64,000 nt of DNA from Nocardioides zeae (GTDB taxonomy: Bacteria > Actinomycetota > Actinomycetes > Propionibacteriales > Nocardioidaceae). The stretch is from NCBI RefSeq assembly GCF_030818655.1, contig NZ_JAUTAN010000001.1, positions 2,108,001 to 2,172,000 on the forward strand, in the 5' to 3' direction. This document shows positions 1 through 64,000 of the stretch, piece by piece. A program made the position numbers and the translations under genes. Position 1 is the first letter of the stretch. Each line of letters opens with the position of its first letter. A model generated the notes under the pieces. It saw only the letters and a program-made list of their open reading frames with translations, had not been told where the DNA came from and did no database searches.

Positions 1-2312
1 AACGTCAGCACCTGGGCGACCGCGGGGTCGGCGTCGCCCTCGAGCGCACCGACGACCTCCGGCACGGCGGCCGGGTCCCAGTCCCGCTCCTCCAGGCCGA
101 GCACGAGGGCCCGGGCGCGCGTCTCGACGGCGTCCACCTCCGCGGTGCTCGGCTCCTTGCCGGCACCCGTCGGGAGGCCGAGGGCCGCCCGCAGACCCGG
201 TACGGCGCCCGCCTGGCCGCCCCACACCTGGGTGGCCCGCAGGATCGCCAGCACGAGGTTCACCCGCGCCTCGCCCTCGGGGGCACCACCGAGCACGTGG
301 AGGCCGTCGCGGATCTGGGCGTCCTTGACCTCGCAGAGCCAGCCGTCGACGTGGAGCAGGAAGTCGTCGAAGTCGTCGTCCTCGGGACGCTCGTCGAGCC
401 CGAGGTCGCGGTGCATCTGGGCGGCTTGCATGAGGGTCCAGATCTCGCCCCGGATCGCGGGCAGCTTGCCCGGGTCCATCGCGGCGATGTTGCCGTACTC
501 GTCAAGCAGCTGCTCGAGCCGCGCGATGTCGCCGTACGCCTCGGCCCGGGCCATCGGCGGCACGAGGTGGTCGACGATCGTCGCGTGGGCACGGCGCTTC
601 GCCTGCGCGCCCTCGCCCGGGTCGTTGACGAGGAACGGGTAGATCAGCGGCAGGTCGCCCGCCACCGCGTCGGTCGCGCAGTCGGCGGACAGCGCGGCGT
701 TCTTGCCGGGCAGCCACTCCATCGAGCCGTGCTTGCCGAGGTGGACGACCGCGTGCGCCCCGAAGCCGCCGTCGGCCTGGGGGGCCGCGATCCAGCGGTA
801 CGCCGCCAGGTAGTGGTGGCTCGGCGCCATCTCCGGGTCGTGGTAGATCGCCACCGGGTTCTCCCCGAACCCGCGGGGCGGCTGGATCATCAGCACGACG
901 TTGCCGGCGCGCAGGGTGGCGAGCACGACGTGGCCGTCGTCGTTCACGAAGAGCTTGCCGGGCGCCGGGCCCCACGCCTGCTCGATCTCCTCGCGGAGCG
1001 TCGGGGTCAGGTCGGCGGTCCACGCGGCGTACTGCTCCGGCGTGATCCGCACGTGCGCGTCCGTCAGGTCCGCGTTGGTCAGCCACTCCTCGTCCTGGCC
1101 GCCGGCCGCGATGAGGGCGTGGATGAGCGCGTCGCCCGCCGCCGTCTCGTCGGGCAGGTCGAGCAGGCGGGTGATCTCGCCGTCCGCGGGACCCAGGTCG
1201 TAGCCCTCGGCGCGGAGCGCGCGCAGCAGCCGGATGGCCGACACCGGGGTGTCGAGGCCGACGGCGTTGCCGATGCGGGAGTGCTTGGTCGGGTACGCCG
1301 AGAGCATGAGCACCAACCGCTTCTCGGCGGCCTCGGTGCGGCCGAGACGCGCGTGGGCGGTCGCGATGCCGGCGACACGGCGGCAGCGCTCGGCGTCCGC
1401 GACGTACCGCGGCAGCCCGTCCTCGTCGACCTCCTTGAACGAGAACGGCGCCGTGATGATGCGGCCGTCGAACTCCGGGATCGCGATCTGCGTGGCGGAG
1501 TCGAGCGGGGTCACGCCGTCGTCGGACGCCTCCCACTCGGCGCGGCTGCTCGTGAGCGCGAGCGCCTGGAGCACCGGGATGTCGAGCGCGGCGATCCGCT
1601 CGACGTCCCACGACTCGTCGGCCCCGCCCGCGCTCGCGCCGGCCGGCGTGGAGCCGCCCGCCGCGAGGACGGTGACGATGAGGGCGTCGAGGGAGCCGAG
1701 CGCGTCGTAGAGCGCGTCGGGGGCCGTGCGCAGCGACGAGGAGAAGACCGGCAGGCCGACCCCGCCCGCCGCGTCGACCGCGTCGGCGAGGTCGTGCACG
1801 AAGGCGGTGTTCCCCGAGGCGTGGTGGGCGCGGTAGTAGAGGATCCCGACCCGCGGACCGTCCGGCGTGGGGGTCGCGTGCGGGCGCTCCGCCCAGCCCC
1901 AGGCGGGCAGCACGACCGGCGGCTCGAAGCCCTCACCCGTGAGGAGCACGGTGTCGGAGAGGAACGCGTGGAGCTGCGCGAGGTTCTCGGGGCCGCCCTC
2001 GGCGAGGTAGCGGTGGGCCTCGGCCGCCACGCCCACGGGCACCGTCGAGCGCTCCATCAGCGCGGCGTTGGGCACCTGCTCGCCGCCCAGCACGACGGTC
2101 GGCACCCCGGTGCCGACGACGCGGCGGAAGCCGCTGCAGAGGTCGTCGGGCCCGCCGAGGATGCGGGCCACGACGAGGTCGGCGGCGGCCAGCTCGGCGC
2201 CCATGCCCTCGTGGGCGGGGCGCGAGGGGTTGGCGACGACGAAGTCGACGCCGCTGGCGCGGGCCGAGAGCAGGTCGGTGTCGGACGTGGAGACGAGCGC
2301 GATACGCGGCAC
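1..2312 (-). CDS. cobN: Cobaltochelatase large subunit CobN (C-terminus cut by window edge)
   Basis: Large subunit of the aerobic ATP-dependent cobaltochelatase, which inserts cobalt into hydrogenobyrinic acid a,c-diamide. About 770 residues are visible; the family is usually near 1200, so the C-terminal third lies beyond base 1. Near residue 520 it carries the CobN/BchH/ChlH signature HLGKHGSMEWLPGK. The N-terminus (PRIALVSTSDTDLLSAR) is typical of actinobacterial CobN. The GTG at 2310-2312 is chosen as start because a GAGGAGG Shine-Dalgarno sequence lies just upstream. A cobalamin riboswitch occupies its leader, so B12 should repress it. Its AAA+/VWA partner is probably the fused ChlI/ChlD protein at 25962-28085. 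Identity is seen directly; the partner is an inference. Confidence 0.96.
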   Translation of the reverse strand, partial: MPRIALVSTSDTDLLSARASGVDFVVANPSRPAHEGMGAELAAADLVVARILGGPDDLCSGFRRVVGTGVPTVVLGGEQVPNAALMERSTVPVGVAAEAHRYLAEGGPENLAQLHAFLSDTVLLTGEGFEPPVVLPAWGWAERPHATPTPDGPRVGILYYRAHHASGNTAFVHDLADAVDAAGGVGLPVFSSSLRTAPDALYDALGSLDALIVTVLAAGGSTPAGASAGGADESWDVERIAALDIPVLQALALTSSRAEWEASDDGVTPLDSATQIAIPEFDGRIITAPFSFKEVDEDGLPRYVADAERCRRVAGIATAHARLGRTEAAEKRLVLMLSAYPTKHSRIGNAVGLDTPVSAIRLLRALRAEGYDLGPADGEITRLLDLPDETAAGDALIHALIAAGGQDEEWLTNADLTDAHVRITPEQYAAWTADLTPTLREEIEQAWGPAPGKLFVNDDGHVVLATLRAGNVVLMIQPPRGFGENPVAIYHDPEMAPSHHYLAAYRWIAAPQADGGFGAHAVVHLGKHGSMEWLPGKNAALSADCATDAVAGDLPLIYPFLVNDPGEGAQAKRRAHATIVDHLVPPMARAEAYGDIARLEQLLDEYGNIAAMDPGKLPAIRGEIWTLMQAAQMHRDLGLDERPEDDDFDDFLLHVDGWLCEVKDAQIRDGLHVLGGAPEGEARVNLVLAILRATQVWGGQAGAVPGLRAALGLPTGAGKEPSTAEVDAVETRARALVLGLEERDWDPAAVPEVVGALEGDADPAVAQVLT

Positions 2313-2335
2313 GGCGGAGCTCCTCCTCGGGGTTC

Positions 2336-2462
2336 TCGCCCCGTCGGATCGGACCGCCGTCGGTCAGTGTCTGGCTGGACGCCGCACGTCGCGACGTCGT
2401 TCACAGTGGCGGAACCGCCCCGGAGTCGCACCGGGTTCCTGGGTCCGTCGGCGGAAGGTCGG
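2336..2462 (-). promoter_or_regulatory. Cobalamin riboswitch in the cobN leader
   Basis: Read on the minus strand, the leader holds GGAACCCGGTGCGACTCCGG (2423-2442), then GGTTCCGCCACTGTGA and, further on, a GCCAGACACTGACC block. These are the conserved core and 3' elements of the B12 riboswitch. It ends about 25 bases before the cobN GTG, so control could be by hiding the ribosome binding site. The divergent phosphofructokinase promoter must lie in or beside this 200-base gap. Confidence 0.93.
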
Positions 2463-2516
2463 GGGCAGCCTAGGCCACCGTGCCGGAAGGCTCGCCGCCC
2501 GATAGGGTCACGACCC

Positions 2517-3842
2517 GTGGTGACCCTCGCCGACCTGCAGGTCAAGACCCTCGGTGCGCCGAGGTTCGACTCCCCGCTCGCCTCGTACGTCGAGGGCCGG
2601 GCGACGAACCAGTACTACGTGGCCGAGAGCGACCGGATCCTCATGGACGACACGGTCGAGCTCGTGCAGGGCCGCGACGTGCCGTGGGAGGAGATCGCGA
2701 CCTTCGAGGCCGGCGGTCCCCGCGCCCGGCTGTTCTTCCCGCCGCGCACGACCCGTGCCGCGATCGTCACCTGCGGCGGTCTCTGCCCCGGGCTCAACAA
2801 CGTCATCCGGGCGGTCGTGCGGGCGCTCGACGACCACTACGGCGTGCCCGAGGTGCTCGGCTTCCGCAACGGCTACGCGGGCCTCGACCCCGAGTCCGGC
2901 CTCGAGCCGGTCGTGTTCACCCGCGAGTCCGTCGCCGACATCCACGAGCGCGGCGGCACCGTCCTCGGCTCCTCGCGCGGCGCCCGCGACCCCGGTGTCA
3001 TGGTGGACACCCTCGTGCGCCACGACATCGACATCCTCTTCGTGGTCGGCGGCGACGGCTCCATGCGCGGCGCCCACGTCATCCACGAGGAGATCGAGCG
3101 CCGCGGGCTCGAGATCGCGGTGGTGGGCGTGCCGAAGACCATCGACAACGACATCCCGCACATCGGCCAGAGCTTCGGCTTCCAGACCGCGTTCGCCAAG
3201 GCGGCCGAGTCGATCACCGCCGCGAAGGTCGAGGCGCAGGCGGCGGTCAACGGCGTCAGCATCGTCAAGACGATGGGGCGCCACGCCGGCTTCATCGCCT
3301 GCTACTCGGCTCTCGCCGCCCAGACGGCCAGCTTCGTGCTCATCCCCGAGGTGCCGTTCGCGATGGACGGCCCCAACGGCCTGCTCGCGCACCTGCGGCG
3401 CCGCGTGGCGGACCGCGGGTACGCCGTCATCGTGGTCGCGGAGGGCGCCGCCCAGGAGCTGCTGGCCGAGGCGGCCGGCGGCGCGACCGACGCCTCGGGC
3501 AACGCCGTGCTCGTCGACCCGGCGCGCTACGTGCTCGAGCGCATCCGCGCCGACTACGCGGAGCGCGACGAGGTGGTCACCCTGCGCTACTTCGACCCCG
3601 GCTACACGATCCGCTCCGTGCCGGCCGACCCCGCCGACGCCGTCTACTGCGCGCGGCTGGCCCAGACCGCCGTGCACGCCGCCATGTCGGGACGCACCGA
3701 CATGGTCGTCGGACGCCGCCGCCACCGCTTCGTGAACGTGCCGATCCCGGCCGTCACGAAGCGCGCCCACAACGTCTCCCCCGACGGCGACCTGTGGCTC
3801 AGCGTGCTGGAGTCGACGGCCCAGCCGCTGTCGATGACCTGA
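2517..3842 (+). CDS. pfk: 6-phosphofructokinase (ATP-type signature)
   Basis: Phosphorylates fructose 6-phosphate to fructose 1,6-bisphosphate in glycolysis; cytosolic. Seen in the sequence: the nucleotide-binding GGLCPGLNNV near residue 85, GGDGSMRGAH (the second Gly favours ATP over pyrophosphate as donor), catalytic PKTIDNDI and MGRHAGFIA. The Lys of PKTIDND is typical of the long TP0108/plant-like clade that is ATP-dependent despite resembling pyrophosphate enzymes. About 441 residues, longer than the 320 of E. coli PfkA and normal for this clade. Two adjacent GTG codons (2517, 2520) could both start it; no strong ribosome binding site decides. It is divergent from cobN and its 3' end overlaps the convergent gene at 3799-4557 by 44 bases. 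No link to cobalamin is evident. Confidence 0.93.
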   Translation: MVTLADLQVKTLGAPRFDSPLASYVEGRATNQYYVAESDRILMDDTVELVQGRDVPWEEIATFEAGGPRARLFFPPRTTRAAIVTCGGLCPGLNNVIRAVVRALDDHYGVPEVLGFRNGYAGLDPESGLEPVVFTRESVADIHERGGTVLGSSRGARDPGVMVDTLVRHDIDILFVVGGDGSMRGAHVIHEEIERRGLEIAVVGVPKTIDNDIPHIGQSFGFQTAFAKAAESITAAKVEAQAAVNGVSIVKTMGRHAGFIACYSALAAQTASFVLIPEVPFAMDGPNGLLAHLRRRVADRGYAVIVVAEGAAQELLAEAAGGATDASGNAVLVDPARYVLERIRADYAERDEVVTLRYFDPGYTIRSVPADPADAVYCARLAQTAVHAAMSGRTDMVVGRRRHRFVNVPIPAVTKRAHNVSPDGDLWLSVLESTAQPLSMT

Positions 3843-4557
3843 CCCGCGGCAGCCGCAGGCGGTCCACCGGACGGTCGGCGAGCAGGTGCTCCGCGACCAG
3901 CTCCGGTACGTCGTCGGGCTGGACCGCGCCGTACCAGACGTCGTCGGGCTGGACCGTCACCAGCGGCGCCTGGTTGCAGGGGAACTGGCACGCCGTGCCC
4001 GTGACGAGGACCGTGTCGTCCCCGATGCCCTCGCGCTTGAGGTGGCCCGACAGCACCTCGGCGAGCCGGTCGGCGCCGCGCGCGCTGCAGCGCGGTCCCC
4101 GGCAGACGAGCACGTGGTGGCGGTGGGTGGGCACGTCCTCCCAGGCGTCGGAGGTCAGGCCCGCCTCGTTGCCGTGGATCGGGCGGGTGACGTCGAGCGG
4201 ACCGCGCTCGAGGTCGGACTCGTCCCGCACCAGCGTCGTCGCGACCGCCACCTCCGGGCGGTGCTCGCCGGCCTCGCCCCGCTCGCGCCACCAGTGGGCG
4301 GCGACGCGGCGCAGCCAGGAGTTCGCCGGCGCCAGCGTGCCGAGGCTCGCACCGAGCAGCACGACCCGGGTGGCGCCGGCGTCCGCCAGCCGGGTCAGCG
4401 CGGCCGACAGCGACGGGTCGCCCACCTGGAGGTGCGCCACCTCCGCTCCCAGCGCGGCGGCGATCGCCCCCATCCGGTCCGGTGCGGCGGCCTCGCGGGC
4501 CGACATGCCGACGAGCAGGACCGGGTCGGTCGTCGGTCCGGCCTGAGGTGCGGTCAT
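3799..4557 (-). CDS. CbiX-like domain fused to thioredoxin-like [2Fe-2S] ferredoxin
   Basis: 252 residues. The first 110 resemble CbiX/SirB chelatases (VLLVGMSAREAAAPDRM, then DPSLSAALTRLADAGATRVV). However, the family's GHGSR motif reads GMSAR, so the metal-binding His is missing and chelatase activity is doubtful. The C-terminal half has the four-Cys pattern CRGPRC near residue 150 and CQFPCN near 190, typical of thioredoxin-like [2Fe-2S] ferredoxins. It starts in an ATGA overlap with the ABC ATPase gene, so it is the last gene of the btuFCD-like operon and comes under its riboswitch. A role as electron donor for a corrinoid step, such as Co(II) reduction, is inferred. A real chelatase is less likely because of the lost His. 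Confidence 0.8.
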   Translation of the reverse strand: MTAPQAGPTTDPVLLVGMSAREAAAPDRMGAIAAALGAEVAHLQVGDPSLSAALTRLADAGATRVVLLGASLGTLAPANSWLRRVAAHWWRERGEAGEHRPEVAVATTLVRDESDLERGPLDVTRPIHGNEAGLTSDAWEDVPTHRHHVLVCRGPRCSARGADRLAEVLSGHLKREGIGDDTVLVTGTACQFPCNQAPLVTVQPDDVWYGAVQPDDVPELVAEHLLADRPVDRLRLPRVRSSTAAGPSTPAR

Positions 4558-5333
4558 CGTGGGCTCTCCTGGGGGTCGACGACGAGGTGCCAGCGTCCCG
4601 TGACCGGGTGCTGGAGCCGCACGGCGGCCACGCCGAAGACGTCGGCGAGCAGGGCGGGAGTGAGGACGTCCGCGGCCGGAGCCGGCGCCGACACGGTGCC
4701 GGCGTCCACGACGGCCACGTCGTCGAAGTAGCGACCGGCGAGGTCGAGGTCGTGGATCGCGGCCACCACCGTGACCCCCAGGTCGCGCACCGCGGCGAGC
4801 AGCTCGTGCTGGTGGCGCAGGTCGAGGTGGTTGGTCGGCTCGTCGAGGAGGAGCACGTCCGCCTCCTGGGCCAGGGCGCGCGCGACGAGCACCCGGCGCA
4901 GCTCGCCACCCGACAGGTGGTCGACGGCCCGCCCGGCGAGGTGACCGAGCCCGAGGCGCTCGAGCGCCGCGTCCGCGTGCCCGTCCCCGTCGTCGGAGCG
5001 CCACGGCGAGCGGTGCGGCAACCGGCGGAGCGCGACGAGCTCGCGCACCTGCAGGTCCGCCGGGGGCAGCTCGTGCTGGGCGACGACGGCCAGCCGCCGG
5101 GCACGCTCCCGGGCGGGTACGGCGCGCAGCGGTCGCCCGTCGAGCTCGACGACCCCCGCGTGCGGCACGTCCAGCCCGGCGAGCACGCGCAGCAGCGTCG
5201 ACTTGCCCGCACCGTTGGGGCCCACGAGCGCGAGGCTGCCGCCGCGGCGTACCGGCAGGTGGACGTCGGTCAGGACGGGGCGTCGTCCCCGCCCGCACGC
5301 GATGCCGCGGGCCGCCAGGACGGGGGCGTTCAC
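4554..5333 (-). CDS. btuD: Corrinoid-type ABC transporter ATP-binding protein (BtuD/FecE-like)
   Basis: Cytosolic ATPase powering the FecCD-type importer encoded upstream. Walker A GPNGAGKST near residue 38, ABC signature LSGGELRR, Walker B VLLLDEP with the NHLD D-loop, and the H-loop AAIHDLDLA are all present in 259 residues. The GTG at 5331-5333 overlaps the permease stop as GTGA, and the stop overlaps the next start as ATGA, so translation is coupled. The class transports B12, haem or ferric siderophores. The upstream cobalamin riboswitch makes cobalamin or cobinamide the likely substrate. Confidence 0.93.
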   Translation of the reverse strand: MNAPVLAARGIACGRGRRPVLTDVHLPVRRGGSLALVGPNGAGKSTLLRVLAGLDVPHAGVVELDGRPLRAVPARERARRLAVVAQHELPPADLQVRELVALRRLPHRSPWRSDDGDGHADAALERLGLGHLAGRAVDHLSGGELRRVLVARALAQEADVLLLDEPTNHLDLRHQHELLAAVRDLGVTVVAAIHDLDLAGRYFDDVAVVDAGTVSAPAPAADVLTPALLADVFGVAAVRLQHPVTGRWHLVVDPQESPR

Positions 5334-6385
5334 GACTCGCCCCCGAACCGGTAGCGACGACGCCCGAGCAGGAGCAGGAAGACGGGCGCCCCCACGATGC
5401 CGGTCACCACGCCCAGCGGGATCTCCTGCGGGGGCGCCAGCACGCGCGCGGCCACGTCGACCCAGACGAGGAACAGGGCCCCGAGCACGGCGGCGACCGG
5501 CAGCACCCTCCCGTGCAGGGGGCCGACGAGCATGCGGGCGAGGTGCGGCACCACGAGCCCCACGAAGCCGATCCCCCCGGCGACCGCGACCGTCACCCCG
5601 ACCAGGAGGGCCTGCAGGACGAAGAGCACCACGCGGAGCCGGCGTACCGGCACCCCGAGCGCACGGGCGACGTCCGCCCCGGCGAGCAACCCGTCGAGCC
5701 AGCCGCGCACGGCCACGAGGACGACGACGGCCAGGACGAGCGCGACCGCCGGGAGCAGCAGCTGGTCCCACGCCGCCCGCGCCAGCGAGCCGAGCAGCCA
5801 GAACAGCACGCCCTGCGCGACCTGCGGCTCGTCGCTGCGGAACACCAGGTAGCTCGCCGTCGCGGAGAACGCGGACGCCAGCACCGTGCCGGTCAGCACG
5901 AGCCGGAGCGGGGTCAGCCCGCCCTGGGCGAGCGTGACCCCGAAGACCACGACGGCGGCGAGCACCGCGCCGGTCATCGCGCCCGCGGTGAGCGCCCACG
6001 TGCCCAGCACGCTGAGGACGCCGAGGGTGAGCACGGCGGTCGCCCCGACGCTCGCCCCGGCGGAGACACCCAGGAGGTAGGGGTCGGCCAGCGGGTTGCG
6101 CACGAGGGTCTGCACCACCGTCCCGGCCACCGCCAGGGCGGCGCCGACGAGGGCGGCGAGCACCACCCGGGGCGCCCGGATGTTCCAGACGATCGTGTCC
6201 GCCGACGACGCGAGCGGCGCGCCGCCGAGCCGGGCCCGCCACACGTCCACCACCACGCCGAGGTCGAGGGTCGTCGTGCCCCACACCGTCGCGACCGGCA
6301 GGCTGACGAGCAGCGCCGCACCGGCGACGACCAGGAGCGGCCCGGTGGGGACACGGCGGGCGACCTCGGTCGCCGCGCCCGTCAC
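5330..6385 (-). CDS. btuC: FecCD-family ABC permease (BtuC-like)
   Basis: Integral membrane permease of 351 residues with about ten hydrophobic segments, the usual size for BtuC/FecCD. Recognisable family blocks are RAPRVVLAALVGAALAVAG, NPLADPYLLGVSAGAS and GFVGLVVPHLARMLVG; the last is the loop that contacts the ATPase. The GTG at 6383-6385 overlaps the stop of the binding protein as GTGA. Order and coupling (binding protein, permease, ATPase) are those of a complete importer. Corrinoid specificity is inferred from the riboswitch ahead of the operon. Confidence 0.93.
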   Translation of the reverse strand: MTGAATEVARRVPTGPLLVVAGAALLVSLPVATVWGTTTLDLGVVVDVWRARLGGAPLASSADTIVWNIRAPRVVLAALVGAALAVAGTVVQTLVRNPLADPYLLGVSAGASVGATAVLTLGVLSVLGTWALTAGAMTGAVLAAVVVFGVTLAQGGLTPLRLVLTGTVLASAFSATASYLVFRSDEPQVAQGVLFWLLGSLARAAWDQLLLPAVALVLAVVVLVAVRGWLDGLLAGADVARALGVPVRRLRVVLFVLQALLVGVTVAVAGGIGFVGLVVPHLARMLVGPLHGRVLPVAAVLGALFLVWVDVAARVLAPPQEIPLGVVTGIVGAPVFLLLLGRRRYRFGGES

Positions 6386-7485
6386 GGGAGGGCGTCGAGG
6401 TCGATCGTGCCCGTGATCCCGGAGTCGGGGAGCAGGCCGAGCCGCTCGAGGCCGGCCCGCAGCTGCTCCGCCGCCTCGACGTTGCCGTAGCCGCTCGTGA
6501 AGAGCGCCAGCGGAAGCACGATGATGCGGTCCTCCGCGACCGCGGCGGAACCGGCGAGCGCCGCCTGGTCCCGGATCGTCGCGATCTTCTGCTCGACCTC
6601 GTCGGCCGCGTCGCTGCGGTAGTCCATGACCACGATGACGTCGGGCTGGCGCTCGGCGACCGCCTCCCACGAGGCACGGAACCACGTCGTGTCCTCGTCG
6701 TCGAAGACGTTGGTCGCGCCGGCTGCCTCGATGATCCCCTGGGGCGGGCCGTTGCGACCCGACGTGTAGAGGTCCGTCTCGCCGGAGTCGAAGAGCAGGA
6801 CGCTCGGCGGGGCGTCGCCGCGCGGGGCGTCGGCCAGGGCGGCGAGGCGCTCGTCGAGCTCCGCACGGGCCGCGGCGGCCTCGTCCTCGTTGCCGGTGAG
6901 CGCGCCGTAGTTCTCGAGGTCCGCGCGCACGGCGTCCCAGGGATCCATCGTGCCGAGGGCCGAGGAGGCGCCCGCCGCGGGGTCCTGCCGACAGGAGTCG
7001 GAGATGACGTAGGTCGGGATGCCGCGCTCCGCGGCGTCCTCGCGGGTGACACCGGACGAGCCCGAGAAGAGGCCCGAGTAGGACCCGACGAGCAGGTCGG
7101 GCTCCGCGCCCACGACCGCCTCCATCGAGATCGGGCTGACCAGCCGCGGCACGTCGCCGACCTCGACGTCGAAGAGGGCGTCCATGAGCGCGTCGTTGCC
7201 GGCGCTGAGCGACATCGCCGCTATCCGGTCGATCGCTCCGACGCGGAGGAGGGTCCCGACGTTGGCGGAGTTGCTCGTCGCCACGATCCGCTCGACGGGC
7301 GCGTCGTAGGACGCCTCCTCGCCGCAGTTCTCCAGGGTCACCGAGCCGGACGCGTCCTCGGCCTCCGAGGCCGCGCACCCGGTGAGGACGAGCGGGGCGG
7401 CGACGAGGGTCGCGACGAGCGCCGGCAGGGCGCGGGTGGGCAGGGTGCGGGTGGGCAGGGTGCGGGCAGGGGTGGGCATGGCCAT
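6382..7485 (-). CDS. btuF: Lipoprotein substrate-binding protein of the corrinoid ABC importer (BtuF-like)
   Basis: Exported solute-binding lipoprotein of 367 residues. The lipobox LVLTGC puts the lipidated Cys near residue 37. The body shows the PeriBP/FepB-type pattern ERIVATSNSANVGTLLRVGA, EPDLLVGSYSG and QPDVIVVMDYRS. The signal region contains an in-frame 15-bp tandem repeat that duplicates the peptide RTLPT, an unusual extension before the hydrophobic core. First gene of an operon with a cobalamin riboswitch in its leader, so B12 should repress it. A siderophore or haem substrate remains possible from the fold alone. Confidence 0.9.
   Translation of the reverse strand: MAMPTPARTLPTRTLPTRALPALVATLVAAPLVLTGCAASEAEDASGSVTLENCGEEASYDAPVERIVATSNSANVGTLLRVGAIDRIAAMSLSAGNDALMDALFDVEVGDVPRLVSPISMEAVVGAEPDLLVGSYSGLFSGSSGVTREDAAERGIPTYVISDSCRQDPAAGASSALGTMDPWDAVRADLENYGALTGNEDEAAAARAELDERLAALADAPRGDAPPSVLLFDSGETDLYTSGRNGPPQGIIEAAGATNVFDDEDTTWFRASWEAVAERQPDVIVVMDYRSDAADEVEQKIATIRDQAALAGSAAVAEDRIIVLPLALFTSGYGNVEAAEQLRAGLERLGLLPDSGITGTIDLDALP
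7426..7470. repeat. 15-bp tandem repeat inside the btuF signal peptide
   Basis: Three consecutive 15-base units (CAGGGYGCGGGTGGG type, the last slightly diverged) encode repeated Arg-Thr-Leu-Pro-Thr steps before the signal-peptide core. Copy number could vary by slippage without breaking the frame. Confidence 0.75.
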
Positions 7486-7559
7486 CCTTCGTGTCGTGGC
7501 TCGGTCGCGGAGCCAGGAGGACAGGTGACGCGACGGCCCGCTCGGAACGCGGACGCCGC

Positions 7560-7710
7560 GGCCAGCAGGTCTTCGGACTCGGGCTCGTCCGGACGGGACG
7601 CCTTCCCAGGCCGGGGCCCAGTGGCGCGTGTCCCGCCCGTCACCCTCACCGCTGCGCGTCAGTCCCGGATTCGCACCGGGTTCCCTGGCTCTGCGTGAGC
7701 ACGACTGGCG
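7560..7710 (-). promoter_or_regulatory. Cobalamin riboswitch in the btuFCD leader
   Basis: On the minus strand: GGGAACCCGGTGCGAATCCG, GGGACTGACGCGCAGCGGTGA, a GGGAAGGCG block and the 3' box AGTCCGAAGACCTGC. These are standard B12 riboswitch elements. It fills most of the 305-base gap between btuF and bluB; the remaining 80 bases (7711-7790) must hold both divergent promoters. It is nearly the same sequence, inverted, as the riboswitch at 8478-8634. Confidence 0.94.
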
Positions 7711-7790
7711 CTCCGGAACCTAGCAGCACGCGGCCGTCGTGGGTCGTGTGGCGTACGTCGCACGACGGCCAGCGGCTAGCCTCGCCCGCC

Positions 7791-8468
7791 GTGACGCCCT
7801 CGGACCCCACCCCCGCACCGGCGCCGGTCTCGCCCCACGCCTTCACCGCCGACGAGCGTGCGGCGGTCTACCGCGTCATCGGCGAGCGGCGCGACATGCG
7901 CCGGTTCCTGCCCGGGGCGACGGTGCCCGCCGAGGTGCTCGCCCGCCTCCTGGCCGCCGCGCACGCCGGGCCGAGCGTCGGTCTCATGCAGCCGTGGCGC
8001 TTCGTGCGCATCACCTCGCCGGAGCTGCGGAGCGGCATCCACGCCCTCGTGGACGAGGAGCGCCGCGCCACCGCCGCGGCCCTGGACGAGCGCGCGGCGG
8101 AGTTCCTGCGGCTCAAGGTCGAGGGGATCCGGGAGTGCGCGGAGCTGCTCGTCGTGGCGCTGCGCGAGGGCCGCGAGCCGCACGTGTTCGGCCGGCGCAC
8201 CATGCCCCACATGGACCTCGCGTCGGTCTCCTGCGCGATCCAGAACCTGTGGCTCGCCGCCCGCGCCGAGGGTCTCGGCATGGGGTGGGTCTCGCTGTTC
8301 GAGCCCGATGCCCTGGCGGAGCTGGTCGGCATGCCCGCCGGGGCCGAGCCGGTGGCGGTGCTGTGCCTCGGTCCGGTGCCCGCGTTCCCCGACCGGCCGG
8401 CCCTCGAGCTCGACGGGTGGACCATCGCGCGACCGCTCGCCGACTTCGTCACCGAGGACGGTTGGTAA
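7791..8468 (+). CDS. bluB: 5,6-dimethylbenzimidazole synthase BluB
   Basis: Flavin-destructase that converts reduced FMN and oxygen to dimethylbenzimidazole, the lower ligand of cobalamin. 225 residues, normal for BluB. Nitroreductase fold with the diagnostic RRDMRRFLPG near residue 30, AAHAGPSVGLMQPWRF near 60, and MDLASVSCAIQNLWLAARAEG with GMGWVSLF near 150-170. The GTG at 7791 lies before a short low-complexity Pro/Ala lead (TPAPAPVSP); starting at AFTADERAAV would remove that lead but no start codon is there. It has no riboswitch of its own, although riboswitches lie on both sides. Gives the organism its own lower ligand, which fits a full aerobic pathway. Confidence 0.95.
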   Translation: MTPSDPTPAPAPVSPHAFTADERAAVYRVIGERRDMRRFLPGATVPAEVLARLLAAAHAGPSVGLMQPWRFVRITSPELRSGIHALVDEERRATAAALDERAAEFLRLKVEGIRECAELLVVALREGREPHVFGRRTMPHMDLASVSCAIQNLWLAARAEGLGMGWVSLFEPDALAELVGMPAGAEPVAVLCLGPVPAFPDRPALELDGWTIARPLADFVTEDGW

Positions 8469-8477
8469 GGTCACCGC

Positions 8478-8634
8478 CGCCAGTCGACCCCCGCGAGGGG
8501 GCAGGGAACCCGGTGGGAGTCCGGGACTGACGCGCAGCGGTGTGGGCGACGGGCGGGGCACGCAGCCACTGGAGGGTCCTCCGGGAAGGCGCTCCGCTCG
8601 GACGACCCCGAGTCCGAAGACCTGCTGGCACCGG
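8478..8634 (+). promoter_or_regulatory. Cobalamin riboswitch in the cobGH-cobIJ leader
   Basis: Plus strand: GGGAACCCGGTGGGAGTCCG, GGGACTGACGCGCAGCGGTG, CCACTGG, GGGAAGGCG and the 3' box AGTCCGAAGACCTGCTGGCA. It fills the 234-base gap between bluB and the cobG-cobH fusion and should repress the fused methylation genes when B12 is plentiful. Homology with the inverted copy at 7560-7710 begins at CGCCAGTCG and continues through the 3' box. Confidence 0.94.
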
Positions 8635-8702
8635 GCGGCAGCCGCCACCCGGTCGAGGACGACGGGCTTCGCGCACGGGCCCGCTGACCAGCGAGGACCC
8701 GC

Positions 8703-10268
8703 ATGACCACGCGCACCCGCACCGACCTGTGTCCCGGCGTCTCCCGTCCCTGGCCCGCCGAGGACGGTGGGCTCGTGCGCCTGCGCCTCGTGGGCGGGGC
8801 CGTGACCGTCGGGCAGCTGCGCGCACTGGCGGCGGTCTCCGCGACGTACGGCGACGGGGACCTCCACCTGACCCGCCGCGCCAACGTGCAGGTGCGGGCG
8901 CTGCCCCTGGTCGGCGACGTGCTGCCCGCCGACGTGGTCAGCGCGCTCGCAGCGACCGGGCTGCTGCCCTCGCCCAGCCACGAGCTGGTCCGCAACGTCC
9001 TGGTCTCGCCCCTCACCGGGCTCGTCGGTGGACGCGCCGACCTCCGCGGGGTGGCGGCCGACCTCGACGCCGCCGTCCGCGCCGACGCCGACCTCGCCGA
9101 CCTCTCGGCGCGCTTCCTCTTCGTGCTCGACGACGGCCGGGGGGACGTGCTGGCCCGCGGCGCCGACGTCGGCCTCGTGGCCCTCGGGGGCGACACCGTC
9201 CAGCTGCGCTGGGGCACGACGTGGGGCCCGGTGGTCCCGGTCGGCGACGCGGTGCCCGCGATGGTCCGGGTGGCCCACGCGTTCCGCGCCGCGCGCGCCG
9301 CGCTCGACCTCGGCACCGAGGCGCCGTGGCACGTCGACGAGCTGCCCGCGGCCCTCGTCGTGCCGGGGCTCCCGGCATCCCCGCCCGACCCGCGGCTCCC
9401 GGCGGCGACGGAACCGCCGGCGTACGGCGAGCTCGACACCCCCGCCGGTCTCCACCGGCACGTCGAGGTGCCCGACGGGCGCCTCGAGCCGGGGACCCTC
9501 GCGATCCTGCTCGACGGCCTGGCCGACGACGCCCGCGTCGTGGTGACGCCGTGGCGCTCGCTGCTCCTGCCCGGTGCGGGTGCGCCCGTCGTGCCGGACG
9601 CGGACGAGCCGGAGGAGCCGGTGCGGCCCACGCGTCGCTATCCCTACGAGGGCGACGGACAGGCGATCTACGTCGACTCGTTCGCCACGATCCGCGCCGA
9701 GGCCGACCTCTCCCACGTGCCGTCCGACGCCGAGCGCGTCGTCGTGCGCATGGTGCACGGCACGGGCCAGACCGACCTCGCCCCGATGGTCGTGGTCTCC
9801 CCCGACCTCGTCGGTGCCGCCCGCCGCGCCCTCGCCGCCGGCGCGCCGATCGTCGCGGACGCCCACATGGTCGCCTCCGGCGTCACCCGCCGCCGTCTGC
9901 CGGCGGACAACGAGGTGCTGTGCGCGCTGCACGACCCGCGGGTGCCGGGCCTGGCCCGGGCGTGGGGCACGACCCGGTCCGCCGCGGCGCTGTCCGTGCT
10001 CGCCGACCGCATCCCCGGTTCGGTCGTCGCGATCGGCAACGCACCGACGGCGCTGTTCCACCTGCTCGAGATGCTGGCCGACGGCTGCGCTCCCCCGGCC
10101 GCGATCGTCGGCTGCCCCGTCGGCTTCATCGGCGCGGCGGAGTCGAAGGAGGCGCTGGCGGAGTACGCCGCGGCCCACGGCATCCCGTTCCTCACCGTCC
10201 ACGGCCGTCGCGGTGGCTCCGCCATGACCGCGTCGGCCCTCAACGCGATCGCCCAGGAGGCGGAGTGA
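8703..10268 (+). CDS. cobGH: Fusion of a shortened CobG-like domain with precorrin-8X methylmutase CobH
   Basis: 521 residues. Residues 1-300 match the front part of CobG (precorrin-3B synthase, a nitrite/sulfite reductase-like monooxygenase): CPGVSRPWPAEDGGLVRLRL, ANVQVRALPL, SHELVRNVLVSPLTGL and VTPWRSLLLPG. The chain then passes straight into CobH at about residue 310 (RRYPYEGDGQAIYVDSF), with the methylmutase His in RMVHGTGQTDLA near residue 350 and VADAHMVASGVTRRRLPADN, GTTRSAA and GFIGAAESKEAL after it. CobH converts precorrin-8X to hydrogenobyrinic acid. The C-terminal CobG segment that carries the four Cys for the iron-sulfur cluster and sirohaem-type chemistry is absent. No Cys lies between residue 11 and the CobH part, so CobG activity is uncertain. 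Overlaps cobIJ as GTGA. Confidence 0.9.
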   Translation: MTTRTRTDLCPGVSRPWPAEDGGLVRLRLVGGAVTVGQLRALAAVSATYGDGDLHLTRRANVQVRALPLVGDVLPADVVSALAATGLLPSPSHELVRNVLVSPLTGLVGGRADLRGVAADLDAAVRADADLADLSARFLFVLDDGRGDVLARGADVGLVALGGDTVQLRWGTTWGPVVPVGDAVPAMVRVAHAFRAARAALDLGTEAPWHVDELPAALVVPGLPASPPDPRLPAATEPPAYGELDTPAGLHRHVEVPDGRLEPGTLAILLDGLADDARVVVTPWRSLLLPGAGAPVVPDADEPEEPVRPTRRYPYEGDGQAIYVDSFATIRAEADLSHVPSDAERVVVRMVHGTGQTDLAPMVVVSPDLVGAARRALAAGAPIVADAHMVASGVTRRRLPADNEVLCALHDPRVPGLARAWGTTRSAAALSVLADRIPGSVVAIGNAPTALFHLLEMLADGCAPPAAIVGCPVGFIGAAESKEALAEYAAAHGIPFLTVHGRRGGSAMTASALNAIAQEAE

Positions 10269-11815
10269 GCACCCCGGCCCCCACCTCCGGTCGCTTCTAC
10301 GGCGTCGGCGTCGGTCCCGGCGACCCCGAGCTCGTGACCCTCAAGGCCGCCCGGCTCATCGGCGCGGCCGACGTCGTCGCCTTCCACGCGGGCCGCGGCA
10401 AGCAGTCCAACGCGCGGCGCATCGCCGCGGGGCTGATCCCGCCGACCGCCGTCGAGGAGGAGCTCGTCTACCCGGTCACGACGGGCGGCACCGACCACCC
10501 GGGCGGGTACGCCGGGGCGATGGCCGACTTCTACCTGGAGTCAGCGGCGCGCCTGGCCGCCCACCTCGAGGCCGGTCGCGACGTCGTGCTGCTGGCCGAG
10601 GGCGACCCGATGTTCTACGGGTCGTACATGTACATGCACGACGCCCTGTCGGAGCGCTTCGAGACCGAGGTCGTCGCCGGCGTGCCGGCCTTCGCCGCCG
10701 CCACGGCCACGATCGCCTCGCCCCTGGTGCGGCAGACCGACGTGCTGACGATCCTCCCGGGCACGCTGCCCGAGACGGAGCTCGCGCGGCGCCTCGCCGA
10801 CACCGACGGGGCGATCATCATGAAGCTCGGTCGGCGGTTCCCGACCGTGCGGCGGGCACTGGCGACGGCGGGGCGGCTGGAGCACGCGGTCTACGTCGAG
10901 CGGGCCTCCATGGACACCGAGCGCCACCTCCGGGTCGCGGACGTCGACCCCGACAGCGTGCCGTACTTCTCGCTCATCGTCGTCGCGGGCGACTCCCTGC
11001 AGGGGGTCGGACGCCGGACGGGCGAGGCGGCGACGGCCTCGCCGTCGGCAGAGGCGGTCCCGGTGGACGCGCCCGCCGAGGTCGTCGTCGTCGGCCTCGG
11101 CCCCGGCCCCGCGCACTGGCTGACGCCCGAGGCCTCCGCCGTGCTCGCCGAAGTGGACCACGTGGTCGGGTACGCGCCGTACGTCAAGCGGGTCCCCCAC
11201 CGCGAGGGCCTCACCCGGCACGCGAGCGGCAACACCGTCGAGGTCGATCGCGGCCGCCTCGCGCTGGACCTGGCGCGCCGCGGCGAGCGCGTCGCCGTCG
11301 TCTCGGGCGGGGACGCCGGGGTCTTCGGCATGGCGACCGCCGTGCTCGAGGCGCAGGTCGCGGCGGCGGCCGAGGACGCGACGTACGCCGCGGTGCCCGT
11401 CCGCGTCGTCCCGGGGGTCTCGGCGGTGCAGGCCGTGGCGGCCCGCGCGGGGGCGCCGATCGGCGGCGACTTCGCCGTCGTCAGCCTGTCGGACCGGCTG
11501 AAGCCGTGGGAGGTGCTCGAGCGGCGGCTGCGCGCGGTCGCGGAGGCGGACCTGGTGCTCGGTATCTACAACCCGCGCTCGGCGAGCCGTCCCGACCAGC
11601 TGGGCGACGCGCTCAAGGTGCTGCTCGAGGTGCGCGACCCCGCCACGGTCGTGGTCGTCGGCCGCGACGTCGGCCGCGACGAGGAGGAGCTGCGCGTGAC
11701 GACGCTCGGCGAGCTCGACCCGACGACCGTCGACATGAAGTGCCTGCTCATCGTCGGGGCGACGTCGACCCGGGTCGACCACGGCCGCGTCTGGACGCCG
11801 CGGACGGTGGGCTGA
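10265..11815 (+). CDS. cobIJ: CobI-CobJ fusion: precorrin-2 C20- and precorrin-3B C17-methyltransferase
   Basis: Two SAM-dependent corrin methyltransferases in one chain of 516 residues, as in Mycobacterium tuberculosis CobIJ. Residues 1-245 are CobI: YGVGVGPGDPELVTLKAARL, AEGDPMFYGSYMYM and the GVPAFAAATA loop. A short acidic/Ala linker leads to CobJ from about residue 270: VVVVGLGPGPAHWLTPEA, VSGGDAGVFGMA, VPGVSAVQAVAARAGAPIGG and GIYNPRSASRP. CobJ performs the ring-contraction methylation after CobG oxidises precorrin-3A. The start overlaps the cobG-cobH stop as GTGA, so both are made from the riboswitch-controlled transcript. Confidence 0.96.
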   Translation: MSTPAPTSGRFYGVGVGPGDPELVTLKAARLIGAADVVAFHAGRGKQSNARRIAAGLIPPTAVEEELVYPVTTGGTDHPGGYAGAMADFYLESAARLAAHLEAGRDVVLLAEGDPMFYGSYMYMHDALSERFETEVVAGVPAFAAATATIASPLVRQTDVLTILPGTLPETELARRLADTDGAIIMKLGRRFPTVRRALATAGRLEHAVYVERASMDTERHLRVADVDPDSVPYFSLIVVAGDSLQGVGRRTGEAATASPSAEAVPVDAPAEVVVVGLGPGPAHWLTPEASAVLAEVDHVVGYAPYVKRVPHREGLTRHASGNTVEVDRGRLALDLARRGERVAVVSGGDAGVFGMATAVLEAQVAAAAEDATYAAVPVRVVPGVSAVQAVAARAGAPIGGDFAVVSLSDRLKPWEVLERRLRAVAEADLVLGIYNPRSASRPDQLGDALKVLLEVRDPATVVVVGRDVGRDEEELRVTTLGELDPTTVDMKCLLIVGATSTRVDHGRVWTPRTVG

Positions 11816-11827
11816 GCCGGTCCCGCC

Positions 11828-12127
11828 TCAGCGGATGCCCCACGACTCCTCGAACGTCGGGGCGTCGAGGTGGTGCAGGTGGTCGTGAACGTGCTGCAGC
11901 AGCCGCTCCGCCTCGGGGTCGGCGCCGGCGTCCATCCGCAGCGCCTCGCTGCCGTCGTCGCGCCGCCGGACCACGATGTCGCCGCGGCTCTGCAGGGGCG
12001 TCTCGCCGAGCAGGCCGCCGAGGACCGCGTAGAGGACGAAGCCCAGGCGGTAGCGCCACGAGCGGCGGACCGCGACGAGCTCGAGGGTGTAGACGTCAGC
12101 GGCCAGCACCGGCGTTCCCGAGGACAT
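11828..12127 (-). CDS. Conserved-looking hypothetical protein
   Basis: 99 residues, not recognised. It has one hydrophobic stretch (YRLGFVLYAVLGGLLGE, residues 26-42), then a charged C-terminus with a His-rich piece (LLQHVHDHLHHLD) and the end FEESWGIR. It begins with ATG at 12127 and its stop is 12 bases from the convergent cobIJ stop. Codon use matches the neighbours, and the low-GC-free third positions suggest it is real. No functional link to cobalamin can be read from it. Confidence 0.6.
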   Translation of the reverse strand: MSSGTPVLAADVYTLELVAVRRSWRYRLGFVLYAVLGGLLGETPLQSRGDIVVRRRDDGSEALRMDAGADPEAERLLQHVHDHLHHLDAPTFEESWGIR

Positions 12128-12157
12128 GGGCGGCAGCGTAGTGGGCGTGCCCGTCGC

Positions 12158-12592
12158 TCAGGCGTCTCGCGTCGGGTCGAGGACCGCAACGCCGAAGCGC
12201 GTGAACCCGCGGTCAGCCGTCACCATCGTCGCCCCCACCTCGAGGGCGATCGCGGCGAGATAGGCGTCGGGGACGTCGTTGCCACGGAGTCGGTGGGTCG
12301 AGACGAGGTCGGCGAAGATCGTCCAGTGCCGCGGACCGGGTCTCACGACGGACACCGCAGGTGAGCCGAGCAGCGCGTCGGCGAACTCGGTCGCGTGGGC
12401 GGGCGCGGACGGGGAGACGAAGACGCGGGGGTGGGTGACGACGCGGACCATCGACGCGAGGACCTGCTCGGCGACGCCGACTGCTTCGTGGCCACGGAGC
12501 GCGCCGTCCAGCCAGCGTCGCATGGCGCGGGCATGCGGGCTGTCGTCGTTGCGCTGGGCGCCGACGACGACGTTGACGTCAAGAAAGAGCAT
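12158..12592 (-). CDS. vapC: PIN-domain ribonuclease toxin, VapC-like
   Basis: 144 residues, typical for VapC. The PIN acidic residues are visible: MLFLDVNVVVGA at the N-terminus, RGNDVPDAYLAAIALE near residue 105 and MVTADRGFTRF near residue 125. Such toxins cleave tRNA or rRNA when freed from the antitoxin. Its start lies 14 bases inside the end of the antitoxin gene, the usual coupling for a toxin-antitoxin pair. It sits between two cobalamin operons with no other mobile signature. The RNA target is unknown. Confidence 0.88.
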   Translation of the reverse strand: MLFLDVNVVVGAQRNDDSPHARAMRRWLDGALRGHEAVGVAEQVLASMVRVVTHPRVFVSPSAPAHATEFADALLGSPAVSVVRPGPRHWTIFADLVSTHRLRGNDVPDAYLAAIALEVGATMVTADRGFTRFGVAVLDPTRDA

Positions 12593-12833
12593 GGCGGTCG
12601 TCGTCGTGGAGGAGCGTCGCCATGACCTCGCGGTCGTACAGGTCCACGCCCGGCTGCAGTCCTCCCACGTAGCCGAAGTCAGGCAGGACGGTGGTCTCCT
12701 GCGTGGCGCCGTCCTCGGAGAGGTGGCGACGCAGAGCCTCCTCGAGCACGGACCCGATCGTGCGGTGCGAGCGGGCCGCCAGCTCCTTCGCCCGACCCAG
12801 CAGCTCGGCGTCGATGTTCACTGTCGTGCGCAT
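12579..12833 (-). CDS. vapB: Ribbon-helix-helix antitoxin, VapB-like
   Basis: 84 residues from the ATG at 12833; in-frame ATGs at 12842, 12845 and an ATG-type start at 12857 are alternatives. The one at 12833 gives the usual antitoxin opening MRTTVNIDAELLGRAKELAA. That is a ribbon-helix-helix DNA-binding unit (residues 1-45, ending SVLEEALRRHL). The C-terminal 40 residues are acidic and should bind the PIN toxin encoded next. VapB/VapC complexes normally repress their own promoter, here upstream of 12860. The sequence around its start (catcataacatcac) is unusually AT-rich for this genome and may hold the promoter. Confidence 0.83.
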   Translation of the reverse strand: MRTTVNIDAELLGRAKELAARSHRTIGSVLEEALRRHLSEDGATQETTVLPDFGYVGGLQPGVDLYDREVMATLLHDDDRHALS

Positions 12834-12902
12834 GCTGCGCATCATAACATCACGCACCTGTCATCACAGTGCACACGTGCGGGCGCGACCACTGCATGAC
12901 AA

Positions 12903-12941
12903 CGCCCGCCCGCGCCACCGAGGGGGTGGCGGGGGCGGGCG
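12903..12941 (-). terminator. Strong GC hairpin after ohr
   Basis: A 17-base arm (12903-12919) pairs with 12925-12941 with one mismatch around a five-base loop. It lies just past the ohr stop on the ohr strand and before vapB. There is no long T tract, as is common in GC-rich actinobacteria, so it is an intrinsic-like terminator or a 3'-end stabiliser. Confidence 0.7.
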
Positions 12942-13004
12942 CTGGTGACGCTGGGTGACGGCAGACGCCGTCGGGCGTCGTCAGGCGTCGTGAGGCCGGG
13001 GAGG

Positions 13005-13436
13005 TCAGGCGACCTCGACCTCGGTGACGACGTCGACGTTGCCCTTGGTGGCGTGGGTGTAGGGGCAGATCGAGTGGCCGACCTCGACCGCCTTCTCCGC
13101 GTCCTCCTGCGAGACGCCGCCGCCGAACTCGGCGATGAGCTTCACCGCCAGGCCGAAGCCGTTGTCCTCGCGCGGGCCGATGCCGACCTCGGCGGTGATG
13201 GCGACGTCCTGGAGCTCGATGCCGTGCTGCTTGGCGCCGGCCTTGAGCGCGCCGAGGAAGCACGCGGCGTAGCCCGTCGCGAAGAGCTGCTCCGGGTTGG
13301 TGCCGCCGCCCGCGCCGCCCATCTCCTTGGGCACGACGAGCTCGACGTCGATCTGGCCGTCCGAGGTGCGCGCGTGACCGTTGCGGCCGTCGCCGGTGGC
13401 CGTGGCAGAGGCGGTGTACGCGATCGAGGTGGGCAT
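13005..13436 (-). CDS. ohr: Organic hydroperoxide resistance protein Ohr
   Basis: Thiol peroxidase that reduces organic and fatty-acid hydroperoxides in the cytosol using lipoylated proteins. 143 residues, normal for Ohr. Both catalytic cysteines are present in family context: peroxidatic in TGYAACFLGALKA near residue 60 and resolving in HSICPYTHATKGN near residue 125. These also separate it from OsmC. The AAGGAGA ribosome binding site lies seven bases before the ATG. Divergently transcribed from a TetR-family gene with a palindrome between them. Ohr is usually controlled by MarR-type OhrR, so TetR control here would be a variation and is inferred. Confidence 0.95.
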   Translation of the reverse strand: MPTSIAYTASATATGDGRNGHARTSDGQIDVELVVPKEMGGAGGGTNPEQLFATGYAACFLGALKAGAKQHGIELQDVAITAEVGIGPREDNGFGLAVKLIAEFGGGVSQEDAEKAVEVGHSICPYTHATKGNVDVVTEVEVA

Positions 13437-13457
13437 CGCGATCTCCTTCCGGGAGAG

Positions 13458-13479
13458 GTAGAGTGACTAGTACGTCTAC
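13458..13479. promoter_or_regulatory. Candidate TetR operator between ohr and tetR
   Basis: A 22-base palindrome of form GTAGA-N3-ACTAGT-N3-TCTAC, with 16 of 22 positions symmetrical. It lies in the 102-base divergent region, 22 bases before the ohr start and 60 before the tetR start. Size and symmetry suit a TetR-family dimer. It would block ohr transcription directly. Binding is inferred. Confidence 0.6.
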
Positions 13480-13538
13480 ATCAGGTTGACAGGTCCGGAC
13501 CCCGGACACAAGCCCCGGTTCCCGGAAGGACGACCGCC

Positions 13539-14141
13539 ATGACGGACACGGCGACGACGACGGCGCGACCGAGCGCCGTCCGGCGACGGATCCTCGACGC
13601 CGCGCGTCGCCGCTTCTACCGCGACGGCATCCGCACGGTGAGCGCCGACCGCCTCATCGCGGACGCCGAGGTCTCGAAGATGACGTTCTACCGGCACTTC
13701 CGCAGCAAGGACGACCTCGTCGTCGCCTACCTCAGCGAGGTCGTCGCGGAGGAGCGGGCGGCCCTGGCCGAGGCCCGCTGCGCCCACCCGGACGACCCGG
13801 CGGAGGTGCTGCGCACCTACGCCCGGCGGGTAGGGGCCCTGACCTGCACGGAGGGCTTCCGCGGGTGCGCGTTCCTCAACGCCGCGGCGGAGTACGCCGA
13901 CGCGACCCACCCGGTGCGCACGGTCGTCGCGACCCACCGCACGTGGCTGCGGGAGGAGCTGTCCCGCATCCTCGTCGACCTGGGCGTCACGCCCTCCCGG
14001 GTCGAGGAGGCCGCGGTGCAGCTGCAGATGCTCCGCGACGGCGCCATGGTGGCCGGCACGCTCGACACGGAGCCGGCGCGCGTCGCCCAGCGGCTCGTCG
14101 ACGCGGGCGAGTCCGTCCTGCGGGACGCGCTGCGGGACTGA
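13539..14141 (+). CDS. TetR-family transcriptional regulator
   Basis: 200 residues. The N-terminal helix-turn-helix is clear: RRRILDAARRRFYRDGIRTV at residues 14-33, then DAEVSKMTFYRHFRSKDDLV (the family's recognition helix). The rest is an all-helical ligand-binding domain with two cysteines (EARCAH, LTCTEGFRGCAFLN) near residues 73 and 105-112. These might sense oxidants, given the divergent ohr. An AAGGA ribosome binding site precedes the ATG. Likely represses itself and ohr through the palindrome at 13458-13479; inferred from arrangement only. Confidence 0.88.
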   Translation: MTDTATTTARPSAVRRRILDAARRRFYRDGIRTVSADRLIADAEVSKMTFYRHFRSKDDLVVAYLSEVVAEERAALAEARCAHPDDPAEVLRTYARRVGALTCTEGFRGCAFLNAAAEYADATHPVRTVVATHRTWLREELSRILVDLGVTPSRVEEAAVQLQMLRDGAMVAGTLDTEPARVAQRLVDAGESVLRDALRD

Positions 14142-14151
14142 CCGGGCCCGA

Positions 14152-14928
14152 CTACGCCCCCGGCCCCGTCCGCTTGAGCGACCGGTCGCGCCCGGCATCG
14201 TAGAGGTACGACTCCCCCGCGCCCGTCGCCGTCGGTCCCGCGAGGGCGCGGCCGACGAGGATCACGGCGGCCTGGCGCAGCCCCGCCGCCTCGACCGCGT
14301 CGGCGATGTCGCCGAGCGTGCCGGTGAGCACCTGCTCCCCCGGCTGCGAGGCGCGGTAGACCACCGCGACGGGGCAGTCCGCGCCGTACGACGCGCTCAG
14401 GTCCGCGGCGAGGGCGCGGGTGCGGGTCACCGCGAGGTGGAGCACGAGGGTGGCGCCGGTCGCGGCGAAGGCCTCCAGCCGTTCCCCCTCCGGCATGGCC
14501 GTCGAGCGCGCCTGGGTGCGGGTCAGCACGACGGACTGCGCGACGAGGGGCACCGTGAGCTCGCGGCCGACGCGGGCCGCGGCGGCGGCGTACGCCGGGA
14601 CCCCGGGCGTCACGTCCCAGGCCACGCCCGCCGCGTCGAGGCGGCGGGTCTGCTCGAAGAGCGCGGAGTAGAGCGACGGGTCACCGGAGGTCAGGCGCAC
14701 GACGTCGGCGCCGTCGCGGTCGGCGTCCACGAGGGCGGCGGTGATGGCGTCGAGGTCGAGGTCCTGGGTGTCGACGAGACGCGCCTCCGGCCGGCAGTGG
14801 CCGAGCACGGCGGTGTCGAGGTAGGTGCCCGGGTAGAGCACCACGTCGGCCGCCGCCAGCATCCGCACGGCACGGAGGGTGAGGAGGTCGGCAGCGCCGG
14901 GGCCGGCACCGACGAAGTGGACGGTCAC
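14152..14928 (-). CDS. cobM: Precorrin-4 C11-methyltransferase CobM
   Basis: SAM-dependent methylation of precorrin-4 at C11 to give precorrin-5. 258 residues, usual size. Family motifs: VHFVGAGPGAADLLTLRAVR at the N-terminus, DVVLYPGTYLD, RLTSGDPSLYSALFEQTRRL, the VTPGVPAYAAAAARVGREL loop and VVYRASQPGEQVLTGTLGDI. The GTG at 14926-14928 overlaps the cobL stop as GTGA, so the two are co-translated. Its stop is 10 bases from the convergent tetR stop. No riboswitch precedes this operon. Confidence 0.96.
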   Translation of the reverse strand: MTVHFVGAGPGAADLLTLRAVRMLAAADVVLYPGTYLDTAVLGHCRPEARLVDTQDLDLDAITAALVDADRDGADVVRLTSGDPSLYSALFEQTRRLDAAGVAWDVTPGVPAYAAAAARVGRELTVPLVAQSVVLTRTQARSTAMPEGERLEAFAATGATLVLHLAVTRTRALAADLSASYGADCPVAVVYRASQPGEQVLTGTLGDIADAVEAAGLRQAAVILVGRALAGPTATGAGESYLYDAGRDRSLKRTGPGA

Positions 14929-16157
14929 GAGGACTCCTTCTGCCAGGCCCACTGGGTGACGGCACGGGCGGGGGTGAAACCGCTGAACGAGCCGATGGGG
15001 GTGGCGGTCTCGACGCTGGTGCGGGTCAGCTCGCCCCCACGCTCGCCGTACCAGCGCGCGAGGAGCGCCTCCGTCTCCACGGTCACCCCGTGGACGACGA
15101 GGCGACCGCCCGGCCGCAGCGCGGACGCGCAGGCCTCGAGCACGCCGGGCCGGGTCGCACCGCCGCCGACGAAGACCGCGTCCGGGGCCGGCAGGCCGAC
15201 GAGCGCGTCGGGGGCACGACCGGTGACGACCTGGAGGTCCGGCACGCCGAGACGGCCGGCGTTGCGCCGCACGCGGCCGGCCCGGGTGGGGTCCGCCTCG
15301 ACGGCGACCGTGCGACAGGTGGCGTGGGCCCGCATCCACTCGATGCCGACGCTGCCAGCACCGGCGCCGACGTCCCAGAGCAGGCCCCCGGGCGCGGGCG
15401 CCAGGCGAGCGAGCGCCGCGGCCCGCAGGTCGCGCTTGGTGAGCTGGCCGTCGTGCTCGAACGCGTCGTCGGGCAGGCCCGCGGACCAGCTCACGACGGA
15501 GCCTGCCCCGTCGGGCCAGGCCTCGACGGCGACGATGGTGAGGGCCGGGAAGGCAGGCGGCTCGTCGGCCCACACTGCCGCCGTGCCCTCCAGCCGCGAC
15601 TCCTCGGCAGCCCCGAGGTCGCCCAGCACCGTCATCCGCGACGGGCCCCACCCGCCCATCGTCAGCAGCGCGGCGAGGTCGGCGGGCGTCGACGCGTCCG
15701 ACGACAGCACCACGACGCGACGTCCGGGGGCCAGCTCGCGCAGGACACGCCGTACGTCGCGGGCGACGGCACTCACGACCACCGTGCTCTCGGCGGCCCA
15801 GCCGAGCCGGGCGTGCGCGAGCGCGACCGAGGAGACGGCGGGCTCGACGCGGACGGCGTCGGCCCCGAGCAGGTCGACGAGCGTCGTACCGATCCCGGAG
15901 ACGAGCGGGTCGCCGGAGGCGAGCGCGACGACACGCCGTCCGGCGTGGTCCGCGAGGAGGTCCGGCAGCCCGGCACGCAGGGGGCGCGGCCAGGGCGTGC
16001 GGACCTGGGCGTCGACCGGTGGCACGAGCGCGAGGTGCCGCTCGCCGCCCAGCAGGACCTCCGCGGCGACGACGATCCGGCGCAGCCGCTCGGGCACCCC
16101 GGGCCAGCCGTCCGCCCCGATCCCGACGACGGTGACGACGGGGCGGGAGGCGTTCAC
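14925..16157 (-). CDS. cobL: Precorrin-6Y C5,15-methyltransferase (decarboxylating) CobL (CbiE-CbiT fusion)
   Basis: Methylates C5 and C15 and decarboxylates the acetate side chain to form precorrin-8X, the substrate of CobH. 410 residues with both halves. The CbiE half (residues 1-210) shows VVTVVGIGADGWPGVPERLR and VVALASGDPLVSGIGTTLV. The CbiT half (from about 235) shows DDAFEHDGQLTKRDLRAAAL, GGLLWDVGAGAGSVGIEWMR (SAM-binding glycine loop) and AVFVGGGATRPGVLE. First gene of the cobL-cobM operon, whose promoter must lie in the 75-base divergent gap to the condensing-enzyme gene. Confidence 0.96.
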   Translation of the reverse strand: MNASRPVVTVVGIGADGWPGVPERLRRIVVAAEVLLGGERHLALVPPVDAQVRTPWPRPLRAGLPDLLADHAGRRVVALASGDPLVSGIGTTLVDLLGADAVRVEPAVSSVALAHARLGWAAESTVVVSAVARDVRRVLRELAPGRRVVVLSSDASTPADLAALLTMGGWGPSRMTVLGDLGAAEESRLEGTAAVWADEPPAFPALTIVAVEAWPDGAGSVVSWSAGLPDDAFEHDGQLTKRDLRAAALARLAPAPGGLLWDVGAGAGSVGIEWMRAHATCRTVAVEADPTRAGRVRRNAGRLGVPDLQVVTGRAPDALVGLPAPDAVFVGGGATRPGVLEACASALRPGGRLVVHGVTVETEALLARWYGERGGELTRTSVETATPIGSFSGFTPARAVTQWAWQKESS

Positions 16158-16232
16158 GGTCCCGAAGGCTAGGCCAAGGAGAGGTTAGGGTCGCGAGCAC
16201 CCACCGTCCACGACGACGCAACGGAGGCACTC

Positions 16233-17234
16233 GTGCCGGCTCTCGGACCACGCTCGCTCCGCATCCTGGGCACGGGCGCCGCGCTGCCGGCCGACGCGGT
16301 GACCAGCGCCCAGCTCGACGACCGCCTCGGCCTCGCGCCGGGCACGGTGGAGTCGACGACGGGCGTGCGGGTCCGGTACGTCGAGAAGGGCTCGGCCGCT
16401 GCCCTCGGCGCGCGCGCCGCCCGGCAGGCGCTGGCCGCCGCCGACCTGACGCTCGACGACGTCGACCTCGTGGTGGCGGCCAGCGGCACCCCCGACCAGC
16501 CGCTGCCCTACAACGCGGCGCTGCTCCACGAGGAGCTCGCCCCCGCACGGCCGCTCCCCTCCTTCGACGTCGGGGCCAGCTGCCTGAGCTTCCTGACGGC
16601 CGTCGACCTGGTCGCGACGCTCGTGGACGCCGGGCGCTACGAGCGCGTGCTCGTCGTCTCGAGCGACCTGGCCTCGGTCGGCCTCGACTTCAGCGACCTC
16701 GGCGCGTCGGGGATCTTCGGCGACGGCGCTGCGGCCGCCGTGCTCGGTCCGTCCGGCGACACCGGCTCGGCGGTGCTGGCCGCCGGGTTCGAGACCCACA
16801 GCTCGGGCGCGCACGCCTGCGAGATCAAGGGCGGCGGGTCCCGCTTCGCGCCCGACCGGGTGGCCGGCGAGGGCGACTACGCCGACTGGTGCCGCTTCCG
16901 CATGGACGGCGGCGCGGCGCTGCGCCTCGCCGTACGCCACCTGCCGCCGCTCGTCGAGCGGCTCACGGCCGCAGCCGGCGTGCCCGTCGCGGACACCGTC
17001 GTCGTGCCCCACCAGGCCAGCCACCTCGGCCTCGCGTGGCTGCGCCACGCCCTCGCGCTGGGCGACGACCAGCTGGTCGACGTCTACGCGGAGCACGGCA
17101 ACCAGGTCGGCGCCTCCCTGCCGTTCGCCCTGCACACCGCGGTCGCGACGGGGCGGCTGCAGCGGGGCGACCACGCGCTGCTGCTGGGCACGGGCGCCGG
17201 GATCAGCATGGGCGGCGTGCTGCTGTGCTACTGA
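16233..17234 (+). CDS. 3-oxoacyl-ACP synthase III-like condensing enzyme
   Basis: Thiolase-fold enzyme of 333 residues. The Cys-His-Asn triad of KAS III is visible: FDVGASCLSFLTAVDLV (Cys near residue 116), VVPHQASHLGLAWL (His near 258) and YAEHGNQVGASLPFAL (Asn near 289). LGTGAGISMGGVLL closes the fold. KAS III relatives join an acyl-CoA to malonyl-ACP, or two acyl chains (OleA). The substrate here is unknown. It is unlikely to be the housekeeping FabH, because no acyl carrier or other fab gene is nearby. It opens a seven-gene operon with a hydrolase, an adenylate-forming enzyme, a dehydrogenase and two glycosyltransferases. The GTG start is the first in frame. Confidence 0.88.
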   Translation: MPALGPRSLRILGTGAALPADAVTSAQLDDRLGLAPGTVESTTGVRVRYVEKGSAAALGARAARQALAAADLTLDDVDLVVAASGTPDQPLPYNAALLHEELAPARPLPSFDVGASCLSFLTAVDLVATLVDAGRYERVLVVSSDLASVGLDFSDLGASGIFGDGAAAAVLGPSGDTGSAVLAAGFETHSSGAHACEIKGGGSRFAPDRVAGEGDYADWCRFRMDGGAALRLAVRHLPPLVERLTAAAGVPVADTVVVPHQASHLGLAWLRHALALGDDQLVDVYAEHGNQVGASLPFALHTAVATGRLQRGDHALLLGTGAGISMGGVLLCY

Positions 17235-18118
17235 CGGACCTGCTCGCCGACCAGCCGCGGGTCGAGCTGCACCTCCTGCGCGTCGGGCACTGCCGCCAGC
17301 TCGACGCGCTCGCGCACCGTGACGGGCAGCGGCGGATGATCGAGTTCCCGTCCTACGCGGCACTGGTCCGGCACCCGGATCGACCCGAGCGCGGCTGGAC
17401 CCTCGTCGACACGGGCTACGCGTCGCACTTCCGCACCGCGACGGCGCGGCTCCCCGAGCGGCTGTACGGCGCGCTGCTGCCGGTCACGCTGCCGCCCGAG
17501 GAGGAGCTCCCCCGCCAGCTCGCCGCGCGCGGGATCGACCCCGGCGACGTCCGCCGGGTCGTGGTGACCCACTTCCACGGCGACCACGTCGCCGGGCTCC
17601 GCGACTACCCGGCCGCCCGCATCCACTGCGGGGCGGCGGGCTACCGGCAGGTGCGGTCGCTCTCGCGGTTGGCGGCGACGCGGCACGGCCTGCTGCCCGG
17701 GCTCCTGCCCGACGACGCGGACGACCGCGTCGTGACCGTCGAGTCGGCGACGCCGCTCGTGCTCGAGGGGGCCGCGACCCTGCGCGGCTGGGACCTCCTC
17801 GGTGACCGCAGCCTCGTCGCGGTCGACCTGCCCGGCCACATGCCGGGCCACGTCGGGGTGCTGCTGACGACCCAGGACGGCTCCCCGGTGCTGCTGGCGG
17901 GCGACGCCGCGTGGTCCATCCGTGCGGTGGTCGAGGACGTGCCGCCCTCCCGGCTCGCGGGCGCGGCGTTCGACGACTGGACCGCCGCCCTCGGCACCCT
18001 GGGCGACCTGCACCGCCTGCACCGCGCCCACGCCGACGCCGGGCTGCTGGTGCTCCCGGCGCACTGCGCGGACGGGTACGCCGCGTGGACGGCCCGCGTC
18101 GACCGGAGCGCCGGCTAG
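17225..18118 (+). CDS. Metallo-beta-lactamase-fold hydrolase
   Basis: 297 residues. Zinc ligands are clear: VVVTHFHGDHVAGLRDY (HxHxDH near residue 117), VDLPGHMPGHVGVLL (third His near 201) and VLLAGDAAWS (bridging Asp). The spacing is like N-acyl-homoserine lactonases and related esterases. It begins at GTG 17225, 10 bases inside the previous gene; a CTG at 17231 is a weaker alternative. In this operon it may hydrolyse a thioester, lactone or ester made by the condensing and adenylating enzymes; this is inferred from position. Quorum-quenching lactonase is possible from the fold, but the context argues for a biosynthetic role. Confidence 0.85.
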   Translation: MLLTDLLADQPRVELHLLRVGHCRQLDALAHRDGQRRMIEFPSYAALVRHPDRPERGWTLVDTGYASHFRTATARLPERLYGALLPVTLPPEEELPRQLAARGIDPGDVRRVVVTHFHGDHVAGLRDYPAARIHCGAAGYRQVRSLSRLAATRHGLLPGLLPDDADDRVVTVESATPLVLEGAATLRGWDLLGDRSLVAVDLPGHMPGHVGVLLTTQDGSPVLLAGDAAWSIRAVVEDVPPSRLAGAAFDDWTAALGTLGDLHRLHRAHADAGLLVLPAHCADGYAAWTARVDRSAG

Positions 18119-19414
18119 GTGGGCGCGTCGCCGACGACGCTCGCGGCCCTGGCGCGCGAGCGGTGGTGGCTGCCCCGTCACCACGACGCCGCCCGGGCCC
18201 GGGGCCTGGCGACCTTCCTGCGACGTGACCTGCCCCGGGCGTCGTTCTACCGGGCCTGGGCCGGTCGGCCCCTCGCCGAGCTGCCCGTCGTCACGAAGGC
18301 CGACGTGCTCGCCGACTTCGCGGCGTTCAACCGCCACGGGATCACCCTGGAGGCCGCGCTGGAGGTGGCCGAGGCCGCCGAGCGGTCGCGCGACTTCGCC
18401 CCGACCCTGCCGCACGACGTCACCGTGGGGCTGTCCTCGGGGACGTCGGGCACGCGGGGGGTCTTCCTCGTCTCCCCGGCCGAGCGGCAGCTGTGGGCGG
18501 GCATCCTCATGGGCCAGGTGCTCGCCCCGGCGTCGCTGCGCACGATCGCGCGTCGGCCGCTGCGGGTGGCGCTGTTCCTGCGGGCCGACTCGAACCTCTA
18601 CCAGACGCTCGCCAGCCGGCGGGTCCACTTCTCCTGGCACGACCTGCGGGCGCCCCTGGAGGAGCACCTGCCCGCCCTGGTCGGCGTCGACGTGCTCGTG
18701 GCGCCGGCCAGCGTGCTGCGGGCGATCGCCGAGCGGACGGGCCCGACCGAGGGCGTCGCCCCACTGCAGGTCGTCTCCGTCGCCGAGACGCTCGACCCGG
18801 AGGACGAGGCCGTCGTGCGCGCGACCTTCGGGCGGCCGGTCGAGCAGATCTACCAGGCCACCGAGGGCCTGCTGGCCACGAGCTGCCGCGCCGGTCGGCT
18901 CCACCTCAACGAGGGTCACGTGCACGTCGAGCCGGAATGGCTCGACCACCGGTTGTTCCACCCGATCGTCACCGACTTCACCCGCACGACGCAGCTCGTG
19001 GTGCGGCACCGGCTCGACGACGTGCTCGTCGCCGCGCCCGGGCCGTGCCCGTGCGGCCGTCCGGGACGGACGATCAGCGAGGTGCTCGGCCGGGCGGACG
19101 ACGTGCTGGTGCTGCGCGCGGCCGGGGACGACGGCGGGGCCGGGCCCCGCGCCGTACCGGTGTATCCCGACGTGCTGCGCCACGCGCTCGCCCTCGCCGG
19201 CGACCTCGGCGACCACCGGGTGGAGCAGCACGGACGGCAGTGGCGGGTGGCGCTGCGGCGACCGGAGCGGTTGCCGGCGGTGGTGGCCGAGGTGGGTCGG
19301 TTGGCGGAGCGGCTGGGGGGTCGGGTGCCGGAGGTCGTCGCGATGCCGTGGCCGGCCGAGGACCCGACGGCGAAGCGGCGACGGATCAGGCGCGTGAGCG
19401 AGGGAGACGGATGA
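18119..19414 (+). CDS. Adenylate-forming enzyme of the PaaK / F390-synthetase-related type
   Basis: 431 residues. ANL-superfamily phosphate-binding loop VGLSSGTSGTRGVFLV near residue 102, the A5-like IYQATEGLLATSC near 245, and a C-terminal CPCGRPGRTISEVLGRADD that is characteristic of the PaaK/coenzyme F390 synthetase branch. Such enzymes activate a carboxylate with ATP. The GTG start follows directly on the previous TAG, with no spacer. Likely supplies or modifies the acyl chain handled by the condensing enzyme; the substrate cannot be read. It is not a normal acyl-CoA synthetase because the long C-terminal lid is short. Confidence 0.82.
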   Translation: MGASPTTLAALARERWWLPRHHDAARARGLATFLRRDLPRASFYRAWAGRPLAELPVVTKADVLADFAAFNRHGITLEAALEVAEAAERSRDFAPTLPHDVTVGLSSGTSGTRGVFLVSPAERQLWAGILMGQVLAPASLRTIARRPLRVALFLRADSNLYQTLASRRVHFSWHDLRAPLEEHLPALVGVDVLVAPASVLRAIAERTGPTEGVAPLQVVSVAETLDPEDEAVVRATFGRPVEQIYQATEGLLATSCRAGRLHLNEGHVHVEPEWLDHRLFHPIVTDFTRTTQLVVRHRLDDVLVAAPGPCPCGRPGRTISEVLGRADDVLVLRAAGDDGGAGPRAVPVYPDVLRHALALAGDLGDHRVEQHGRQWRVALRRPERLPAVVAEVGRLAERLGGRVPEVVAMPWPAEDPTAKRRRIRRVSEGDG

Positions 19415-20391
19415 GGATCGTGGTGACGGGGGCCTCGGGCTTCGTCGGCGGACGGCTGGTCGAGCGGGCCCGCGCGGCGGGGCACGACGTGGTCGGGATC
19501 GGCCGACGCCGGCTCGACGCGGAGGGCTACCTGAGCGTCGACCTGGGACGCGCGCACGGCGAGGAGCCCCCGCCCCTCCCCTGGCGCCCGGAGGCCGTGG
19601 TCCACTGCGCGGCGCGGGCCACGCCGTACGCCCGACGGCGGGAGTTCGAGGCCGACAACATCACCGCGACCCGCACCGTCGTCGACTGGTGCGCCCGGCG
19701 TTGGGGGCGGCCGCGGCTGGTGCACGTGTCGTCGAGCTCGGTTCTCTACCGCGACGGCGACCAGCTCGACCTCACCGAGGACGCGCCCGTCGGGCCGCCG
19801 TTCGCCAACGACTACGCCCGCACCAAGGCGGTGTCGGAGGAGGTCGTGGCGGAGTACGAGGGGTCGTGGGTCGTCGCCCGCCCCCGTGCCGTGTTCGGAC
19901 CGGGCGACACGGTGCTGTTCCCCCGCATCCTGGCGGCGGCGAGGGCGGGGCGGCTGCCGCTGCTGACCGGCCGGGAGACGCCCGCGGTGGGCGACGTGGT
20001 CTACGTCGACAACCTCGCGGACTACCTCCTCGAGCTCGCCGAGCGCGACGACCTGGGCGGCGTCTACCACCTGACGAACGCCGAGCCGGTCGAGATGCAG
20101 GCCGTGCTCACCGAGGTCGTCGAGCGCCTCGGGCTGGAGCCACCGACCCGCCGCGTGAGCATCCGCTCCGCGATGCGCGCCGCCCGGGTGCTCGAGACGC
20201 TCTGGCGGGTGGCCCGGTTGCCCGGCGAGCCACCGATCACGCCGTACGGCGTCGGGGTGCTCACCTGGTCGAAGACGTTCGTGCCCGACAAGATGCTGCG
20301 CGACCTCGGCCCGCCGTCGGTGTCGGTGGCCGCGGGCATCGAGGAGTTCGTCGCGTGGCAGCGCGCGGAGTGGGAACGGGAGGGCGCGTGA
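19411..20391 (+). CDS. NAD(P)-dependent epimerase/dehydrogenase (extended SDR)
   Basis: 326 residues. Rossmann loop VTGASGFVGGRLVERA at the N-terminus, VHCAARATPYARR, SSSSVLYRDGD and the catalytic YARTK (Tyr and Lys near residues 137 and 141). RPRAVFGPGDTVLFPRIL and VVYVDNLADYLLELA are typical of the 3-beta-hydroxysteroid dehydrogenase/OleD side of the family rather than UDP-sugar epimerases. ATGA overlap with the previous gene. By position it could reduce a 2-alkyl-3-keto product of the condensing enzyme, or act on a sugar for the glycosyltransferases. Which of these is right is not decided by the sequence. Confidence 0.87.
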   Translation: MRIVVTGASGFVGGRLVERARAAGHDVVGIGRRRLDAEGYLSVDLGRAHGEEPPPLPWRPEAVVHCAARATPYARRREFEADNITATRTVVDWCARRWGRPRLVHVSSSSVLYRDGDQLDLTEDAPVGPPFANDYARTKAVSEEVVAEYEGSWVVARPRAVFGPGDTVLFPRILAAARAGRLPLLTGRETPAVGDVVYVDNLADYLLELAERDDLGGVYHLTNAEPVEMQAVLTEVVERLGLEPPTRRVSIRSAMRAARVLETLWRVARLPGEPPITPYGVGVLTWSKTFVPDKMLRDLGPPSVSVAAGIEEFVAWQRAEWEREGA

Positions 20392-21536
20392 GGGTCGGGA
20401 CCGCGGCGGCGATCGGCTACCTGGCCCTCCAGGGCGGCAAGGCCGCGTGGGCGCTGCGCACGGCGCGGGCCGTTCCGGGCCCGCGGACGCCCGCGCCGAC
20501 CGAGGCAGCCCGCGTCGTGGTGGCGCAGCCGATCCTCTCGGGCGACCCCGGGCTGGAGGACGCGCTGCGGGACAACCTGCTCGCGCTCGACGGCGTGCGG
20601 TTCGTGTGGCTGGTTGACGAGGACGACCCGGAGGGTCAGGCGGTCGCGGAGCGGCTGGCGGTGCAGGCGGCTCGGTCGGGTCCTGCGGGTGCACCGCGCA
20701 TCGACGTGGTCGTGTGCCCGGTCACGCCCGAGGGCACCAACCCCAAGCTCACCAAGCTGCAGGTGGCGCTCGACGGGTGCGCCGACGACGACGTGCTCCT
20801 CGCCCTCGACGACGACACCCGGCTGCCGGCCGCGAGCCTCGGGGCGCTCCTCGACGGACTGGAGCGGGCCACGATCGCGACGGGGCTGCCGGGCTACCTG
20901 CGGGGCGCGACGCCGTGGGCGGCGCTCGTCGACCAGTTCGTCGACGCCAACGCCGCGACGACCTACCTCACGCTGCCGCCCGTCACCATCAACGGGATGA
21001 CGTGGGCGATGCGCGCCGGCGAGCTGCGGTCGCTGGGTGGGTTCGCGCCCATCGCGCACGCGCTCACCGACGACCTGGCGCTGGCACGGCTGGTGCTGGG
21101 CAGCGGCGGCTCGATCTGCCAGACGGCGGCGCCGCAGTGGATCACCACCACGGTCGACGGTCCGCGCCACTACGTGGCGCTGATGCACCGGTGGATGCTC
21201 TTCGCCACGCTTCTGCTGCGTCGGCAGCCGCCGTCCACGGCCGCGGCGATCACGGTGCTCCACGGGCTGCACCCGACGCTGCTGGCGGTCGTCCTGGGCG
21301 ACGCGGTGCGGCGGCGCCGGCCGTCCGCGGCGCTCGCGGTGCTGTCGGTGCGGGGGCTGCTGCTGCGGCGTCTCCAGCGGCGCATCCACGGACGGGTGCT
21401 CCACCGACCGGTCGCGTCCGTCGTGGCCGAGCTCGTGCAGCCGCTGCACCTCGTGCACGGCGCCGTGCGACCGACGATCCGCTGGCGCACGCGCACCTAC
21501 CGGGTGCGTGCCGACGACGACTTCCGCGACGCATGA
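20388..21536 (+). CDS. GT2-family glycosyltransferase, ceramide-glucosyltransferase-like
   Basis: 382 residues. An N-terminal hydrophobic helix (AAIGYLALQGGKAAWAL) is followed by VVVAQPILSGDP, LVDEDDPEG, the nucleotide-sugar DDDTRLPA near residue 143, a TDDLALARLVL acid near 227 and HRWMLFATLLL near 266. The order of acids and the final RW resembles GT21 ceramide glucosyltransferases. The canonical Q/R of QxxRW is not obvious. Membrane-associated, acting on a lipid or other hydrophobic acceptor by inference. GTGA overlap with the gene before and ATGA with the one after. Confidence 0.83.
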   Translation: MRVGTAAAIGYLALQGGKAAWALRTARAVPGPRTPAPTEAARVVVAQPILSGDPGLEDALRDNLLALDGVRFVWLVDEDDPEGQAVAERLAVQAARSGPAGAPRIDVVVCPVTPEGTNPKLTKLQVALDGCADDDVLLALDDDTRLPAASLGALLDGLERATIATGLPGYLRGATPWAALVDQFVDANAATTYLTLPPVTINGMTWAMRAGELRSLGGFAPIAHALTDDLALARLVLGSGGSICQTAAPQWITTTVDGPRHYVALMHRWMLFATLLLRRQPPSTAAAITVLHGLHPTLLAVVLGDAVRRRRPSAALAVLSVRGLLLRRLQRRIHGRVLHRPVASVVAELVQPLHLVHGAVRPTIRWRTRTYRVRADDDFRDA

Positions 21537-22102
21537 GCGCCTCGCTGCAGGTGCTGTTCTGCACGGGGCAGAGCGACCCCCGCAGCTGCGCGCTGTCCCC
21601 GGAGCAGCAGGCGTTCCTCGACGCGCTCGACCTCCCGGACGGGGTGGCGGTGCCGATGAACTTCCCGTACGACGCGGGCCTGGCGCCGCACCGCGCCGTA
21701 CCGCTGTGGCTGGCGAGCCTGCGCCACCTGGTGCTGGCGGTGCGGATCCGGCTGCCGGGGTGGGCGTCGGCTCATCGGGCTCGGGTCGAGGCGCAGCTGC
21801 GACGGGCCGACCTGACGCTCGTGCTCGCGGGGAGCATCGGGCTCGACCTGCTGGGTCGGCTCGAGCTCCCCGCCGACGTGCTGGCGCGTGTCGTGGTCGT
21901 GGCCTACGGGCCCGTCGCCACGCGACCGCCGGCCTGCCGGACCGTGCGGGTGGCGAGCCGCCACGACTGGCTGGCCCGCTGGTGGGCCGCCGACGTGGAG
22001 GTGGAGGCGGGACACCTCGACTACCTCGCCGCGCCCGAGCTCCTGGCCGTGTGCCGGGAGGTGGTGGCGGGGCTGCTGCCGCGCTCGGGGGATGCGCGGT
22101 GA
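21533..22102 (+). CDS. Unrecognised protein of the condensing-enzyme/glycosyltransferase operon
   Basis: 189 residues, no family recognised. It reads as a soluble alpha/beta protein (LQVLFCTGQSDPRSCAL at the start, LTLVLAGSIGLDLLGRL and VVVVAYGPVA in the middle). The strand-loop pattern is like that of a small hydrolase or a glycosyltransferase half, but no catalytic motif can be named. ATGA overlap on the left and GTGA overlap with the GT1 gene on the right show it belongs to the operon. It may form a complex with the next glycosyltransferase; that is only a guess from coupling. Confidence 0.65.
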   Translation: MSASLQVLFCTGQSDPRSCALSPEQQAFLDALDLPDGVAVPMNFPYDAGLAPHRAVPLWLASLRHLVLAVRIRLPGWASAHRARVEAQLRRADLTLVLAGSIGLDLLGRLELPADVLARVVVVAYGPVATRPPACRTVRVASRHDWLARWWAADVEVEAGHLDYLAAPELLAVCREVVAGLLPRSGDAR

Positions 22103-23361
22103 GCGCCCGGGTCGACCTGGTCGTGCCCCCCATGGCCGGTCACCTCCACCCGGTGCTGGGGATCGCGGCGCGGCTCGTGCGGGAGCAGGACCTCGAGGTG
22201 CGGGTGCTGAGCACGGCGGCGGCGCTGCCGGCGATCGCGGGGACGGGAGCCGACGCGGTCGAGCTCCTGGCCGGCGCGGACGACGTGGTCGCGGAGGTGG
22301 TCGACCCGCCGTACCGCGTCGGGAGCAACCCCCGCCTCCTCGTGCGGCAGCTCCGGGCGACGGCCGCGCTGCAGGTGCGGCTCGCGGAGGAGCTGCGGGA
22401 GGCGTGGCGCGGCGAGCGTCCCGACCTCGTGCTCGCCGACTTCACGATGGCCGCGGTCGGGCCCACCGCCGACGCCGTCGGGATCCCCTGGTGGACGACG
22501 CACCCTTCCCCCTGCGCGATCGAGGCGCGGAGCGGCCCGCCGTCGTACGTCGGCGGGTGGCGCCCCGGGCGGGGACCCCTGGGGCGTGCGCGGGACGCGG
22601 CCGGCCGGCGGTTCGTGCGGGGCTTCAAGAGCGTGGCGCCGCGGCTCGCCGGGGCGCGGCTCGACGACGTCGGGCTGTCGTCGCTGTACCGCGTGGACGG
22701 GTCGGAGGCCATCTACTCCGCCGAGCGGGTGCTGGCACTGGTGCCGGGGGCGATCGAGTACCCGCGGGCGCTCCCGGCCGCGGTGCGGTACGTGGGGCCG
22801 GTGCTGTACACGCCCTCGCCCTCCCGTCGTCCTCTCGTGCTGCGCCCTGGGTGCCGGCACGTGCTCGTGACGGCCGGGACGCACGTGGCGTGGCACCGGG
22901 AGGCGCTGGTCGGGGCTGCTTCCCGGGCGGCGGCGGTGCTGGCCGCGCGGGATGTGGAGCTGCACCTGAGCCTGGGGCGGGCGGGGGCCTCACTGCCTGC
23001 GGGCGTGTCTGTTCCCGACGGTCTGGCCGTCCACGACGTCGTCGACTACACCCGCGACCTGGGGCGCTTCGACGCCGTCGTCCACCACGGCGGCTCCGGC
23101 GTCCTCGGCCACACGCTCGCCGCCGGCCTGCCGTCGGTCGTGTGGCCGGTCGACTACGACCAGCCCGACCACGCGGCGCGCCTGGTCGACGCGGGCGTGG
23201 CGGTGCGGCTGGAGCACCCGGAGCGGCTGGCGGAGGCGGTGGTGCGGGTGCTGGAGGACCCGTCGTGCCGCGACGCCGCGGGGGCGGTCGCTCGCACCAT
23301 CGCGGCCCGCCCCGCCCTCGAGACCATCACCGCCGCCGTACGCGCGCGGCTGGGGGTGTGA
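22099..23361 (+). CDS. GT1-family glycosyltransferase (UGT/macrolide-type)
   Basis: 420 residues, two Rossmann-like halves. N-terminal acceptor side: VVPPMAGHLHPVLGIAARL, as in EryCIII/GtfA-like enzymes. C-terminal donor site: VDYTRDLGRFDAVVHHGG, followed by SGVLGHTLAAGLPSVVWPVD and YDQPDHAARLVDAGV, the actinobacterial form of the UGT signature. Such enzymes put a nucleotide-activated sugar on a small molecule or lipid. It is the last gene of the operon; the 31-bp repeat array starts three bases after its stop. A glycosylated end product is therefore likely, with GT2 and GT1 adding one sugar each or in sequence. Confidence 0.87.
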   Translation: MSARVDLVVPPMAGHLHPVLGIAARLVREQDLEVRVLSTAAALPAIAGTGADAVELLAGADDVVAEVVDPPYRVGSNPRLLVRQLRATAALQVRLAEELREAWRGERPDLVLADFTMAAVGPTADAVGIPWWTTHPSPCAIEARSGPPSYVGGWRPGRGPLGRARDAAGRRFVRGFKSVAPRLAGARLDDVGLSSLYRVDGSEAIYSAERVLALVPGAIEYPRALPAAVRYVGPVLYTPSPSRRPLVLRPGCRHVLVTAGTHVAWHREALVGAASRAAAVLAARDVELHLSLGRAGASLPAGVSVPDGLAVHDVVDYTRDLGRFDAVVHHGGSGVLGHTLAAGLPSVVWPVDYDQPDHAARLVDAGVAVRLEHPERLAEAVVRVLEDPSCRDAAGAVARTIAARPALETITAAVRARLGV

Positions 23362-23363
23362 GC

Positions 23364-23519
23364 GCGTCGAGTTGGGTTGGACGGCGCGGCGTGGGCGTCG
23401 AGTTGGGTCGGACGGCGCGGCGTGGGCGTCGAGGTGGGTTGAACGGCGCGGCGGGGGGCGTCGAGGTGGGTTGAACGGCGCGGCGGGAGCGTCGAGTTGG
23501 GTTGTACGCCGTGGTGCGG
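23364..23519. repeat. 31-bp tandem repeat array (five units)
   Basis: Five contiguous units of about 31 bases at 23364, 23395, 23426, 23458 and 23489, the last diverged. Consensus GCGTCGAGKTGGGTYGRACG followed by GCGCGGCGKGG. There are no spacers, so it is not a CRISPR. The same unit occurs at 33481-33631 in both orientations. The rest of the 268-base gap (23520-23629) shows no gene; the promoter of the HNH gene should be there. Confidence 0.9.
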
Positions 23520-23629
23520 GCGGGGACTCGTCGCTGCGTACGTGACAACTCGACGACAGCCGGTGCCGGTCATCCACAGATCACCACCAAGAGGTGGTCA
23601 TCGCACACGTGTTCGACTAGAGTGGGGTC

Positions 23630-25099
23630 ATGGATCGGGGGACCCAGCACACGGCGGCGACGGCGGCGACTGCGTTGATCGACGCGGTCCGCGAGCGCGC
23701 GACGGCGGCTCGTCTTGCGGAAGCGGCTGCGTTCGTCGCGGTGGGTGACTGGGCGGCTGCGCACACCTCTGAGGAGGTCGTGGGGGATCCGATCACGGTG
23801 CTGGGTGAGTGGCACGAGGAGTCCTACGCCGAGACCCTGGCCGGGGACCAGTTCCTCGAGCTGGGTGGGCCGGGGGCGCCGGTGGTGGCGGAGTTCTGCA
23901 TCGGCGAGGTCGCCGCTGCTCGGGGGTGCTCGTTCGACGCCGCACGGCGACTGGTCGGCGACGCGATCGAGCTGCGCTACCGCCTCCCCCGGGTCCACGC
24001 CCGGATCGCCGCGGGCGAAGTCGACGTCTGGCGAGGACGCCGAATCGCCCAGACCACGCGCACGCTGACCTTCGAGGCGGCGGGGTTCGTGGACCGGCAC
24101 GTCGCGTACGTCGCGCACAAGGCCACCGGCCCCGAGGTCGACCGGCTCGTGGCCGAGGCCGCGGCTCGGTTCGACCCCGAGACCACCGAGGCCGAGCGGG
24201 CCGAGGCCGACGGAGGACGCCACCTGACGATCGAGCTGGGCGACGTCGGCTACGCAGATCCGTTGACCGGGACCATCCGCGGCACGGTGGACGTCCACGG
24301 GACCCTCGACCTCGCCGACGCGCTCGACCTGGAACGCACGGTCGCGCACGTCGCGCGGCAACTGACCGAGCTGGGCTGCGACCAGGACCTCGACGTCCGC
24401 CGCTCCATCGCCCTCGGTGAGATCGCCCGGCGCTGCGACGGGGTGGCGACGTTGGAGTACGACGCGGACCAGCCGCCCACGCAGCCGCCCACGCCGACGC
24501 GGACACGGCGGGAGGTGGTGCTGTTCGTGCACCTCGACCAGGCCGCCATCACCGGCACCCTCAACGGATTCGGCCCCGGGATCGACGCCTGCACGGGCGC
24601 GACCGGCATCGACCTCGCCCGCCTCGACACCCCCGGCGCACCGCGAGGGGTCGTCACGGCCGAGCAGGTCCAGGCCTGGTGCGCCAGCCCCGACACCACC
24701 GTCACGATCAAGCCGGTCATCGACCTCAACCTCGACGACGCCGGGAACGGCTACAGCCCACCGGACCGGATCGCCGACCACGTCAGAGCCCGCTGGCCGA
24801 GATGCGTCTTCCCATACTGCACCCGCTCATCGAGAACCGCCGACCTCGACCACTGCCGCGCCTACGACGACAACGGCCCACCCGGCCAGACCTCGACGAC
24901 CAACCTCTTCCCGCTCTGCCGACGCCACCACCGCATGAAGACCCACCGCGAGATGACCACCGGCAACAAGTGGACCTACCGCCCCACCCACCCAGACAAC
25001 GGCGAACCACCCAGCGCACTCATCTGGACCAGCCCGACGGGCCTGCGCTACCTCGTCGACCGCGACGGCACCCGCGTCTGGCCACCAACAACGACCTAG
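23630..25099 (+). CDS. DUF222 protein with C-terminal HNH endonuclease domain (13E12-type)
   Basis: 489 residues. The N-terminal 350 residues are the DUF222 helical region (ALIDAVRERATAARLAEAAA, YRLPRVHARIAAGEVDVWRG). The C-terminus has the HNH fold: CVFPYCTRSSRTADLDHC, then NLFPLCRRHHRMKTHREM, with Cys and His pairs for metal. Members are multi-copy in actinobacteria (13E12 family of M. tuberculosis) and are thought to be mobile or selfish, with unknown target. The last 400 bases are richer in CCAC-type codons than the neighbours. It follows directly on the 31-bp repeat array. Confidence 0.9.
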   Translation: MDRGTQHTAATAATALIDAVRERATAARLAEAAAFVAVGDWAAAHTSEEVVGDPITVLGEWHEESYAETLAGDQFLELGGPGAPVVAEFCIGEVAAARGCSFDAARRLVGDAIELRYRLPRVHARIAAGEVDVWRGRRIAQTTRTLTFEAAGFVDRHVAYVAHKATGPEVDRLVAEAAARFDPETTEAERAEADGGRHLTIELGDVGYADPLTGTIRGTVDVHGTLDLADALDLERTVAHVARQLTELGCDQDLDVRRSIALGEIARRCDGVATLEYDADQPPTQPPTPTRTRREVVLFVHLDQAAITGTLNGFGPGIDACTGATGIDLARLDTPGAPRGVVTAEQVQAWCASPDTTVTIKPVIDLNLDDAGNGYSPPDRIADHVRARWPRCVFPYCTRSSRTADLDHCRAYDDNGPPGQTSTTNLFPLCRRHHRMKTHREMTTGNKWTYRPTHPDNGEPPSALIWTSPTGLRYLVDRDGTRVWPPTTT

Positions 25100-25127
25100 C
25101 GCCACCCCGCCGCCACCGCACCAGCAA

Positions 25128-25157
25128 GCCGCCCGTCCCCATCCGTGGCCGGGCGGC
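25128..25157. terminator. Hairpin between convergent HNH and NUDIX genes
   Basis: GCCGCCCG at 25128-25135 pairs perfectly with CGGGCGGC at 25150-25157 around a 14-base loop. It lies in the 91-base gap between two convergent stops and could serve both. No T tract. Confidence 0.5.
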
Positions 25158-25190
25158 GCAGCATGCCCCGACCCCGACCCCGATGAGCGC

Positions 25191-25607
25191 TCAGGCCTCC
25201 GGCGTCCGCCCCAGCAGCACGGGTACGACCTGGTGCTCCAGCAAAGGCGCCAGCGGCAGGTCGTCGGGCAGGTCCTCGGGGTCCACCCACCGCACCTCGG
25301 CGATCTCGGCGCACGCGACGGGCTCGCCCAGGGCGCGGGCGGTGAACACGGTCGACTCCAGCGTCGCCCCGGGCTCGTTGGCGGCGGCGCCGTGGAACTC
25401 CCCGAGCAGCTCGACGTCGGCCAGCTCGACGCCGACCTCCTCGCGGATCTCCCGGATGGCGGCGTCGCGCGCGGTCTCCCCCGGCTCGAGCTTGCCGCCG
25501 GGGAGCATGAACCGCGCCGTACCCTCCTTGCGCACGCTCAACAGCCGCCCCCGGTCGTCGCGGAGGCAGACGGCGGCGACGACGAAGTGGAGCGGCTGGG
25601 CGGGCAC
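25191..25607 (-). CDS. NUDIX hydrolase
   Basis: 138 residues. A complete Nudix box, GGKLEPGETARDAAIREIRE followed by EVG, near residues 42-64 gives the Mg-binding helix for cleaving nucleoside diphosphate derivatives. Opening PLHFVVAAVCLRDDRGRLLS and VRKEGTARFMLPGG are those of small MutT-like housecleaning enzymes. The GTG at 25607 is the start nearest to the domain. The substrate (oxidised dNTP, or other) cannot be predicted. Single gene, convergent to the HNH gene. Confidence 0.9.
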   Translation of the reverse strand: MPAQPLHFVVAAVCLRDDRGRLLSVRKEGTARFMLPGGKLEPGETARDAAIREIREEVGVELADVELLGEFHGAAANEPGATLESTVFTARALGEPVACAEIAEVRWVDPEDLPDDLPLAPLLEHQVVPVLLGRTPEA

Positions 25608-25769
25608 GACCGGCAGGCTAGCGCGTGGGGGCGAAGGTGCGGCGCCCGACGACGACGGCGTCCTGGCCGAGCGGGACGACCGCCGGACTCCCAGGACGAC
25701 ACGACGACCGAGCACGCAGCGCGGCGCGACCACCACGACCGGCCGCGCACCGGCCCGACTAGGGTGAGC

Positions 25770-25925
25770 GGCGTTCGTGAGGTGCCCCGCGAGCACGGTC
25801 CGGAGAGACAACCGGAGCGTGCGGGGAGAATCTGGGAAGCCGGTGAGAGTCCGGCACAGGGCCCGCTGCGGTGACCGTCGCCTGTTCGCGCAGGACGGCG
25901 GAAGTCCGAAGACCGGCCTCGCGAC
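25770..25925 (+). promoter_or_regulatory. Cobalamin riboswitch in the chlID-cobO-cobBC leader
   Basis: Core GGGAAGCCGGTGAGAGTCCG at 25834-25853, then GGCCCGCTGCGGTGACCG and the 3' box GGAAGTCCGAAGACCGG ending near 25916. It lies 36 bases before the chelatase ATG. The whole gap 25608-25961 has no gene; bases 25608-25769 show nothing I can name beyond room for the two divergent promoters. Confidence 0.94.
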
Positions 25926-25961
25926 GCATCCATCCGATGGCAGAGCGAGCGGGAGCCCCAC

Positions 25962-28085
25962 ATGCCACAGCACTACCCCTTCACGGCCGTCGTCGGCTCC
26001 GACGACATGATCCTCGCGCTGCTGCTGACGACGGTCAGTCCTGAGATCGGCGGCGTCCTCGTCCGCGGCGAGAAGGGCACGGCCAAGTCCACCGCGGTGC
26101 GCGCGCTCGCCGCCGTCCTCCCCCCGATCGACGTGGTCGCCGGCGACCGGTTCTCCTCCGACCCGGCCGACCCGAGCCCCCTGTCGCCGGATGCCCCGTT
26201 CGCGGCCGACGCCGGCGTGGAGACCCGCCCGGTGCGGCTCGTCGAGCTGCCCGTCGGTGCCACCGAGGACCGCCTCCTCGGCTCCCTGCACCTGGAGAAG
26301 GCGCTGTCGGCGGGCGTGGCGGAGTACGAGCCCGGCCTCCTCGCCCGCGCCCACCGCGGCATCCTCTACGTCGACGAGGTCAACCTCCTCCACGACCACC
26401 TCGTCGACCTCCTGCTCGACGCCGCGGCGATGGGCCGCGCGACCGTCGAGCGCGACGGCGTCTCCGTCGTCCACGCCGCCCGCTTCGTGCTCGTCGGCAC
26501 CATGAACCCCGAGGAGGGCGAGCTGCGCCCGCAGCTCCTCGACCGCTTCGGCCTGACCGTGGAGGTCGCGGCGCCGCGGGAGCCCGCGCTGCGCACGGAG
26601 GTCGTACGCCGCCGCCTCGCCTTCGACGCCGATCCCGCCGCCTTCGCGGAGCGGTACGACGCGAGCGAGACCAGCCTGCGCGAGCGCATCGCCGCCGCGC
26701 AGGTGCTGGTGACCGAGGTGGCGCTGGGCGACGGCGCCCTGGCGAAGATCGCCGAGGTGTGCGCGGCGTTCGACGTCGACGGCCTGCGCGCCGACATCGT
26801 CACGGCCCGCACGGCGATCGCCCATGCCGCCTGGCACGGTCGTCGCCACGTGCTCCGCGAGGACATCCGCGCGGCGGCCCTGCTGGCGCTCCCGCACCGT
26901 CGACGCCGCAACCCCTTCGACGCCCCGGGCATCGACGAGGAGCTGCTCGACCGGATCCTCGGGGACGACGAGCCCGACCCCGAGCCGCCCCGGCAGCCGG
27001 ACCAGCCGGACCAGCCGGACCAGCCGGGACCCGAGGACCAGCCGGGACCCGAGGACCGACCGACCGAGGACAGCCCCGACTCCCCGGGCGACACGCCCCC
27101 GCCGAGCACCGACGGCCCGCCGAGCACCGACGGCCCGTCGAGCGAGACACCGCACGCCACCGACGCTGCTCCCGACGGCCCGGACAGCCGGGACGACGCC
27201 GAGGCCAGCGAGCCCACCACCCCCACCCCGGGCAGCGCCGAGGTCACGACGGTGGGCGCGGGCGCGCCGTACCGTCCCCGCCTGCTCCGCGTCGCCGGCA
27301 CCGGCGAGGGCGAGGCGGGCCGCCGCTCCCGCGCGATCACGTCGAACGGTCGTCGCATCGGGAGCACCCCGGGCACCGGGGCGGGCGGCATCGACCTCCC
27401 CGGCACCGTCCGCGCCGCGGCGCCCCACCAGCACGGCCGCGGCCGGCGGAGCGGTGCCCTGGTGCTGCGGCCGAGCGACCTGCGCGGGGCGGTGCGGGAG
27501 GGGCGGGAGTCGAACCTCGTGCTGTTCTGCGTCGACGCGTCGGGCTCGATGGCCGCGCGCAAGCGCATGCAGCAGGTGAAGACGGCGATCCTGTCGCTGC
27601 TGATGGACGCCTACCAGCGCCGCGACAAGGTCGGGCTCGTGACGTTCCGCGGGCTCGACGCCGAGCTCGTCCTCCCGCCGACCGGCTCCGTGGAGGCGGC
27701 GGCCCGCCGGCTCGAGGACCTGCCCGCCGGCGGCCGCACCCCCCTCGCCGAGGGCCTCCTCGTCGCCGCGGACGTGCTCCGGCGGGAGCGCATCCGCGAC
27801 CCGCGCCGCCGTCCGCTGCTCGTGCTCGTCACCGACGGCCGAGCGACCGCGGGCGCCGACCCCGTGGCGCGCTCCCGCCAGGTCGCCGCGTGGCTCGCCG
27901 ACCAGGGCATCGAGACGGTGGTCGTCGACTGTGAGGCCGGACCGTTCCGGCTCGGGCTCGCCGCCCGCCTCGCGGTCGAGCTGCGCGCCACCCACCTGCC
28001 CGTCGACGAGGTGAGCGCCGAGGCCCTGGCCGGCGTCGCGCGCGCGGCGACCTCGCCCGGCAGCCGCGAGCGGGGGGTGGCCTGA
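25962..28085 (+). CDS. Fused ChlI/ChlD-type AAA+ and VWA chelatase subunit (putative cobaltochelatase partner)
   Basis: 707 residues combining both small subunits of a Mg/Co-chelatase. The AAA+ part (1-340) has Walker A RGEKGTAKST, Walker B ILYVDEVNLL and RPQLLDRFGL. A 170-residue linker is rich in Pro, Asp and Gln with short repeats (PDQPDQPDQPG, STDGPPSTDGPSS). The VWA part (about 515-700) has the MIDAS motif FCVDASGSMAARKRM and TDGRATAGADP. It should drive CobN-dependent cobalt insertion with ATP, replacing CobS/CobT. The riboswitch ahead and cobO behind support this. A magnesium chelatase role is unlikely, as no bacteriochlorophyll gene is present. TGATG overlap with cobO. Confidence 0.9.
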   Translation: MPQHYPFTAVVGSDDMILALLLTTVSPEIGGVLVRGEKGTAKSTAVRALAAVLPPIDVVAGDRFSSDPADPSPLSPDAPFAADAGVETRPVRLVELPVGATEDRLLGSLHLEKALSAGVAEYEPGLLARAHRGILYVDEVNLLHDHLVDLLLDAAAMGRATVERDGVSVVHAARFVLVGTMNPEEGELRPQLLDRFGLTVEVAAPREPALRTEVVRRRLAFDADPAAFAERYDASETSLRERIAAAQVLVTEVALGDGALAKIAEVCAAFDVDGLRADIVTARTAIAHAAWHGRRHVLREDIRAAALLALPHRRRRNPFDAPGIDEELLDRILGDDEPDPEPPRQPDQPDQPDQPGPEDQPGPEDRPTEDSPDSPGDTPPPSTDGPPSTDGPSSETPHATDAAPDGPDSRDDAEASEPTTPTPGSAEVTTVGAGAPYRPRLLRVAGTGEGEAGRRSRAITSNGRRIGSTPGTGAGGIDLPGTVRAAAPHQHGRGRRSGALVLRPSDLRGAVREGRESNLVLFCVDASGSMAARKRMQQVKTAILSLLMDAYQRRDKVGLVTFRGLDAELVLPPTGSVEAAARRLEDLPAGGRTPLAEGLLVAADVLRRERIRDPRRRPLLVLVTDGRATAGADPVARSRQVAAWLADQGIETVVVDCEAGPFRLGLAARLAVELRATHLPVDEVSAEALAGVARAATSPGSRERGVA

Positions 28086-28699
28086 TGCCGAAGGGCGTCC
28101 CGATCACCGTCCCCGACGACGGCCTCACCACGGCGCAGCGCCGCAACCTGCCGCTGCTCATGGTCAACACCGGCGACGGCAAGGGGAAGTCGACGGCCGC
28201 GTTCGGGCTCGCGATGCGCGCCTGGAACCAGGGCTGGGACCTCGGGATCTTCCAGTTCGTGAAGTCCGCCAAGTGGCGCATCGGCGAGCAGACCGTGCTC
28301 GAGCGCCTCGGCCGGCTCCACGAGGAGACCGGCGAGGGCGGTCCCGTCGACTGGCAGAAGATGGGCTCCGGCTGGTCGTGGAGCCGCAAGGAGGGCTCGG
28401 CCGAGGACCACGCCCGCGACGCCGCCGAGGGGTGGGCCGAGATCAAGCGCCGCCTCGCCGAGGAGCGGCACGACCTCTACGTGCTCGACGAGTTCACCTA
28501 CGTCATGGAGTGGGGCTGGGTCGACGTCGACGACGTCGTCGAGACGCTGGCGAACCGCCCCGGGCGGCAGTTCGTCGTCGTCACCGGGCGCCGCGCGCAC
28601 CCGCGCCTCGTCGAGATCGCCGACACCGTGACCGACATGGGCAAGGTCAAGCACCAGATGGACCGCGGCCAGAAGGGCCAGCGAGGGATCGAGTGGTGA
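28085..28699 (+). CDS. cobO: Cob(I)yrinic acid a,c-diamide adenosyltransferase CobO (BtuR/CobA type)
   Basis: Transfers the adenosyl group of ATP to the cobalt of cob(I)yrinic acid diamide. 204 residues. P-loop VNTGDGKGKSTAAFGLAMRA near residue 30 (the family's unusual reversed ATP site), FQFVKSAKWRIGEQ, and DLYVLDEFTYVMEWGWVDVD near residue 135. VVVTGRRAHPRLVEIADTVT closes the domain. It starts one base inside the chelatase stop and ends in a GTGA overlap with cobBC. It needs reduced cobalt, so a flavin or ferredoxin reductant must be supplied elsewhere. Confidence 0.96.
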   Translation: MPKGVPITVPDDGLTTAQRRNLPLLMVNTGDGKGKSTAAFGLAMRAWNQGWDLGIFQFVKSAKWRIGEQTVLERLGRLHEETGEGGPVDWQKMGSGWSWSRKEGSAEDHARDAAEGWAEIKRRLAEERHDLYVLDEFTYVMEWGWVDVDDVVETLANRPGRQFVVVTGRRAHPRLVEIADTVTDMGKVKHQMDRGQKGQRGIEW

Positions 28700-31227
28700 G
28701 CACCGTGAGCTCCCGGAGCACCGCGCTCCCCCGCCTGGTCGTCGCCGCGCCCGCGTCGGGCCACGGCAAGACGACCGTGACCGCCGGCCTCATGGCGGCC
28801 CTGTCCCGCCGCGGGCTCGAGGTCTCGGGCCACAAGGTGGGTCCTGACTACATCGACCCCGGCTACCACGCCCTCGCCACCGGCCGCGTCGGTCGCAACC
28901 TCGACCCCCACCTCGTCGGCGAGCACCGCATCGTCCCGCTGCTGCTCCACGGCGCGCGCACGCCGCGGCCCGCCGACGTCGCCGTCGTCGAGGGCGTCAT
29001 GGGCCTCTTCGACGGTCAGATCGGCGGTGACGGCTTCTCCTCGACCGCCCACGTCGCGGGGCTCATCCAGGCGCCCGTCGTGCTGGTCACCGACATCTCG
29101 TCCGCCTCGCGGACCGTGGGGGCGGTGCTGGCGGGACTCGCGTCGTACGACCCCGGCGTCCGCGTCGCGGGCGTCGTGCTCAACAAGGCGGGCTCGCCGC
29201 GGCACGCCGAGGAGGTACGCCGGGCGGTCGCCGGCGTCGGCATCCCGGTGCTCGGCGTGCTGGGCCGCGACGACGCCATCGTCGCGCCGAGCCGCCACCT
29301 GGGCCTCGTGCCCGCCGCCGAGCGGGGGGACGCGGCCACGGCCCTCGACCGGCTCGCCGCGCAGGTGGCCGAGCGGATCGACCTCGACGCGGTGCTCGAG
29401 ATCGCCCGCAGCGCCCCCGACCTCGACGCGGAGCCGTGGGACCCGCGGGCGGAGGTCACGGCCCCGAGCGCCACCCACACCACCGAGCGCCCCCGCATCG
29501 CCGTCGCCGGGGGCCGGGCGTTCACCTTCACCTACGCCGAGACGACCGAGCTGCTCGAGGCCGCCGGCTGCGAGGTCGTCGTCGTCGACCCGACGACCGA
29601 CGCGGCGCTGCCCGAGGGCGTGCGGGGCATCTACCTGGGCGGCGGCTTCCCCGAGATGCACGCCGCGGCGATCAGCCGGAACGCGGCGCTGCGCGACGAC
29701 CTGCGGTCCGCCGTCGCCGCCGGCGTGCCGACGGTGGCGGAGTGCGCGGGGCTGCTCTACCTCGCCGACCGCCTCGACCACGCCCCCATGGTCGGCGCGC
29801 TGCCCGCGACGGCGGCGATGACGGGCCGGCTGTCGCTGGCCTACCGCAGCGCGACCTCTGCCACGCCGACGCTGCTCGGCCGCCCCGGCGAGACCGTCAC
29901 GGGCCACGAGTTCCACCGCACGCGCGTCGAGCCGCCGGCCGGCACGGGCGGCGAGCACGACCCGGCCTGGACCCTCGAGCCCACCGCGGCCCACCCCCGC
30001 ACGGACGACGGCTTCGCGAGCGCGACGCTGCACGCGTCGTACCTGCACGTCCACTGGGCCGGCCACCCCCACCTGGCGCAGCGGTTCGTCGACGCGGTGC
30101 GGGCCGCGGAGCCCCACCGGGGCGGCCGCGCGACCGCTCCCCGCGGGCCGGAGCCCGTCGTCGCGGCGCCGTCCGAGGCGCCCCACGACCCCCTGCGGCA
30201 CCACGGCGACGTCGAGACCGCGGCCCCGGACGGGACGCCGCTCGTCGACTTCGCGGTCAACACCTACGACGCTCCCCCGCCGCCCTGGCTGCTCGACGCG
30301 CTGCGGGCGTCGCTGGAGGACGTGGGCGCCTACCCCGACGTACGCCGCGTGCGGGCCGTCGAGGCCGCGATCGCCCGGCGGCACGGCCGCGACCCCGCCG
30401 AGGTGCTGGCCGTCGCCGGCGTCGCCGAGGCGTTCACGCTCGTGGCGCGCGCCCGCGCCTGGCAGCACCCGCTCGTCGTGCACCCGCAGTTCACGGAGCC
30501 CGACGTCGCGCTGGCCGCGGCCGGCACGCCGGCGCGCCACCTCGTGACGCGGGCCGAGGACGGGTTCGCGCTCGACCCGAGCCAGGTGCCGGAGGCGGCC
30601 GACCTCGTCGTCGTCGGCAACCCGACCAACCCCACGGGTCGTCTGCACCCCGCGGCGGCGCTGCGCTCGCTCACGCGCCCGCAGCGCCTGGTCGTCGTCG
30701 ACGAGGCGTTCATGGACGCCGTACCGGACCAGCGGCACGCCCTCGCCGACGCCCCCGTGCCCGGGCTGCTCGTGCTCCGCAGCCTCACGAAGCTGTGGGG
30801 CATCCCCGGGGTGCGGGCGGGCTACGTGCTCGGCGAGCCGGCCGTGCTCGACGCCCTGCGGGCCGTGCAGACCCCCTGGTCGGTCTCGTCGGCCGCGCTG
30901 GCCGTGCTGCGCGCCACCACGGAGCCGGAGGCGCTGGCGGAGGCGGCGGCCCGGGTACGCCGCCTGGTCACCTGGCGCGGCGTCCTCACCTCCGGCCTCG
31001 ACGACCTCGACATCCCGCACCTGCCGGGATCGGCCCCGTTCGTGCTCGCCCGACCGGGCGCCGGGGTGCGCGAGGCGCTCCGCGTCGACGGGTTCGCGCT
31101 GCGCCGCGCCGACACGTTCCCGGGGCTCGACGCGAGCTGGGTGCGGATCGCCGTGCGGCCGCCCGAGCGCACCCGGCCGATGCTCACTGCGCTGGGAGCG
31201 CTGACGAGCGGCGTCCCGATGCTCTAG
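28696..31227 (+). CDS. cobBC: Fusion of cobyrinic acid a,c-diamide synthase CobB and threonine-phosphate decarboxylase-like CobC
   Basis: 843 residues. CobB (about 10-455) has the ATPase P-loop VAAPASGHGKTTVTAGLM, GHKVGPDYIDPGYH, the glutaminase nucleophile TVAECAGLLYLADRL near residue 348 and HASYLHVHWAGHP. After a 45-residue Pro/Ala linker comes a PLP aminotransferase-fold CobC (from about 505): FAVNTYDAPPPPWLLDALR, VVGNPTNPTGRLHP and the PLP lysine in VLRSLTKLWGIPGVRAGY near residue 697. CobB amidates the a and c side chains. CobC makes aminopropanol phosphate for the nucleotide loop. The two steps are not adjacent in the pathway. In M. tuberculosis these are separate genes. The start overlaps cobO as GTGA. 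Confidence 0.94.
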   Translation: MSTVSSRSTALPRLVVAAPASGHGKTTVTAGLMAALSRRGLEVSGHKVGPDYIDPGYHALATGRVGRNLDPHLVGEHRIVPLLLHGARTPRPADVAVVEGVMGLFDGQIGGDGFSSTAHVAGLIQAPVVLVTDISSASRTVGAVLAGLASYDPGVRVAGVVLNKAGSPRHAEEVRRAVAGVGIPVLGVLGRDDAIVAPSRHLGLVPAAERGDAATALDRLAAQVAERIDLDAVLEIARSAPDLDAEPWDPRAEVTAPSATHTTERPRIAVAGGRAFTFTYAETTELLEAAGCEVVVVDPTTDAALPEGVRGIYLGGGFPEMHAAAISRNAALRDDLRSAVAAGVPTVAECAGLLYLADRLDHAPMVGALPATAAMTGRLSLAYRSATSATPTLLGRPGETVTGHEFHRTRVEPPAGTGGEHDPAWTLEPTAAHPRTDDGFASATLHASYLHVHWAGHPHLAQRFVDAVRAAEPHRGGRATAPRGPEPVVAAPSEAPHDPLRHHGDVETAAPDGTPLVDFAVNTYDAPPPPWLLDALRASLEDVGAYPDVRRVRAVEAAIARRHGRDPAEVLAVAGVAEAFTLVARARAWQHPLVVHPQFTEPDVALAAAGTPARHLVTRAEDGFALDPSQVPEAADLVVVGNPTNPTGRLHPAAALRSLTRPQRLVVVDEAFMDAVPDQRHALADAPVPGLLVLRSLTKLWGIPGVRAGYVLGEPAVLDALRAVQTPWSVSSAALAVLRATTEPEALAEAAARVRRLVTWRGVLTSGLDDLDIPHLPGSAPFVLARPGAGVREALRVDGFALRRADTFPGLDASWVRIAVRPPERTRPMLTALGALTSGVPML

Positions 31228-31345
31228 GGTGCCCCTGCGGGCTCGATGAAGCCGGTGTGATTCCGGCGCAGTCGCGCTACTGTGACGCCCCTCCTCGCTG
31301 CACCAGGTCGATCCCTGGCGGCGGAGGTGGGACGGAGCCAGACCT
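31228..31345 (+). promoter_or_regulatory. Cobalamin riboswitch in the cbtBA-cobD leader
   Basis: It starts immediately after the cobBC stop. Core GATGAAGCCGGTGTGATTCC at 31245-31264, then GCAGTCGCGCTACTGTGACG and GGAGCCAGACCTG ending near 31347. A pyrimidine/purine stretch and the ribosome site GAGGAGGAACG follow before the cbtB ATG. Another part of the 176-base gap, near 31360-31390, shows a weak ATCCC/GGGAT pairing that may be the expression platform. Confidence 0.94.
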
Positions 31346-31403
31346 GACGGTCCGCTTTCATCCCCACGACCAGGGACGCTTGCATCCCTGAGGAGGAACG
31401 ACC

Positions 31404-31622
31404 ATGTCGATCTCTGCCCCCATCTCCGCCTCCGCCGACCTCGAGGCGCCGTCGATCCCGCTCCGCGCGCTCGCGCCCTGGGCCCTGTTCTTCGGCCTGC
31501 TGGCGCTGCTGGCCCTCTTCTTCGTCTCCGCCGACCAGGGCGCCGTGTCGATCCCGGCCGGCACGGCGATCCACGAGTGGGTCCACGACGGCCGGCACCT
31601 GCTCGGCTTCCCCTGCCACTGA
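31404..31622 (+). CDS. cbtB: Cobalt transporter subunit CbtB
   Basis: 72 residues. One transmembrane helix (APWALFFGLLALLALFFVSA, residues 25-44) and the invariant C-terminal metal motif IHEWVHDGRHLLGFPCH, with three His and one Cys. CbtB pairs with CbtA for cobalt uptake and is typically under B12 riboswitch control, as here. Strong GAGGAGG ribosome binding site eight bases before the ATG. Membrane location. Confidence 0.96.
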   Translation: MSISAPISASADLEAPSIPLRALAPWALFFGLLALLALFFVSADQGAVSIPAGTAIHEWVHDGRHLLGFPCH

Positions 31623-31636
31623 GCGCGGGTCCGACC

Positions 31637-32533
31637 ATGACGACGATCCAGGGGACCCGTGCGCCCGCGGGCGGACGCACCCTGCTGACGCCGCGCGCCC
31701 TGCTGGTGCGCGGACTGCTCGCCGGGCTCGTGGCGGGCCTGCTCGCCTTCGCGGTGGGCTTCGCCGTCGGCGAGCCGCCCATCGACGACGCGATCGCACT
31801 GGAGGAGTCGGCCTCCGCCAGCGCCCCGGCCGACGAGCCCGCCGCGGACCACGACCACGCGGAGGGCACGGCGGCGCACGCGCACTCCGACTCCGACGAG
31901 GCCGCGGACGAGGGCCACTCCCACGGTGAGTCCGGCCCGAGCCGCACCACGCAGAAGACGGTGGGGCTGCTGACCGCCACCGTCGTCGTCGGCACCGCGC
32001 TCGGCGGCCTCGTCGCCCTGGTGGCGGCGGCCGTCATGGGCCGGCTCGGGCGGCCCGGGCGCCGCATCCGTCCCACGGAGGCCGTCGCGCTCGCCAGCGT
32101 CCTCGGCTTCGTGGCGGTGGCGCTCGTGCCGTGGATGAAGTACCCGGCGGCCCCGCCCGCGGTGGGCTCCGGCGACACGATCGGCGAGCGCACCGGGCTC
32201 TACTTCGCGTTCCTGCTGGTGTCGGTGCTCGCGGCGATCGGCGCGACGTACCTCGGCCAGCGGCTGTGGAGCGCCGTCTCCCCGTTCGCGGGGGTGGTCG
32301 GCGGTGGGTTGGCGTACGTCGCCGTGGTCGGCGTGGCCGCCGCGGTCATGACGCCGGTGAACGAGCTCGGCGACTTCCCGGCCGACGTGCTGTGGGAGTT
32401 CCGGCTGTCGTCGCTGCTCACGCTGGCCGCGATGTGGGCCGGCATCGCCGTGGTGCTCGGCGCGCTCGTGGGTCGCCTCGCGGCGGCCGACGACGCCGAC
32501 CGGGCCCGACGGGACCTCGCGGCCTCGCTCTGA
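31637..32533 (+). CDS. cbtA: Cobalt transporter subunit CbtA
   Basis: 298 residues, about six transmembrane helices. The first (LLVRGLLAGLVAGLLAFAVG) is followed by a long outer loop rich in His and acids (DHDHAEGTAAHAHSDSDEAA and GHSHGES, residues 72-105), a likely cobalt trap. Then come VALVPWMKYPAAPPAVGSGD and TGLYFAFLLVSVLAA, both CbtA hallmarks. It follows cbtB after 14 bases and overlaps cobD by one base (TGATG). Co-expression with cobD places cobalt import and a late step under one switch. Confidence 0.93.
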   Translation: MTTIQGTRAPAGGRTLLTPRALLVRGLLAGLVAGLLAFAVGFAVGEPPIDDAIALEESASASAPADEPAADHDHAEGTAAHAHSDSDEAADEGHSHGESGPSRTTQKTVGLLTATVVVGTALGGLVALVAAAVMGRLGRPGRRIRPTEAVALASVLGFVAVALVPWMKYPAAPPAVGSGDTIGERTGLYFAFLLVSVLAAIGATYLGQRLWSAVSPFAGVVGGGLAYVAVVGVAAAVMTPVNELGDFPADVLWEFRLSSLLTLAAMWAGIAVVLGALVGRLAAADDADRARRDLAASL

Positions 32534-33540
32534 TGGTCCGACCGTCCCGCGGTGCGGCACGGGCCGCGGGGCTCGCGCTGGGGGTCGCCCTCGACCAGCT
32601 GGTCGGCGACCCCCGGCGCGGTCACCCCGTCGCCGGCTTCGGCCGGGTGGCGGGGGCCCTCGAGCAGCGGATGCACGCCGACTCCCGGGCGCGGGGCGCG
32701 GCGTACTCCCTGCTCCTCGTCGGCTCGACGACCGTGCTCGGGGCGGCCGTCGAGCGGCGGGTACGCCGCGGCGCACCCGCGCTCGAGACCGTCACCGTCG
32801 CGGCGGCGACCTGGGCCGTGCTCGGGGCGCGCTCGCTCGACCGCGAGGCGGCGGCGGTCCAGGCGCTGCTGGACGCCGGCGACCTGCCGGGGGCGCGGCA
32901 GCGACTGACGCACCTCGTGGGGCGGCGGACCGCCGAGCTGTCGCCCGAGGAGGTCGCCCGTGCCGTCGCGGAGTCGGTCGCGGAGAACACGTCCGACGCC
33001 GTCGTCGCGCCGCTCGTGTGGGGTGCCGTCGCCGGGGTGCCGGGACTCGTCGGCTACCGCGCCGCGAACACGCTCGACGCGATGGTCGGGCACCGCAACG
33101 CTCGGTTCGAGCGCTTCGGCTGGGCCTCCGCGCGGCTCGACGACGTGCTCAATGTGCCGGGCGCCCGGTTGTCCGCGCTGCTGGCCGCGGCCGCCGCGCC
33201 GCTGGTCGGCGGGCGACCCCGGGACGCGTTCCGGGCCTGGCGGCGCGACGCCGGCGCGCACCCCTCCCCCAACGCCGGCCCGGTCGAGGCGTCGTTCGCC
33301 GGAGCGCTGGGGGTCAGGCTGGGTGGCCGGACGGTGTACGGCGCTCCTGGTGCTCCCGCGCGCGTCGAGGACCGTCCGGTGCTCGGCGACGGCCGCGCGG
33401 TCGAGGTCCGCGACATCGCCCGCGCCCGTCACCTCGCCCGCCTCGTCGACCTCGGCGCGGCGGTGGTGGCGGTGGCTGTTGCGTCGAGTTGGGTCGGACG
33501 GCGCGGCAAATTCGTCGAGGTGGGTCGAACGGCGCACTGA
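32533..33540 (+). CDS. cobD: Adenosylcobinamide-phosphate synthase CobD (CbiB), with repeat-derived C-terminus
   Basis: Membrane enzyme that joins aminopropanol phosphate to adenosylcobyric acid. 335 residues. Motifs: GVALDQLVGDPRRGHPVAGFG, SVAENTSDAVVAPLVWGAVAG, GYRAANTLDAMVGHRN, FGWASARLDDVLNVPGAR and HPSPNAGPVEASFAGALGV. The normal family end is around VDLGAAVVAVAVA. The last 18 residues (SSWVGRRGKFVEVGRTAH) and the stop codon are encoded by two units of the 31-bp repeat, so the native end has been replaced or extended. Whether the tail matters is unknown; catalytic parts are intact. Confidence 0.95.
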   Translation: MVRPSRGAARAAGLALGVALDQLVGDPRRGHPVAGFGRVAGALEQRMHADSRARGAAYSLLLVGSTTVLGAAVERRVRRGAPALETVTVAAATWAVLGARSLDREAAAVQALLDAGDLPGARQRLTHLVGRRTAELSPEEVARAVAESVAENTSDAVVAPLVWGAVAGVPGLVGYRAANTLDAMVGHRNARFERFGWASARLDDVLNVPGARLSALLAAAAAPLVGGRPRDAFRAWRRDAGAHPSPNAGPVEASFAGALGVRLGGRTVYGAPGAPARVEDRPVLGDGRAVEVRDIARARHLARLVDLGAAVVAVAVASSWVGRRGKFVEVGRTAH

Positions 33541-33631
33541 CCGCGACCGTTCGACCCAACTCGATGCGCACGCCGCGACCGTTCGACCCAACTCGATGCG
33601 CACGCCGCGCCCGTCCGACCCAACTCGACGC
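33481..33631. repeat. Second copy of the 31-bp repeat family: two direct and three inverted units
   Basis: Direct units at 33481-33510 and 33511-33540; inverted units at about 33541-33570, 33571-33602 and 33603-33631. The inner direct and inverted units can pair over 18 bases with one mismatch (33516-33533 with 33548-33565) around a 14-base loop. It lies between convergent cobD and cobK, so it may end both transcripts. Confidence 0.88.
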
Positions 33632-33648
33632 GGCCGAACCTGCGCGCC

Positions 33649-34389
33649 TCAGCCGACGCGGCGCGCGACCCAGGCGAGGGCGGTGGGGACGTCGGGGGCG
33701 AGGTCGCCGGGGTGGTGGGCGCTGGGGCGGCGCACCACCACGACGGGCAGGCCCAGCTCGCGGGCCGCGTCCAGCTTCGCCTGCGTCAGCGGGCCGCCGG
33801 AGTCCTTCGTCACCAGCACGTCCGCCGCGTGCTCCGTCAGCAGCGCCCGCTCCCCCTCCAGCGTGTAGGGGCCCCGGTCGAGCAGCACGCGCCAGGCCGC
33901 CGGCACCTCGATCTCCGGCGGGTCCACCACCCGCGCCAGCACCGCCGCCGCGCGCAGCGGCTCCACGCACTCGTCCAGCCCCTGCCGGCCGATCGTCAGG
34001 AACGGCCGCGCGCCGATCCCCGCCGCCGCCCGCGCGGCACCGGCCACGTCGTCCACCCACGTCCACGCGTCCGCCCCGGGCAGCGCCGCCCACCCGGGAC
34101 GCTCGAGCCGCAGCAGCGGTACGCCGCGGGCGGCGCACGCCGCGACCGCGTTCGCCGAGATGACCCGGGCGAAGGGGTGCGTCGCGTCGACGACGGCCGC
34201 GACCTCGTGCTCCACGAGCCAGCGGCCGAGCCCCTCGACGCCACCGAAGCCACCGACCCGGACCTCGCCCACGGGGAGACGCGGACGGGCGACCCGTCCG
34301 GCCAGGGACGACACGACGGACCGGCCCTCGGCGACGAGCCGGGCCGCCAGGTCACGGGCCTCGGCCGTGCCGCCGAGCACGAGGATCAC
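33649..34389 (-). CDS. cobK: Precorrin-6A reductase CobK
   Basis: NADPH-dependent reduction of precorrin-6A to precorrin-6B. 246 residues, normal. Motifs: [20 protein letters not shown] at the N-terminus, [16 protein letters not shown] near residue 68, [25 protein letters not shown] and [23 protein letters not shown] at 34387-34389 overlaps the cobQ stop as GTGA. Ends 17 bases from the repeat array that lies between it and cobD. Confidence 0.96.
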
Positions 34390-35891
34390 CGCGCGCTCCC
34401 CGGGGGCAGCAGGCGCAGGTCGGCGGGTGCCCCGGAGGCCACGAGGTCCAGCAGGGCATCGACGTCGAGGTGCTCCTCCACGAGGTCGCCGAGGAGGTCG
34501 AACCGGCGCTCCCGCGCGGCCGCGAACGAGACGTCCGACGGCGTCCAGGCCACGCCGACCGCCGCGGCCACCTCCCGCAGCAGTGCCCGCCGCAGGCCGT
34601 CGGACTCCAGGGACCCGTGCCACATCGTGCCGAGCACCGCCCCGGACCGCGCGCCGCCGAGGAACTCCTCGTCCGCACCGCGGGAGATCCGCCCGTGGTG
34701 GATCTCGTAGCCCGCCGCGGGCTCCCCCAGCGCCGTACCCCGCGGCAGCCGCAGCGTCTTCTCCGCGTGGAAGGTGGTCGTGACGTCCAGCAGCCCCAGC
34801 CCGGCGACGTCCTCCCCGGGCGCGCCCTCGACCCCCTCGGGGTCGCGCACCCGCGTGCCGAGCATCTGGAAGCCGCCGCAGATGCCGAGCACCGGCCGGC
34901 CCTCCGCCGCGTGCGCGGCGATCGCCCGGTCGAGCCCGCGCTCGCGGAGCCACGCGAGGTCCTCGATCGTCGCGCGGGTGCCGGGCAGCACCACCAGGTC
35001 GGCGTCGGCCAGCGCTGCGGACGACGAGGCGAAGACGACGTCCACGCCCGGCTCCAGCCCGAGCGCGTCGACGTCGGTGAAGTTGCTGATCCGCGGGAGG
35101 CGCACCACGGCGACGCGCAGTGCGGCACGCCCGTCGCCCGCCCGGCGGCCGGCGAGGTCGAGCGCGTCCTCCGAGTCGAGCCAGACGTCGGGCCGCCAGG
35201 GCAGCACGCCGTACGTCGGCCGCCCGCTCAGCCGCTCCAGCTCCGTCAGCCCCGGCGCGAGCAGGGCCGGGTCACCGCGGAACTTGTTGACGACGAAACC
35301 GGCCACGAGGGCCTGGTCGGCCGCCTCCAGCAGGGCGACCGTCCCGTGGAACGCGGCGAAGACCCCGCCGCGGTCGATGTCGCCGACCACGACCACGGGC
35401 ATGCCCGCATGGCGCGCCAGGCCCATGTTGACGTAGTCGCCCGCCCGCAGGTTGATCTCGGCGGGACTGCCCGCCCCCTCCGCCACGACCACGTCGTAGC
35501 GGGAGGAGAGGTCGTCGTACGCCGCGTGCGCCGCCTCCGCCAGGTGCCGCCGGCCCGTCTCCCAGTCGGCCGAGGAGACCGTGCCGCCGGGACGACCCAT
35601 GACGACCACGTGGCTGCGGCGCTCCCCGCCCGGCTTGAGGAGCACCGGGTTCATCGCCGCCTCGGGCTCGGCCCGCGCCGCGAGCGCCTGCGTCCACTGC
35701 GCGCGCCCGATCTCGGCGGTCTCGTCGCCGCCGGGCACCCGGGCGCACACCATCGAGTTGTTCGACATGTTCTGCGCCTTGAAGGGCGCGACCCGCAGGC
35801 CGCGGCGCGCGAACGCACGGCACAACCCCGTGGTGACGACCGACTTCCCGGCGTCCGACGTCGTCCCGGCGACCAGCAGCGACCCTCGCAC
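34386..35891 (-). CDS. cobQ: Cobyric acid synthase CobQ
   Basis: Glutamine-dependent amidation of the b, d, e and g side chains of adenosylcobyrinic acid diamide. 501 residues. N-terminal ATPase domain: [20 protein letters not shown] and [17 protein letters not shown]-terminal glutaminase: [20 protein letters not shown] with the nucleophile Cys near residue 335, and [13 protein letters not shown] with the catalytic His. [11 protein letters not shown] separates it from CobB. First gene of the cobQ-cobK operon; the 29-base gap to the FHA gene upstream leaves little room for a promoter, and no riboswitch is seen. Confidence 0.96.
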
Positions 35892-35920
35892 CGGGCGAGG
35901 CTATCGGCCCCCGTCGGGGG

Positions 35921-37207
35921 TCAGCCCTCGCGGGTCACCCGCATCTCGCGATCACCGAACCGCACCACGTCGCCGTCGACCAGCGTCGCCGCCCGGCCGG
36001 CGGTCAGCTCCCGCGCGACACCACCGCGGTTGATGAACGACCCGTTCGTCGACCCGCGGTCCATGACGACGAGCGACCCCTCGGGCGACAGGTGGAACTG
36101 CGCGTGGGTCTTCGACAGCGACATGTCGGTGGACTGCAACGGCACCAGGTGCGCGACCTGCTCCCCCGGTCGCGCGTCCGGCTTGCGGCCGACGAGCCCG
36201 AGGCCTGCGACGACGAAGCTCTCGCCGCTGTCGAACGTCACCCGCCAGCGCGTCATCGCCTTCCCCGCCCGCGTGGAGTCGCGGTCGGCCGGCGGACCCT
36301 GCGGCGTCGGCGGTGCCTGCGGCGGGCGCGGGGGCGCGGTCTGCTCGGGTACGTCGCGGCGACGCCGCCCCGGCTGCGGAGGCCGCTGCGCGCCGGGCGC
36401 CCCGCCGGGGCCCGGCTGGCCCGGCTGGCCCGGCTGGCCCGGCTGGCCCGGCTGGCCCGGCTGCCCCGGCTGCGGCGGGGCCGGGGGGCGCTGCTGCGGC
36501 GGAGGCTGGACGGGCGGCTGGGCGGGACGCGCGGGCTGCTGCGCCACCGCAGGCTGCCGGGCCGGCGTCGGGGCCGACTCCGGGGCCGCGGGTCGCTGGC
36601 CCGACTGCCCCGACTGCCCCGACTGGCCCGCCGGTGCGGCGGGGCGGCTGGGCGGCGGCGTGACCGGGGCCGGGCGCAGGCGCATCGCGGTGAGGTTGAC
36701 GACGTGGCGCGGCCCGTCGTCGGAGTCCGGCTCCTCCTCGATCGCACGCGGGCGCACGTCGAGCACGACCGAGCTGGCGATGACGTCGTGGAAGCCCCGG
36801 CGCTGGCGACCGGGGTCGGTCACGACGGTCCACGCCAGCGTGACGAGGCCGAAGCCGAGGGGCACGGTGCCGGCGGCGACAATGAGGGACCGCATGACGG
36901 CGGGGCCGATGCCGATCGGCGTACCGGTGCCGTGGTGGACCACCCGGAGCCCCAGCAGCGCCTTGCCGGGCGTGAGGCCCCGCAGGCCCGTGAGCACCGC
37001 GAAGAGCAGCCCCACGAGGAGCACGCCGAGCACGACGACGATCCAGCCGAGGACCGGCTGACCGGCGTCGATGAGGAGGAACCACGACGCCACGCCGATG
37101 CCGGCCATGAGACCCCAGCCGAGCAGGCGGTCGATGGCCAGAGCGAGGAACCGGCGGTCGATCTCGGCTGCGGGAGCCGAGGGGCCGTCGGAGGAGGCAG
37201 TCGTCAT
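35921..37207 (-). CDS. RDD-family membrane protein with C-terminal FHA domain
   Basis: 428 residues. N-terminal RDD domain with three to four membrane helices (EIDRRFLALAIDRLLGWGLM, TGLRGLTPGKALLGLRVVHH, GFHDVIASSVVL). Next is a 140-residue Pro/Gln-rich linker including SGQ and PGQ repeats. Then a cytosolic FHA domain (about 330-425): FVVAGLGLVGRKP, MSLSKTHAQFHLSPEGSLVV and DRGSTNGSFINRGG, the phosphothreonine pocket. It should recruit phosphorylated partners to the membrane. Third in an operon after a PP2C phosphatase and another FHA protein, joined by TGATG overlap. The matching Ser/Thr kinase is not in the window. Confidence 0.9.
   Translation of the reverse strand: MTTASSDGPSAPAAEIDRRFLALAIDRLLGWGLMAGIGVASWFLLIDAGQPVLGWIVVVLGVLLVGLLFAVLTGLRGLTPGKALLGLRVVHHGTGTPIGIGPAVMRSLIVAAGTVPLGFGLVTLAWTVVTDPGRQRRGFHDVIASSVVLDVRPRAIEEEPDSDDGPRHVVNLTAMRLRPAPVTPPPSRPAAPAGQSGQSGQSGQRPAAPESAPTPARQPAVAQQPARPAQPPVQPPPQQRPPAPPQPGQPGQPGQPGQPGQPGQPGPGGAPGAQRPPQPGRRRRDVPEQTAPPRPPQAPPTPQGPPADRDSTRAGKAMTRWRVTFDSGESFVVAGLGLVGRKPDARPGEQVAHLVPLQSTDMSLSKTHAQFHLSPEGSLVVMDRGSTNGSFINRGGVARELTAGRAATLVDGDVVRFGDREMRVTREG
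36411..36473. repeat. 9-bp coding minisatellite in the RDD-FHA gene
   Basis: Seven near-identical copies of CCCGGCTGG (plus strand), encoding repeated Pro-Gly-Gln on the minus strand. A shorter set near 36597-36632 encodes Ser-Gly-Gln repeats. In-frame, so slippage changes only linker length. Confidence 0.9.
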
Positions 37208-39057
37208 CAGGGATTGGCCACCTGGATCGTGAGTCCGTCACCGAGGTCGATGATCGCGCCGGGGATGAGCTGCACGGCGATGCCGGGCTGGAGGTCCTCC
37301 GGCGGGAGGCCGGGCTGCACCAGCACGGTCCCGTTGGTCGAGCCCATGTCGGTGACGATCGCGCTGCCGTGGTCGACCCCGGAGCCCGGGCGCACCTCGA
37401 GGTGGGTCGAGGAGATCTCCTGCTGCGGGCTCGGCACCGTCACCAGGCGCGGCTGCTCGGCGGAGGTGAAGCGCCGCGCCTCGGGGGCACGCCCGACGAG
37501 GATGGCCCGGTCGACGTCGACCGTCTCGCCGCTGGAGAACACCAGCCGTGCCACCGGACGCGCGGTCACGCTGGGCGCGGGCGGCTGGCCCGGGATGCCG
37601 CGCGGCGGCGCGAGCTGCCCGGGGTCGAAGCCCCCGCCACCACCCTGCGTCATGCCGTCGTGGGTCTGCGCGTCCTCGTCACGGTCGGGGGCGGGCGCGG
37701 GAGGCGCGGGCGCCCAGCTCGGCGGCGCGGGCGGCGGCGGGGACGCCGCGGCCCACGACGGCGGAGCGGGCAGGGCGCCGGTGTCGGAGTCGTCCGGCTC
37801 GGGCTGCGACGGGCCGACGCCCAACGGGTCGTCCCCGGAGTAGTCCGGCGCCGACGGCACCTCCTCCGCCTGCATGCCGGGGCGCGACGACAGGTGGAAC
37901 CCGGCCATCGTGCGGTCGTCCTCGTCCGCGTCCGCGTCGGGCAGGCCGAACGGCGGGGCCGGCGGAGCGGTAGGAGCGGGCGGGGCCACCCGGGCGTCGG
38001 GCAGGACCGGCGAGAACGACGTCGCGCCGTCGTCCGGCTCCACGGGAGGCGCCTCTATCTGCGACTCGACCGGCGACGCGGACAGCACGGGCGAGAACGA
38101 CGTCGTGCCGTCGTCCGGCTCGACCGGCGGGGCCTCGAGCTCGTCAGCGCTCTCGGCCGCCTCGCCGAAGGGGGCCGCCGGCGCCTGCGGCGCGAGGAGG
38201 GGCGGGGAGACGATCGTGGCGTCCTCGGCGGGAACGTCGACGAAAGGGTGCGCCGGGGGCTCCGGCGCCGGCTCCTCCTGCGGCTCCGCGACGAGCTCGA
38301 CCGGCTCCGGCTCCGCCTCGACCTCCGGCTCCAGCTCGACCTCCGGCTCCGCCTCGACCAGCGCCGCCTCGTCGGTGGCGGCGCCCTCGTCGGGGGTGTC
38401 GCCGAGCGGCCCCACGGCGGCGGGCACGGCGGGGGCGGCGGCCAGGGAGGCGGCGGCCGCGCCGTACGCCCCGTCCTTCCGTGCCTCGTCGACCTCGTCG
38501 AGGGCGGCGTCGTCCACGGGGGCTGCGACGGGACCCGCGTCGGGAGCCCCGACCGGCGCGGCGGGTGCCGCGTCGTCGACGGCGGCGGGCGCGACGACGG
38601 CGGGGGCGTCGACCCGGGAGACACGCACGAGACCGGACCCGATGGGCAGGTCGGCAGCGCCGCCCTCGGCGCCCTCGGGCTGCTCGACGGTCACGGTGAC
38701 GGCGGTGACGGAGGAGACGGTGCGCTCGACCCAGGTGCCGCCGGCCGTGCCGGACACCTCGGTCTCGTCGTCGTCCTGGCGCAGCAGCACGGTGGCGGCG
38801 CCGCGCACCACCACGCGCACCTCGCCGTCGTCGCCGTCGCTGAGCAGCACGAACGCCGGCAGGTCGCGCAGACCCGACGCGATGAGGGCGTCGAGCACCT
38901 CGTCGAACGCGGCGCCGTCGTCGACGAGCTCCCAGAGGGCGGCGACGCGGTGCTTGTGGGTGGGCGGGAGGAGGACGCTGGCGCCGGTCCCGAACACGGC
39001 GAACCAGGCGCCGGGACGGTAGGACCGTGCGGCGCCGGTGGTGACGTCGTCTGTCAT
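37207..39057 (-). CDS. FHA-domain protein with long acidic linker
   Basis: 616 residues. The first 125 form an unknown alpha/beta domain that begins [20 protein letters not shown]. About 350 residues of Pro/Ala/Glu-rich linker follow, including Glu-Pro-Val repeats and a duplicated block ([18 protein letters not shown] and [18 protein letters not shown]). A C-terminal FHA domain lies at about 515-610: [28 protein letters not shown] and [12 protein letters not shown]. It binds phosphothreonine peptides by family knowledge. The PP2C gene overlaps it as ATGA and the RDD-FHA gene as TGATG, so all three act together. The linker Thr/Ser motifs may themselves be phosphorylated; inferred. Confidence 0.88.
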
Positions 39058-39878
39058 GGAAGTGCTCCCAGCTTCTCCTCGAGACTCATCCGCTGCTGCT
39101 CAGAGTCGTAGACCTGCCCGGCCCTCGCCAATCCCACCACATCGACCACCACCGCAGTGGCGTTGTCCTCGCCACCCGCCTCCACCGCGGCCTGCACGAC
39201 CCGCTCGGCCGCGTCGCGGGGGTCGGTGGCGTCGCGGAGGATCTGCTCGATCTCGGCGTCGTCGATCATCCCGTTCACCCCGTCGCTGCACAGCACGATC
39301 CGCTCGGCGGAGGTGAGCGGCAGGAGGAAGAAGTCGGGCTGCGCGAAGCTGGCGCCCCCGAGCGCCCGGGTGATGACGTTGCGTCGGGGGTGGGTGCGCA
39401 TCTCGGCCGCGGAGATCTCCCCGGCGTCGTGGAGCTCCTGCACGAGGGAGTGGTCGGTGCTCACCTGGTCGAGCTCGCCGTCGCTCAGCTTGTAGATGCG
39501 GGAGTCGCCGAGGTTGGCGAGCAGCCACTTCGGCCCGCCCTCGTCCTCGACGACGAGCGCGACGACCGCGGTGGTGCCGGAGAACCAGTCGGTCTCCCCG
39601 GCGGCGTGCTTGGCCTCGGCCAGCTCGAGGAGGCGGTCGTGGCAGGCGCGGAGGGTCGTGATGACGAGGGCGGCCCCCTCCCGCGAGCTGCAGCTCGGGC
39701 TGCCGAGCCGCGTGAACTCGTCGATGACGAGGCGGCTGGCGACGTCGCCGTCCGCGTGGCCGCCCATCCCGTCGGCGACGACGAAGACGGGGGGCTGGGC
39801 CAGGAAGGCGTCCTGGTTCTGCGACCGGACCCGTCCCACGTCGGAGGCGGACCCGTGGTGGAGCTCGACTTCGTTCAC
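39054..39878 (-). CDS. PP2C-type Ser/Thr protein phosphatase
   Basis: 274 residues, soluble, Mn/Mg-dependent. All PP2C motifs are present: [98 protein letters not shown] and [15 protein letters not shown]. It has no membrane segment or sensor, unlike PstP. The GTG at 39876-39878 gives the usual [14 protein letters not shown] opening. First gene of the phosphatase-FHA-FHA operon, so it likely reverses the phosphorylation read by those FHA domains. Confidence 0.96.
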
Positions 39879-39935
39879 GCCTCGGATCCGTCCTTCCACC
39901 GTGGTGCGCGGGGGCGGAGCAGTAGCGTGGAGGGG

Positions 39936-42221
39936 ATGTCCTCGCAGACCGCACCCCCGGCGTACCGCAGCCTCGCCGACCAGCTCCGCGCCTGGTCGGA
40001 CGACCGGCTGGGTCGGCTGCTGGGTGAGCGCCCTGACCTCGCCACTCCTGCTCCCCACGACTCCCGGCAGCTCGCCTCCCGAGCCGCTACCCGTGCCTCC
40101 GTGCTGCGTGCGCTCGACCGGCTGGACGCGGCCGAGCTGCGGGTGCTGCATTCCCAGGCGCTCGTGACACAAACCCCGCACTGGACGGCGGCCGACGTCC
40201 TCGGGGTCGACCCGGCCGACGTGGCCCCGGTGCTGGACCGCCTGGTCGACCTCGCCCTGGTCTGGCAGGCGCCCGACGGGCTGCGTCCGGTGACCACCGT
40301 CCCCGACGCGTTGTCCGTCGGTCCGCCGGAGACCCGGGTGCCGATCGAGCCGTTGACCGCCGAGGCGTGGGACCGCGCCAAGGTCGAGGACCGGCTCGCC
40401 GGGCTGTCCGACCCCGCCCGCGCCCTGCTCGACCACGTGCACGCCCACGGCGGGCGCGGCACCACCAAGGAGGACCCCACCACGGCGTCCCGCTCCGACA
40501 GCCCGATCGGGGAGCTCGTCACCGCCGGGCTGCTCGTGCCGAAGGGACGGGGCGAGGTGCGGGTGCCGGGCGAGGTCGGGATCGTGCTGGGGGTCGACGC
40601 CGGCCCGGCGACGGCGCCGGAGCTCCTCACCTCCGAGCGCGCGGCGGCGGTGGTCGACCGTGCGGGCGCGGGCGCGGCCTTCGAGCTGGTACGGCGCGCG
40701 GAGCTGCTCCTCGACACCTGGGGCACCCGCCCGCCCGGTCTCCTGCGGGGCGGCGGGCTCGGCGTGCGCGACCTGCGCAACGTGGCCGGTCTCCTCGGCG
40801 TCGCCGAGGGCGAGGCCGCGCTCCTCGTCGAGACCGTCCACGCCGCCGGCCTGCTCGCGGAGGGGGCCGACGGCGACGGCGACCCCGTGTGGGTCCCGAC
40901 GGACGCGTACGACGCGTGGTCGACGCGCTCCGTCGCGGAGCGCTGGCGCGTGCTGGTCGAGGCGTGGCTCGGTTCGCCCCGGCTCGTCGGTCTCGTCGGC
41001 CGCCGCGACGAGCGCTCGAAGAAGGCGCCCAACGCGCTGGAGCCCGACCTCACGCACCCGGTGGCGGTGGAGACGCGCCGCACGACGCTGGAGGTGCTCG
41101 GCTCGCTGCCCGCGGGCCGCGTGCTCGCGACGGGCACCGGTGTGCCGTCGCTGGTCGCCCACGTCGCGTGGCTGCGGCCGCGTCGCCCCTCCCTGCGGGA
41201 CGACGTCGTCGCCTGGACCCTGGACGAGGCCGCCGTGCTCGGCCTCGTCGCGCTCGGCGGCCTGACTCGGGCCGGCCGCACGCTGCTGGACGGCGATCCC
41301 GCGGGCGCCGTGGCCGCGCTCGACGCGCTGCTCCCCGACCCGGTCGACAAGGTGCTGCTCCAGGCGGACCTCACGGCGGTGGCACCGGGGCCGCTCGAGG
41401 CGGAGGTCGCGCGACGGCTGCAGCTCGTCGCCGACCTGGAGTCGGCGGGCGGCGCGGGGGTCTACCGGTTCACCAAGGGCTCGGTCCGGCGCGCCTTCGA
41501 CGTGGGCTGGTCGGCCGCCGAGGTGCACGCGTTCGTCGCGGAGGTCTCGGCGACCCCGGTGCCGCAGCCGCTCAGCTACCTGGTCGACGACGTGGCCCGC
41601 ACCTTCGGCACGCTGCGGGTCGGCCACGCCGAGGCGTTCATCCGCACCGACGACGAGGCCGCCCTCACCGTGCTGGAGCGCGACCCGCGCGCCGCGTCCC
41701 TGGGCCTGCGCCGCATCGCGCCGACGGTGCTCATCAGCACGACACCGCTCGACGTGCTGCTCCCCCGCCTCCGCGACCTCGGCACCGCACCCGTCGTCGA
41801 GGCACCCGACGGGACCGTGCGCGTCGCCCGGCCCGACGTCCTGCGCGCGCGGACGGCTCGGGCGCGCCGTACCGCCGCCGGGGCGACCGCCGCCCGCGAG
41901 GCCGCGCAGGTCAGCGCCGTCGTCACCGCGGTGCGGGCGGGCGACCGGGCCGCGGACTCGCGTCCCGCGCCCGCCCCCGGCGAGCGGGCCGGGGCAGCTG
42001 CCGGTCCGACGAACCCCGCCGCCGCGCTGACCACGCTGCGGGAGGCGGTGGAGGCACGGGCGACGGTGCGGATCGCCTACGTCGACAACCACGGCAGCTA
42101 CCTCGAGCGCGTCGTCGACCCCGTGCGGGTCGAGGGCGGGCAGCTCACCGCGTGGGACCACCGCAGCGAGGAACAGCGGCTCTTCGCGGTGCACCGCATC
42201 ACCGCGGTGGACGCGGTCTGA
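39936..42221 (+). CDS. Helicase-associated protein with C-terminal WYL-like region
   Basis: 761 residues. In actinobacteria this large protein sits just before the XPB helicase gene and is annotated as helicase-associated. The body is a series of winged-helix-like units ([31 protein letters not shown]-type repeats). It has a segment related to the XPB N-terminus around residues 530-610 ([39 protein letters not shown] in pieces). The C-terminal 65 residues look like a WYL domain ([31 protein letters not shown]). No ATPase motif. It may regulate or load the helicase encoded 24 bases downstream. ATG follows a GGAGGGG ribosome site. Confidence 0.82.
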
Positions 42222-42245
42222 GGAGGGCATCCGTACCCTTGTCGG

Positions 42246-43898
42246 GTGAACGGCCCCCTGATCGTCCAGTCCGACAAGACGCTGCTCCTCGAGGTCGACC
42301 ACGAGCAGGCGGCCGAGTGCCGCAAGGCGATCGCCCCCTTCGCCGAGCTCGAGCGCAGCCCGGAGCACATCCACACCTACCGGCTCACCCCGCTGGGCCT
42401 GTGGAACGCGCGCGCCGCCGGCCACGACGCGGAGCAGGTCGTGGACACGCTGCTCACCTACAGCCGCTACCCCGTGCCGCACGCCCTGCTCGTCGACGTC
42501 GCCGAGACGATGGCGCGCTACGGCCGCCTGCGCCTCGACAAGCACCCCGTGCACGGCCTCGTGCTGGCGACCACCGACCGTCCGGTGCTCGAGGAGGTGC
42601 TGCGCGCGAAGCGGGTGCAGGGCATGCTCGGCGAGCGCGTCGACCCCGACACCGTCGCCGTGCACCCCTCCGAGCGCGGCAACCTCAAGCAGGCGCTGCT
42701 GAAGATCGGGTGGCCCGCGGAGGACTACGCGGGGTACGTCGACGGCGAGGCCCACCCCATCAGCCTCGTGACCGACGGGTGGGAGCTGCGGCCCTACCAG
42801 CAGGAGGCGGCCGAGTCGTTCTGGCACGGCGGCTCCGGGGTGGTCGTGCTGCCGTGCGGCGCCGGCAAGACGCTCGTGGGCGCCGCCTCGATGGCGCAGG
42901 CGCAGGCCACGACGCTCATCCTCGTCACCAACACCGTCAGCGCCCGGCAGTGGAAGGACGAGCTCGTCAAGCGGACGTCGCTGACCGAGGACGAGATCGG
43001 TGAGTACTCCGGCTCCACCAAGGAGGTCCGGCCCGTCACGATCGCGACCTACCAGGTGCTGACGACTAAGCGGAAGGGCGTCTACCCGCACCTCGAGCTG
43101 CTCGACGCCCGCGACTGGGGCCTCATCGTCTACGACGAGGTGCACCTGCTGCCCGCCCCGATCTTCCGCATGACGGCGAACCTGCAGGCACGGCGCCGCA
43201 TCGGGCTGACCGCCACCCTCGTGCGCGAGGACGGGCGCGAGGGCGACGTCTTCTCGCTCATCGGGCCCAAGCGGTACGACGCGCCGTGGAAGGACATCGA
43301 GTCGCAGGGCTGGATCGCGCCCGCCGACTGCGTCGAGGTGCGGGTGACCCTGCCCGAGGACGAGCGGCTGGTCTACGCGACGGCCGAGCCGGAGGAGCGC
43401 TACCGCCTCGCGGCCTGCACCTCCCGGAAGACCGCCGTCGTCCGGGACCTCGTCGCGCAGCACGAGGGCCAGCCGCTGCTCGTCATCGGGCAGTACATCG
43501 ACCAGCTCGACGAGCTCGCCGCCGCCCTCGACGCCCCCGTCATCAAGGGCGAGACGTCGGTGAAGGAGCGTCAGCGGCTGTTCGAGGCGTTCCGCAGCGG
43601 CGAGATCAGCCGGCTCGTGGTCTCCAAGGTCGCCAACTTCTCCATCGACCTGCCGTCCGCGGAGGTCGCGATCCAGGTGTCGGGGTCGTTCGGCTCGCGC
43701 CAGGAGGAGGCCCAGCGCCTCGGCCGCCTGCTCCGCCCCGGTACGCCACGGCCCGGCGAGGACCGCAAGGTGGCGCGCTTCTACACGGTCGTCTCGCGCG
43801 ACACGGTCGACGCCGACTTCGCCGCGAACCGCCAGCGGTTCCTGGCGGAGCAGGGGTACGCGTACCGGATCGTCGACGCGGACGAGCTGGGGGTCTGA
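42246..43898 (+). CDS. XPB/Rad25-type DNA repair helicase
   Basis: Superfamily 2 3'-5' DNA helicase, 550 residues, cytosolic. Motifs: Q-like WELRPYQQEAAESFW, I VVLPCGAGKTLVGAASM near residue 200, II LIVYDEVHLLPAP (DEVH box), III RRIGLTATLVREDGREGD, IV LLVIGQYIDQLDELAAAL, V VVSKVANFSIDLPSAEVAIQ and VI SRQEEAQRLGRLLRP. Bacterial XPB occurs in mycobacteria and relatives and unwinds DNA near damage. Starts at GTG 42246, 24 bases after the helicase-associated gene; likely co-transcribed. Confidence 0.95.
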   Translation: MNGPLIVQSDKTLLLEVDHEQAAECRKAIAPFAELERSPEHIHTYRLTPLGLWNARAAGHDAEQVVDTLLTYSRYPVPHALLVDVAETMARYGRLRLDKHPVHGLVLATTDRPVLEEVLRAKRVQGMLGERVDPDTVAVHPSERGNLKQALLKIGWPAEDYAGYVDGEAHPISLVTDGWELRPYQQEAAESFWHGGSGVVVLPCGAGKTLVGAASMAQAQATTLILVTNTVSARQWKDELVKRTSLTEDEIGEYSGSTKEVRPVTIATYQVLTTKRKGVYPHLELLDARDWGLIVYDEVHLLPAPIFRMTANLQARRRIGLTATLVREDGREGDVFSLIGPKRYDAPWKDIESQGWIAPADCVEVRVTLPEDERLVYATAEPEERYRLAACTSRKTAVVRDLVAQHEGQPLLVIGQYIDQLDELAAALDAPVIKGETSVKERQRLFEAFRSGEISRLVVSKVANFSIDLPSAEVAIQVSGSFGSRQEEAQRLGRLLRPGTPRPGEDRKVARFYTVVSRDTVDADFAANRQRFLAEQGYAYRIVDADELGV

Positions 43899-43944
43899 GA
43901 AAACTCGGAGGCGGCGCGGGTCCGGCCCGGGGACAATCCGGACC

Positions 43945-44502
43945 GTGAAGCCCGCCAAGGTCCGTCGTCGTCTGGAGTCCGCGCTCGTCGAGGGCCGGAT
44001 CACCACGGTCTGGCGCGACGCGTTCGAGATCGCGTCCACGGACGGCCTCGTCGTCGCACTGACCGACGACTGGGTCGTGCTCCACGACCTCGCCGACGGC
44101 GTCCACCTCGACGGGCTCGTCGCGCTCCGCCTGCGGGACGTCTCCCGCGTCCTCTTCCGCGACGACGACGCCTACCACCGCCGGGCCCTCGCGGCGCTGG
44201 GGGTGGAGGTCGCGACGTACGAGGTCGAGGCTGACGTCGACGCGCGGGGGCTGCTGGCCCGCGCCCAGGCCGAGGACCGGCTCGTCGCCATCCACCTCGA
44301 GGTGCTCCGGGGCGAGCCGATGACGCTGGGACGCCTGCTGGACCTGCGCCGGAAGCGGTTCGTCATCCACTACATCGGTCGCGACGGCGAGTGGGCGCGC
44401 GAGCCGGAGCGGTGGCGCTACCGGGACGTGACCCGCATCGAGGTCGGGGGGCGCTACCTCGAGGCGCTCGAGCGGTTCGGGGATCCCTTCCCGACCGACT
44501 GA
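43945..44502 (+). CDS. Hypothetical protein downstream of XPB
   Basis: 185 residues, not recognised. Two similar-looking halves of beta strands: VWRDAFEIASTDGLVVALTD with WVVLHDLADGVHLDGLVALR, then LVAIHLEVLRGEPMTLGRLL with KRFVIHYIGRDGEWAREPER. Each has the feel of a small barrel. No signal peptide or helix long enough for a membrane. Same strand as the helicase and 46 bases after it, so possibly in its operon. Confidence 0.7.
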   Translation: MKPAKVRRRLESALVEGRITTVWRDAFEIASTDGLVVALTDDWVVLHDLADGVHLDGLVALRLRDVSRVLFRDDDAYHRRALAALGVEVATYEVEADVDARGLLARAQAEDRLVAIHLEVLRGEPMTLGRLLDLRRKRFVIHYIGRDGEWAREPERWRYRDVTRIEVGGRYLEALERFGDPFPTD

Positions 44503-44674
44503 CGGCCCGCGGCGTACCGCTTCAGCAGGTTCTGCCGACGATCGCCCCGGCGGCGTCACGCGATGGTGACGGAGCGGCCCGCAGCGTGCACCTGCCACAA
44601 CGTCGGCGCAACGAGCGTGAAACGAACGTCGCAGAGGGTGGGGACCTCCCCGACCCCCGTTTCAGGAGCCCTCG

Positions 44675-45670
44675 ATGCCCCTCCGGTCCTCTGCCCGGTC
44701 CCGCACCATCCCTGCCCGCGTCGGGACGACCGCCGCCCTCGTCGCCCTCCTCGGCAGCACCGTCGCCTGCACCTCGACCGGCGGCGGTGACGACGACGAG
44801 GTCACCACCGTCACCATCGGCACGCTGCGCGGCCAGCCGCACTTCTACGCCCCGTTCCTCTACGAGGACCACGCCACCGGCGACATCGACTACGAGGTCG
44901 TCACCCTCGACACGGCGCCCGCCCTCAACGACGCCCTGCTGAGCGGCACCGTCGACATGGCGGTCGGCTCGATCACCGCGACCATCGCGGGCGCCGCCCA
45001 GGGCCGCGAGGTCAAGGTCGTCGCGGCCGCGTCCGACGGCGGCAGCGGCTTCGTCGCCACCGAGGGCATCGACGACATCACCGACCTCGAGGGACGGCCG
45101 GTCGGCTACCTGGAGTCGAGCTCGCAGTACGTCGTGCTCCAGCTCCTCCTCGAGGAGGCCGGGATGACCACGGACGACGTCGAGCTCGTCTCGCTCTCCG
45201 CACCCGACTTCTTCAACGCGTTCAGCACCGGTCAGGTGGACGCGTTTCTCGCGCCCGAGATCGGCGTCTCCCTCGCGCTCGGTGCGGGCGGCACGGAGCT
45301 GGCCTCGCCGTACGAGACCGAGATCGGCCGCGTCAACATCGGCCTCCTGGCGAGCCAGGAGTTCATCGACGAGCACCCCGAGGCGGTGCAGGAGGTCGTC
45401 GACACCCACGCCGCGACCACCGACTACATGGTCGACAACCAGGACGAGTGGCTGCCGGAGCTGGTGGAGGAGTACGGCGGCGACGAGGCCGTCTTCGCCA
45501 CCGCGCTCGACAACTTCTGGCTGCGCTCCGACCTCTCCCCCACCTACGAGGAGCAGATCGCCAACCTCGCCGCCCAGATGGAGCGGCTCGGCATGATCGA
45601 GCAGGCCCCTGCGATCGACGACGTGGTCGACACCTCGTTCGCCTCGCGTGACGAGCCGGAGGACGCGTGA
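44675..45670 (+). CDS. ABC transporter substrate-binding lipoprotein (nitrate/sulfonate/NMT1-like)
   Basis: 331 residues. Signal peptide ending in a lipobox-like STVAC (lipidated Cys near residue 32). Body with the NMT1/SsuA-type pattern VTIGTLRGQPHFYAPFLYED, ALLSGTVDMAVGSITATIAG, GRPVGYLESSSQYVVLQLLL and TGQVDAFLAPEIG. Substrates of this class include taurine, aliphatic sulfonates, nitrate and thiamine precursors; none can be chosen here. The 172-base leader (44503-44674) has GC-rich inverted bits and a near-palindrome around 44625, but no riboswitch I recognise. GTGA overlap with the permease. Confidence 0.87.
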   Translation: MPLRSSARSRTIPARVGTTAALVALLGSTVACTSTGGGDDDEVTTVTIGTLRGQPHFYAPFLYEDHATGDIDYEVVTLDTAPALNDALLSGTVDMAVGSITATIAGAAQGREVKVVAAASDGGSGFVATEGIDDITDLEGRPVGYLESSSQYVVLQLLLEEAGMTTDDVELVSLSAPDFFNAFSTGQVDAFLAPEIGVSLALGAGGTELASPYETEIGRVNIGLLASQEFIDEHPEAVQEVVDTHAATTDYMVDNQDEWLPELVEEYGGDEAVFATALDNFWLRSDLSPTYEEQIANLAAQMERLGMIEQAPAIDDVVDTSFASRDEPEDA

Positions 45671-46488
45671 GGGCCGCGCTCTGGCGACGCCGGATCGGTC
45701 ACACCGCGCTCGGCCTCGGCTTCGTCGCCCTCCTCCTGCTGCTCTGGGACCTCGGCGTCCGCGGCGAGTGGGTGCTCCTCTTCGACATCAAGATGGGCTT
45801 CCTGCCCGCTCCGGACGTCGTCGCCCGGCTGCTGTGGGACTTCGCCTTCGGCGGCCTGTACGACGACGCCTACTCCGGCACGCTCCTGGAGCACCTCGGG
45901 GCGAGCGCGCTGCGGGTGCTCGCCGGGTTCGGGCTGGCGGCGGCCCTCGCCGTGCCCATCGGCGTGCTGATGGGGCGCTTCCCGCTCGTGAACGCGGCAC
46001 TGGACCCCGCCGTCAACCTGTTCCGGCCCGTGCCTGCCACCGCGTGGGTGCCGCTGGTGCTGCTCATCATCGGGTTCGGCAGCCAGGCCACGATCTTCCT
46101 CATCACGCTGTCGGCCTTCTTCCCGATCCTGCTCAACACGATCGCGGCGACCCGGGAGGTGCCGCCGCGGCTCGTGGAGGCGGCCCGCATGCTCGGTACG
46201 ACGCGCGTCGGCGTGCTCATGAAGGTGGTGGTGCCTGCGGCGACGCCCGGCATCGTCAGCGGGCTGCGCATCGGTCTCGGCCTCGGCTGGGTGATCCTCG
46301 TGCTGGGTGAGGCCAACGGCATCGACACCGGCCTCGGCAGCATGATCATGCTGGCCCGCGAACAGGTGCGGACCGACCGCGTGGTCGTCGGCATGATCGT
46401 CATCGGTCTCGCCGGCTTCCTCTCCGACCGGATCCTCGTGCTCGGGTTCAAGGGACTGTTCGGCCGTCGGCCGCTGGTGCGGGCATGA
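45667..46488 (+). CDS. ABC transporter permease (SsuC/TauC-type)
   Basis: 273 residues, six predicted membrane helices. The cytoplasmic coupling loop [20 protein letters not shown] and the end [20 protein letters not shown] are characteristic of taurine/sulfonate/nitrate permeases. [18 protein letters not shown] is a further family block. Coupled to the binding protein (GTGA) and to the ATPase (ATGA). Forms the membrane channel of the importer. Confidence 0.93.
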
Positions 46489-47306
46489 GCGGCGTGCGCG
46501 GGACGGTCGCCGCGGACCGGGCCGGCGCTCCGGTGGTCGACGAGTCCGGCCGCGTGTCGCTGCGTGGGGTCGGCAAGCGCTACGAGACCAAGCGGGGGCC
46601 GGTCGACGCCGTCGCCGACGTCGACCTCGAGGTCGCCCCCGGTGAGTTCGTCGCGATCGTCGGCGCGAGCGGCTGCGGGAAGTCGACGCTGCTCCGGATC
46701 CTCGCGGGCTTCGAGGGGCACACCTCGGGCGCCGTCGAGGTCGGCGGGTCGCCCGTGCGCGGGCCCGGGCCGGCACGGGGCGTCGTGTTCCAGGACTACG
46801 GCCTGTTCCCCTGGCTGACCGTCGCCGAGAACGTCCGCTTCGGCCTGCGCCAGCAGCGCTGGTCGCGCGCGCGGGCCAAGCGGCGCGCCGCCGAGATGAT
46901 CGAGGTCGTCGGGCTGACCCGGTTCTCCGACCGGTTCCCCGGCGAGCTGTCGGGCGGCATGCAGCAGCGGGTAGCCATCGCCCGGGTGCTGGCCGCCGAC
47001 CCGGCGCTGCTGCTCATGGACGAGCCGTTCGGGGCGCTCGACGCCCTGACCCGCACGACCATGCAGCACGAGCTGAAGCGGCTGCGTGCCGAGAGCGGCG
47101 CGACGGTGCTGTTCGTGACGCACTCGATCGAGGAGGCGGTCTACCTGGCCGACCGCGTCGTCGTCATGGCCGGCGGCGCCTCCCACGGCGAGCCCGGCCA
47201 CATCGCGGCGATCGTGCCCGTCGACCTGGGCGACGAGCGGGACGTCAACGGACCGGCGTTCAACGACCTCGAGCGTCGGATCGGCGCTCTCGTGCACGAG
47301 AGCTGA
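46485..47306 (+). CDS. ABC transporter ATP-binding protein (SsuB/TauB-type)
   Basis: 273 residues. Walker [18 protein letters not shown] near residue 62, Q-loop [18 protein letters not shown], signature [16 protein letters not shown], Walker [21 protein letters not shown] and H-loop [20 protein letters not shown]. These are typical of the nitrate/sulfonate group. The N-terminal 25 residues before [10 protein letters not shown] are an extension. Last gene of the importer; a hairpin follows at 47315-47351. Confidence 0.94.
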
Positions 47307-47314
47307 CCCCCGGC

Positions 47315-47351
47315 GGGTGGCCGGCGCTGCGACGTACGGCGTCGGCCACCC
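47315..47351 (+). terminator. Hairpin after the NMT1-type ABC operon
   Basis: GGGTGGCCG at 47315-47323 pairs with CGGCCACCC at 47343-47351. It is followed by a C-rich stretch ending CCCCCCTGTC rather than a T tract. Located 9 bases after the ATPase stop and 24 before the next ATG. Confidence 0.6.
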
Positions 47352-47374
47352 ACCCCCCTGTCACAGTCGGGGCC

Positions 47375-47794
47375 ATGGCCATCACCACCACCGGGTTCAG
47401 CCACGTGCGGCTCACCGTGCGGGACATCGAGGCGTCGCGACGCTTCTACGACGCCGTGTTCGGCTGGGAGGTGGCCTTCGAGCTGCCCGCCGACGCCGAC
47501 GAGGAGACGCGGGAGCAGCTGTGGTTCCTGTTCGGCGGGGTGATCTACCAGGTCCCGGGCGGCCTGTTCGGGCTGCGTCCCGTCGCGCCCGGCGACGACA
47601 CGTTCTCGGAGAACCGCGTCGGACTCGACCACGTCGCCTTCGCCGTGCCGACCCGCGCGGAGCTCGACCGCGCCATCGAGGTGCTCGACACCATCGGCGC
47701 CTCCCGCGAGGACGTCAAGGACGCCGGCGCCATGTGGATCCTCGAGTTCCGCGACCCCGACGGGATCGCCCTGGAGCTGTCGGCGCCGAAGTGA
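47375..47794 (+). CDS. VOC-family (glyoxalase/bleomycin-resistance fold) protein
   Basis: 139 residues, one VOC module pair. Opening FSHVRLTVRDIEASRRFYDA and FGWEVAFELP, then GLDHVAFAVPTRAELDRAIE and LEFRDPDGIALELSAPK. These supply His and Glu residues able to bind a metal. Such proteins are dioxygenases, isomerases or drug-binding proteins; the substrate is unknown. The start at 47375 has no strong ribosome site. Single gene, convergent with the secreted protein at 47810. Confidence 0.85.
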   Translation: MAITTTGFSHVRLTVRDIEASRRFYDAVFGWEVAFELPADADEETREQLWFLFGGVIYQVPGGLFGLRPVAPGDDTFSENRVGLDHVAFAVPTRAELDRAIEVLDTIGASREDVKDAGAMWILEFRDPDGIALELSAPK

Positions 47795-47809
47795 GCGCGC
47801 TGGCCGGGC

Positions 47810-48931
47810 TCAGCGCACGGTGAACGTGCGCGTCACCGTCGAGGGCAGCACGTTGCTGTTGCCGCGGTGGTCGATGACCGCGCGGTAGGTGCCCCGCGGG
47901 AGCTTGGGGAGCCGGAACATCCAGTCCACGGTGCGGGGGTGGGACTGCACGATGCCCGAGTACCAGACCCCGCGCGTGCCGGAGTAGAGCTTGACGGTCA
48001 TGCGGCCGGGCTGGGGAGTGCCGAACGGGCTCTCCCCGGCCGTGTAGAGGCCCTGGACTCTCAGGAGGCCCGTCACCGTGGGGCTGGGCAGTCGCCTGAA
48101 GGACGACCCGACCCAGCCCTGGCCGCGATCCACCTGCATCCGGTGGGTCAGGGTCAGGCCGTCGCCCGGCCGACCGTCGGTGTCGAGGGCGAACGTGGCC
48201 TGGTGGGAGCCCGCGGTGACGACGTGGGGGTCGTAGAAGATGCCGACCAGACCTGACTCGAAAATGTCGTTCTCGTCGCGCCCGCGCAGGACCGGCTGCA
48301 CCTTGGTGATGCTGCGTCCGGTGAGGTCGTCGGTCATCGTCACGGTGCCGCACCAGCTCGCGACGCCCTCCGGCACGACACGGACCGTGACACGGGGCAG
48401 GGTGCCCGGCCCCGCGCTCTGCTGATAGCTCCAGCGTGAGTCCGCCGTCAGCACGAGGCGCGGCGTCTCCGTGGTCTGCAGCAGTGTCTCGCCGACCTCG
48501 GGCAGCGCCAGCTCGACCTGCGAGGCCTCGACACCGGGGCTGGCCGGCTGCGCGACGTACACCGAGAACTCGCGCTGGGGGTCGGTGTAGGCGCAGGAGG
48601 GGACCGGGAAGTACCGCCCCTGGGACCATTCCGGCGGCCCGGGCAGGCGGTGCTCGGGCGCGGCGAGCGCGTCGTCGAGGCCGGCCGGGGCGACGACGAC
48701 CTGGACGGGCGCGCCCCCCTGCTCCGGTGGGACCTCACCTGAGTGCCTGATCCCGACCTGCACGCCGTCCTCGAAGCTCACCTTGTCGATGCGTCCGTAG
48801 GACGCGGTGAGATCCCCCTGCACCGGTTCCGCTGCTCCCGCGACGGGCGTGGCGAGCAGGCTGGCAGCCACGGCCAGCCCCAGGCCGCCCGCCAGGGCGT
48901 GTCGGCGCAGCGTGGACGTGCTCGTGGTCAT
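47810..48931 (-). CDS. Secreted protein of unknown function
   Basis: 373 residues. Signal peptide with Arg and a hydrophobic core (LGLAVAASLLATPVAGAAEP), cleaved after AGA near residue 34. The mature part is mostly beta strands. Two Cys (PVPSCAYTDP near residue 112 and VASWCGTVTM near 195) could form a disulfide, and the C-terminus is an immunoglobulin-like strand pattern (RTVDWMFRLPKLPRGTYRAV, TVTRTFTVR). No enzyme motif seen. Reads like an exported surface or matrix protein; no close family can be named. Confidence 0.78.
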   Translation of the reverse strand: MTTSTSTLRRHALAGGLGLAVAASLLATPVAGAAEPVQGDLTASYGRIDKVSFEDGVQVGIRHSGEVPPEQGGAPVQVVVAPAGLDDALAAPEHRLPGPPEWSQGRYFPVPSCAYTDPQREFSVYVAQPASPGVEASQVELALPEVGETLLQTTETPRLVLTADSRWSYQQSAGPGTLPRVTVRVVPEGVASWCGTVTMTDDLTGRSITKVQPVLRGRDENDIFESGLVGIFYDPHVVTAGSHQATFALDTDGRPGDGLTLTHRMQVDRGQGWVGSSFRRLPSPTVTGLLRVQGLYTAGESPFGTPQPGRMTVKLYSGTRGVWYSGIVQSHPRTVDWMFRLPKLPRGTYRAVIDHRGNSNVLPSTVTRTFTVR

Positions 48932-49098
48932 CGCGGGCCCCCGGTTCCTGCGGCCGACGGCCAGCCGCTCTCGCAGCCTAGGCCGTCCGCTCGCCCGGGT
49001 CGAGTGGTTCTCCCCAGGCCGGGGAACGTCGTACGGCGCGGCTATCGTCGCCCGAGAACCGAGCCGACCACGGCTCGCGCGAGCGGACGGGGCCCTCC

Positions 49099-49857
49099 AT
49101 GGTCGATCTGACGAAGCGCACGGAGACGGCGACCGCGTCGCTCGTCAGCCTCATGAAGAAGGCCCAGGACGACGGTGTCGACCTCGGCGAGGTCTCGGCC
49201 GCCTGCGTGCTGGTGATGGACCACTCGGGGTCGATGCGGAAGCTCTACAAGAGCGGCCACGTGCAGGATCTCGCCGAGCGGGTGCTCGCCCTGTCGCTGA
49301 CCGGTCTCGACGACGACGGCGACATCCAGGTCGTCTTCTTCGACCACAAGCCGTTCCCGGCGGAGACGGTCAACGAGGGCAACTACGCGGGGTTCGTCGA
49401 CCGGTGGGACCAGGGGCGCCACTACGGGACGACCAACTACGCCGACACCATCGCGACGGTGCTGGCCGACGTGCCGTCAGGCGGATCCCCTGCCCGGGGG
49501 CTGTCGCGGTTCTTCACGAAGTCAGGCTCCTCGGGGCCGGCCGCGATGCCGACGCTCGTCTTCTTCGTGACCGACGGCGCCCCCGACTCCGGCACGAAGC
49601 AGCGCGTGAAGCAGCTGCTCGTGGAGGCGGCTGACAAGCCGGTGTTCTGGCAGTTCATCGGCGTCAACGGCTTCAAGCCCACGTTCCTCGAGGAGCTCGA
49701 CGAGATGCCGGGCCGGGTCGTCGACAACGTCGGGCTGACGGCGTTCGACGGCGAGACGGCGACCGACGAGGCGTGGTTCGGGGAGGTGCTGCGCGAGTTC
49801 GTGACGTCGTGGCTGCCGGCCGCGCGGCGTGCCGGGATCGTGGCGCCGGGGGGCTGA
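49099..49857 (+). CDS. VWA-domain protein, TerF-like
   Basis: 252 residues, soluble. MIDAS motif VMDHSGSMRKLYKSG near residue 37 with the distal GRHYGTTNYADTIA near 114 and FFVTDGAPDSG near 156, as in the TerF/TerY vWA branch tied to tellurium and stress resistance. Opening MVDLTKRTETATASLVSLMK matches these actinobacterial proteins. No TerD or TerC gene is near, so the role is open. ATG at 49099; a cluster of stem-loops follows the stop. Confidence 0.88.
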   Translation: MVDLTKRTETATASLVSLMKKAQDDGVDLGEVSAACVLVMDHSGSMRKLYKSGHVQDLAERVLALSLTGLDDDGDIQVVFFDHKPFPAETVNEGNYAGFVDRWDQGRHYGTTNYADTIATVLADVPSGGSPARGLSRFFTKSGSSGPAAMPTLVFFVTDGAPDSGTKQRVKQLLVEAADKPVFWQFIGVNGFKPTFLEELDEMPGRVVDNVGLTAFDGETATDEAWFGEVLREFVTSWLPAARRAGIVAPGG

Positions 49858-49890
49858 GCGCCCCCGGCCCCAGCACCAGCCCCCAGCCCC

Positions 49891-49938
49891 GGACGTCATG
49901 CTTCCCGGTGGCCCCGGGCACCGCACCGCATGACGTCC
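49891..49938. terminator. Stem-loop after the TerF-like gene
   Basis: GGACGTCATGC (49891-49901) and GCATGACGTCC (49928-49938) are perfect 11-base arms around a 26-base GC-rich loop. It lies 33 bases past the stop. Could stop transcription or bind a protein as the operator-like TGACGTCA half pattern suggests; the first is more likely. Confidence 0.5.
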
Positions 49939-49971
49939 CGGGATCGAGGGAGGCGCCCGCCCGCACCGGGC

Positions 49972-50036
49972 CCGGAACTGTGCACCTGGGGCGCTCAACC
50001 GGCAGCCGGACCCACCCCAACGGCACACTTCCCGAC
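49972..50036. repeat. Structured intergenic repeat, copy 1
   Basis: An imperfect inverted repeat: left arm CCGGAACTGTGCACCTGGGG, right arm CCCCAACGGCACACTTCCCG. It matches, in order and spacing, the element at 63247-63312. Sits in the 223-base gap 49858-50080 with the stem-loop above; no gene is seen in that gap. Confidence 0.72.
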
Positions 50037-50080
50037 CCCGAAAACCTCATGTGCTCCCCGACCTAGCCGATCGACGGCGC

Positions 50081-50482
50081 ATGAGCACCCGGGGGCACCA
50101 GGCCGCGATCACCACCCTCACATGTCCGGTGTGCCGATCGGAGGTGGCACCCACGTCGGCGGCGTGCCGGTCGTGCCACCTCCCGATCCGCGACGTCGTC
50201 GACAACCAACGGGGGGCGAGGTCCCGCAGCAACCGCCGCGTCCTCACCCGCCTGTGGGGCATCCCCATCTACGGCGGCATCCTCGCCTGGTGCCTGCTGC
50301 AGCTGCCGACGGCGGCCGTGTTCGTCGTACCCGCCGTCGTCGTCGGGTTCGTCCTCCACGTGCTGCGCGGGCGGCCGTACCTCGGCGCCCTCGCCTTCCT
50401 CGTCATCGTCGTCGTGGCACCGGCCCTGTTCTGGCCGTCCATCGCGACGGAGGCCCTCGACGAGCTCACCTCGCGGCTCTGA
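50081..50482 (+). CDS. Small membrane protein with zinc-ribbon-like N-terminus
   Basis: 133 residues from the ATG at 50081; a GTG at 50051 would add ten residues. A CPVCRSEV...CRSCHLP pair (residues about 13-36) suggests a zinc ribbon. A basic stretch follows, then two or three membrane helices (IYGGILAWCLLQLPTAAVFVV and LGALAFLVIVVVAPALFW in parts). Function unknown. Its stop is 3 bases from the convergent stop of the next gene. Confidence 0.72.
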   Translation: MSTRGHQAAITTLTCPVCRSEVAPTSAACRSCHLPIRDVVDNQRGARSRSNRRVLTRLWGIPIYGGILAWCLLQLPTAAVFVVPAVVVGFVLHVLRGRPYLGALAFLVIVVVAPALFWPSIATEALDELTSRL

Positions 50483-50485
50483 GCA

Positions 50486-50860
50486 TCACATCGACAGGAA
50501 CGGCGCGAACAAGCGCACCGGGCCCCCGCTCATCCGCGCCCGGAGCTCGTCGCTCGGCCGGCCGAGGGTCTCGCCCTCGACCGACACGGCCGTGGCGAGC
50601 ACCTCCTGCATGAGCTCCGGCCCGATGTTCTCGAGGTGCTCGATGAGCGCGGACGAGTCGCGGTAGCGCTCGATCACCACGGCGCCGGTCTCGTCGTCGT
50701 CGAGGTAGATGTCGTACTGCAGCGTGCCCGAGTCCTGGGTCCGCACGATCTCCATGCAGCGCGCCGAGAGCCGCTTGAAGGTGGCCGCGCCACCCTCGAC
50801 GAACGTGAAGCGCGCGATGCCGAGGAGCTGGTCGTGGCGGTCGGTCGAGAAGTCCTGCAC
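50486..50860 (-). CDS. Antibiotic-biosynthesis-monooxygenase (ABM)-type dimeric barrel protein
   Basis: 124 residues with the ABM ferredoxin-like pattern: ARFTFVEGGAATFKRLSARC, TLQYDIYLDDDETGAVVIER and YRDSSALIEHLENIGPELMQ. Members are cofactor-free monooxygenases or small-molecule binding proteins. GTG 50860 is chosen for its strong AGGAGGA ribosome site eight bases upstream. The reaction is unknown. Divergent from the GH26-like gene; the 140-base gap has no feature I can name. Confidence 0.8.
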   Translation of the reverse strand: MQDFSTDRHDQLLGIARFTFVEGGAATFKRLSARCMEIVRTQDSGTLQYDIYLDDDETGAVVIERYRDSSALIEHLENIGPELMQEVLATAVSVEGETLGRPSDELRARMSGGPVRLFAPFLSM

Positions 50861-51000
50861 GGCGTTCCTCCTGTGGGGTGAATTCGCTCAAGCCTGCCGC
50901 AAGCCGGCCGAAAGAGAGGCAGAATCCCCTCCCGCAGCATCACTCCCCCGTGCACCTCGCCTCCCCCGCAGCCGCACGGCCCCACTGAGAGGTCGTCGCC

Positions 51001-51960
51001 GTGACCCACTCCGTCTCCCTGTCCCGCCGCACCCTGCTCGGCGCCGTCGGCCTCGCGGCCGCCGCTGTCGCCGCCGCCCCCGTCCTCGCCGCGCCCGCCT
51101 CGGCGGCGGCGACGACGGACCGCGGCTACGGCGTCTTCCTGCCCGCCTACCCCGGCAGCGTCGACGCCGTCCGCACCGCCGGTGCCGCCGTCGGTCGGAT
51201 GCCGGAGCTCGTGACCTGGTACGTCGCGTGGTCGACCAAGACGGCGTTCCCGCTCGCCCAGGTGCAGGAGGTCACCGGCCTGGGTGCCCTGCCGGAGATC
51301 ACCTGGGAGCCCTGGGACCCCGCCCGCGGGACCGCCCAGTCGACGTACTCCATGGCCTCCATCGCCGCCGGCCGCCACGACTCCTACATCCGCTCGTGGG
51401 CGCGCGCCGCCGCGGCGTGGGGTCGGCCGGTGCGGCTGCGGTTCGCCCACGAGTCGAACGGGTCGTGGTACCCCTGGGCCGTCGGCGTCAACGGCACCAC
51501 CGCGAGCCAGTACGCCGCGGCCTGGCGCCGCGTCGTGAACCTGTTCCGCTCGGCGGGCGCGCGCAACGTGCAGTTCGTGTGGTGCCCCAACATCCCCTTC
51601 GCCGGCACGCCTGCGCTCGCCTCGATCTATCCCGGGGACGCGTACGTCGACGTGGTCGGCCTCGACGGCTACAACTGGGGCACCAGCCAGGAGTGGTCAC
51701 AGTGGGGCACCTTCACCGACGTCTTCGGCGCCGGGGTGAGCGAGCTGCGGTCGTTCACCGCGAAGCCCCTCGTGCTCGGCGAGGTGGGCTGCGCCGAGGC
51801 CGGTGGTGACAAGGCCGCGTGGATCGCCGACATGTTCGCCGTGCTCGACGCCCACCCCGAGATCCGGGGCTTCACCTGGTTCAACGCGGCGAAGGAGACC
51901 GACTGGCGCGTCGAGTCGACGCAGGCCTCGCTCGACGCGTTCCGCGCCGGCGTCGCCTGA
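51001..51960 (+). CDS. Tat-exported GH26-like glycoside hydrolase
   Basis: 319 residues. Twin-arginine signal LSRRTLLGAVGLAAAAVAAA, cleaved after ASA near residue 36. Catalytic (beta/alpha)8 barrel with acid/base Glu in LRFAHESNGSWYPWA near residue 150 and nucleophile Glu in KPLVLGEVGCAEA near residue 260. VVGLDGYNWG lies between them. GH26 enzymes cut beta-mannans or mixed beta-glucans. Location is secreted or cell-surface; no binding module is attached. The polysaccharide locus at 57-61 kb is not close enough to claim a link. Confidence 0.86.
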   Translation: MTHSVSLSRRTLLGAVGLAAAAVAAAPVLAAPASAAATTDRGYGVFLPAYPGSVDAVRTAGAAVGRMPELVTWYVAWSTKTAFPLAQVQEVTGLGALPEITWEPWDPARGTAQSTYSMASIAAGRHDSYIRSWARAAAAWGRPVRLRFAHESNGSWYPWAVGVNGTTASQYAAAWRRVVNLFRSAGARNVQFVWCPNIPFAGTPALASIYPGDAYVDVVGLDGYNWGTSQEWSQWGTFTDVFGAGVSELRSFTAKPLVLGEVGCAEAGGDKAAWIADMFAVLDAHPEIRGFTWFNAAKETDWRVESTQASLDAFRAGVA

Positions 51961-51976
51961 CGCACGACCTGCTGGG

Positions 51977-52480
51977 TCAGTCCCGCCGACGCGTGAGGAA
52001 CAGACCGCCACCGCCGACGATCGCCAGACCGGCACCACCGAAGGCGAGCACCTTCCACGTCGTACCGGCGTCCTGGATGCGGGTGTGGAAGTAGGTGCGC
52101 CCCGACGCGTCGATGCCGACCAGACGGCTCCCGTCGTAGAGACCGTCGACGCGCTTGCCGTCGACCAGCTCACGCCGGTCGGAGTCGCTGAGGCCGTTGA
52201 TGCGCTCAGTGCGACCGTCGTCCCACGGCACGAAGTTGCGGGTCGTGCTGTTCCGCGTGGGCCGCTCGATCTCGCCCTCGACCGCCACGAGGCAGCCCGA
52301 GGTCTCCCCCTCGCCGCAGATCGGGGTGTTCCTCAGAGCGCGTTCCTGCAGGAACGAGGCGCCGAGGAAACCGGTCAGACCGAGGACGAGGCCCGCGACC
52401 AGCGCGGCGGCCGCGGCCCACTGGAGCGGAGAGGTGAACGTGCGTGGATCGAGCAGCTTGACGGCGTTGAACCGAGCCAT
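51977..52480 (-). CDS. Bitopic membrane protein of unknown function
   Basis: 167 residues. Helix 1 (WAAAAALVAGLVLGLTGFLG) and helix 2 near the C-terminus (VLAFGGAGLAIVGGGGLFLT) enclose a 95-residue outer domain. That domain contains a Cys pair (ICGEGETSGCLVAVEGEIER) and SGRTYFHTRIQDAG. The C-terminal TRRRD is cytoplasmic. Not related by sequence to the paralogous array that follows. Not recognised. Confidence 0.7.
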   Translation of the reverse strand: MARFNAVKLLDPRTFTSPLQWAAAAALVAGLVLGLTGFLGASFLQERALRNTPICGEGETSGCLVAVEGEIERPTRNSTTRNFVPWDDGRTERINGLSDSDRRELVDGKRVDGLYDGSRLVGIDASGRTYFHTRIQDAGTTWKVLAFGGAGLAIVGGGGLFLTRRRD

Positions 52481-52536
52481 GGGAGGGGTCCTCGGGGAGC
52501 GGGAGCAGGGAGCACCCGATCTGCCCGGCGGACCTC

Positions 52537-53016
52537 CTAGTGAAACCGTCGAGCGGCCTCGTACGCCGCGGGCGACCCGAACCGCTCCCGATCGCTGCGC
52601 TCGTGGCGGCGCTTCTGGAGGGCGGAGACGGCGACGGCGGCGGCCCACACGAGGATGATCCCGCCGACGACCAGCATGCGTGCGTCGGCACCGTCGAGCG
52701 TCGAGCCCAAGGCGAGCCCGACGGAGAAAGGGACAGTTCCGTGGACGAAGTGCTCGGTCCAGGTCCACGGCCGCTCGCCGCGTCGGTAGCCGAGTGCTGC
52801 GCGGAGCACCCGGGTCTGCTGGCGGGTCTCGCCCATGCGTCGGTAGGCGATGCCGAAGAGGACGATGGCGAGTCCTGCGGCCACCGACACCACGACCGGC
52901 CGATGCGGCACAGGCTCGAAGATGAGGGTCAGCCATGCCGTTGCGCCGGCGACGTAGCCGGCGACGCGCGGCACCGCCGCGCGCCGCGGGATCGGTACCC
53001 CGTGCTCGGTCTTCAC
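52537..53016 (-). CDS. Small membrane protein, array member 1
   Basis: 159 residues, last in a run of six related genes. N-terminal motif EHGVPIPRR, then about four membrane helices. The signature ALGYRRGERPWTWTEHFVHG sits between helices 2 and 3, and SALQKRRHERSDRERFG is the cytosolic tail. Belongs to the PW(S/T)W-x2-H subtype shared with the genes at 53492 and 54184. ATGA overlap with the gene before it. Function unknown; the charged loop and tail could face the cytoplasm. Confidence 0.78.
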   Translation of the reverse strand: MKTEHGVPIPRRAAVPRVAGYVAGATAWLTLIFEPVPHRPVVVSVAAGLAIVLFGIAYRRMGETRQQTRVLRAALGYRRGERPWTWTEHFVHGTVPFSVGLALGSTLDGADARMLVVGGIILVWAAAVAVSALQKRRHERSDRERFGSPAAYEAARRFH

Positions 53017-53495
53017 TCCGCCTCCCCCGCCGTGCTGCCTCCCGCGCGCTGACGCTGCTCCCGGCGGCGACGGAGGTACGCCGACCGGGCGTACATGGTG
53101 AAGGTGACGCTGGACCCCACGATGACGAGGACGTTCCCCCAGTGACCCTCACCGAACACGAGCAGGAGCGCGGCGACGATGATGACCCCTGCCGCGATGC
53201 CGAGCTGCCACCAGTGCAACCGCCACGACGCGACGATCTCGCCGCGCGCGTGGCCCCGCCGTTCGAACTCGACCGCCGAGGTACGGCGCAGCTCGGCCCC
53301 CGGCCGCATGGTCACCACGAGCAGCACGACACCGAGCAGGAGCAGGGCCACCGTGGCCGGTGCGCCGACAGCGACCGGGACGCGTCCGCTCGTGGTCACA
53401 CCGCCGAGGAGGCCGCCCGTGGCGATGAGGACGACGGCCGCGATGCCCACGGCGTGCACCCGCCGCGGGATTTCGACGCCCAGGTCCGTCTTCAT
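53013..53495 (-). CDS. Small membrane protein, array member 2
   Basis: 160 residues. Opens MKTDLGVEIPRR, like member 1, and shows HARGEIVASWRLHWWQLGIA in place of the PWSW motif (the ASWR-x-H subtype, shared with members 5 and partly 6). Four membrane helices and a very basic tail AYLRRRREQRQRAGG. It lacks the QKWRRE tail of the others. ATGA overlaps on both sides. Unknown function. Confidence 0.78.
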   Translation of the reverse strand: MKTDLGVEIPRRVHAVGIAAVVLIATGGLLGGVTTSGRVPVAVGAPATVALLLLGVVLLVVTMRPGAELRRTSAVEFERRGHARGEIVASWRLHWWQLGIAAGVIIVAALLLVFGEGHWGNVLVIVGSSVTFTMYARSAYLRRRREQRQRAGGSTAGEAE

Positions 53496-54187
53496 GCCGC
53501 CTTCCCCGCGCGCGTCACGCCCCGGTGCTCGCGGCGCCACTTCTGCGTCGCCGACCACGCGATGCTGATGAGCATCGCGGCGAACATCGCGGAGCCCGCC
53601 CAGAAGAACCAGCTCGACGCCTCGGAGCGGACCGCGTTCACGATCTGCAGAGGGAACATGACCGCGAAGAACGCCCCGTACCCGGCATGGACCCACCACG
53701 ACCATGGTTGCTCGCCCGGCAGGTAGCCACGGTCGCGCCGCGCCTGCTTCACATGTCGGCGGCTCTCGGACCCTGCGCGAAAGGCGAAGAGGTAGAGAAC
53801 CCCCACGACGACGGCGAGCACAGCCGCCACGATCCAGCGGGCCGACCCCGTGATCAGGTCCGTGAGGAGCACCACCGCGAACAGACCGGCGACGAGGATC
53901 GAGGCCACCGCCAGCGGTGCCGCACGTGCCGGCGCCTCGACCCCGTACGGAGCCAGCACCTCCCCCTGGATGACGGCGACGAACTCACGCACACCCACGA
54001 CGACGAGCACGACGGCGACGAGGGCGATGAGGCCGAGGGCCGCGACGAGGCCCCACGGCGGAACGCGGTCGTCCGCGTAGAGGTCGGATGCCACGGCGGC
54101 CAGCGCCGCCAGCACTGCGCCGCCGACACCCGCCACCACCATGAACCTGATCTTGCGCCGGCGGGCGGCTCGGACCTCGGGCGTCAT
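53492..54187 (-). CDS. Membrane protein, array member 3 (long form)
   Basis: 231 residues. Compared with members 1 and 2 it has an extra N-terminal two-helix module (IRFMVVAGVGGAVLAALAAV, GLIALVAVVLVVVGV). The common unit begins at APYGVEAPARAAP. Signature RRDRGYLPGEQPWSWWVHAG and tail AWSATQKWRREHRG. ATGA overlaps on both sides. Most similar to member 4. Confidence 0.78.
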   Translation of the reverse strand: MTPEVRAARRRKIRFMVVAGVGGAVLAALAAVASDLYADDRVPPWGLVAALGLIALVAVVLVVVGVREFVAVIQGEVLAPYGVEAPARAAPLAVASILVAGLFAVVLLTDLITGSARWIVAAVLAVVVGVLYLFAFRAGSESRRHVKQARRDRGYLPGEQPWSWWVHAGYGAFFAVMFPLQIVNAVRSEASSWFFWAGSAMFAAMLISIAWSATQKWRREHRGVTRAGKAA

Positions 54188-54879
54188 GCCGCCTCCTCGC
54201 GCGGTGGGGGCAGGGGCTGGATGCGCTCGCGGCGCCACTTCTGCACGGCCGACCAGCCCGCGCTAGCGGCGAAGCCGAGACCGATCGCGGCTCCCGCGCC
54301 GTACACCCAGAATTCCCAGCCATCTGCAGTGAGTGTGTTGCCGAGGTTGACCAGGCCGACCACGGCGAAGCCGACGCCGGACGTCACGTGCATCCCCCAC
54401 GACCACGGCTGCTCACCGAGGCGGTATCCACGCTCCCTGCGCACCTCGCGCACCCGGCGTCGTCGTGCTCGCCCCGCCGGCCACGCGACCCCGCCGAACA
54501 CCACGAAGACGACGACGATCAACCCGCCGATCGCCCACCGTGTCCGGCTCGAGAGGTCGAGCACGATGAGGGGTTGCAGCAGGCTCATCGTCACGACGAA
54601 GAAGGCTCCACCCGCGCGCGCCAGTCCCCGGTGCTCCGAGAGACCGTAGGGATTCATGGCGTTGCTCGTCAGCCGCCAGCCAGCCAACCGACCCGCCAGC
54701 AGCGCGAGCAGCGCCACCGCCGCGGCGAACAGCACGACGGCCAGGAGGAGCCCCCACGCAGGGAGGTCACCGCGGTCGGAGGCCGCGACCACCGGGGTCG
54801 TCGCACCAGTGACGACGGCGCAACCCAGGACGAACAGGACCAGCCCACCGATGCGCCGCGCCGTCGTCACTTCACCCAT
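54184..54879 (-). CDS. Membrane protein, array member 4 (long form)
   Basis: 231 residues, same length and layout as member 3. Extra N-terminal helices (GGLVLFVLGCAVVTGATTPV, LLAVVLFAAAVALLALLAG), the unit start MNPYGLSEHRG, signature RRERGYRLGEQPWSWGMHVT and tail GWSAVQKWRRERI. Members 3 and 4 are probably the most recent duplication. 36 bases separate it from member 5, the only non-overlapping join of the array, so a promoter could lie there. Confidence 0.78.
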   Translation of the reverse strand: MGEVTTARRIGGLVLFVLGCAVVTGATTPVVAASDRGDLPAWGLLLAVVLFAAAVALLALLAGRLAGWRLTSNAMNPYGLSEHRGLARAGGAFFVVTMSLLQPLIVLDLSSRTRWAIGGLIVVVFVVFGGVAWPAGRARRRRVREVRRERGYRLGEQPWSWGMHVTSGVGFAVVGLVNLGNTLTADGWEFWVYGAGAAIGLGFAASAGWSAVQKWRRERIQPLPPPREEAA

Positions 54880-54915
54880 CGGAGCAACCTAGCGAAGTTG
54901 CCCAACGACGCACCG

Positions 54916-55440
54916 TCACGCGCCACGCACGGGCTTCGGCGGCAGCGTTGGCAACGGCGGTGTCGTGGTGGGCACCGTCATGCGCTCGGGGCGGGGGTAG
55001 ATCCCCCGCGGTCGACGCTCGTTTCGCCACTTCTGCACCGCTGACACCGTGAAAACCAGCCAGTTGAGGCCGAAGCACGCGGCGCCCAGCCAGGAAACGC
55101 CGGAGCTGTCGGTGAGCGCGAGCCCCACGTACCAGGCTGTGGCCACCGAGAAGAACGCGATCCGCCACCCGTGCCACCGCCACGACGCGACCAGCTCACC
55201 GCGGCCGTACCCGAAGACGGCGCGGACCACCGCGGTCTGGCGTCGCGACTCCGCGGTCGCGAGGTACGCGCGGACCGCGAGCCCCCCACCGAGGAGCGCG
55301 ACCGGTCCCACCACGAGCAGGACGACCGGCTCGTAGTCCCCCACCGCCGCCGCGATCACCGACAGCATGACGAAAGCCCCGCCGAAGCCGGTGGCGAGCA
55401 CGGTCCACCCGGGCACCGGTACGCCGAGGTGGTTCCTCAC
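54916..55440 (-). CDS. Small membrane protein, array member 5
   Basis: 174 residues from GTG 55440, which overlaps the stop of member 6 as GTGA. N-terminal NHLGVPVPGW, four helices, FGYGRGELVASWRWHGWRIA and SAVQKWRNERRPRG, then a 28-residue Pro/Thr-rich tail (TVPTTTPPLPTLPPKP). The tail is unique in the array. Unknown function. Confidence 0.76.
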   Translation of the reverse strand: MRNHLGVPVPGWTVLATGFGGAFVMLSVIAAAVGDYEPVVLLVVGPVALLGGGLAVRAYLATAESRRQTAVVRAVFGYGRGELVASWRWHGWRIAFFSVATAWYVGLALTDSSGVSWLGAACFGLNWLVFTVSAVQKWRNERRPRGIYPRPERMTVPTTTPPLPTLPPKPVRGA

Positions 55441-55928
55441 GAGACCGACTCCCCGGACACGAGCGGCGCGGGCGCTGGAGGGAGGCTGCGATCCTCGCGC
55501 TCGCGACGCCACCCCTGCAGCGCGCTCACACCGTTGCTCGCAGCCAGCCTCCCATTGAGCAACAGGATCAAGGCCACGACCCACCATGGCCCACCGGCGG
55601 CATGGGCGGGCCAGGCCGCGGCGAGCGACAACGTCCAGCACAGCGCATCCGTCCGGTGCGCCCTCCAGTCCTGCGTCGTCTCGCCCCACCGCATCCCCAG
55701 GTGCGCCCGCACGACCCTCGTCTGGCGCGAGGACTCGCGGTCGAGCACCCAGGCCACCGCCGACGACCCCAGTCCGCCGGCGATGGCACCGAGCACCCAC
55801 GGCGAACGCCACGCCGCGACCTCGATCGCGACGAGGAAGAGCGGCACGCCGATCAGCAGGAACCCCGCGTGCGACGGCACCCACGACCACGGGTGCACCG
55901 GCACGCCGTGCTCGTTGGTCCCCGCCAC
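55437..55928 (-). CDS. Small membrane protein, array member 6
   Basis: 163 residues, first gene of the array. N-terminal NEHGVPVHPW, helices, HLGMRWGETTQDWRAHRTDA (the most diverged form of the signature) and tail GVSALQGWRREREDRSL. Its promoter should lie in the 66-base gap after the response-regulator gene or inside that gene's end. Unknown function. Confidence 0.76.
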   Translation of the reverse strand: MAGTNEHGVPVHPWSWVPSHAGFLLIGVPLFLVAIEVAAWRSPWVLGAIAGGLGSSAVAWVLDRESSRQTRVVRAHLGMRWGETTQDWRAHRTDALCWTLSLAAAWPAHAAGGPWWVVALILLLNGRLAASNGVSALQGWRREREDRSLPPAPAPLVSGESVS

Positions 55929-55994
55929 GCCAGCAACCTAGCGAAACAACGGATTGCGTGGGTCCAGTTCGCACCGACTCGTCGGCCGGACCGC

Positions 55995-56849
55995 TCAGTC
56001 CCGCACGAGCCGGTAGCCGTGCTCGTCGTGCTCGATCCAGCGGCGACCGCTGCCGTCGCCTCGGAGCGTGTGGGTGAGGCCCCGCATGAGCAGCTCGACG
56101 CGGGAGAGGTCCGCGGCGCGTTCCGGGTCGTCGTGGATGGCGATCGAGAGGTCGGCCGCGGTGCGGGGGTGGCCGTCGGCGTAGAGCAGCACCTCGAGGA
56201 GGTCGAACGCCCGCGGGTTGAGCGCGACGGGACGGTCGTCCACGACGGCGACCGCGTCGTCGGGATGGACCCGCAGGGGCCCGAACACCACCCAGCCGTC
56301 CTCGTAGTCGACACCGACCGGCTCGACGGGCACCGCCGCCGCTGCGGCCGGGACCGCAGCAGACGGGGCGGCGGACGGGGCTGGGGGGACCGCCACCGCG
56401 GTGGACGCCGGCACGGGGCCGCCGTCGACGGCGGGACGGACGAAGCGGTCGGCGGGGCGCCGCATGACGGCGGCGATGCGCACCTTCAGCTCGCGGCCGC
56501 TGAGCGGCCGCAGCAGGTAGGCGTCGGCGCCGGCGCTGAGTCCCCGCACGATGTCCAGCTCGTCGTCGCGGTCCGAGTGGAGCACGATGAAGGTGGTGCT
56601 GCGGGCCCGCAGACGACGAGCGACCTCGATCCCGTCGGCACCGGCCCCGAGCTGGGCGTCGACCATGACGAGGTCGGGGGCGTGCGCCTCCGCCACGACG
56701 AGCGCGGACACGGCATCGTCCGCGCGCAGCACCTCGAAGCCCGACGCCTGGAGCACGCCGGCCACCCAGAGGGCGTCCTCGACGTCGGGGTCGACGACGA
56801 GGGCGACCGGCCCGCTCCGCTCCAGCGCTGTCTCACCCACAGGGCACAT
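55995..56849 (-). CDS. Orphan response regulator, OmpR-like with altered receiver
   Basis: 284 residues. Receiver domain (about 14-130): VALVVDPDVEDALWVAGVLQ, phospho-acceptor Asp in LVMVDAQLGAGADG and the Thr/Ser switch in FIVLHSDRDDE. The conserved receiver Lys reads Arg (DAYLLRPLSGRELK), so phosphorylation signalling may be changed. After an Ala/Pro linker comes a winged helix (about 185-284) with PVALNPRAFDLLEVLLYADG and WIEHDEHGYRLVRD. No histidine kinase is nearby. It overlaps the beta-helix lipoprotein gene by 17 bases, so it probably controls the polysaccharide-type genes beside it; inferred. Confidence 0.85.
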   Translation of the reverse strand: MCPVGETALERSGPVALVVDPDVEDALWVAGVLQASGFEVLRADDAVSALVVAEAHAPDLVMVDAQLGAGADGIEVARRLRARSTTFIVLHSDRDDELDIVRGLSAGADAYLLRPLSGRELKVRIAAVMRRPADRFVRPAVDGGPVPASTAVAVPPAPSAAPSAAVPAAAAAVPVEPVGVDYEDGWVVFGPLRVHPDDAVAVVDDRPVALNPRAFDLLEVLLYADGHPRTAADLSIAIHDDPERAADLSRVELLMRGLTHTLRGDGSGRRWIEHDEHGYRLVRD

Positions 56850-57864
56850 CGCTCAGCTCCCCGCTCCTCACCTGTTGTCCGCACGCGACCGTCGACCCGC
56901 CGTCCCGGGCCGCGCCCACGACCTCGACCGCCGGGTCGGCGGCGCCGTCGAAGACGTTGGCGCGCACCGTCACTCGCCGTCCCCAGCCGTCCACGACCTC
57001 GTGCACCTGCACGGCGACCCCGTCCGCCTCGAACGTGTTGCCGTCGACCACCCAGTCGTTGCCCTTGACGTCGACGAGCGCGTCCACGGCCGCGCCGACA
57101 GGCCCCTCGAACGTGTTCCCGGAGAGCCGCCCGCCGCTCGTGCCCTCCTTGACGTCGACCGCCTCGGCCGTCGTCGCCCGGATGACGTTGCCCTCGATGA
57201 CGTTGTCGTCGCTGCGGTCGGGATCGCAGTCCGTGAGGTCGCACCAGTTGCTCTCGGCACTCCCCACGTAGACCCCCTCGCCGAAGTCGGCCTCCCGGAG
57301 CCCGGTGTCGAAGACCGTGCTGCCGCTCAGCCTGTTGCGCGACGAGCCCTGGCGGAGGTGGACGGCCTCGTCCCCCGTGCCGTGCACCGTGATCCCGCGG
57401 AGCGTGTTGTCGCTGGCTCCGCTCAGCATGACGCCCTTCTTGCCTCCCGTCACCGTCACACCGCTCACGGTCCACCACGACGCCCCGTCCAGGTGCAGCG
57501 TGTAGCCCCCGTCCACGCTCCCCCCGTCGAGCACCGTCGACGCGCTGCCGCAGAGGGTGATCGGCGCGTCGACCGCGCCGGAGGCCGTCGCCGTGAACGT
57601 GCCCGCGTAGGTGCCGTCCGCGAGGGCGACCGTGTCCCCCGGCCGCGCCGCAGCGAGCGCGTCGCGCAGCTCGTCGGCGGTGCCGACCACGGTGGCGTCG
57701 GCCGGACACCCGTCGGTCGCGGTCGGCGAGCCGGCCCCCTCGCCGGTCCCGTCACCGGCCCCGTCACCGCCCAGCAGGCCGCACCCGACGACTGCCGACG
57801 ACCCCACCGCGGCGCAGGCCAGGAGGCCGCTCAGGCGCGCGAGCGCGGTGGGCGCGGTCGGCAT
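56833..57864 (-). CDS. Exported beta-helix lipoprotein
   Basis: 343 residues. Lipobox-like SAVVGCGLL, lipid-modified Cys near residue 28, then a Gly/Asp-rich spacer. The main part is a right-handed parallel beta-helix: DELRDALAAARPGDTVALAD, SWWTVSGVTVTGGKKGVMLS, ITVHGTGDEAVHLRQGSSRN and further turns of about 23-25 residues, with Asn at turn positions (DNVIEGNVI). Such folds include alginate and chondroitin lyases (PL6) and mannuronan epimerases. The calcium and catalytic residues cannot be confirmed. A Cys pair (NWCDLTDCDPD) lies in the middle. Divergent from the polysaccharide synthase; the 154-base gap has no named feature. Confidence 0.82.
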   Translation of the reverse strand: MPTAPTALARLSGLLACAAVGSSAVVGCGLLGGDGAGDGTGEGAGSPTATDGCPADATVVGTADELRDALAAARPGDTVALADGTYAGTFTATASGAVDAPITLCGSASTVLDGGSVDGGYTLHLDGASWWTVSGVTVTGGKKGVMLSGASDNTLRGITVHGTGDEAVHLRQGSSRNRLSGSTVFDTGLREADFGEGVYVGSAESNWCDLTDCDPDRSDDNVIEGNVIRATTAEAVDVKEGTSGGRLSGNTFEGPVGAAVDALVDVKGNDWVVDGNTFEADGVAVQVHEVVDGWGRRVTVRANVFDGAADPAVEVVGAARDGGSTVACGQQVRSGELSDVPCG

Positions 57865-58018
57865 CTCAAGAAACCCTCCAGATCGGCCCACCGAGCCGGG
57901 CAAGGTTGCGCGGCAGCGCCCTCCTCGGGGCTCCGCCGCGCCGTACCCTACCCACGTCCGAGCGCCACGTCCGCTGCGTGGCCCACCGGGGGCGGGCATC
58001 CGACGAGGAGACAGAGCG

Positions 58019-59233
58019 GTGCCGTTCGACGTGCCCTGGCTGCTGCCGTTCGGTCTCGTCGGCATCGCCTCGTGGGGCGTGTGGCTGGTACGCCGCGTGC
58101 TGTCCGCCATCACCCGCCCGGTCGTCAACGACTTCCGCACGACCACGACGGTCGTGGTGCCGTCCTACCGCGAGGACCCCGACGTCCTGCTGCGGTGCCT
58201 GGAGACCTGGCGCCGCCAGGGGCCGTCGCGGATCATCGTCGTCCTCGACCTCGCCGACACGGAGGCGTTCGAGCGGATCCAGGCCCTCGACGACCCCGCG
58301 GTCGAGGCGCTGCTCTTCAAGCACACGGGCAAGCGCTCCGCCCTCGGCGCTGGTCTCCGTCTCGTCGACACCGAGCTCGTCCTGCTCGTCGACTCCGACA
58401 CCTCCTGGGAGGCCGGGCTCCACGAGGCCATCCAGATGCCGTTCGTCGACCCCGCCGTCGGCGCGGTCAGCACCCGGCAGAACGTCTACCTGCCGAAGTC
58501 GAGCATCTGGCGGCGCGTGGCCGACTGGATCATCGACCTGCGCTACCACGACTACGCCCCGGCGATGGGCCGGTACGGCGGCGTCATCTGCGCGTCGGGC
58601 CGCACCGCGGCGTACCGGATGTCGGTGATCGGGCACCGGATCCACGACCTCGAGCACGAGGTCTTCCTCGGGCGGCAGTGCGTGGCGGGCGACGACGGTC
58701 GGCTCACCTGGCTCGTGCTGTCGCAGGGGTTCCGCGTCGCCCACCAGGACAGTGCCCGGGCGCTGTCGATGTTCCCCGACACGTTCCGGGCGTTCGTGAA
58801 GCAGCGGGTGCGGTGGAGCCGCAACTCCTACCGCTGCTACCTGACCGCCGTCGCGCGTGGCTGGGTGTTCCGGGCGCCGCTGATCTCCCAGGTCACGATC
58901 ATGCAGATCCTCCTCACCCCGGTCACGATGGGCACCGCCGTCATCTTCATCGCGCTGACGCTGCGGTCCAGCGACCCGGCGACGGCGCTCGTGCTGGCGG
59001 TGGTCTGGTTCGTCGTGGGACGTGGCATCCGCGGCATCTCCCACCTGCAGCGCCGACCCGAGGACCTGTGGCTGCTGCCCCTGGTGACCGCCGTGGTCGT
59101 CCTCGTGGCCTGGCCGATCAAGACCTACGCGTTCTTCACCATGAACAAGCAGGGCTGGCTGACGCGCTCCGCCGACTCGGTCGGCGGCGAGGGGCAGACG
59201 GAGAAGAGCCTGCGGACGGAGGCGAGCGCGTGA
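58019..59233 (+). CDS. Processive GT2 polysaccharide synthase
   Basis: 404 residues, membrane. N-terminal helices (WLLPFGLVGIASWGVWLV), cytosolic GT-A domain with TTTVVVPSYREDPDVLLRCL, VLLVDSDTSWEAGLHEAI and CVAGDDGRLTWLVL, then FRAFVKQRVRWSRNSYRCYL (the QxxRW motif). Four C-terminal helices follow. All motifs of hyaluronan/cellulose/alginate-type synthases are present. No PilZ domain. It is joined by GTGA overlap to a membrane beta-helix protein, as synthases are to epimerase or modifying partners. The polymer is not identifiable. Confidence 0.9.
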   Translation: MPFDVPWLLPFGLVGIASWGVWLVRRVLSAITRPVVNDFRTTTTVVVPSYREDPDVLLRCLETWRRQGPSRIIVVLDLADTEAFERIQALDDPAVEALLFKHTGKRSALGAGLRLVDTELVLLVDSDTSWEAGLHEAIQMPFVDPAVGAVSTRQNVYLPKSSIWRRVADWIIDLRYHDYAPAMGRYGGVICASGRTAAYRMSVIGHRIHDLEHEVFLGRQCVAGDDGRLTWLVLSQGFRVAHQDSARALSMFPDTFRAFVKQRVRWSRNSYRCYLTAVARGWVFRAPLISQVTIMQILLTPVTMGTAVIFIALTLRSSDPATALVLAVVWFVVGRGIRGISHLQRRPEDLWLLPLVTAVVVLVAWPIKTYAFFTMNKQGWLTRSADSVGGEGQTEKSLRTEASA

Positions 59234-61401
59234 GCACCGACGGCTCCGACCTGTTCTCCGCCGAGGAGCGCGGCGACACGGTCCCGCGCTGGGTGCGGAT
59301 GGCCCTGCGCCTCGCCGTCCTCGTCGTGCTGCTCGGCGCCACGGCGGGTGTCGTGTGGGGCAACGACGCGCTGCGCGAGCGCATCGGCTCGGGCACGGAA
59401 GCCGCGGCCGCCACCGCCGAGGACGACGACGCGGAGGCCGGCACCGACACGGCCGCCGCCACCTCCCAGGTCGAGGCGCTGCGCCGGGAGGACGCCCGGC
59501 TCCGGTCGTCGGTCGACCTCGCTCCCCCGGCCGGGACGCTCGTGCTGCTGGCGCGACCCACGCCGTACACGCTCGACGACCTCGTCGCCTACGGCGCGGT
59601 GACCGGCGGCGCCCTGGTGCCGACCCTCACGACCTCCGTCGTCGTCGCCCGCGGCGCCCGCCTCGACATCATCGCCCCCGGCCGGACCCTGCGGATGCGC
59701 AGCGACGCCGACGGGTTCGTCAGCATCGTGGCCTGGGACGGCGACCTGCGCCTGGCCGGTACCGCCGGCCAGCCGCTCCGCATCGTCGGCTGGGACCCGA
59801 CGGAGGTCGCACCGGACAGCACCACCAGCGACGGCCGGGCCTACATCCGGGTCAAGGACGGCCGTCTCGACGTCGCCCACGTCGCGGCCAACCACCTCGG
59901 CTTCTGGAGCGGCCGCACCGGCGGGATCGCCCTCACCGGCACCTCGGAGACCCTCACGCGGGCCTTCGTGACCGGCCTGACCGTGAGCGACACCCACCTG
60001 GGGCTCTTCCTGTCGGGCGTCAGCGAGGCCGTCGTCGACGGCAGCTCGTTCAGCCGCACGCAGCAGGACGGCATCGAGGTGACGAGCGGGTCCACCGACG
60101 TGCTGCTCCGCTCCGTCCGCCTCGCCGACGTCGGTCGCGACGGCGTGCTCGTCTCCCGCGGCAGCTCGACCGTCACCGCGACGGACGTGACGGTGGACGG
60201 CGCTGCGGGGTACGGCGCGCGCGTCGACGGCGCCCCCCTCGCGGACGGCCCGAACTCGGCGGGCTGGAGCACCGACCACTACGCCGGTCTCGACGTCGAC
60301 GGGTTCAGCGTGCGCGACGCGACCCGCGGCGGGCTGCGGATCGACGGGATGGACGACGTCGCCCTCGCGCACCTCGACGTCGACGCCCCGGGCACCGCGC
60401 TCGACCTCCGCGGGGGCTCCACCGGCACCACGGTCGCGGACTCCGACCTCGTCGGCGGGACGCGGGCGCTCCGGGTGGCCGCCGCCACCGACGTGCGGGT
60501 CACCGACGTGACGGCGTCGGCCCCGGCGACCGCGGTGCTCGCGGAGCAGGGCGCGGAGGTGGAGGTCGACGGATCGACCATGACCGTCGACGAGGGCCAC
60601 GCCGCCGTGGCCCAGGGCGCCGACACGACCCTCGCGGTCACCGGGGGCTCCGTCGTCGGGCTCGGACCCGGCGCCGTCGTCGCCCGGTCGGGCGCCGAGG
60701 CGACCGACGCGGACGTCGATGCCGCCGACTGGACCTACCGCCCCGTGCTCGTGTCGTGGGCCCTCGGCAACGTGCACGCGCTGCTGCTGCTCCTGCTGCT
60801 CCCCGTGCCCCTGCTCGGGCTCCTGTTCATCGTGCGGCGGCGCCGCAGCCAGCGCGAGCTGCGTCGGCTGTTCGCCGACGAGATGACCCGTCTCGGTCGC
60901 GCCCGGCTGACGGAGTACGCCGAGGAGCAGCCCGCGAGGCCACCGGTGAGCCCCGCGGATCCGGCGCCGCAGCCCGTGCTCGTGCCCGACGTGCCGCCGG
61001 TCCCGACCTGGGCGGTCGAGTCCGCCCCGTCCTACGGGCCCGTGACCGCTGTCGTCGAGGACCGGCCCGCCGAGCCTGTCCAGGCCGTCGAGCCTGTCCG
61101 GCCCGCCGAGCCCGTCCAGGCCGCCGAGCCTGTCCAGGCCGTCGCCGCCGCGACGGCGGAGCCCGCGACCGTCGAGGCGGCTCCCGCGGGGCCGGTCCCC
61201 GTCCCGGCGGTGGAGCCCGTCCCGGCGGAGGAGCCCGTCGTCCGGGTCCCCGTGCCGGCCGGTCCGGCGGCGAGCATGCAGGAGCTGGCCGTCGACGCCG
61301 TCGTCCAGCAGGGTTACCGCGCCAGCGACGTGGCCCGGTCCCTCGGCGTACCGACGTCCCGGGTGCGCGGCTGGGTCACCGACCACCTCCGCGGCCTCTG
61401 A
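59230..61401 (+). CDS. Membrane beta-helix protein with cytosolic helix-turn-helix end
   Basis: 723 residues. Signal-anchor helix at about 23-46 (LRLAVLVVLLGATAGVVWG). The outer region has a coiled-coil bit (VEALRREDARLRSSV) and a long parallel beta-helix (about 190-500: GGIALTGTSETLTRAFVTGL, LFLSGVSEAVVDGSSFSRTQ, DGIEVTSGSTDVLLRSVRLA and more). A second membrane helix follows (VHALLLLLLLPVPLLGLLFI, about 515-535), then a Pro/Glu/Val-rich cytosolic linker with repeats. The end is VVQQGYRASDVARSLGVPTS, a Hin/MerR-like helix-turn-helix. A sensor that links the polymer outside to DNA or protein inside is an inference. Fold and topology are seen. Confidence 0.85.
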   Translation: MSTDGSDLFSAEERGDTVPRWVRMALRLAVLVVLLGATAGVVWGNDALRERIGSGTEAAAATAEDDDAEAGTDTAAATSQVEALRREDARLRSSVDLAPPAGTLVLLARPTPYTLDDLVAYGAVTGGALVPTLTTSVVVARGARLDIIAPGRTLRMRSDADGFVSIVAWDGDLRLAGTAGQPLRIVGWDPTEVAPDSTTSDGRAYIRVKDGRLDVAHVAANHLGFWSGRTGGIALTGTSETLTRAFVTGLTVSDTHLGLFLSGVSEAVVDGSSFSRTQQDGIEVTSGSTDVLLRSVRLADVGRDGVLVSRGSSTVTATDVTVDGAAGYGARVDGAPLADGPNSAGWSTDHYAGLDVDGFSVRDATRGGLRIDGMDDVALAHLDVDAPGTALDLRGGSTGTTVADSDLVGGTRALRVAAATDVRVTDVTASAPATAVLAEQGAEVEVDGSTMTVDEGHAAVAQGADTTLAVTGGSVVGLGPGAVVARSGAEATDADVDAADWTYRPVLVSWALGNVHALLLLLLLPVPLLGLLFIVRRRRSQRELRRLFADEMTRLGRARLTEYAEEQPARPPVSPADPAPQPVLVPDVPPVPTWAVESAPSYGPVTAVVEDRPAEPVQAVEPVRPAEPVQAAEPVQAVAAATAEPATVEAAPAGPVPVPAVEPVPAEEPVVRVPVPAGPAASMQELAVDAVVQQGYRASDVARSLGVPTSRVRGWVTDHLRGL

Positions 61402-61425
61402 GGCGCCGCGGAGGCGGAGGACGGC

Positions 61426-62706
61426 TCAGCCGAGCAGCTCCTCGGCGGCGGCGAGCAGCACGCACGTGGCGACGCCGTCCATCGCGGTCTCGACCTCCGC
61501 GAGGGGCGGGAGCGTGGGCGCGAGGCGGATGTTGCGGTCGCGCGGGTCCTCGCCGTAGGGGAACGCCGAACCGGCCGGGGTGAGCGCGATGCCCGCCTCC
61601 TTGGCCAGCTCGACGACGCGCTTCGCCGTGCCGTCGAGGACGTCGAGGTTGACGAAGTAGCCGCCCGCGGGGTCGCTCCACTCCGCGATGCCGTGCTCGG
61701 CGAGCCGCTCGGTGAGCACGCGCTGGACCGCGGCGAACTTCGGCGCGATGAGCTCGCGGTGCTTCGCCATGTGGGCGCGCACCCCCGCCGCGTCGCCGAA
61801 GAACTGCGCGTGGCGCAGCTGGTTCACCTTGTCGGGGCCGATCGAGTAGTAGAAGAGGCCCTCGAGGTAGGCCGCGACCGTCGCCTCCGAGCCCGCGAGG
61901 AACGCCACGCCGGCACCGGCGAAGGTGATCTTGGAGGTGGAGGCGAAGACGACGACGCGGTCCGGGTTCCCGGCCTCCGCGGCGAGCGTGAGGATGTCGG
62001 GGGTGGTGGTCTCGACCTCGGTGAGGTGGTGCACCGCGTAGGCGTTGTCCCACATCACCGTGAAGTCGCGCGCCGCGGTCGGCATCGACGCCAGCGTGCG
62101 GGCCACCTCCTCGGAGCAGACCGACCCGGTGGGGTTCGCGTAGGTCGGCACGACCCACATGCCCTTGATGGTCGGGTCGTCGGCGACGAGCGCGGTCACC
62201 ACGTCCATGTCGGGACCGTCGGCGTTCATCGGCACCGGGACGAGCTCGAACCCGAGCCGGTCGGCCAGGGTGAAGTGGCGGTCGTAGCCCGGCGACGGGC
62301 AGAGGAACCGCACGACGTCCTCGACGCCCCACGGCTCGACGCTGTTGGGCCGGCCGTAGAGCAGCGCCTGCAGCAACGTGTCGTGCATGAGGGTGAGGCT
62401 CGCGGAGCCCGCCGCCACGATGTTGGCCACCGGCACGCCGAGCAGCTCGGCGAAGATCTCCCGCAGCTCGGGCAGACCGGCGAGCCCGCCGTAGTTGCGC
62501 ACGTCCGTGCCGTCCGCCGCCGTGTGGCCCGTCGGGAGGTGGAGCAGCTCCTCGGAGAGATCGAGCTGCTCCGGCGACGGCTTGCCCCGCGTCAGGTCCA
62601 GCTTGAGCCCCTTCGCCTTGAGCTCGGCGTACGCCGCGCGCTGGGCGTCGGCGAAGGCGGCGAGGTCGGTGCGGGCGAGGTCGGCCAGGGCCATCGTGGG
62701 GCTCAC
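61426..62706 (-). CDS. PLP-dependent aminotransferase, aspartate type (Rv3722c-like)
   Basis: 426 residues, fold-type I. Opening LKAKGLKLDLTRGKPSPEQL and the PLP lysine in VVVFASTSKITFAGAGVAFL near residue 260. PTYANPTGSVCSEEVARTLA holds the Asn contact, and RNIRLAPTLPPLAEVE the substrate Arg. This N-terminal motif is that of the actinobacterial aspartate aminotransferase exemplified by Rv3722c. It would supply aspartate and glutamate nitrogen. An in-frame ATG at 62694 (MALADLART) is an alternative start. Convergent with the beta-helix gene, 24 bases apart. Confidence 0.92.
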   Translation of the reverse strand: MSPTMALADLARTDLAAFADAQRAAYAELKAKGLKLDLTRGKPSPEQLDLSEELLHLPTGHTAADGTDVRNYGGLAGLPELREIFAELLGVPVANIVAAGSASLTLMHDTLLQALLYGRPNSVEPWGVEDVVRFLCPSPGYDRHFTLADRLGFELVPVPMNADGPDMDVVTALVADDPTIKGMWVVPTYANPTGSVCSEEVARTLASMPTAARDFTVMWDNAYAVHHLTEVETTTPDILTLAAEAGNPDRVVVFASTSKITFAGAGVAFLAGSEATVAAYLEGLFYYSIGPDKVNQLRHAQFFGDAAGVRAHMAKHRELIAPKFAAVQRVLTERLAEHGIAEWSDPAGGYFVNLDVLDGTAKRVVELAKEAGIALTPAGSAFPYGEDPRDRNIRLAPTLPPLAEVETAMDGVATCVLLAAAEELLG

Positions 62707-62792
62707 TCTCTCGGGGTAGCAGCAGTGCCTGCGGAACGCGGCGGGGCGATTCTCTCAGGCGACCACAGGTCCGGAGCAAACGCCTTCCCGCG

Positions 62793-63173
62793 TCACCAGC
62801 CCTCGGCGACCCGCGCGGTCGCTCCGGCCCGCGCGAGCGCCTCGCACGCGGCAGCGGCGCTCGTCGCCGAGAGGCCGGCGACGAGCACGACGCCCTGGGT
62901 GGTGCTGCCCGCGGGAGGCTGGGACGGGGCAGCCTCGACGGCGTGCGTGGCGCGCGCCAGGTCCCACCCGGTCACACGGCGTACCTCCCGGATCACCGCC
63001 ACCGGCTGCTCCCCCACCGCGTCGAGCACGACGGCACGGGTACCGATCTCGGTGAACGCCGCCTCGGGCCACGGCCGCGTGACCCGGCGCCACCAGCCCC
63101 GGAGACCGCCCTGCTCGCGGGACTGCTCGGACCGGTCGGAGCGGGGCGTCGACATGCCGTCCATGGTGCCCAC
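62793..63173 (-). CDS. Stand-alone ribosomal L7/L12 C-terminal-domain-like protein
   Basis: 126 residues from the GTG at 63173; ATGs at 63164 and 63155 are alternatives. From about residue 45 it follows the L7/L12 C-terminal domain: VVLDAVGEQPVAVIREVRRV, TGWDLARATHAVEAAPSQPP and AAACEALARAGATARVAEGW, the helix-loop-helix-strand order. It lacks the L7/L12 N-terminal dimerisation and hinge. In its place is a 44-residue basic lead (GGLRGWWRRVTRPWPEAAF). Might bind translation GTPases or be a fold reuse. The rpl genes are not near. Confidence 0.8.
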   Translation of the reverse strand: MGTMDGMSTPRSDRSEQSREQGGLRGWWRRVTRPWPEAAFTEIGTRAVVLDAVGEQPVAVIREVRRVTGWDLARATHAVEAAPSQPPAGSTTQGVVLVAGLSATSAAAACEALARAGATARVAEGW

Positions 63174-63246
63174 CCGTGGCGCGCGACCCCAGCCCGTACG
63201 GCGTCACCCCGGTCACGCCGCGGGCTCGGCCCAGCCCCACGCGGGT

Positions 63247-63312
63247 GCCGGAAATGTGCGCCTGGGACATGCCCGGCCGGATCCGACCCGCCCCAGCTGC
63301 ACATTTCAGGGC
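63247..63312. repeat. Structured intergenic repeat, copy 2
   Basis: Left arm GGAAATGTGCGCCTGGG, right arm CCCCAGCTGCACATTTC, pairing over about 17 bases with two or three mismatches around a GC-rich middle. Same layout as the copy at 49972-50036. Lies in the 378-base gap 63174-63551 between the L7/L12-like gene and rtcB. The rest of that gap shows no gene, only room for the two divergent promoters. Confidence 0.72.
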
Positions 63313-63551
63313 CCACCCCGGGCCCGCGGCGCGCTCGTGGCCAGAGGGAGGAGCGGCCGCGTCGGAGGAGCGCAGCGGAGGAGACGTGGTCGGGATCGAC
63401 CGATGGACAGGAGCCCGCAGCGCCGCGGGCACGGCCGAGCGGAGCGAGGCCAAAACACCTGGCGCAACCCATTTCCCCCTCCCTACCGTCACCACGTCCG
63501 ACCGGCACGGTGCCGGTCGCACCCCGGAAAGGACCCACAGGCTCCACGACG

Positions 63552-64000
63552 ATGGACACGATCACCCCGACGCTCCTCAGCTGGGCGTCGATCCTCGAGG
63601 ACTCCACCCGCGAGCAGGCCCGCACGACGGCGACGATGCCGTTCGTCTTCCCGCACGTCGCCCTGATGCCGGACGCCCACCTGGGCCTCGGCGCGACGGT
63701 CGGCTCCGTCATCCCGACGCTCGGTGCGATCATGCCGGCGGCGGTCGGCGTCGACATCGGCTGCGGCATGATCGCGGTGCGCACGACGTACGTCCGGGAC
63801 GAGCTGCCGACCGACCGGCGCCCGCTGCGGGAGGCGATCGAGCGCGCCGTACCCCTGTCGGCGGGTGCCGCCAACCGTTCGGTCGAGCGGGAGCACACGC
63901 GAGCGCGGCTGCAGGAGCTGACCGGGCTGGCGGAGCGGGCCGGGTTCGAGCCGGGTGACCACGCAGCGCGCTGGGAGCTGCAGCTGGGCACGCTCGGCTC
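63552..64000 (+). CDS. rtcB: RNA-splicing ligase RtcB (cut by window edge)
   Basis: Joins RNA 2',3'-cyclic phosphate or 3'-phosphate ends to 5'-OH using GTP and Mn. Only 149 residues are visible; the family is near 390-480. The metal-site blocks FVFPHVALMPDAHLGLGATV and AAVGVDIGCGMIAVRTTYV place it with RtcB. The ATG at 63552 has an AAAGGA sequence about 22 bases upstream. Further catalytic His and the guanylylated His are beyond the edge. Confidence 0.92.
   Translation, partial: MDTITPTLLSWASILEDSTREQARTTATMPFVFPHVALMPDAHLGLGATVGSVIPTLGAIMPAAVGVDIGCGMIAVRTTYVRDELPTDRRPLREAIERAVPLSAGAANRSVEREHTRARLQELTGLAERAGFEPGDHAARWELQLGTLG

Follow-up and report, generated by a model that had tools for sequence, protein, structure and literature searches.

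A cassette of four enzymes—a KAS III-fold ketosynthase (KAS), an OleD-like SDR, a metallo-beta-lactamase-fold hydrolase (MBL) and an F390 synthetase-related adenylate-forming enzyme (CoF)—is conserved with intact catalytic residues across bacterial phyla, where it carries three exchangeable tailoring sets. One example lies in the window, the 64,000-nucleotide stretch of DNA analysed here from the soil actinobacterium Nocardioides zeae. At a confidence just short of even, we propose that these genes encode a modular lipid pathway: an ole- and mycolate-like head-to-head route to a (2-alkyl-)3-hydroxy acid that would be activated by CoF and, in Nocardioides, glycosylated, with substrates and product that we infer from sequence. 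Put generally, the likely output of the core enzymes is a long, hydroxylated fatty acid; which groups are then added to it, sugars or others, would vary between bacteria. The pathway is widespread and apparently undescribed; no description of the cassette was found among the matches listed in the open-access literature (for some searches the best part only, e.g., 15 of 617).

The Nocardioides operon

The seven genes of the operon (Table 1) are tightly joined: KAS and MBL overlap by 10 bases, MBL and CoF abut (TAG followed directly by GTG), and the remaining four junctions overlap by 4 bases each. GC3 is 0.94-0.98 across all seven, and a compositional gene caller recovers 7/7 of the ORFs, setting the KAS start 66 bases downstream of GTG 16233, which has a GGAGG upstream. 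A promoter and terminator scan at the operon found none. In Pfam, KAS matches PF08541 and PF08545 (KAS III), MBL matches Lactamase_B, the SDR is Epimerase-type, and GT2 matches PF13506 (GT21-type). An earlier note on this DNA had described seven overlapping or abutting genes and named their families (KAS III, MBL, PaaK/F390-type ligase, extended SDR, GT2, unknown, GT1); the ORF positions and junctions bear out the former and profile searches agree with the latter. Its statement that the operon holds no acyl carrier or exporter also stands, as family profile searches found neither among the seven genes; likewise, no PKS or ACP gene is found among them.

Table 1. Genes of the operon at 16233-23361, with positions in the window.
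Gene	Positions	Strand	Assignment	Features
KAS	16233-17234	+	KAS III-fold ketosynthase, CorB/MxnB-like clade	Cys117-His260-Asn290; Leu91 at the OleA catalytic Glu position
MBL	17225-18118	+	metallo-beta-lactamase-fold hydrolase, lactonase-like	HxHxDH (116-121), His205, Asp227, His280
CoF	18119-19414	+	F390 synthetase-related (PaaK-type) adenylate-forming enzyme	TIGR02304; Lys419
SDR2	19411-20391	+	extended SDR of module type, OleD-like	TGASGFVG, Y135xxxK
GT2	20388-21536	+	GT21-type (ceramide-glucosyltransferase/HpnI-like) glycosyltransferase	DDD 141-143; one hydrophobic segment
U6	21533-22102	+	family-less 189-aa protein	invariant Ser101, Asp145, His161
GT1	22099-23361	+	GT-B glycosyltransferase, GT28/EryCIII-type	best solved match Kcn28

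A conserved core with exchangeable modules

We define the core cassette as KAS, OleD-like SDR, MBL and CoF. When CoF is the sole query, 37 loci are found, and in 36 of these all four core enzymes lie within 7.5 kb; at L022, no KAS is found inside that distance. The cassette occurs in Actinomycetota, Acidobacteriota, Pseudomonadota, Bacillota and Bacteroidota, and on one contig labelled Bdellovibrionota. In genome surveys KAS, SDR and MBL stand beside CoF in 24 of the 27 over-cut-off places fetched—nine of these places are Nocardioides-type, and some are genomes already among the CoF-found loci. The surveys also show a patchy distribution, and lone CoF genes without the cassette occur at L075, L079, L081 and L135.

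The whole seven-gene block recurs as well. All 10 other Nocardioides/Pimelobacter records found with CoF (L005-L013, L019) share this gene set and its order, as does the Acidobacteriota locus L016; L014 has six of the seven, only U6 being absent, and two Citrobacter records hold all seven plus an extra SDR. Since this order recurs in other genomes, the arrangement of the operon is not due to chance. The earlier note's view of the seven genes as one unit is thus upheld: the gene order that it proposed to compare across genomes is a recurring block, and the scattering of homologues that would have spoken against it is not seen. Its further view, of a seven-gene operon belonging to no pathway it could name, holds for the unit; the genes are better described as a four-enzyme core with a swappable sugar module than as a self-contained seven-gene pathway.

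Three tailoring sets are found on the core (eight known repeats were left out of this count): SDR2-GT2-U6-GT1, as in the window; PAP2-fatty acid hydroxylase-desaturase; and ATP-grasp-GNAT-Rieske. The second consists of lipid enzymes (FA_hydroxylase, FA_desaturase, PAP2); the third, taken alone, gives no indication of lipids. The window's SDR is of the module type, and the core SDR seen in other loci is absent from the Nocardioides operon, so the module SDR would have to serve as the reductase there. One cluster also carries an enoyl-CoA hydratase. In Pimelobacter-type loci a gene for a Pro/Glu-rich protein (c15), which has no Pfam match, overlaps the end of GT1; we have set it aside.

Most of an E. 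coli version of the cassette is present in 671 of 5426 complete E. coli genomes (about one in eight); K-12 is without it. This accessory locus adjoins narI and tRNA-Tyr, and RefSeq names its genes only as 'F390 synthetase-related', 'MBL fold' and '3-oxoacyl synthase III C-terminal domain-containing'.

Identity of the core and tailoring enzymes

From its relatives we infer that KAS has an activity like that of CorB and MxnB, joining two acyl chains. The cluster KAS and CorB/MxnB form one clade (support 99/93) apart from 19 FabH and 3 OleA rows, in a tree with a long CorB/MxnB stem (0.94), weak support for its position within the clade (89/90) and few KAS III sub-families sampled. The best solved matches of KAS are CorB (203 bits) and MxnB (199), against 141 for the best FabH. 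At the position of OleA E117 the cluster KAS have L, I or M in 60/60, which rules out OleA; the three OleA controls have E (the L099 OleA, a further control, misaligned and was left out).

Housekeeping FabH is ruled out by three observations: KAS reaches 178.9 bits against TIGR00747 (FabH), below the cut-off of 292.1 and the 379.8 of the genome's own FabH; the tree places it elsewhere; and the Arg at +5 from the catalytic His, which we take to be the ACP-docking residue of FabH, is found in 16/16 FabH and 0/60 cluster KAS (with a gap in one of these). Ser263 is present in 60/60 cluster KAS, where 16/16 FabH have Asn, and a separate FabH occurs in 15/15 cluster genomes checked. The tight grouping with housekeeping FabH that the earlier note held would count against its reading is therefore not seen. 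The same genomic FabH, clade and lost Arg column weigh against a single-chain reading that we regard as unlikely, in which a specialised-FabH-like KAS would add a malonyl unit to one particular acyl-CoA; SDR would reduce the product, MBL release it and CoF reactivate a straight-chain 3-hydroxy acid for the glycosyltransferases. It draws on the FabH-like Cys-His-Asn triad, kept in 60/60 with no Glu base, on the NCBI label PRK07204, which calls a Paenibacillus member beta-ketoacyl-ACP synthase III, and on the placing of MxnB/CorB within the FabH clade by Kresovic et al. (PMC4578411).

The SDRs also speak against a single chain, as the profile name of OleD in its known pathway is 2-alkyl-3-oxoalkanoate reductase. 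Two OleD models are the top match for 4/4 SDRs scanned (up to 241 bits); the window SDR has NF042422 (OleD) as its best NCBIfam match, at 152.1 bits, yet far under the cut-off of 580. OleD falls with the core SDRs in a midpoint-rooted tree, nesting inside them in most bootstrap trees, though well-supported branches do not force this. The L099 OleD (400 bits, below cut-off) was retained in that tree, and near-duplicate loci were omitted from the sets used for the tree and the residue counts.

The metal-ligand residues of MBL (Table 1) are invariant in 57/57 aligned homologues, and its top-scoring profiles, like the majority of its matches of solved structure, are lactonases; its scores against the AHL lactonase profiles AttM (64.9, cut-off 390) and AiiA (48.0, cut-off 375) rule out either name. 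That MBL acts as a thioesterase is a guess. CoF exceeds the curated cut-off of TIGR02304 (306.6 bits against 251.9) and has no Pfam match; its Lys419 is invariant in 60/60, and its product could be a thioester, an ester, a beta-lactone or an AMP adduct. The lactonase matches, the OleD-like SDR and the parallel with oleA, oleD and oleC would suit a pathway in which CoF stands in for OleC and closes the 3-hydroxy acid to a beta-lactone, with MBL as beta-lactone hydrolase or self-protection. We consider this improbable: CoF is PaaK/F390-type and not OleC, and the place of MBL in the core, together with its fusion to the SDR in a single genome (L062), fits a step of biosynthesis better than protection. 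Less probable again is a signal compound, in which KAS would join two beta-ketoacyl chains to an alpha-pyrone-like product, as MxnB does, and the other enzymes would alter or inactivate it, MBL acting as lactonase and the glycosyltransferases adding sugar caps—the KAS clade, the resemblance of MBL to AHL lactonases and the patchy distribution fit, but a pyrone needs neither a conserved reductase nor an adenylating enzyme, and partners such as FA hydroxylase, desaturase and PAP2 hint at membrane lipids.

Lipid acceptors for GT2 and GT1 are suggested by the GT21-type family of GT2 and by the sterol 3-beta-glucosyltransferases that, with antibiotic glycosyltransferases, follow Kcn28 among the solved matches of GT1. 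GT2 shares its type with HpnI and the GT21 ceramide glucosyltransferases; however, HpnI, its only NCBIfam match, is ruled out at 51.6 bits against a cut-off of 310, and the ceramide glucosyltransferase match has an E of 0.02. Profile searches place U6 in no family, and Pfam gives no match for any of the 14 U6 members. From its three residues, invariant in all 14 aligned rows, we read U6 as a putative small alpha/beta-hydrolase-like esterase or acyltransferase. U6 tracks the cluster, with no strong match in the CoF-less genomes among 137 relatives and 139 Acidobacteriota; a search of plasmids for the Citrobacter U6 gave no match.

The proposed pathway and its relatives

In the head-to-head route that we favour, KAS would carry out a Claisen condensation between two acyl chains carried on CoA or ACP, or between an acyl and a beta-ketoacyl chain, as in CorB/MxnB and OleA but without the OleA Glu base. 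MBL would hydrolyse the beta-keto thioester, and the OleD-like SDR would reduce the resulting 3-keto acid to its 3-hydroxy form, which probably bears a 2-alkyl branch. CoF would then adenylate this acid to give an activated ester (a CoA thioester, or direct acyl transfer), after which GT2 and GT1 may place sugars on the lipid hydroxyl and U6 may trim or transfer an acyl group, yielding a glycosylated 3-hydroxy lipid, mycolate-like or lipstatin-like. The glycosylated beta-hydroxy acid envisaged in the earlier note is likewise a putative product. Bacteria with one of the other two modules would instead take such an acid through desaturation and hydroxylation, or through amide linkage and oxidation.

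More broadly, and more tentatively, the CorB-type KAS, OleD-like reductase, MBL and F390-type ligase may together be a mobile 'chassis' of modular design, put together independently of the ole and mycolate systems that it parallels. It would make head-to-head condensed hydroxy lipids in no fewer than five phyla, and in about 1/8 of complete E. coli genomes, with the lipid class set by module swapping. If true, common bacteria hold an overlooked class of branched hydroxy lipids, including at an E. coli accessory locus; ole-like chemistry has been assembled with different activating enzymes; CorB/MxnB gain an evolutionary home; and, this would suggest, the PRK07204 label is misleading for some members.

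CorB and MxnB, of corallopyronin and myxopyronin synthesis, share with the cluster KAS a clade, a triad and a hydrophobic side chain where OleA has its Glu; however, they work in PKS assembly lines with carrier proteins, whereas here a reductase and a ligase follow KAS. The mycolic acid route (Pks13, FadD32, CmrA, Ag85) condenses two chains, reduces the 3-keto group, adenylates, and attaches the product to a sugar; its likeness to the cassette is one of logic only.

The closest comparison is with OleABCD (olefin) and oleACD (beta-lactone, lipstatin-like), which also cluster a ketosynthase, an OleD-type reductase, an adenylating enzyme and a hydrolase, and with which the cassette likely has head-to-head condensation followed by 3-keto reduction in common. 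The earlier analogy with OleABCD largely holds, given that the SDRs match OleD models best, OleD groups with the core SDRs and KAS groups with the chain-joining CorB/MxnB; plain membership does not, and is ruled out by the MBL and TIGR02304 enzymes that replace OleB and OleC homologues—as the note itself anticipated in setting the hydrolase and ligase apart from OleB and OleC. The cassette KAS lies outside the OleA clade, and the tailoring genes also differ from those of OleABCD.

The operon and its conserved core

The seven operon genes are real and tightly joined, as the earlier note had read them: in the window sequence the ketosynthase (KAS) and metallo-beta-lactamase-fold hydrolase (MBL) genes overlap by 10 bases, MBL abuts the gene for the F390 synthetase-related adenylating enzyme (CoF), and the remaining four junctions—those of the SDR, GT2, U6 and GT1 genes—are 4-base overlaps. 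GC3 is 0.94–0.98 across all seven, the source genome being a single 4.38-Mb contig, and gene-by-gene comparison with Nocardioides zeae locus L005 gives 85–96% amino acid identity. Judged from translations, the flanks look unrelated to the operon, with cobalamin-type genes on the opposite strand upstream and a 13E12/HNH-type ORF downstream. A GC-rich 31-bp tandem repeat (5.1 copies) begins 2 bases past the GT1 stop, and its unit recurs elsewhere in the window; it has no exact match among 141 collected loci. At a Pimelobacter locus (L006), KAS is preceded by a patatin-like phospholipase gene not found in the window, with 43 bases between the end of that gene and the called KAS start.

Conservation of the genes as a block, which the earlier note had said would support a pathway, was borne out: a search with CoF alone, using one genome per species, returned 37 loci, and in 36 of them KAS, SDR and MBL are all found no more than 7.5 kb from CoF (L022, the sole exception, is without KAS). 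CoF scores over the cut-off of TIGR02304, "F390 synthetase-related", and such matches are rare and patchy—10/145 relatives, 7/398 Pseudomonadota, 6/299 Bacillota, 6/247 Bacteroidota, 2/149 Acidobacteriota and 1/296 Actinomycetota, every count including one genome known beforehand to carry the family (for Actinomycetota, the only one). Outside genomes known beforehand, 27 over-cut-off places were fetched, leaving out G704, a contig-end fragment; nine are Nocardioides-type places that include genomes met in the CoF-only search. All four core genes are present at 24 of the 27 (not at L075, L079 and L081), and at three of six places fetched below the cut-off. At L062, SDR and MBL form a single 614-residue protein. 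Plasmids gave 26 matching records, and seven of the eight opened carry the four core genes; the eighth, the Pseudomonas amygdali megaplasmid pMPPla107 (L135), has CoF without the others, surrounded by hypothetical genes. Three Bacteroidota genomes (L079, L081, L083) hold second, lone CoF-like genes without KAS, SDR or MBL, in a common conserved neighbourhood (gene groups c48–c57).

Complete E. coli genomes were screened with the L029 query, 81% of which is the cluster itself, and 671 of 5426 match at one place over at least 80% of that query. The two chromosomes opened (RM14723 and R32_14_1F) carry copies 91% identical to each other, each flanked by narI on one side and two tRNA-Tyr genes on the other; K-12 MG1655 lacks the cluster and has ychS, rttR and tpr alone at that place. 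A 386-kb E. coli plasmid record (L045, KE48) holds the cluster together with narGHJI, purU, galU and hns, and shows either a stretch of chromosome carried by a plasmid or an assembly error.

Coordinates of features in the window and in related loci
Location	Feature	Position	Strand
Window	31-bp tandem repeat	23364-23522	
Window	31-bp repeat unit	33483-33535	+
Window	31-bp repeat unit, weak copy	33608-33629	-
L006	Patatin-like phospholipase gene	7228-8118	
L042	E. coli cluster, between narI and tRNA-Tyr	9090-15971	
L134	E. coli cluster, between narI and tRNA-Tyr	7825-14710	
L043	TetR/sulfotransferase arrangement	5479-6492	
L138	TetR/sulfotransferase arrangement	3496-4542	
L044	KAS matched by PRK07204	5782-6783	
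L135	F390 synthetase-related gene	7836-9134	

Kinships and catalytic residues

KAS has PF08541/PF08545 domains, and tight grouping with housekeeping FabH, the outcome that would have undone the earlier note's proposal, was not found. All 15 cluster genomes checked have a separate FabH over cut-off, their cluster KAS scoring 152–246 bits on the FabH model (cut-off 292.1), and in the KAS tree the cluster enzymes group with CorB/MxnB, the chain-joining ketosynthases of corallopyronin and myxopyronin (support 99/93), with 19 FabH and three OleA rows apart. CorB (203 bits) and MxnB (199) are also the best solved matches, FabHs following at 141 bits and less. Kresovic et al. (PMC4578411) place MxnB/CorB inside the FabH clade, evidence against KAS and CorB/MxnB forming an entirely separate clade; they give the base as E117 in OleA and E105 in PpyS, with V94 in MxnB/CorB. 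At this position we find L/I/M in 60/60 cluster KAS, V in CorB/MxnB and E in 3/3 OleA controls. Head-to-head polyketide fusions are called rare in PMC12304814, which names CorB/MxnB. The NCBI equivalog PRK07204 (NF005541) names the L044 cluster KAS "beta-ketoacyl-ACP synthase III" (424.9 bits, cut-off 402), a name that is probably misleading.

By profile and solved-structure matches MBL is lactonase-like, and its metal ligands are all invariant in 57/57 aligned homologues. Among solved structures CoF matches phenylacetate-CoA ligase 4r1l alone, and weakly, and its Lys419 is invariant (60/60); the best NCBIfam match of the window SDR is OleD (152 bits). GT2 belongs to family GT21 and is HpnI-like below cut-off, with a faint ceramide-glucosyltransferase match (E 0.02); GT1 is of GT-B type, its top solved match being Kcn28, followed by sterol 3-beta-glucosyltransferases. 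U6 could be assigned to no family; across 14 homologues its Ser101, Asp145 and His161 do not vary.

Tailoring modules are exchanged on a stable core

Among 65 core-bearing loci (eight known repeats removed, some close kin retained, partial sets counted), 23 have ATP-grasp/GNAT/Rieske genes, 16 the GT set and 13 PAP2/fatty acid hydroxylase/desaturase genes; the rest are one mixed locus, one lone GT1 and 11 with none of the sets. Among these 11, L062 carries its own GT2, L085 has an enoyl-CoA hydratase as well as an ORF resembling U6, and L043 and L138 each have a sulfotransferase close by. On the last two, both alphaproteobacterial plasmids, a divergent TetR regulator and the sulfotransferase adjoin the core—possibly a fourth tailoring type.

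In the tree of CoF sequences, Citrobacter, with the GT set, and Escherichia, with the desaturase set, are sisters (100/99). Well-supported branches require a minimum of three changes in the GT label and six in the desaturase label, the mixed locus L028 being scored as desaturase; tailoring sets have thus been swapped while the core remained stable. Of the two Citrobacter SDRs, one groups with the GT-module SDRs (100/100) and the other with core SDRs and OleD; the window has the module SDR only. As drawn with a midpoint root, the SDR tree places OleD inside the core SDRs (a branch setting the core SDRs off from everything else appears in only 6% of bootstrap trees), a nesting not forced by well-supported branches.

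U6 follows the GT module: the eight strong matches among 137 relatives and both matches among 139 Acidobacteriota fall in genomes with CoF over cut-off. Because several matched sequences were themselves used to build the U6 model, the weight of this result lies in the absence of any strong match from genomes without CoF in these two sets. G057 gave one faint match (E 7e-4), and G129 has CoF but with another module (L062). G086, with U6 at locus L063, is not among the matches listed and perhaps lies outside the genomes searched.

Proposed chemistry and comparison with known systems

The analysis shows that the block is conserved with its catalytic residues intact, that its enzymes have the kinships given above and that its modules are exchanged. 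In the pathway we propose from this, KAS would condense two chains, with MBL as a putative thioesterase, SDR as 3-keto reductase and CoF as activator; sugars would be placed on a lipid hydroxyl, and U6 may serve as an esterase or acyltransferase. The Acidobacteriota cluster L085 contains an enoyl-CoA hydratase, which fits CoA-thioester chemistry.

Among the papers listed by searches of an open-access library of 5.39 million, none describes the KAS-SDR-MBL-CoF cassette. The nearest published precedents found are bare mentions of an "F390 synthetase", possibly of the TIGR02304 family: in a table of P. aeruginosa ATCC 27853 genes versus PAO1, in a transposon-screen table for P. syringae pv. actinidiae, and in a discussion of FASII gene clusters in connection with ladderane-like lipids. 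PMC7064751 describes the OleA/C/D logic, with E117-Pro in all but two of the OleA proteins aligned, and an oleACD cluster that also encodes a glycosyltransferase and a P450. The chemistry of the cassette is likely ole-like, though two of its four core enzymes have no kinship with Ole proteins.
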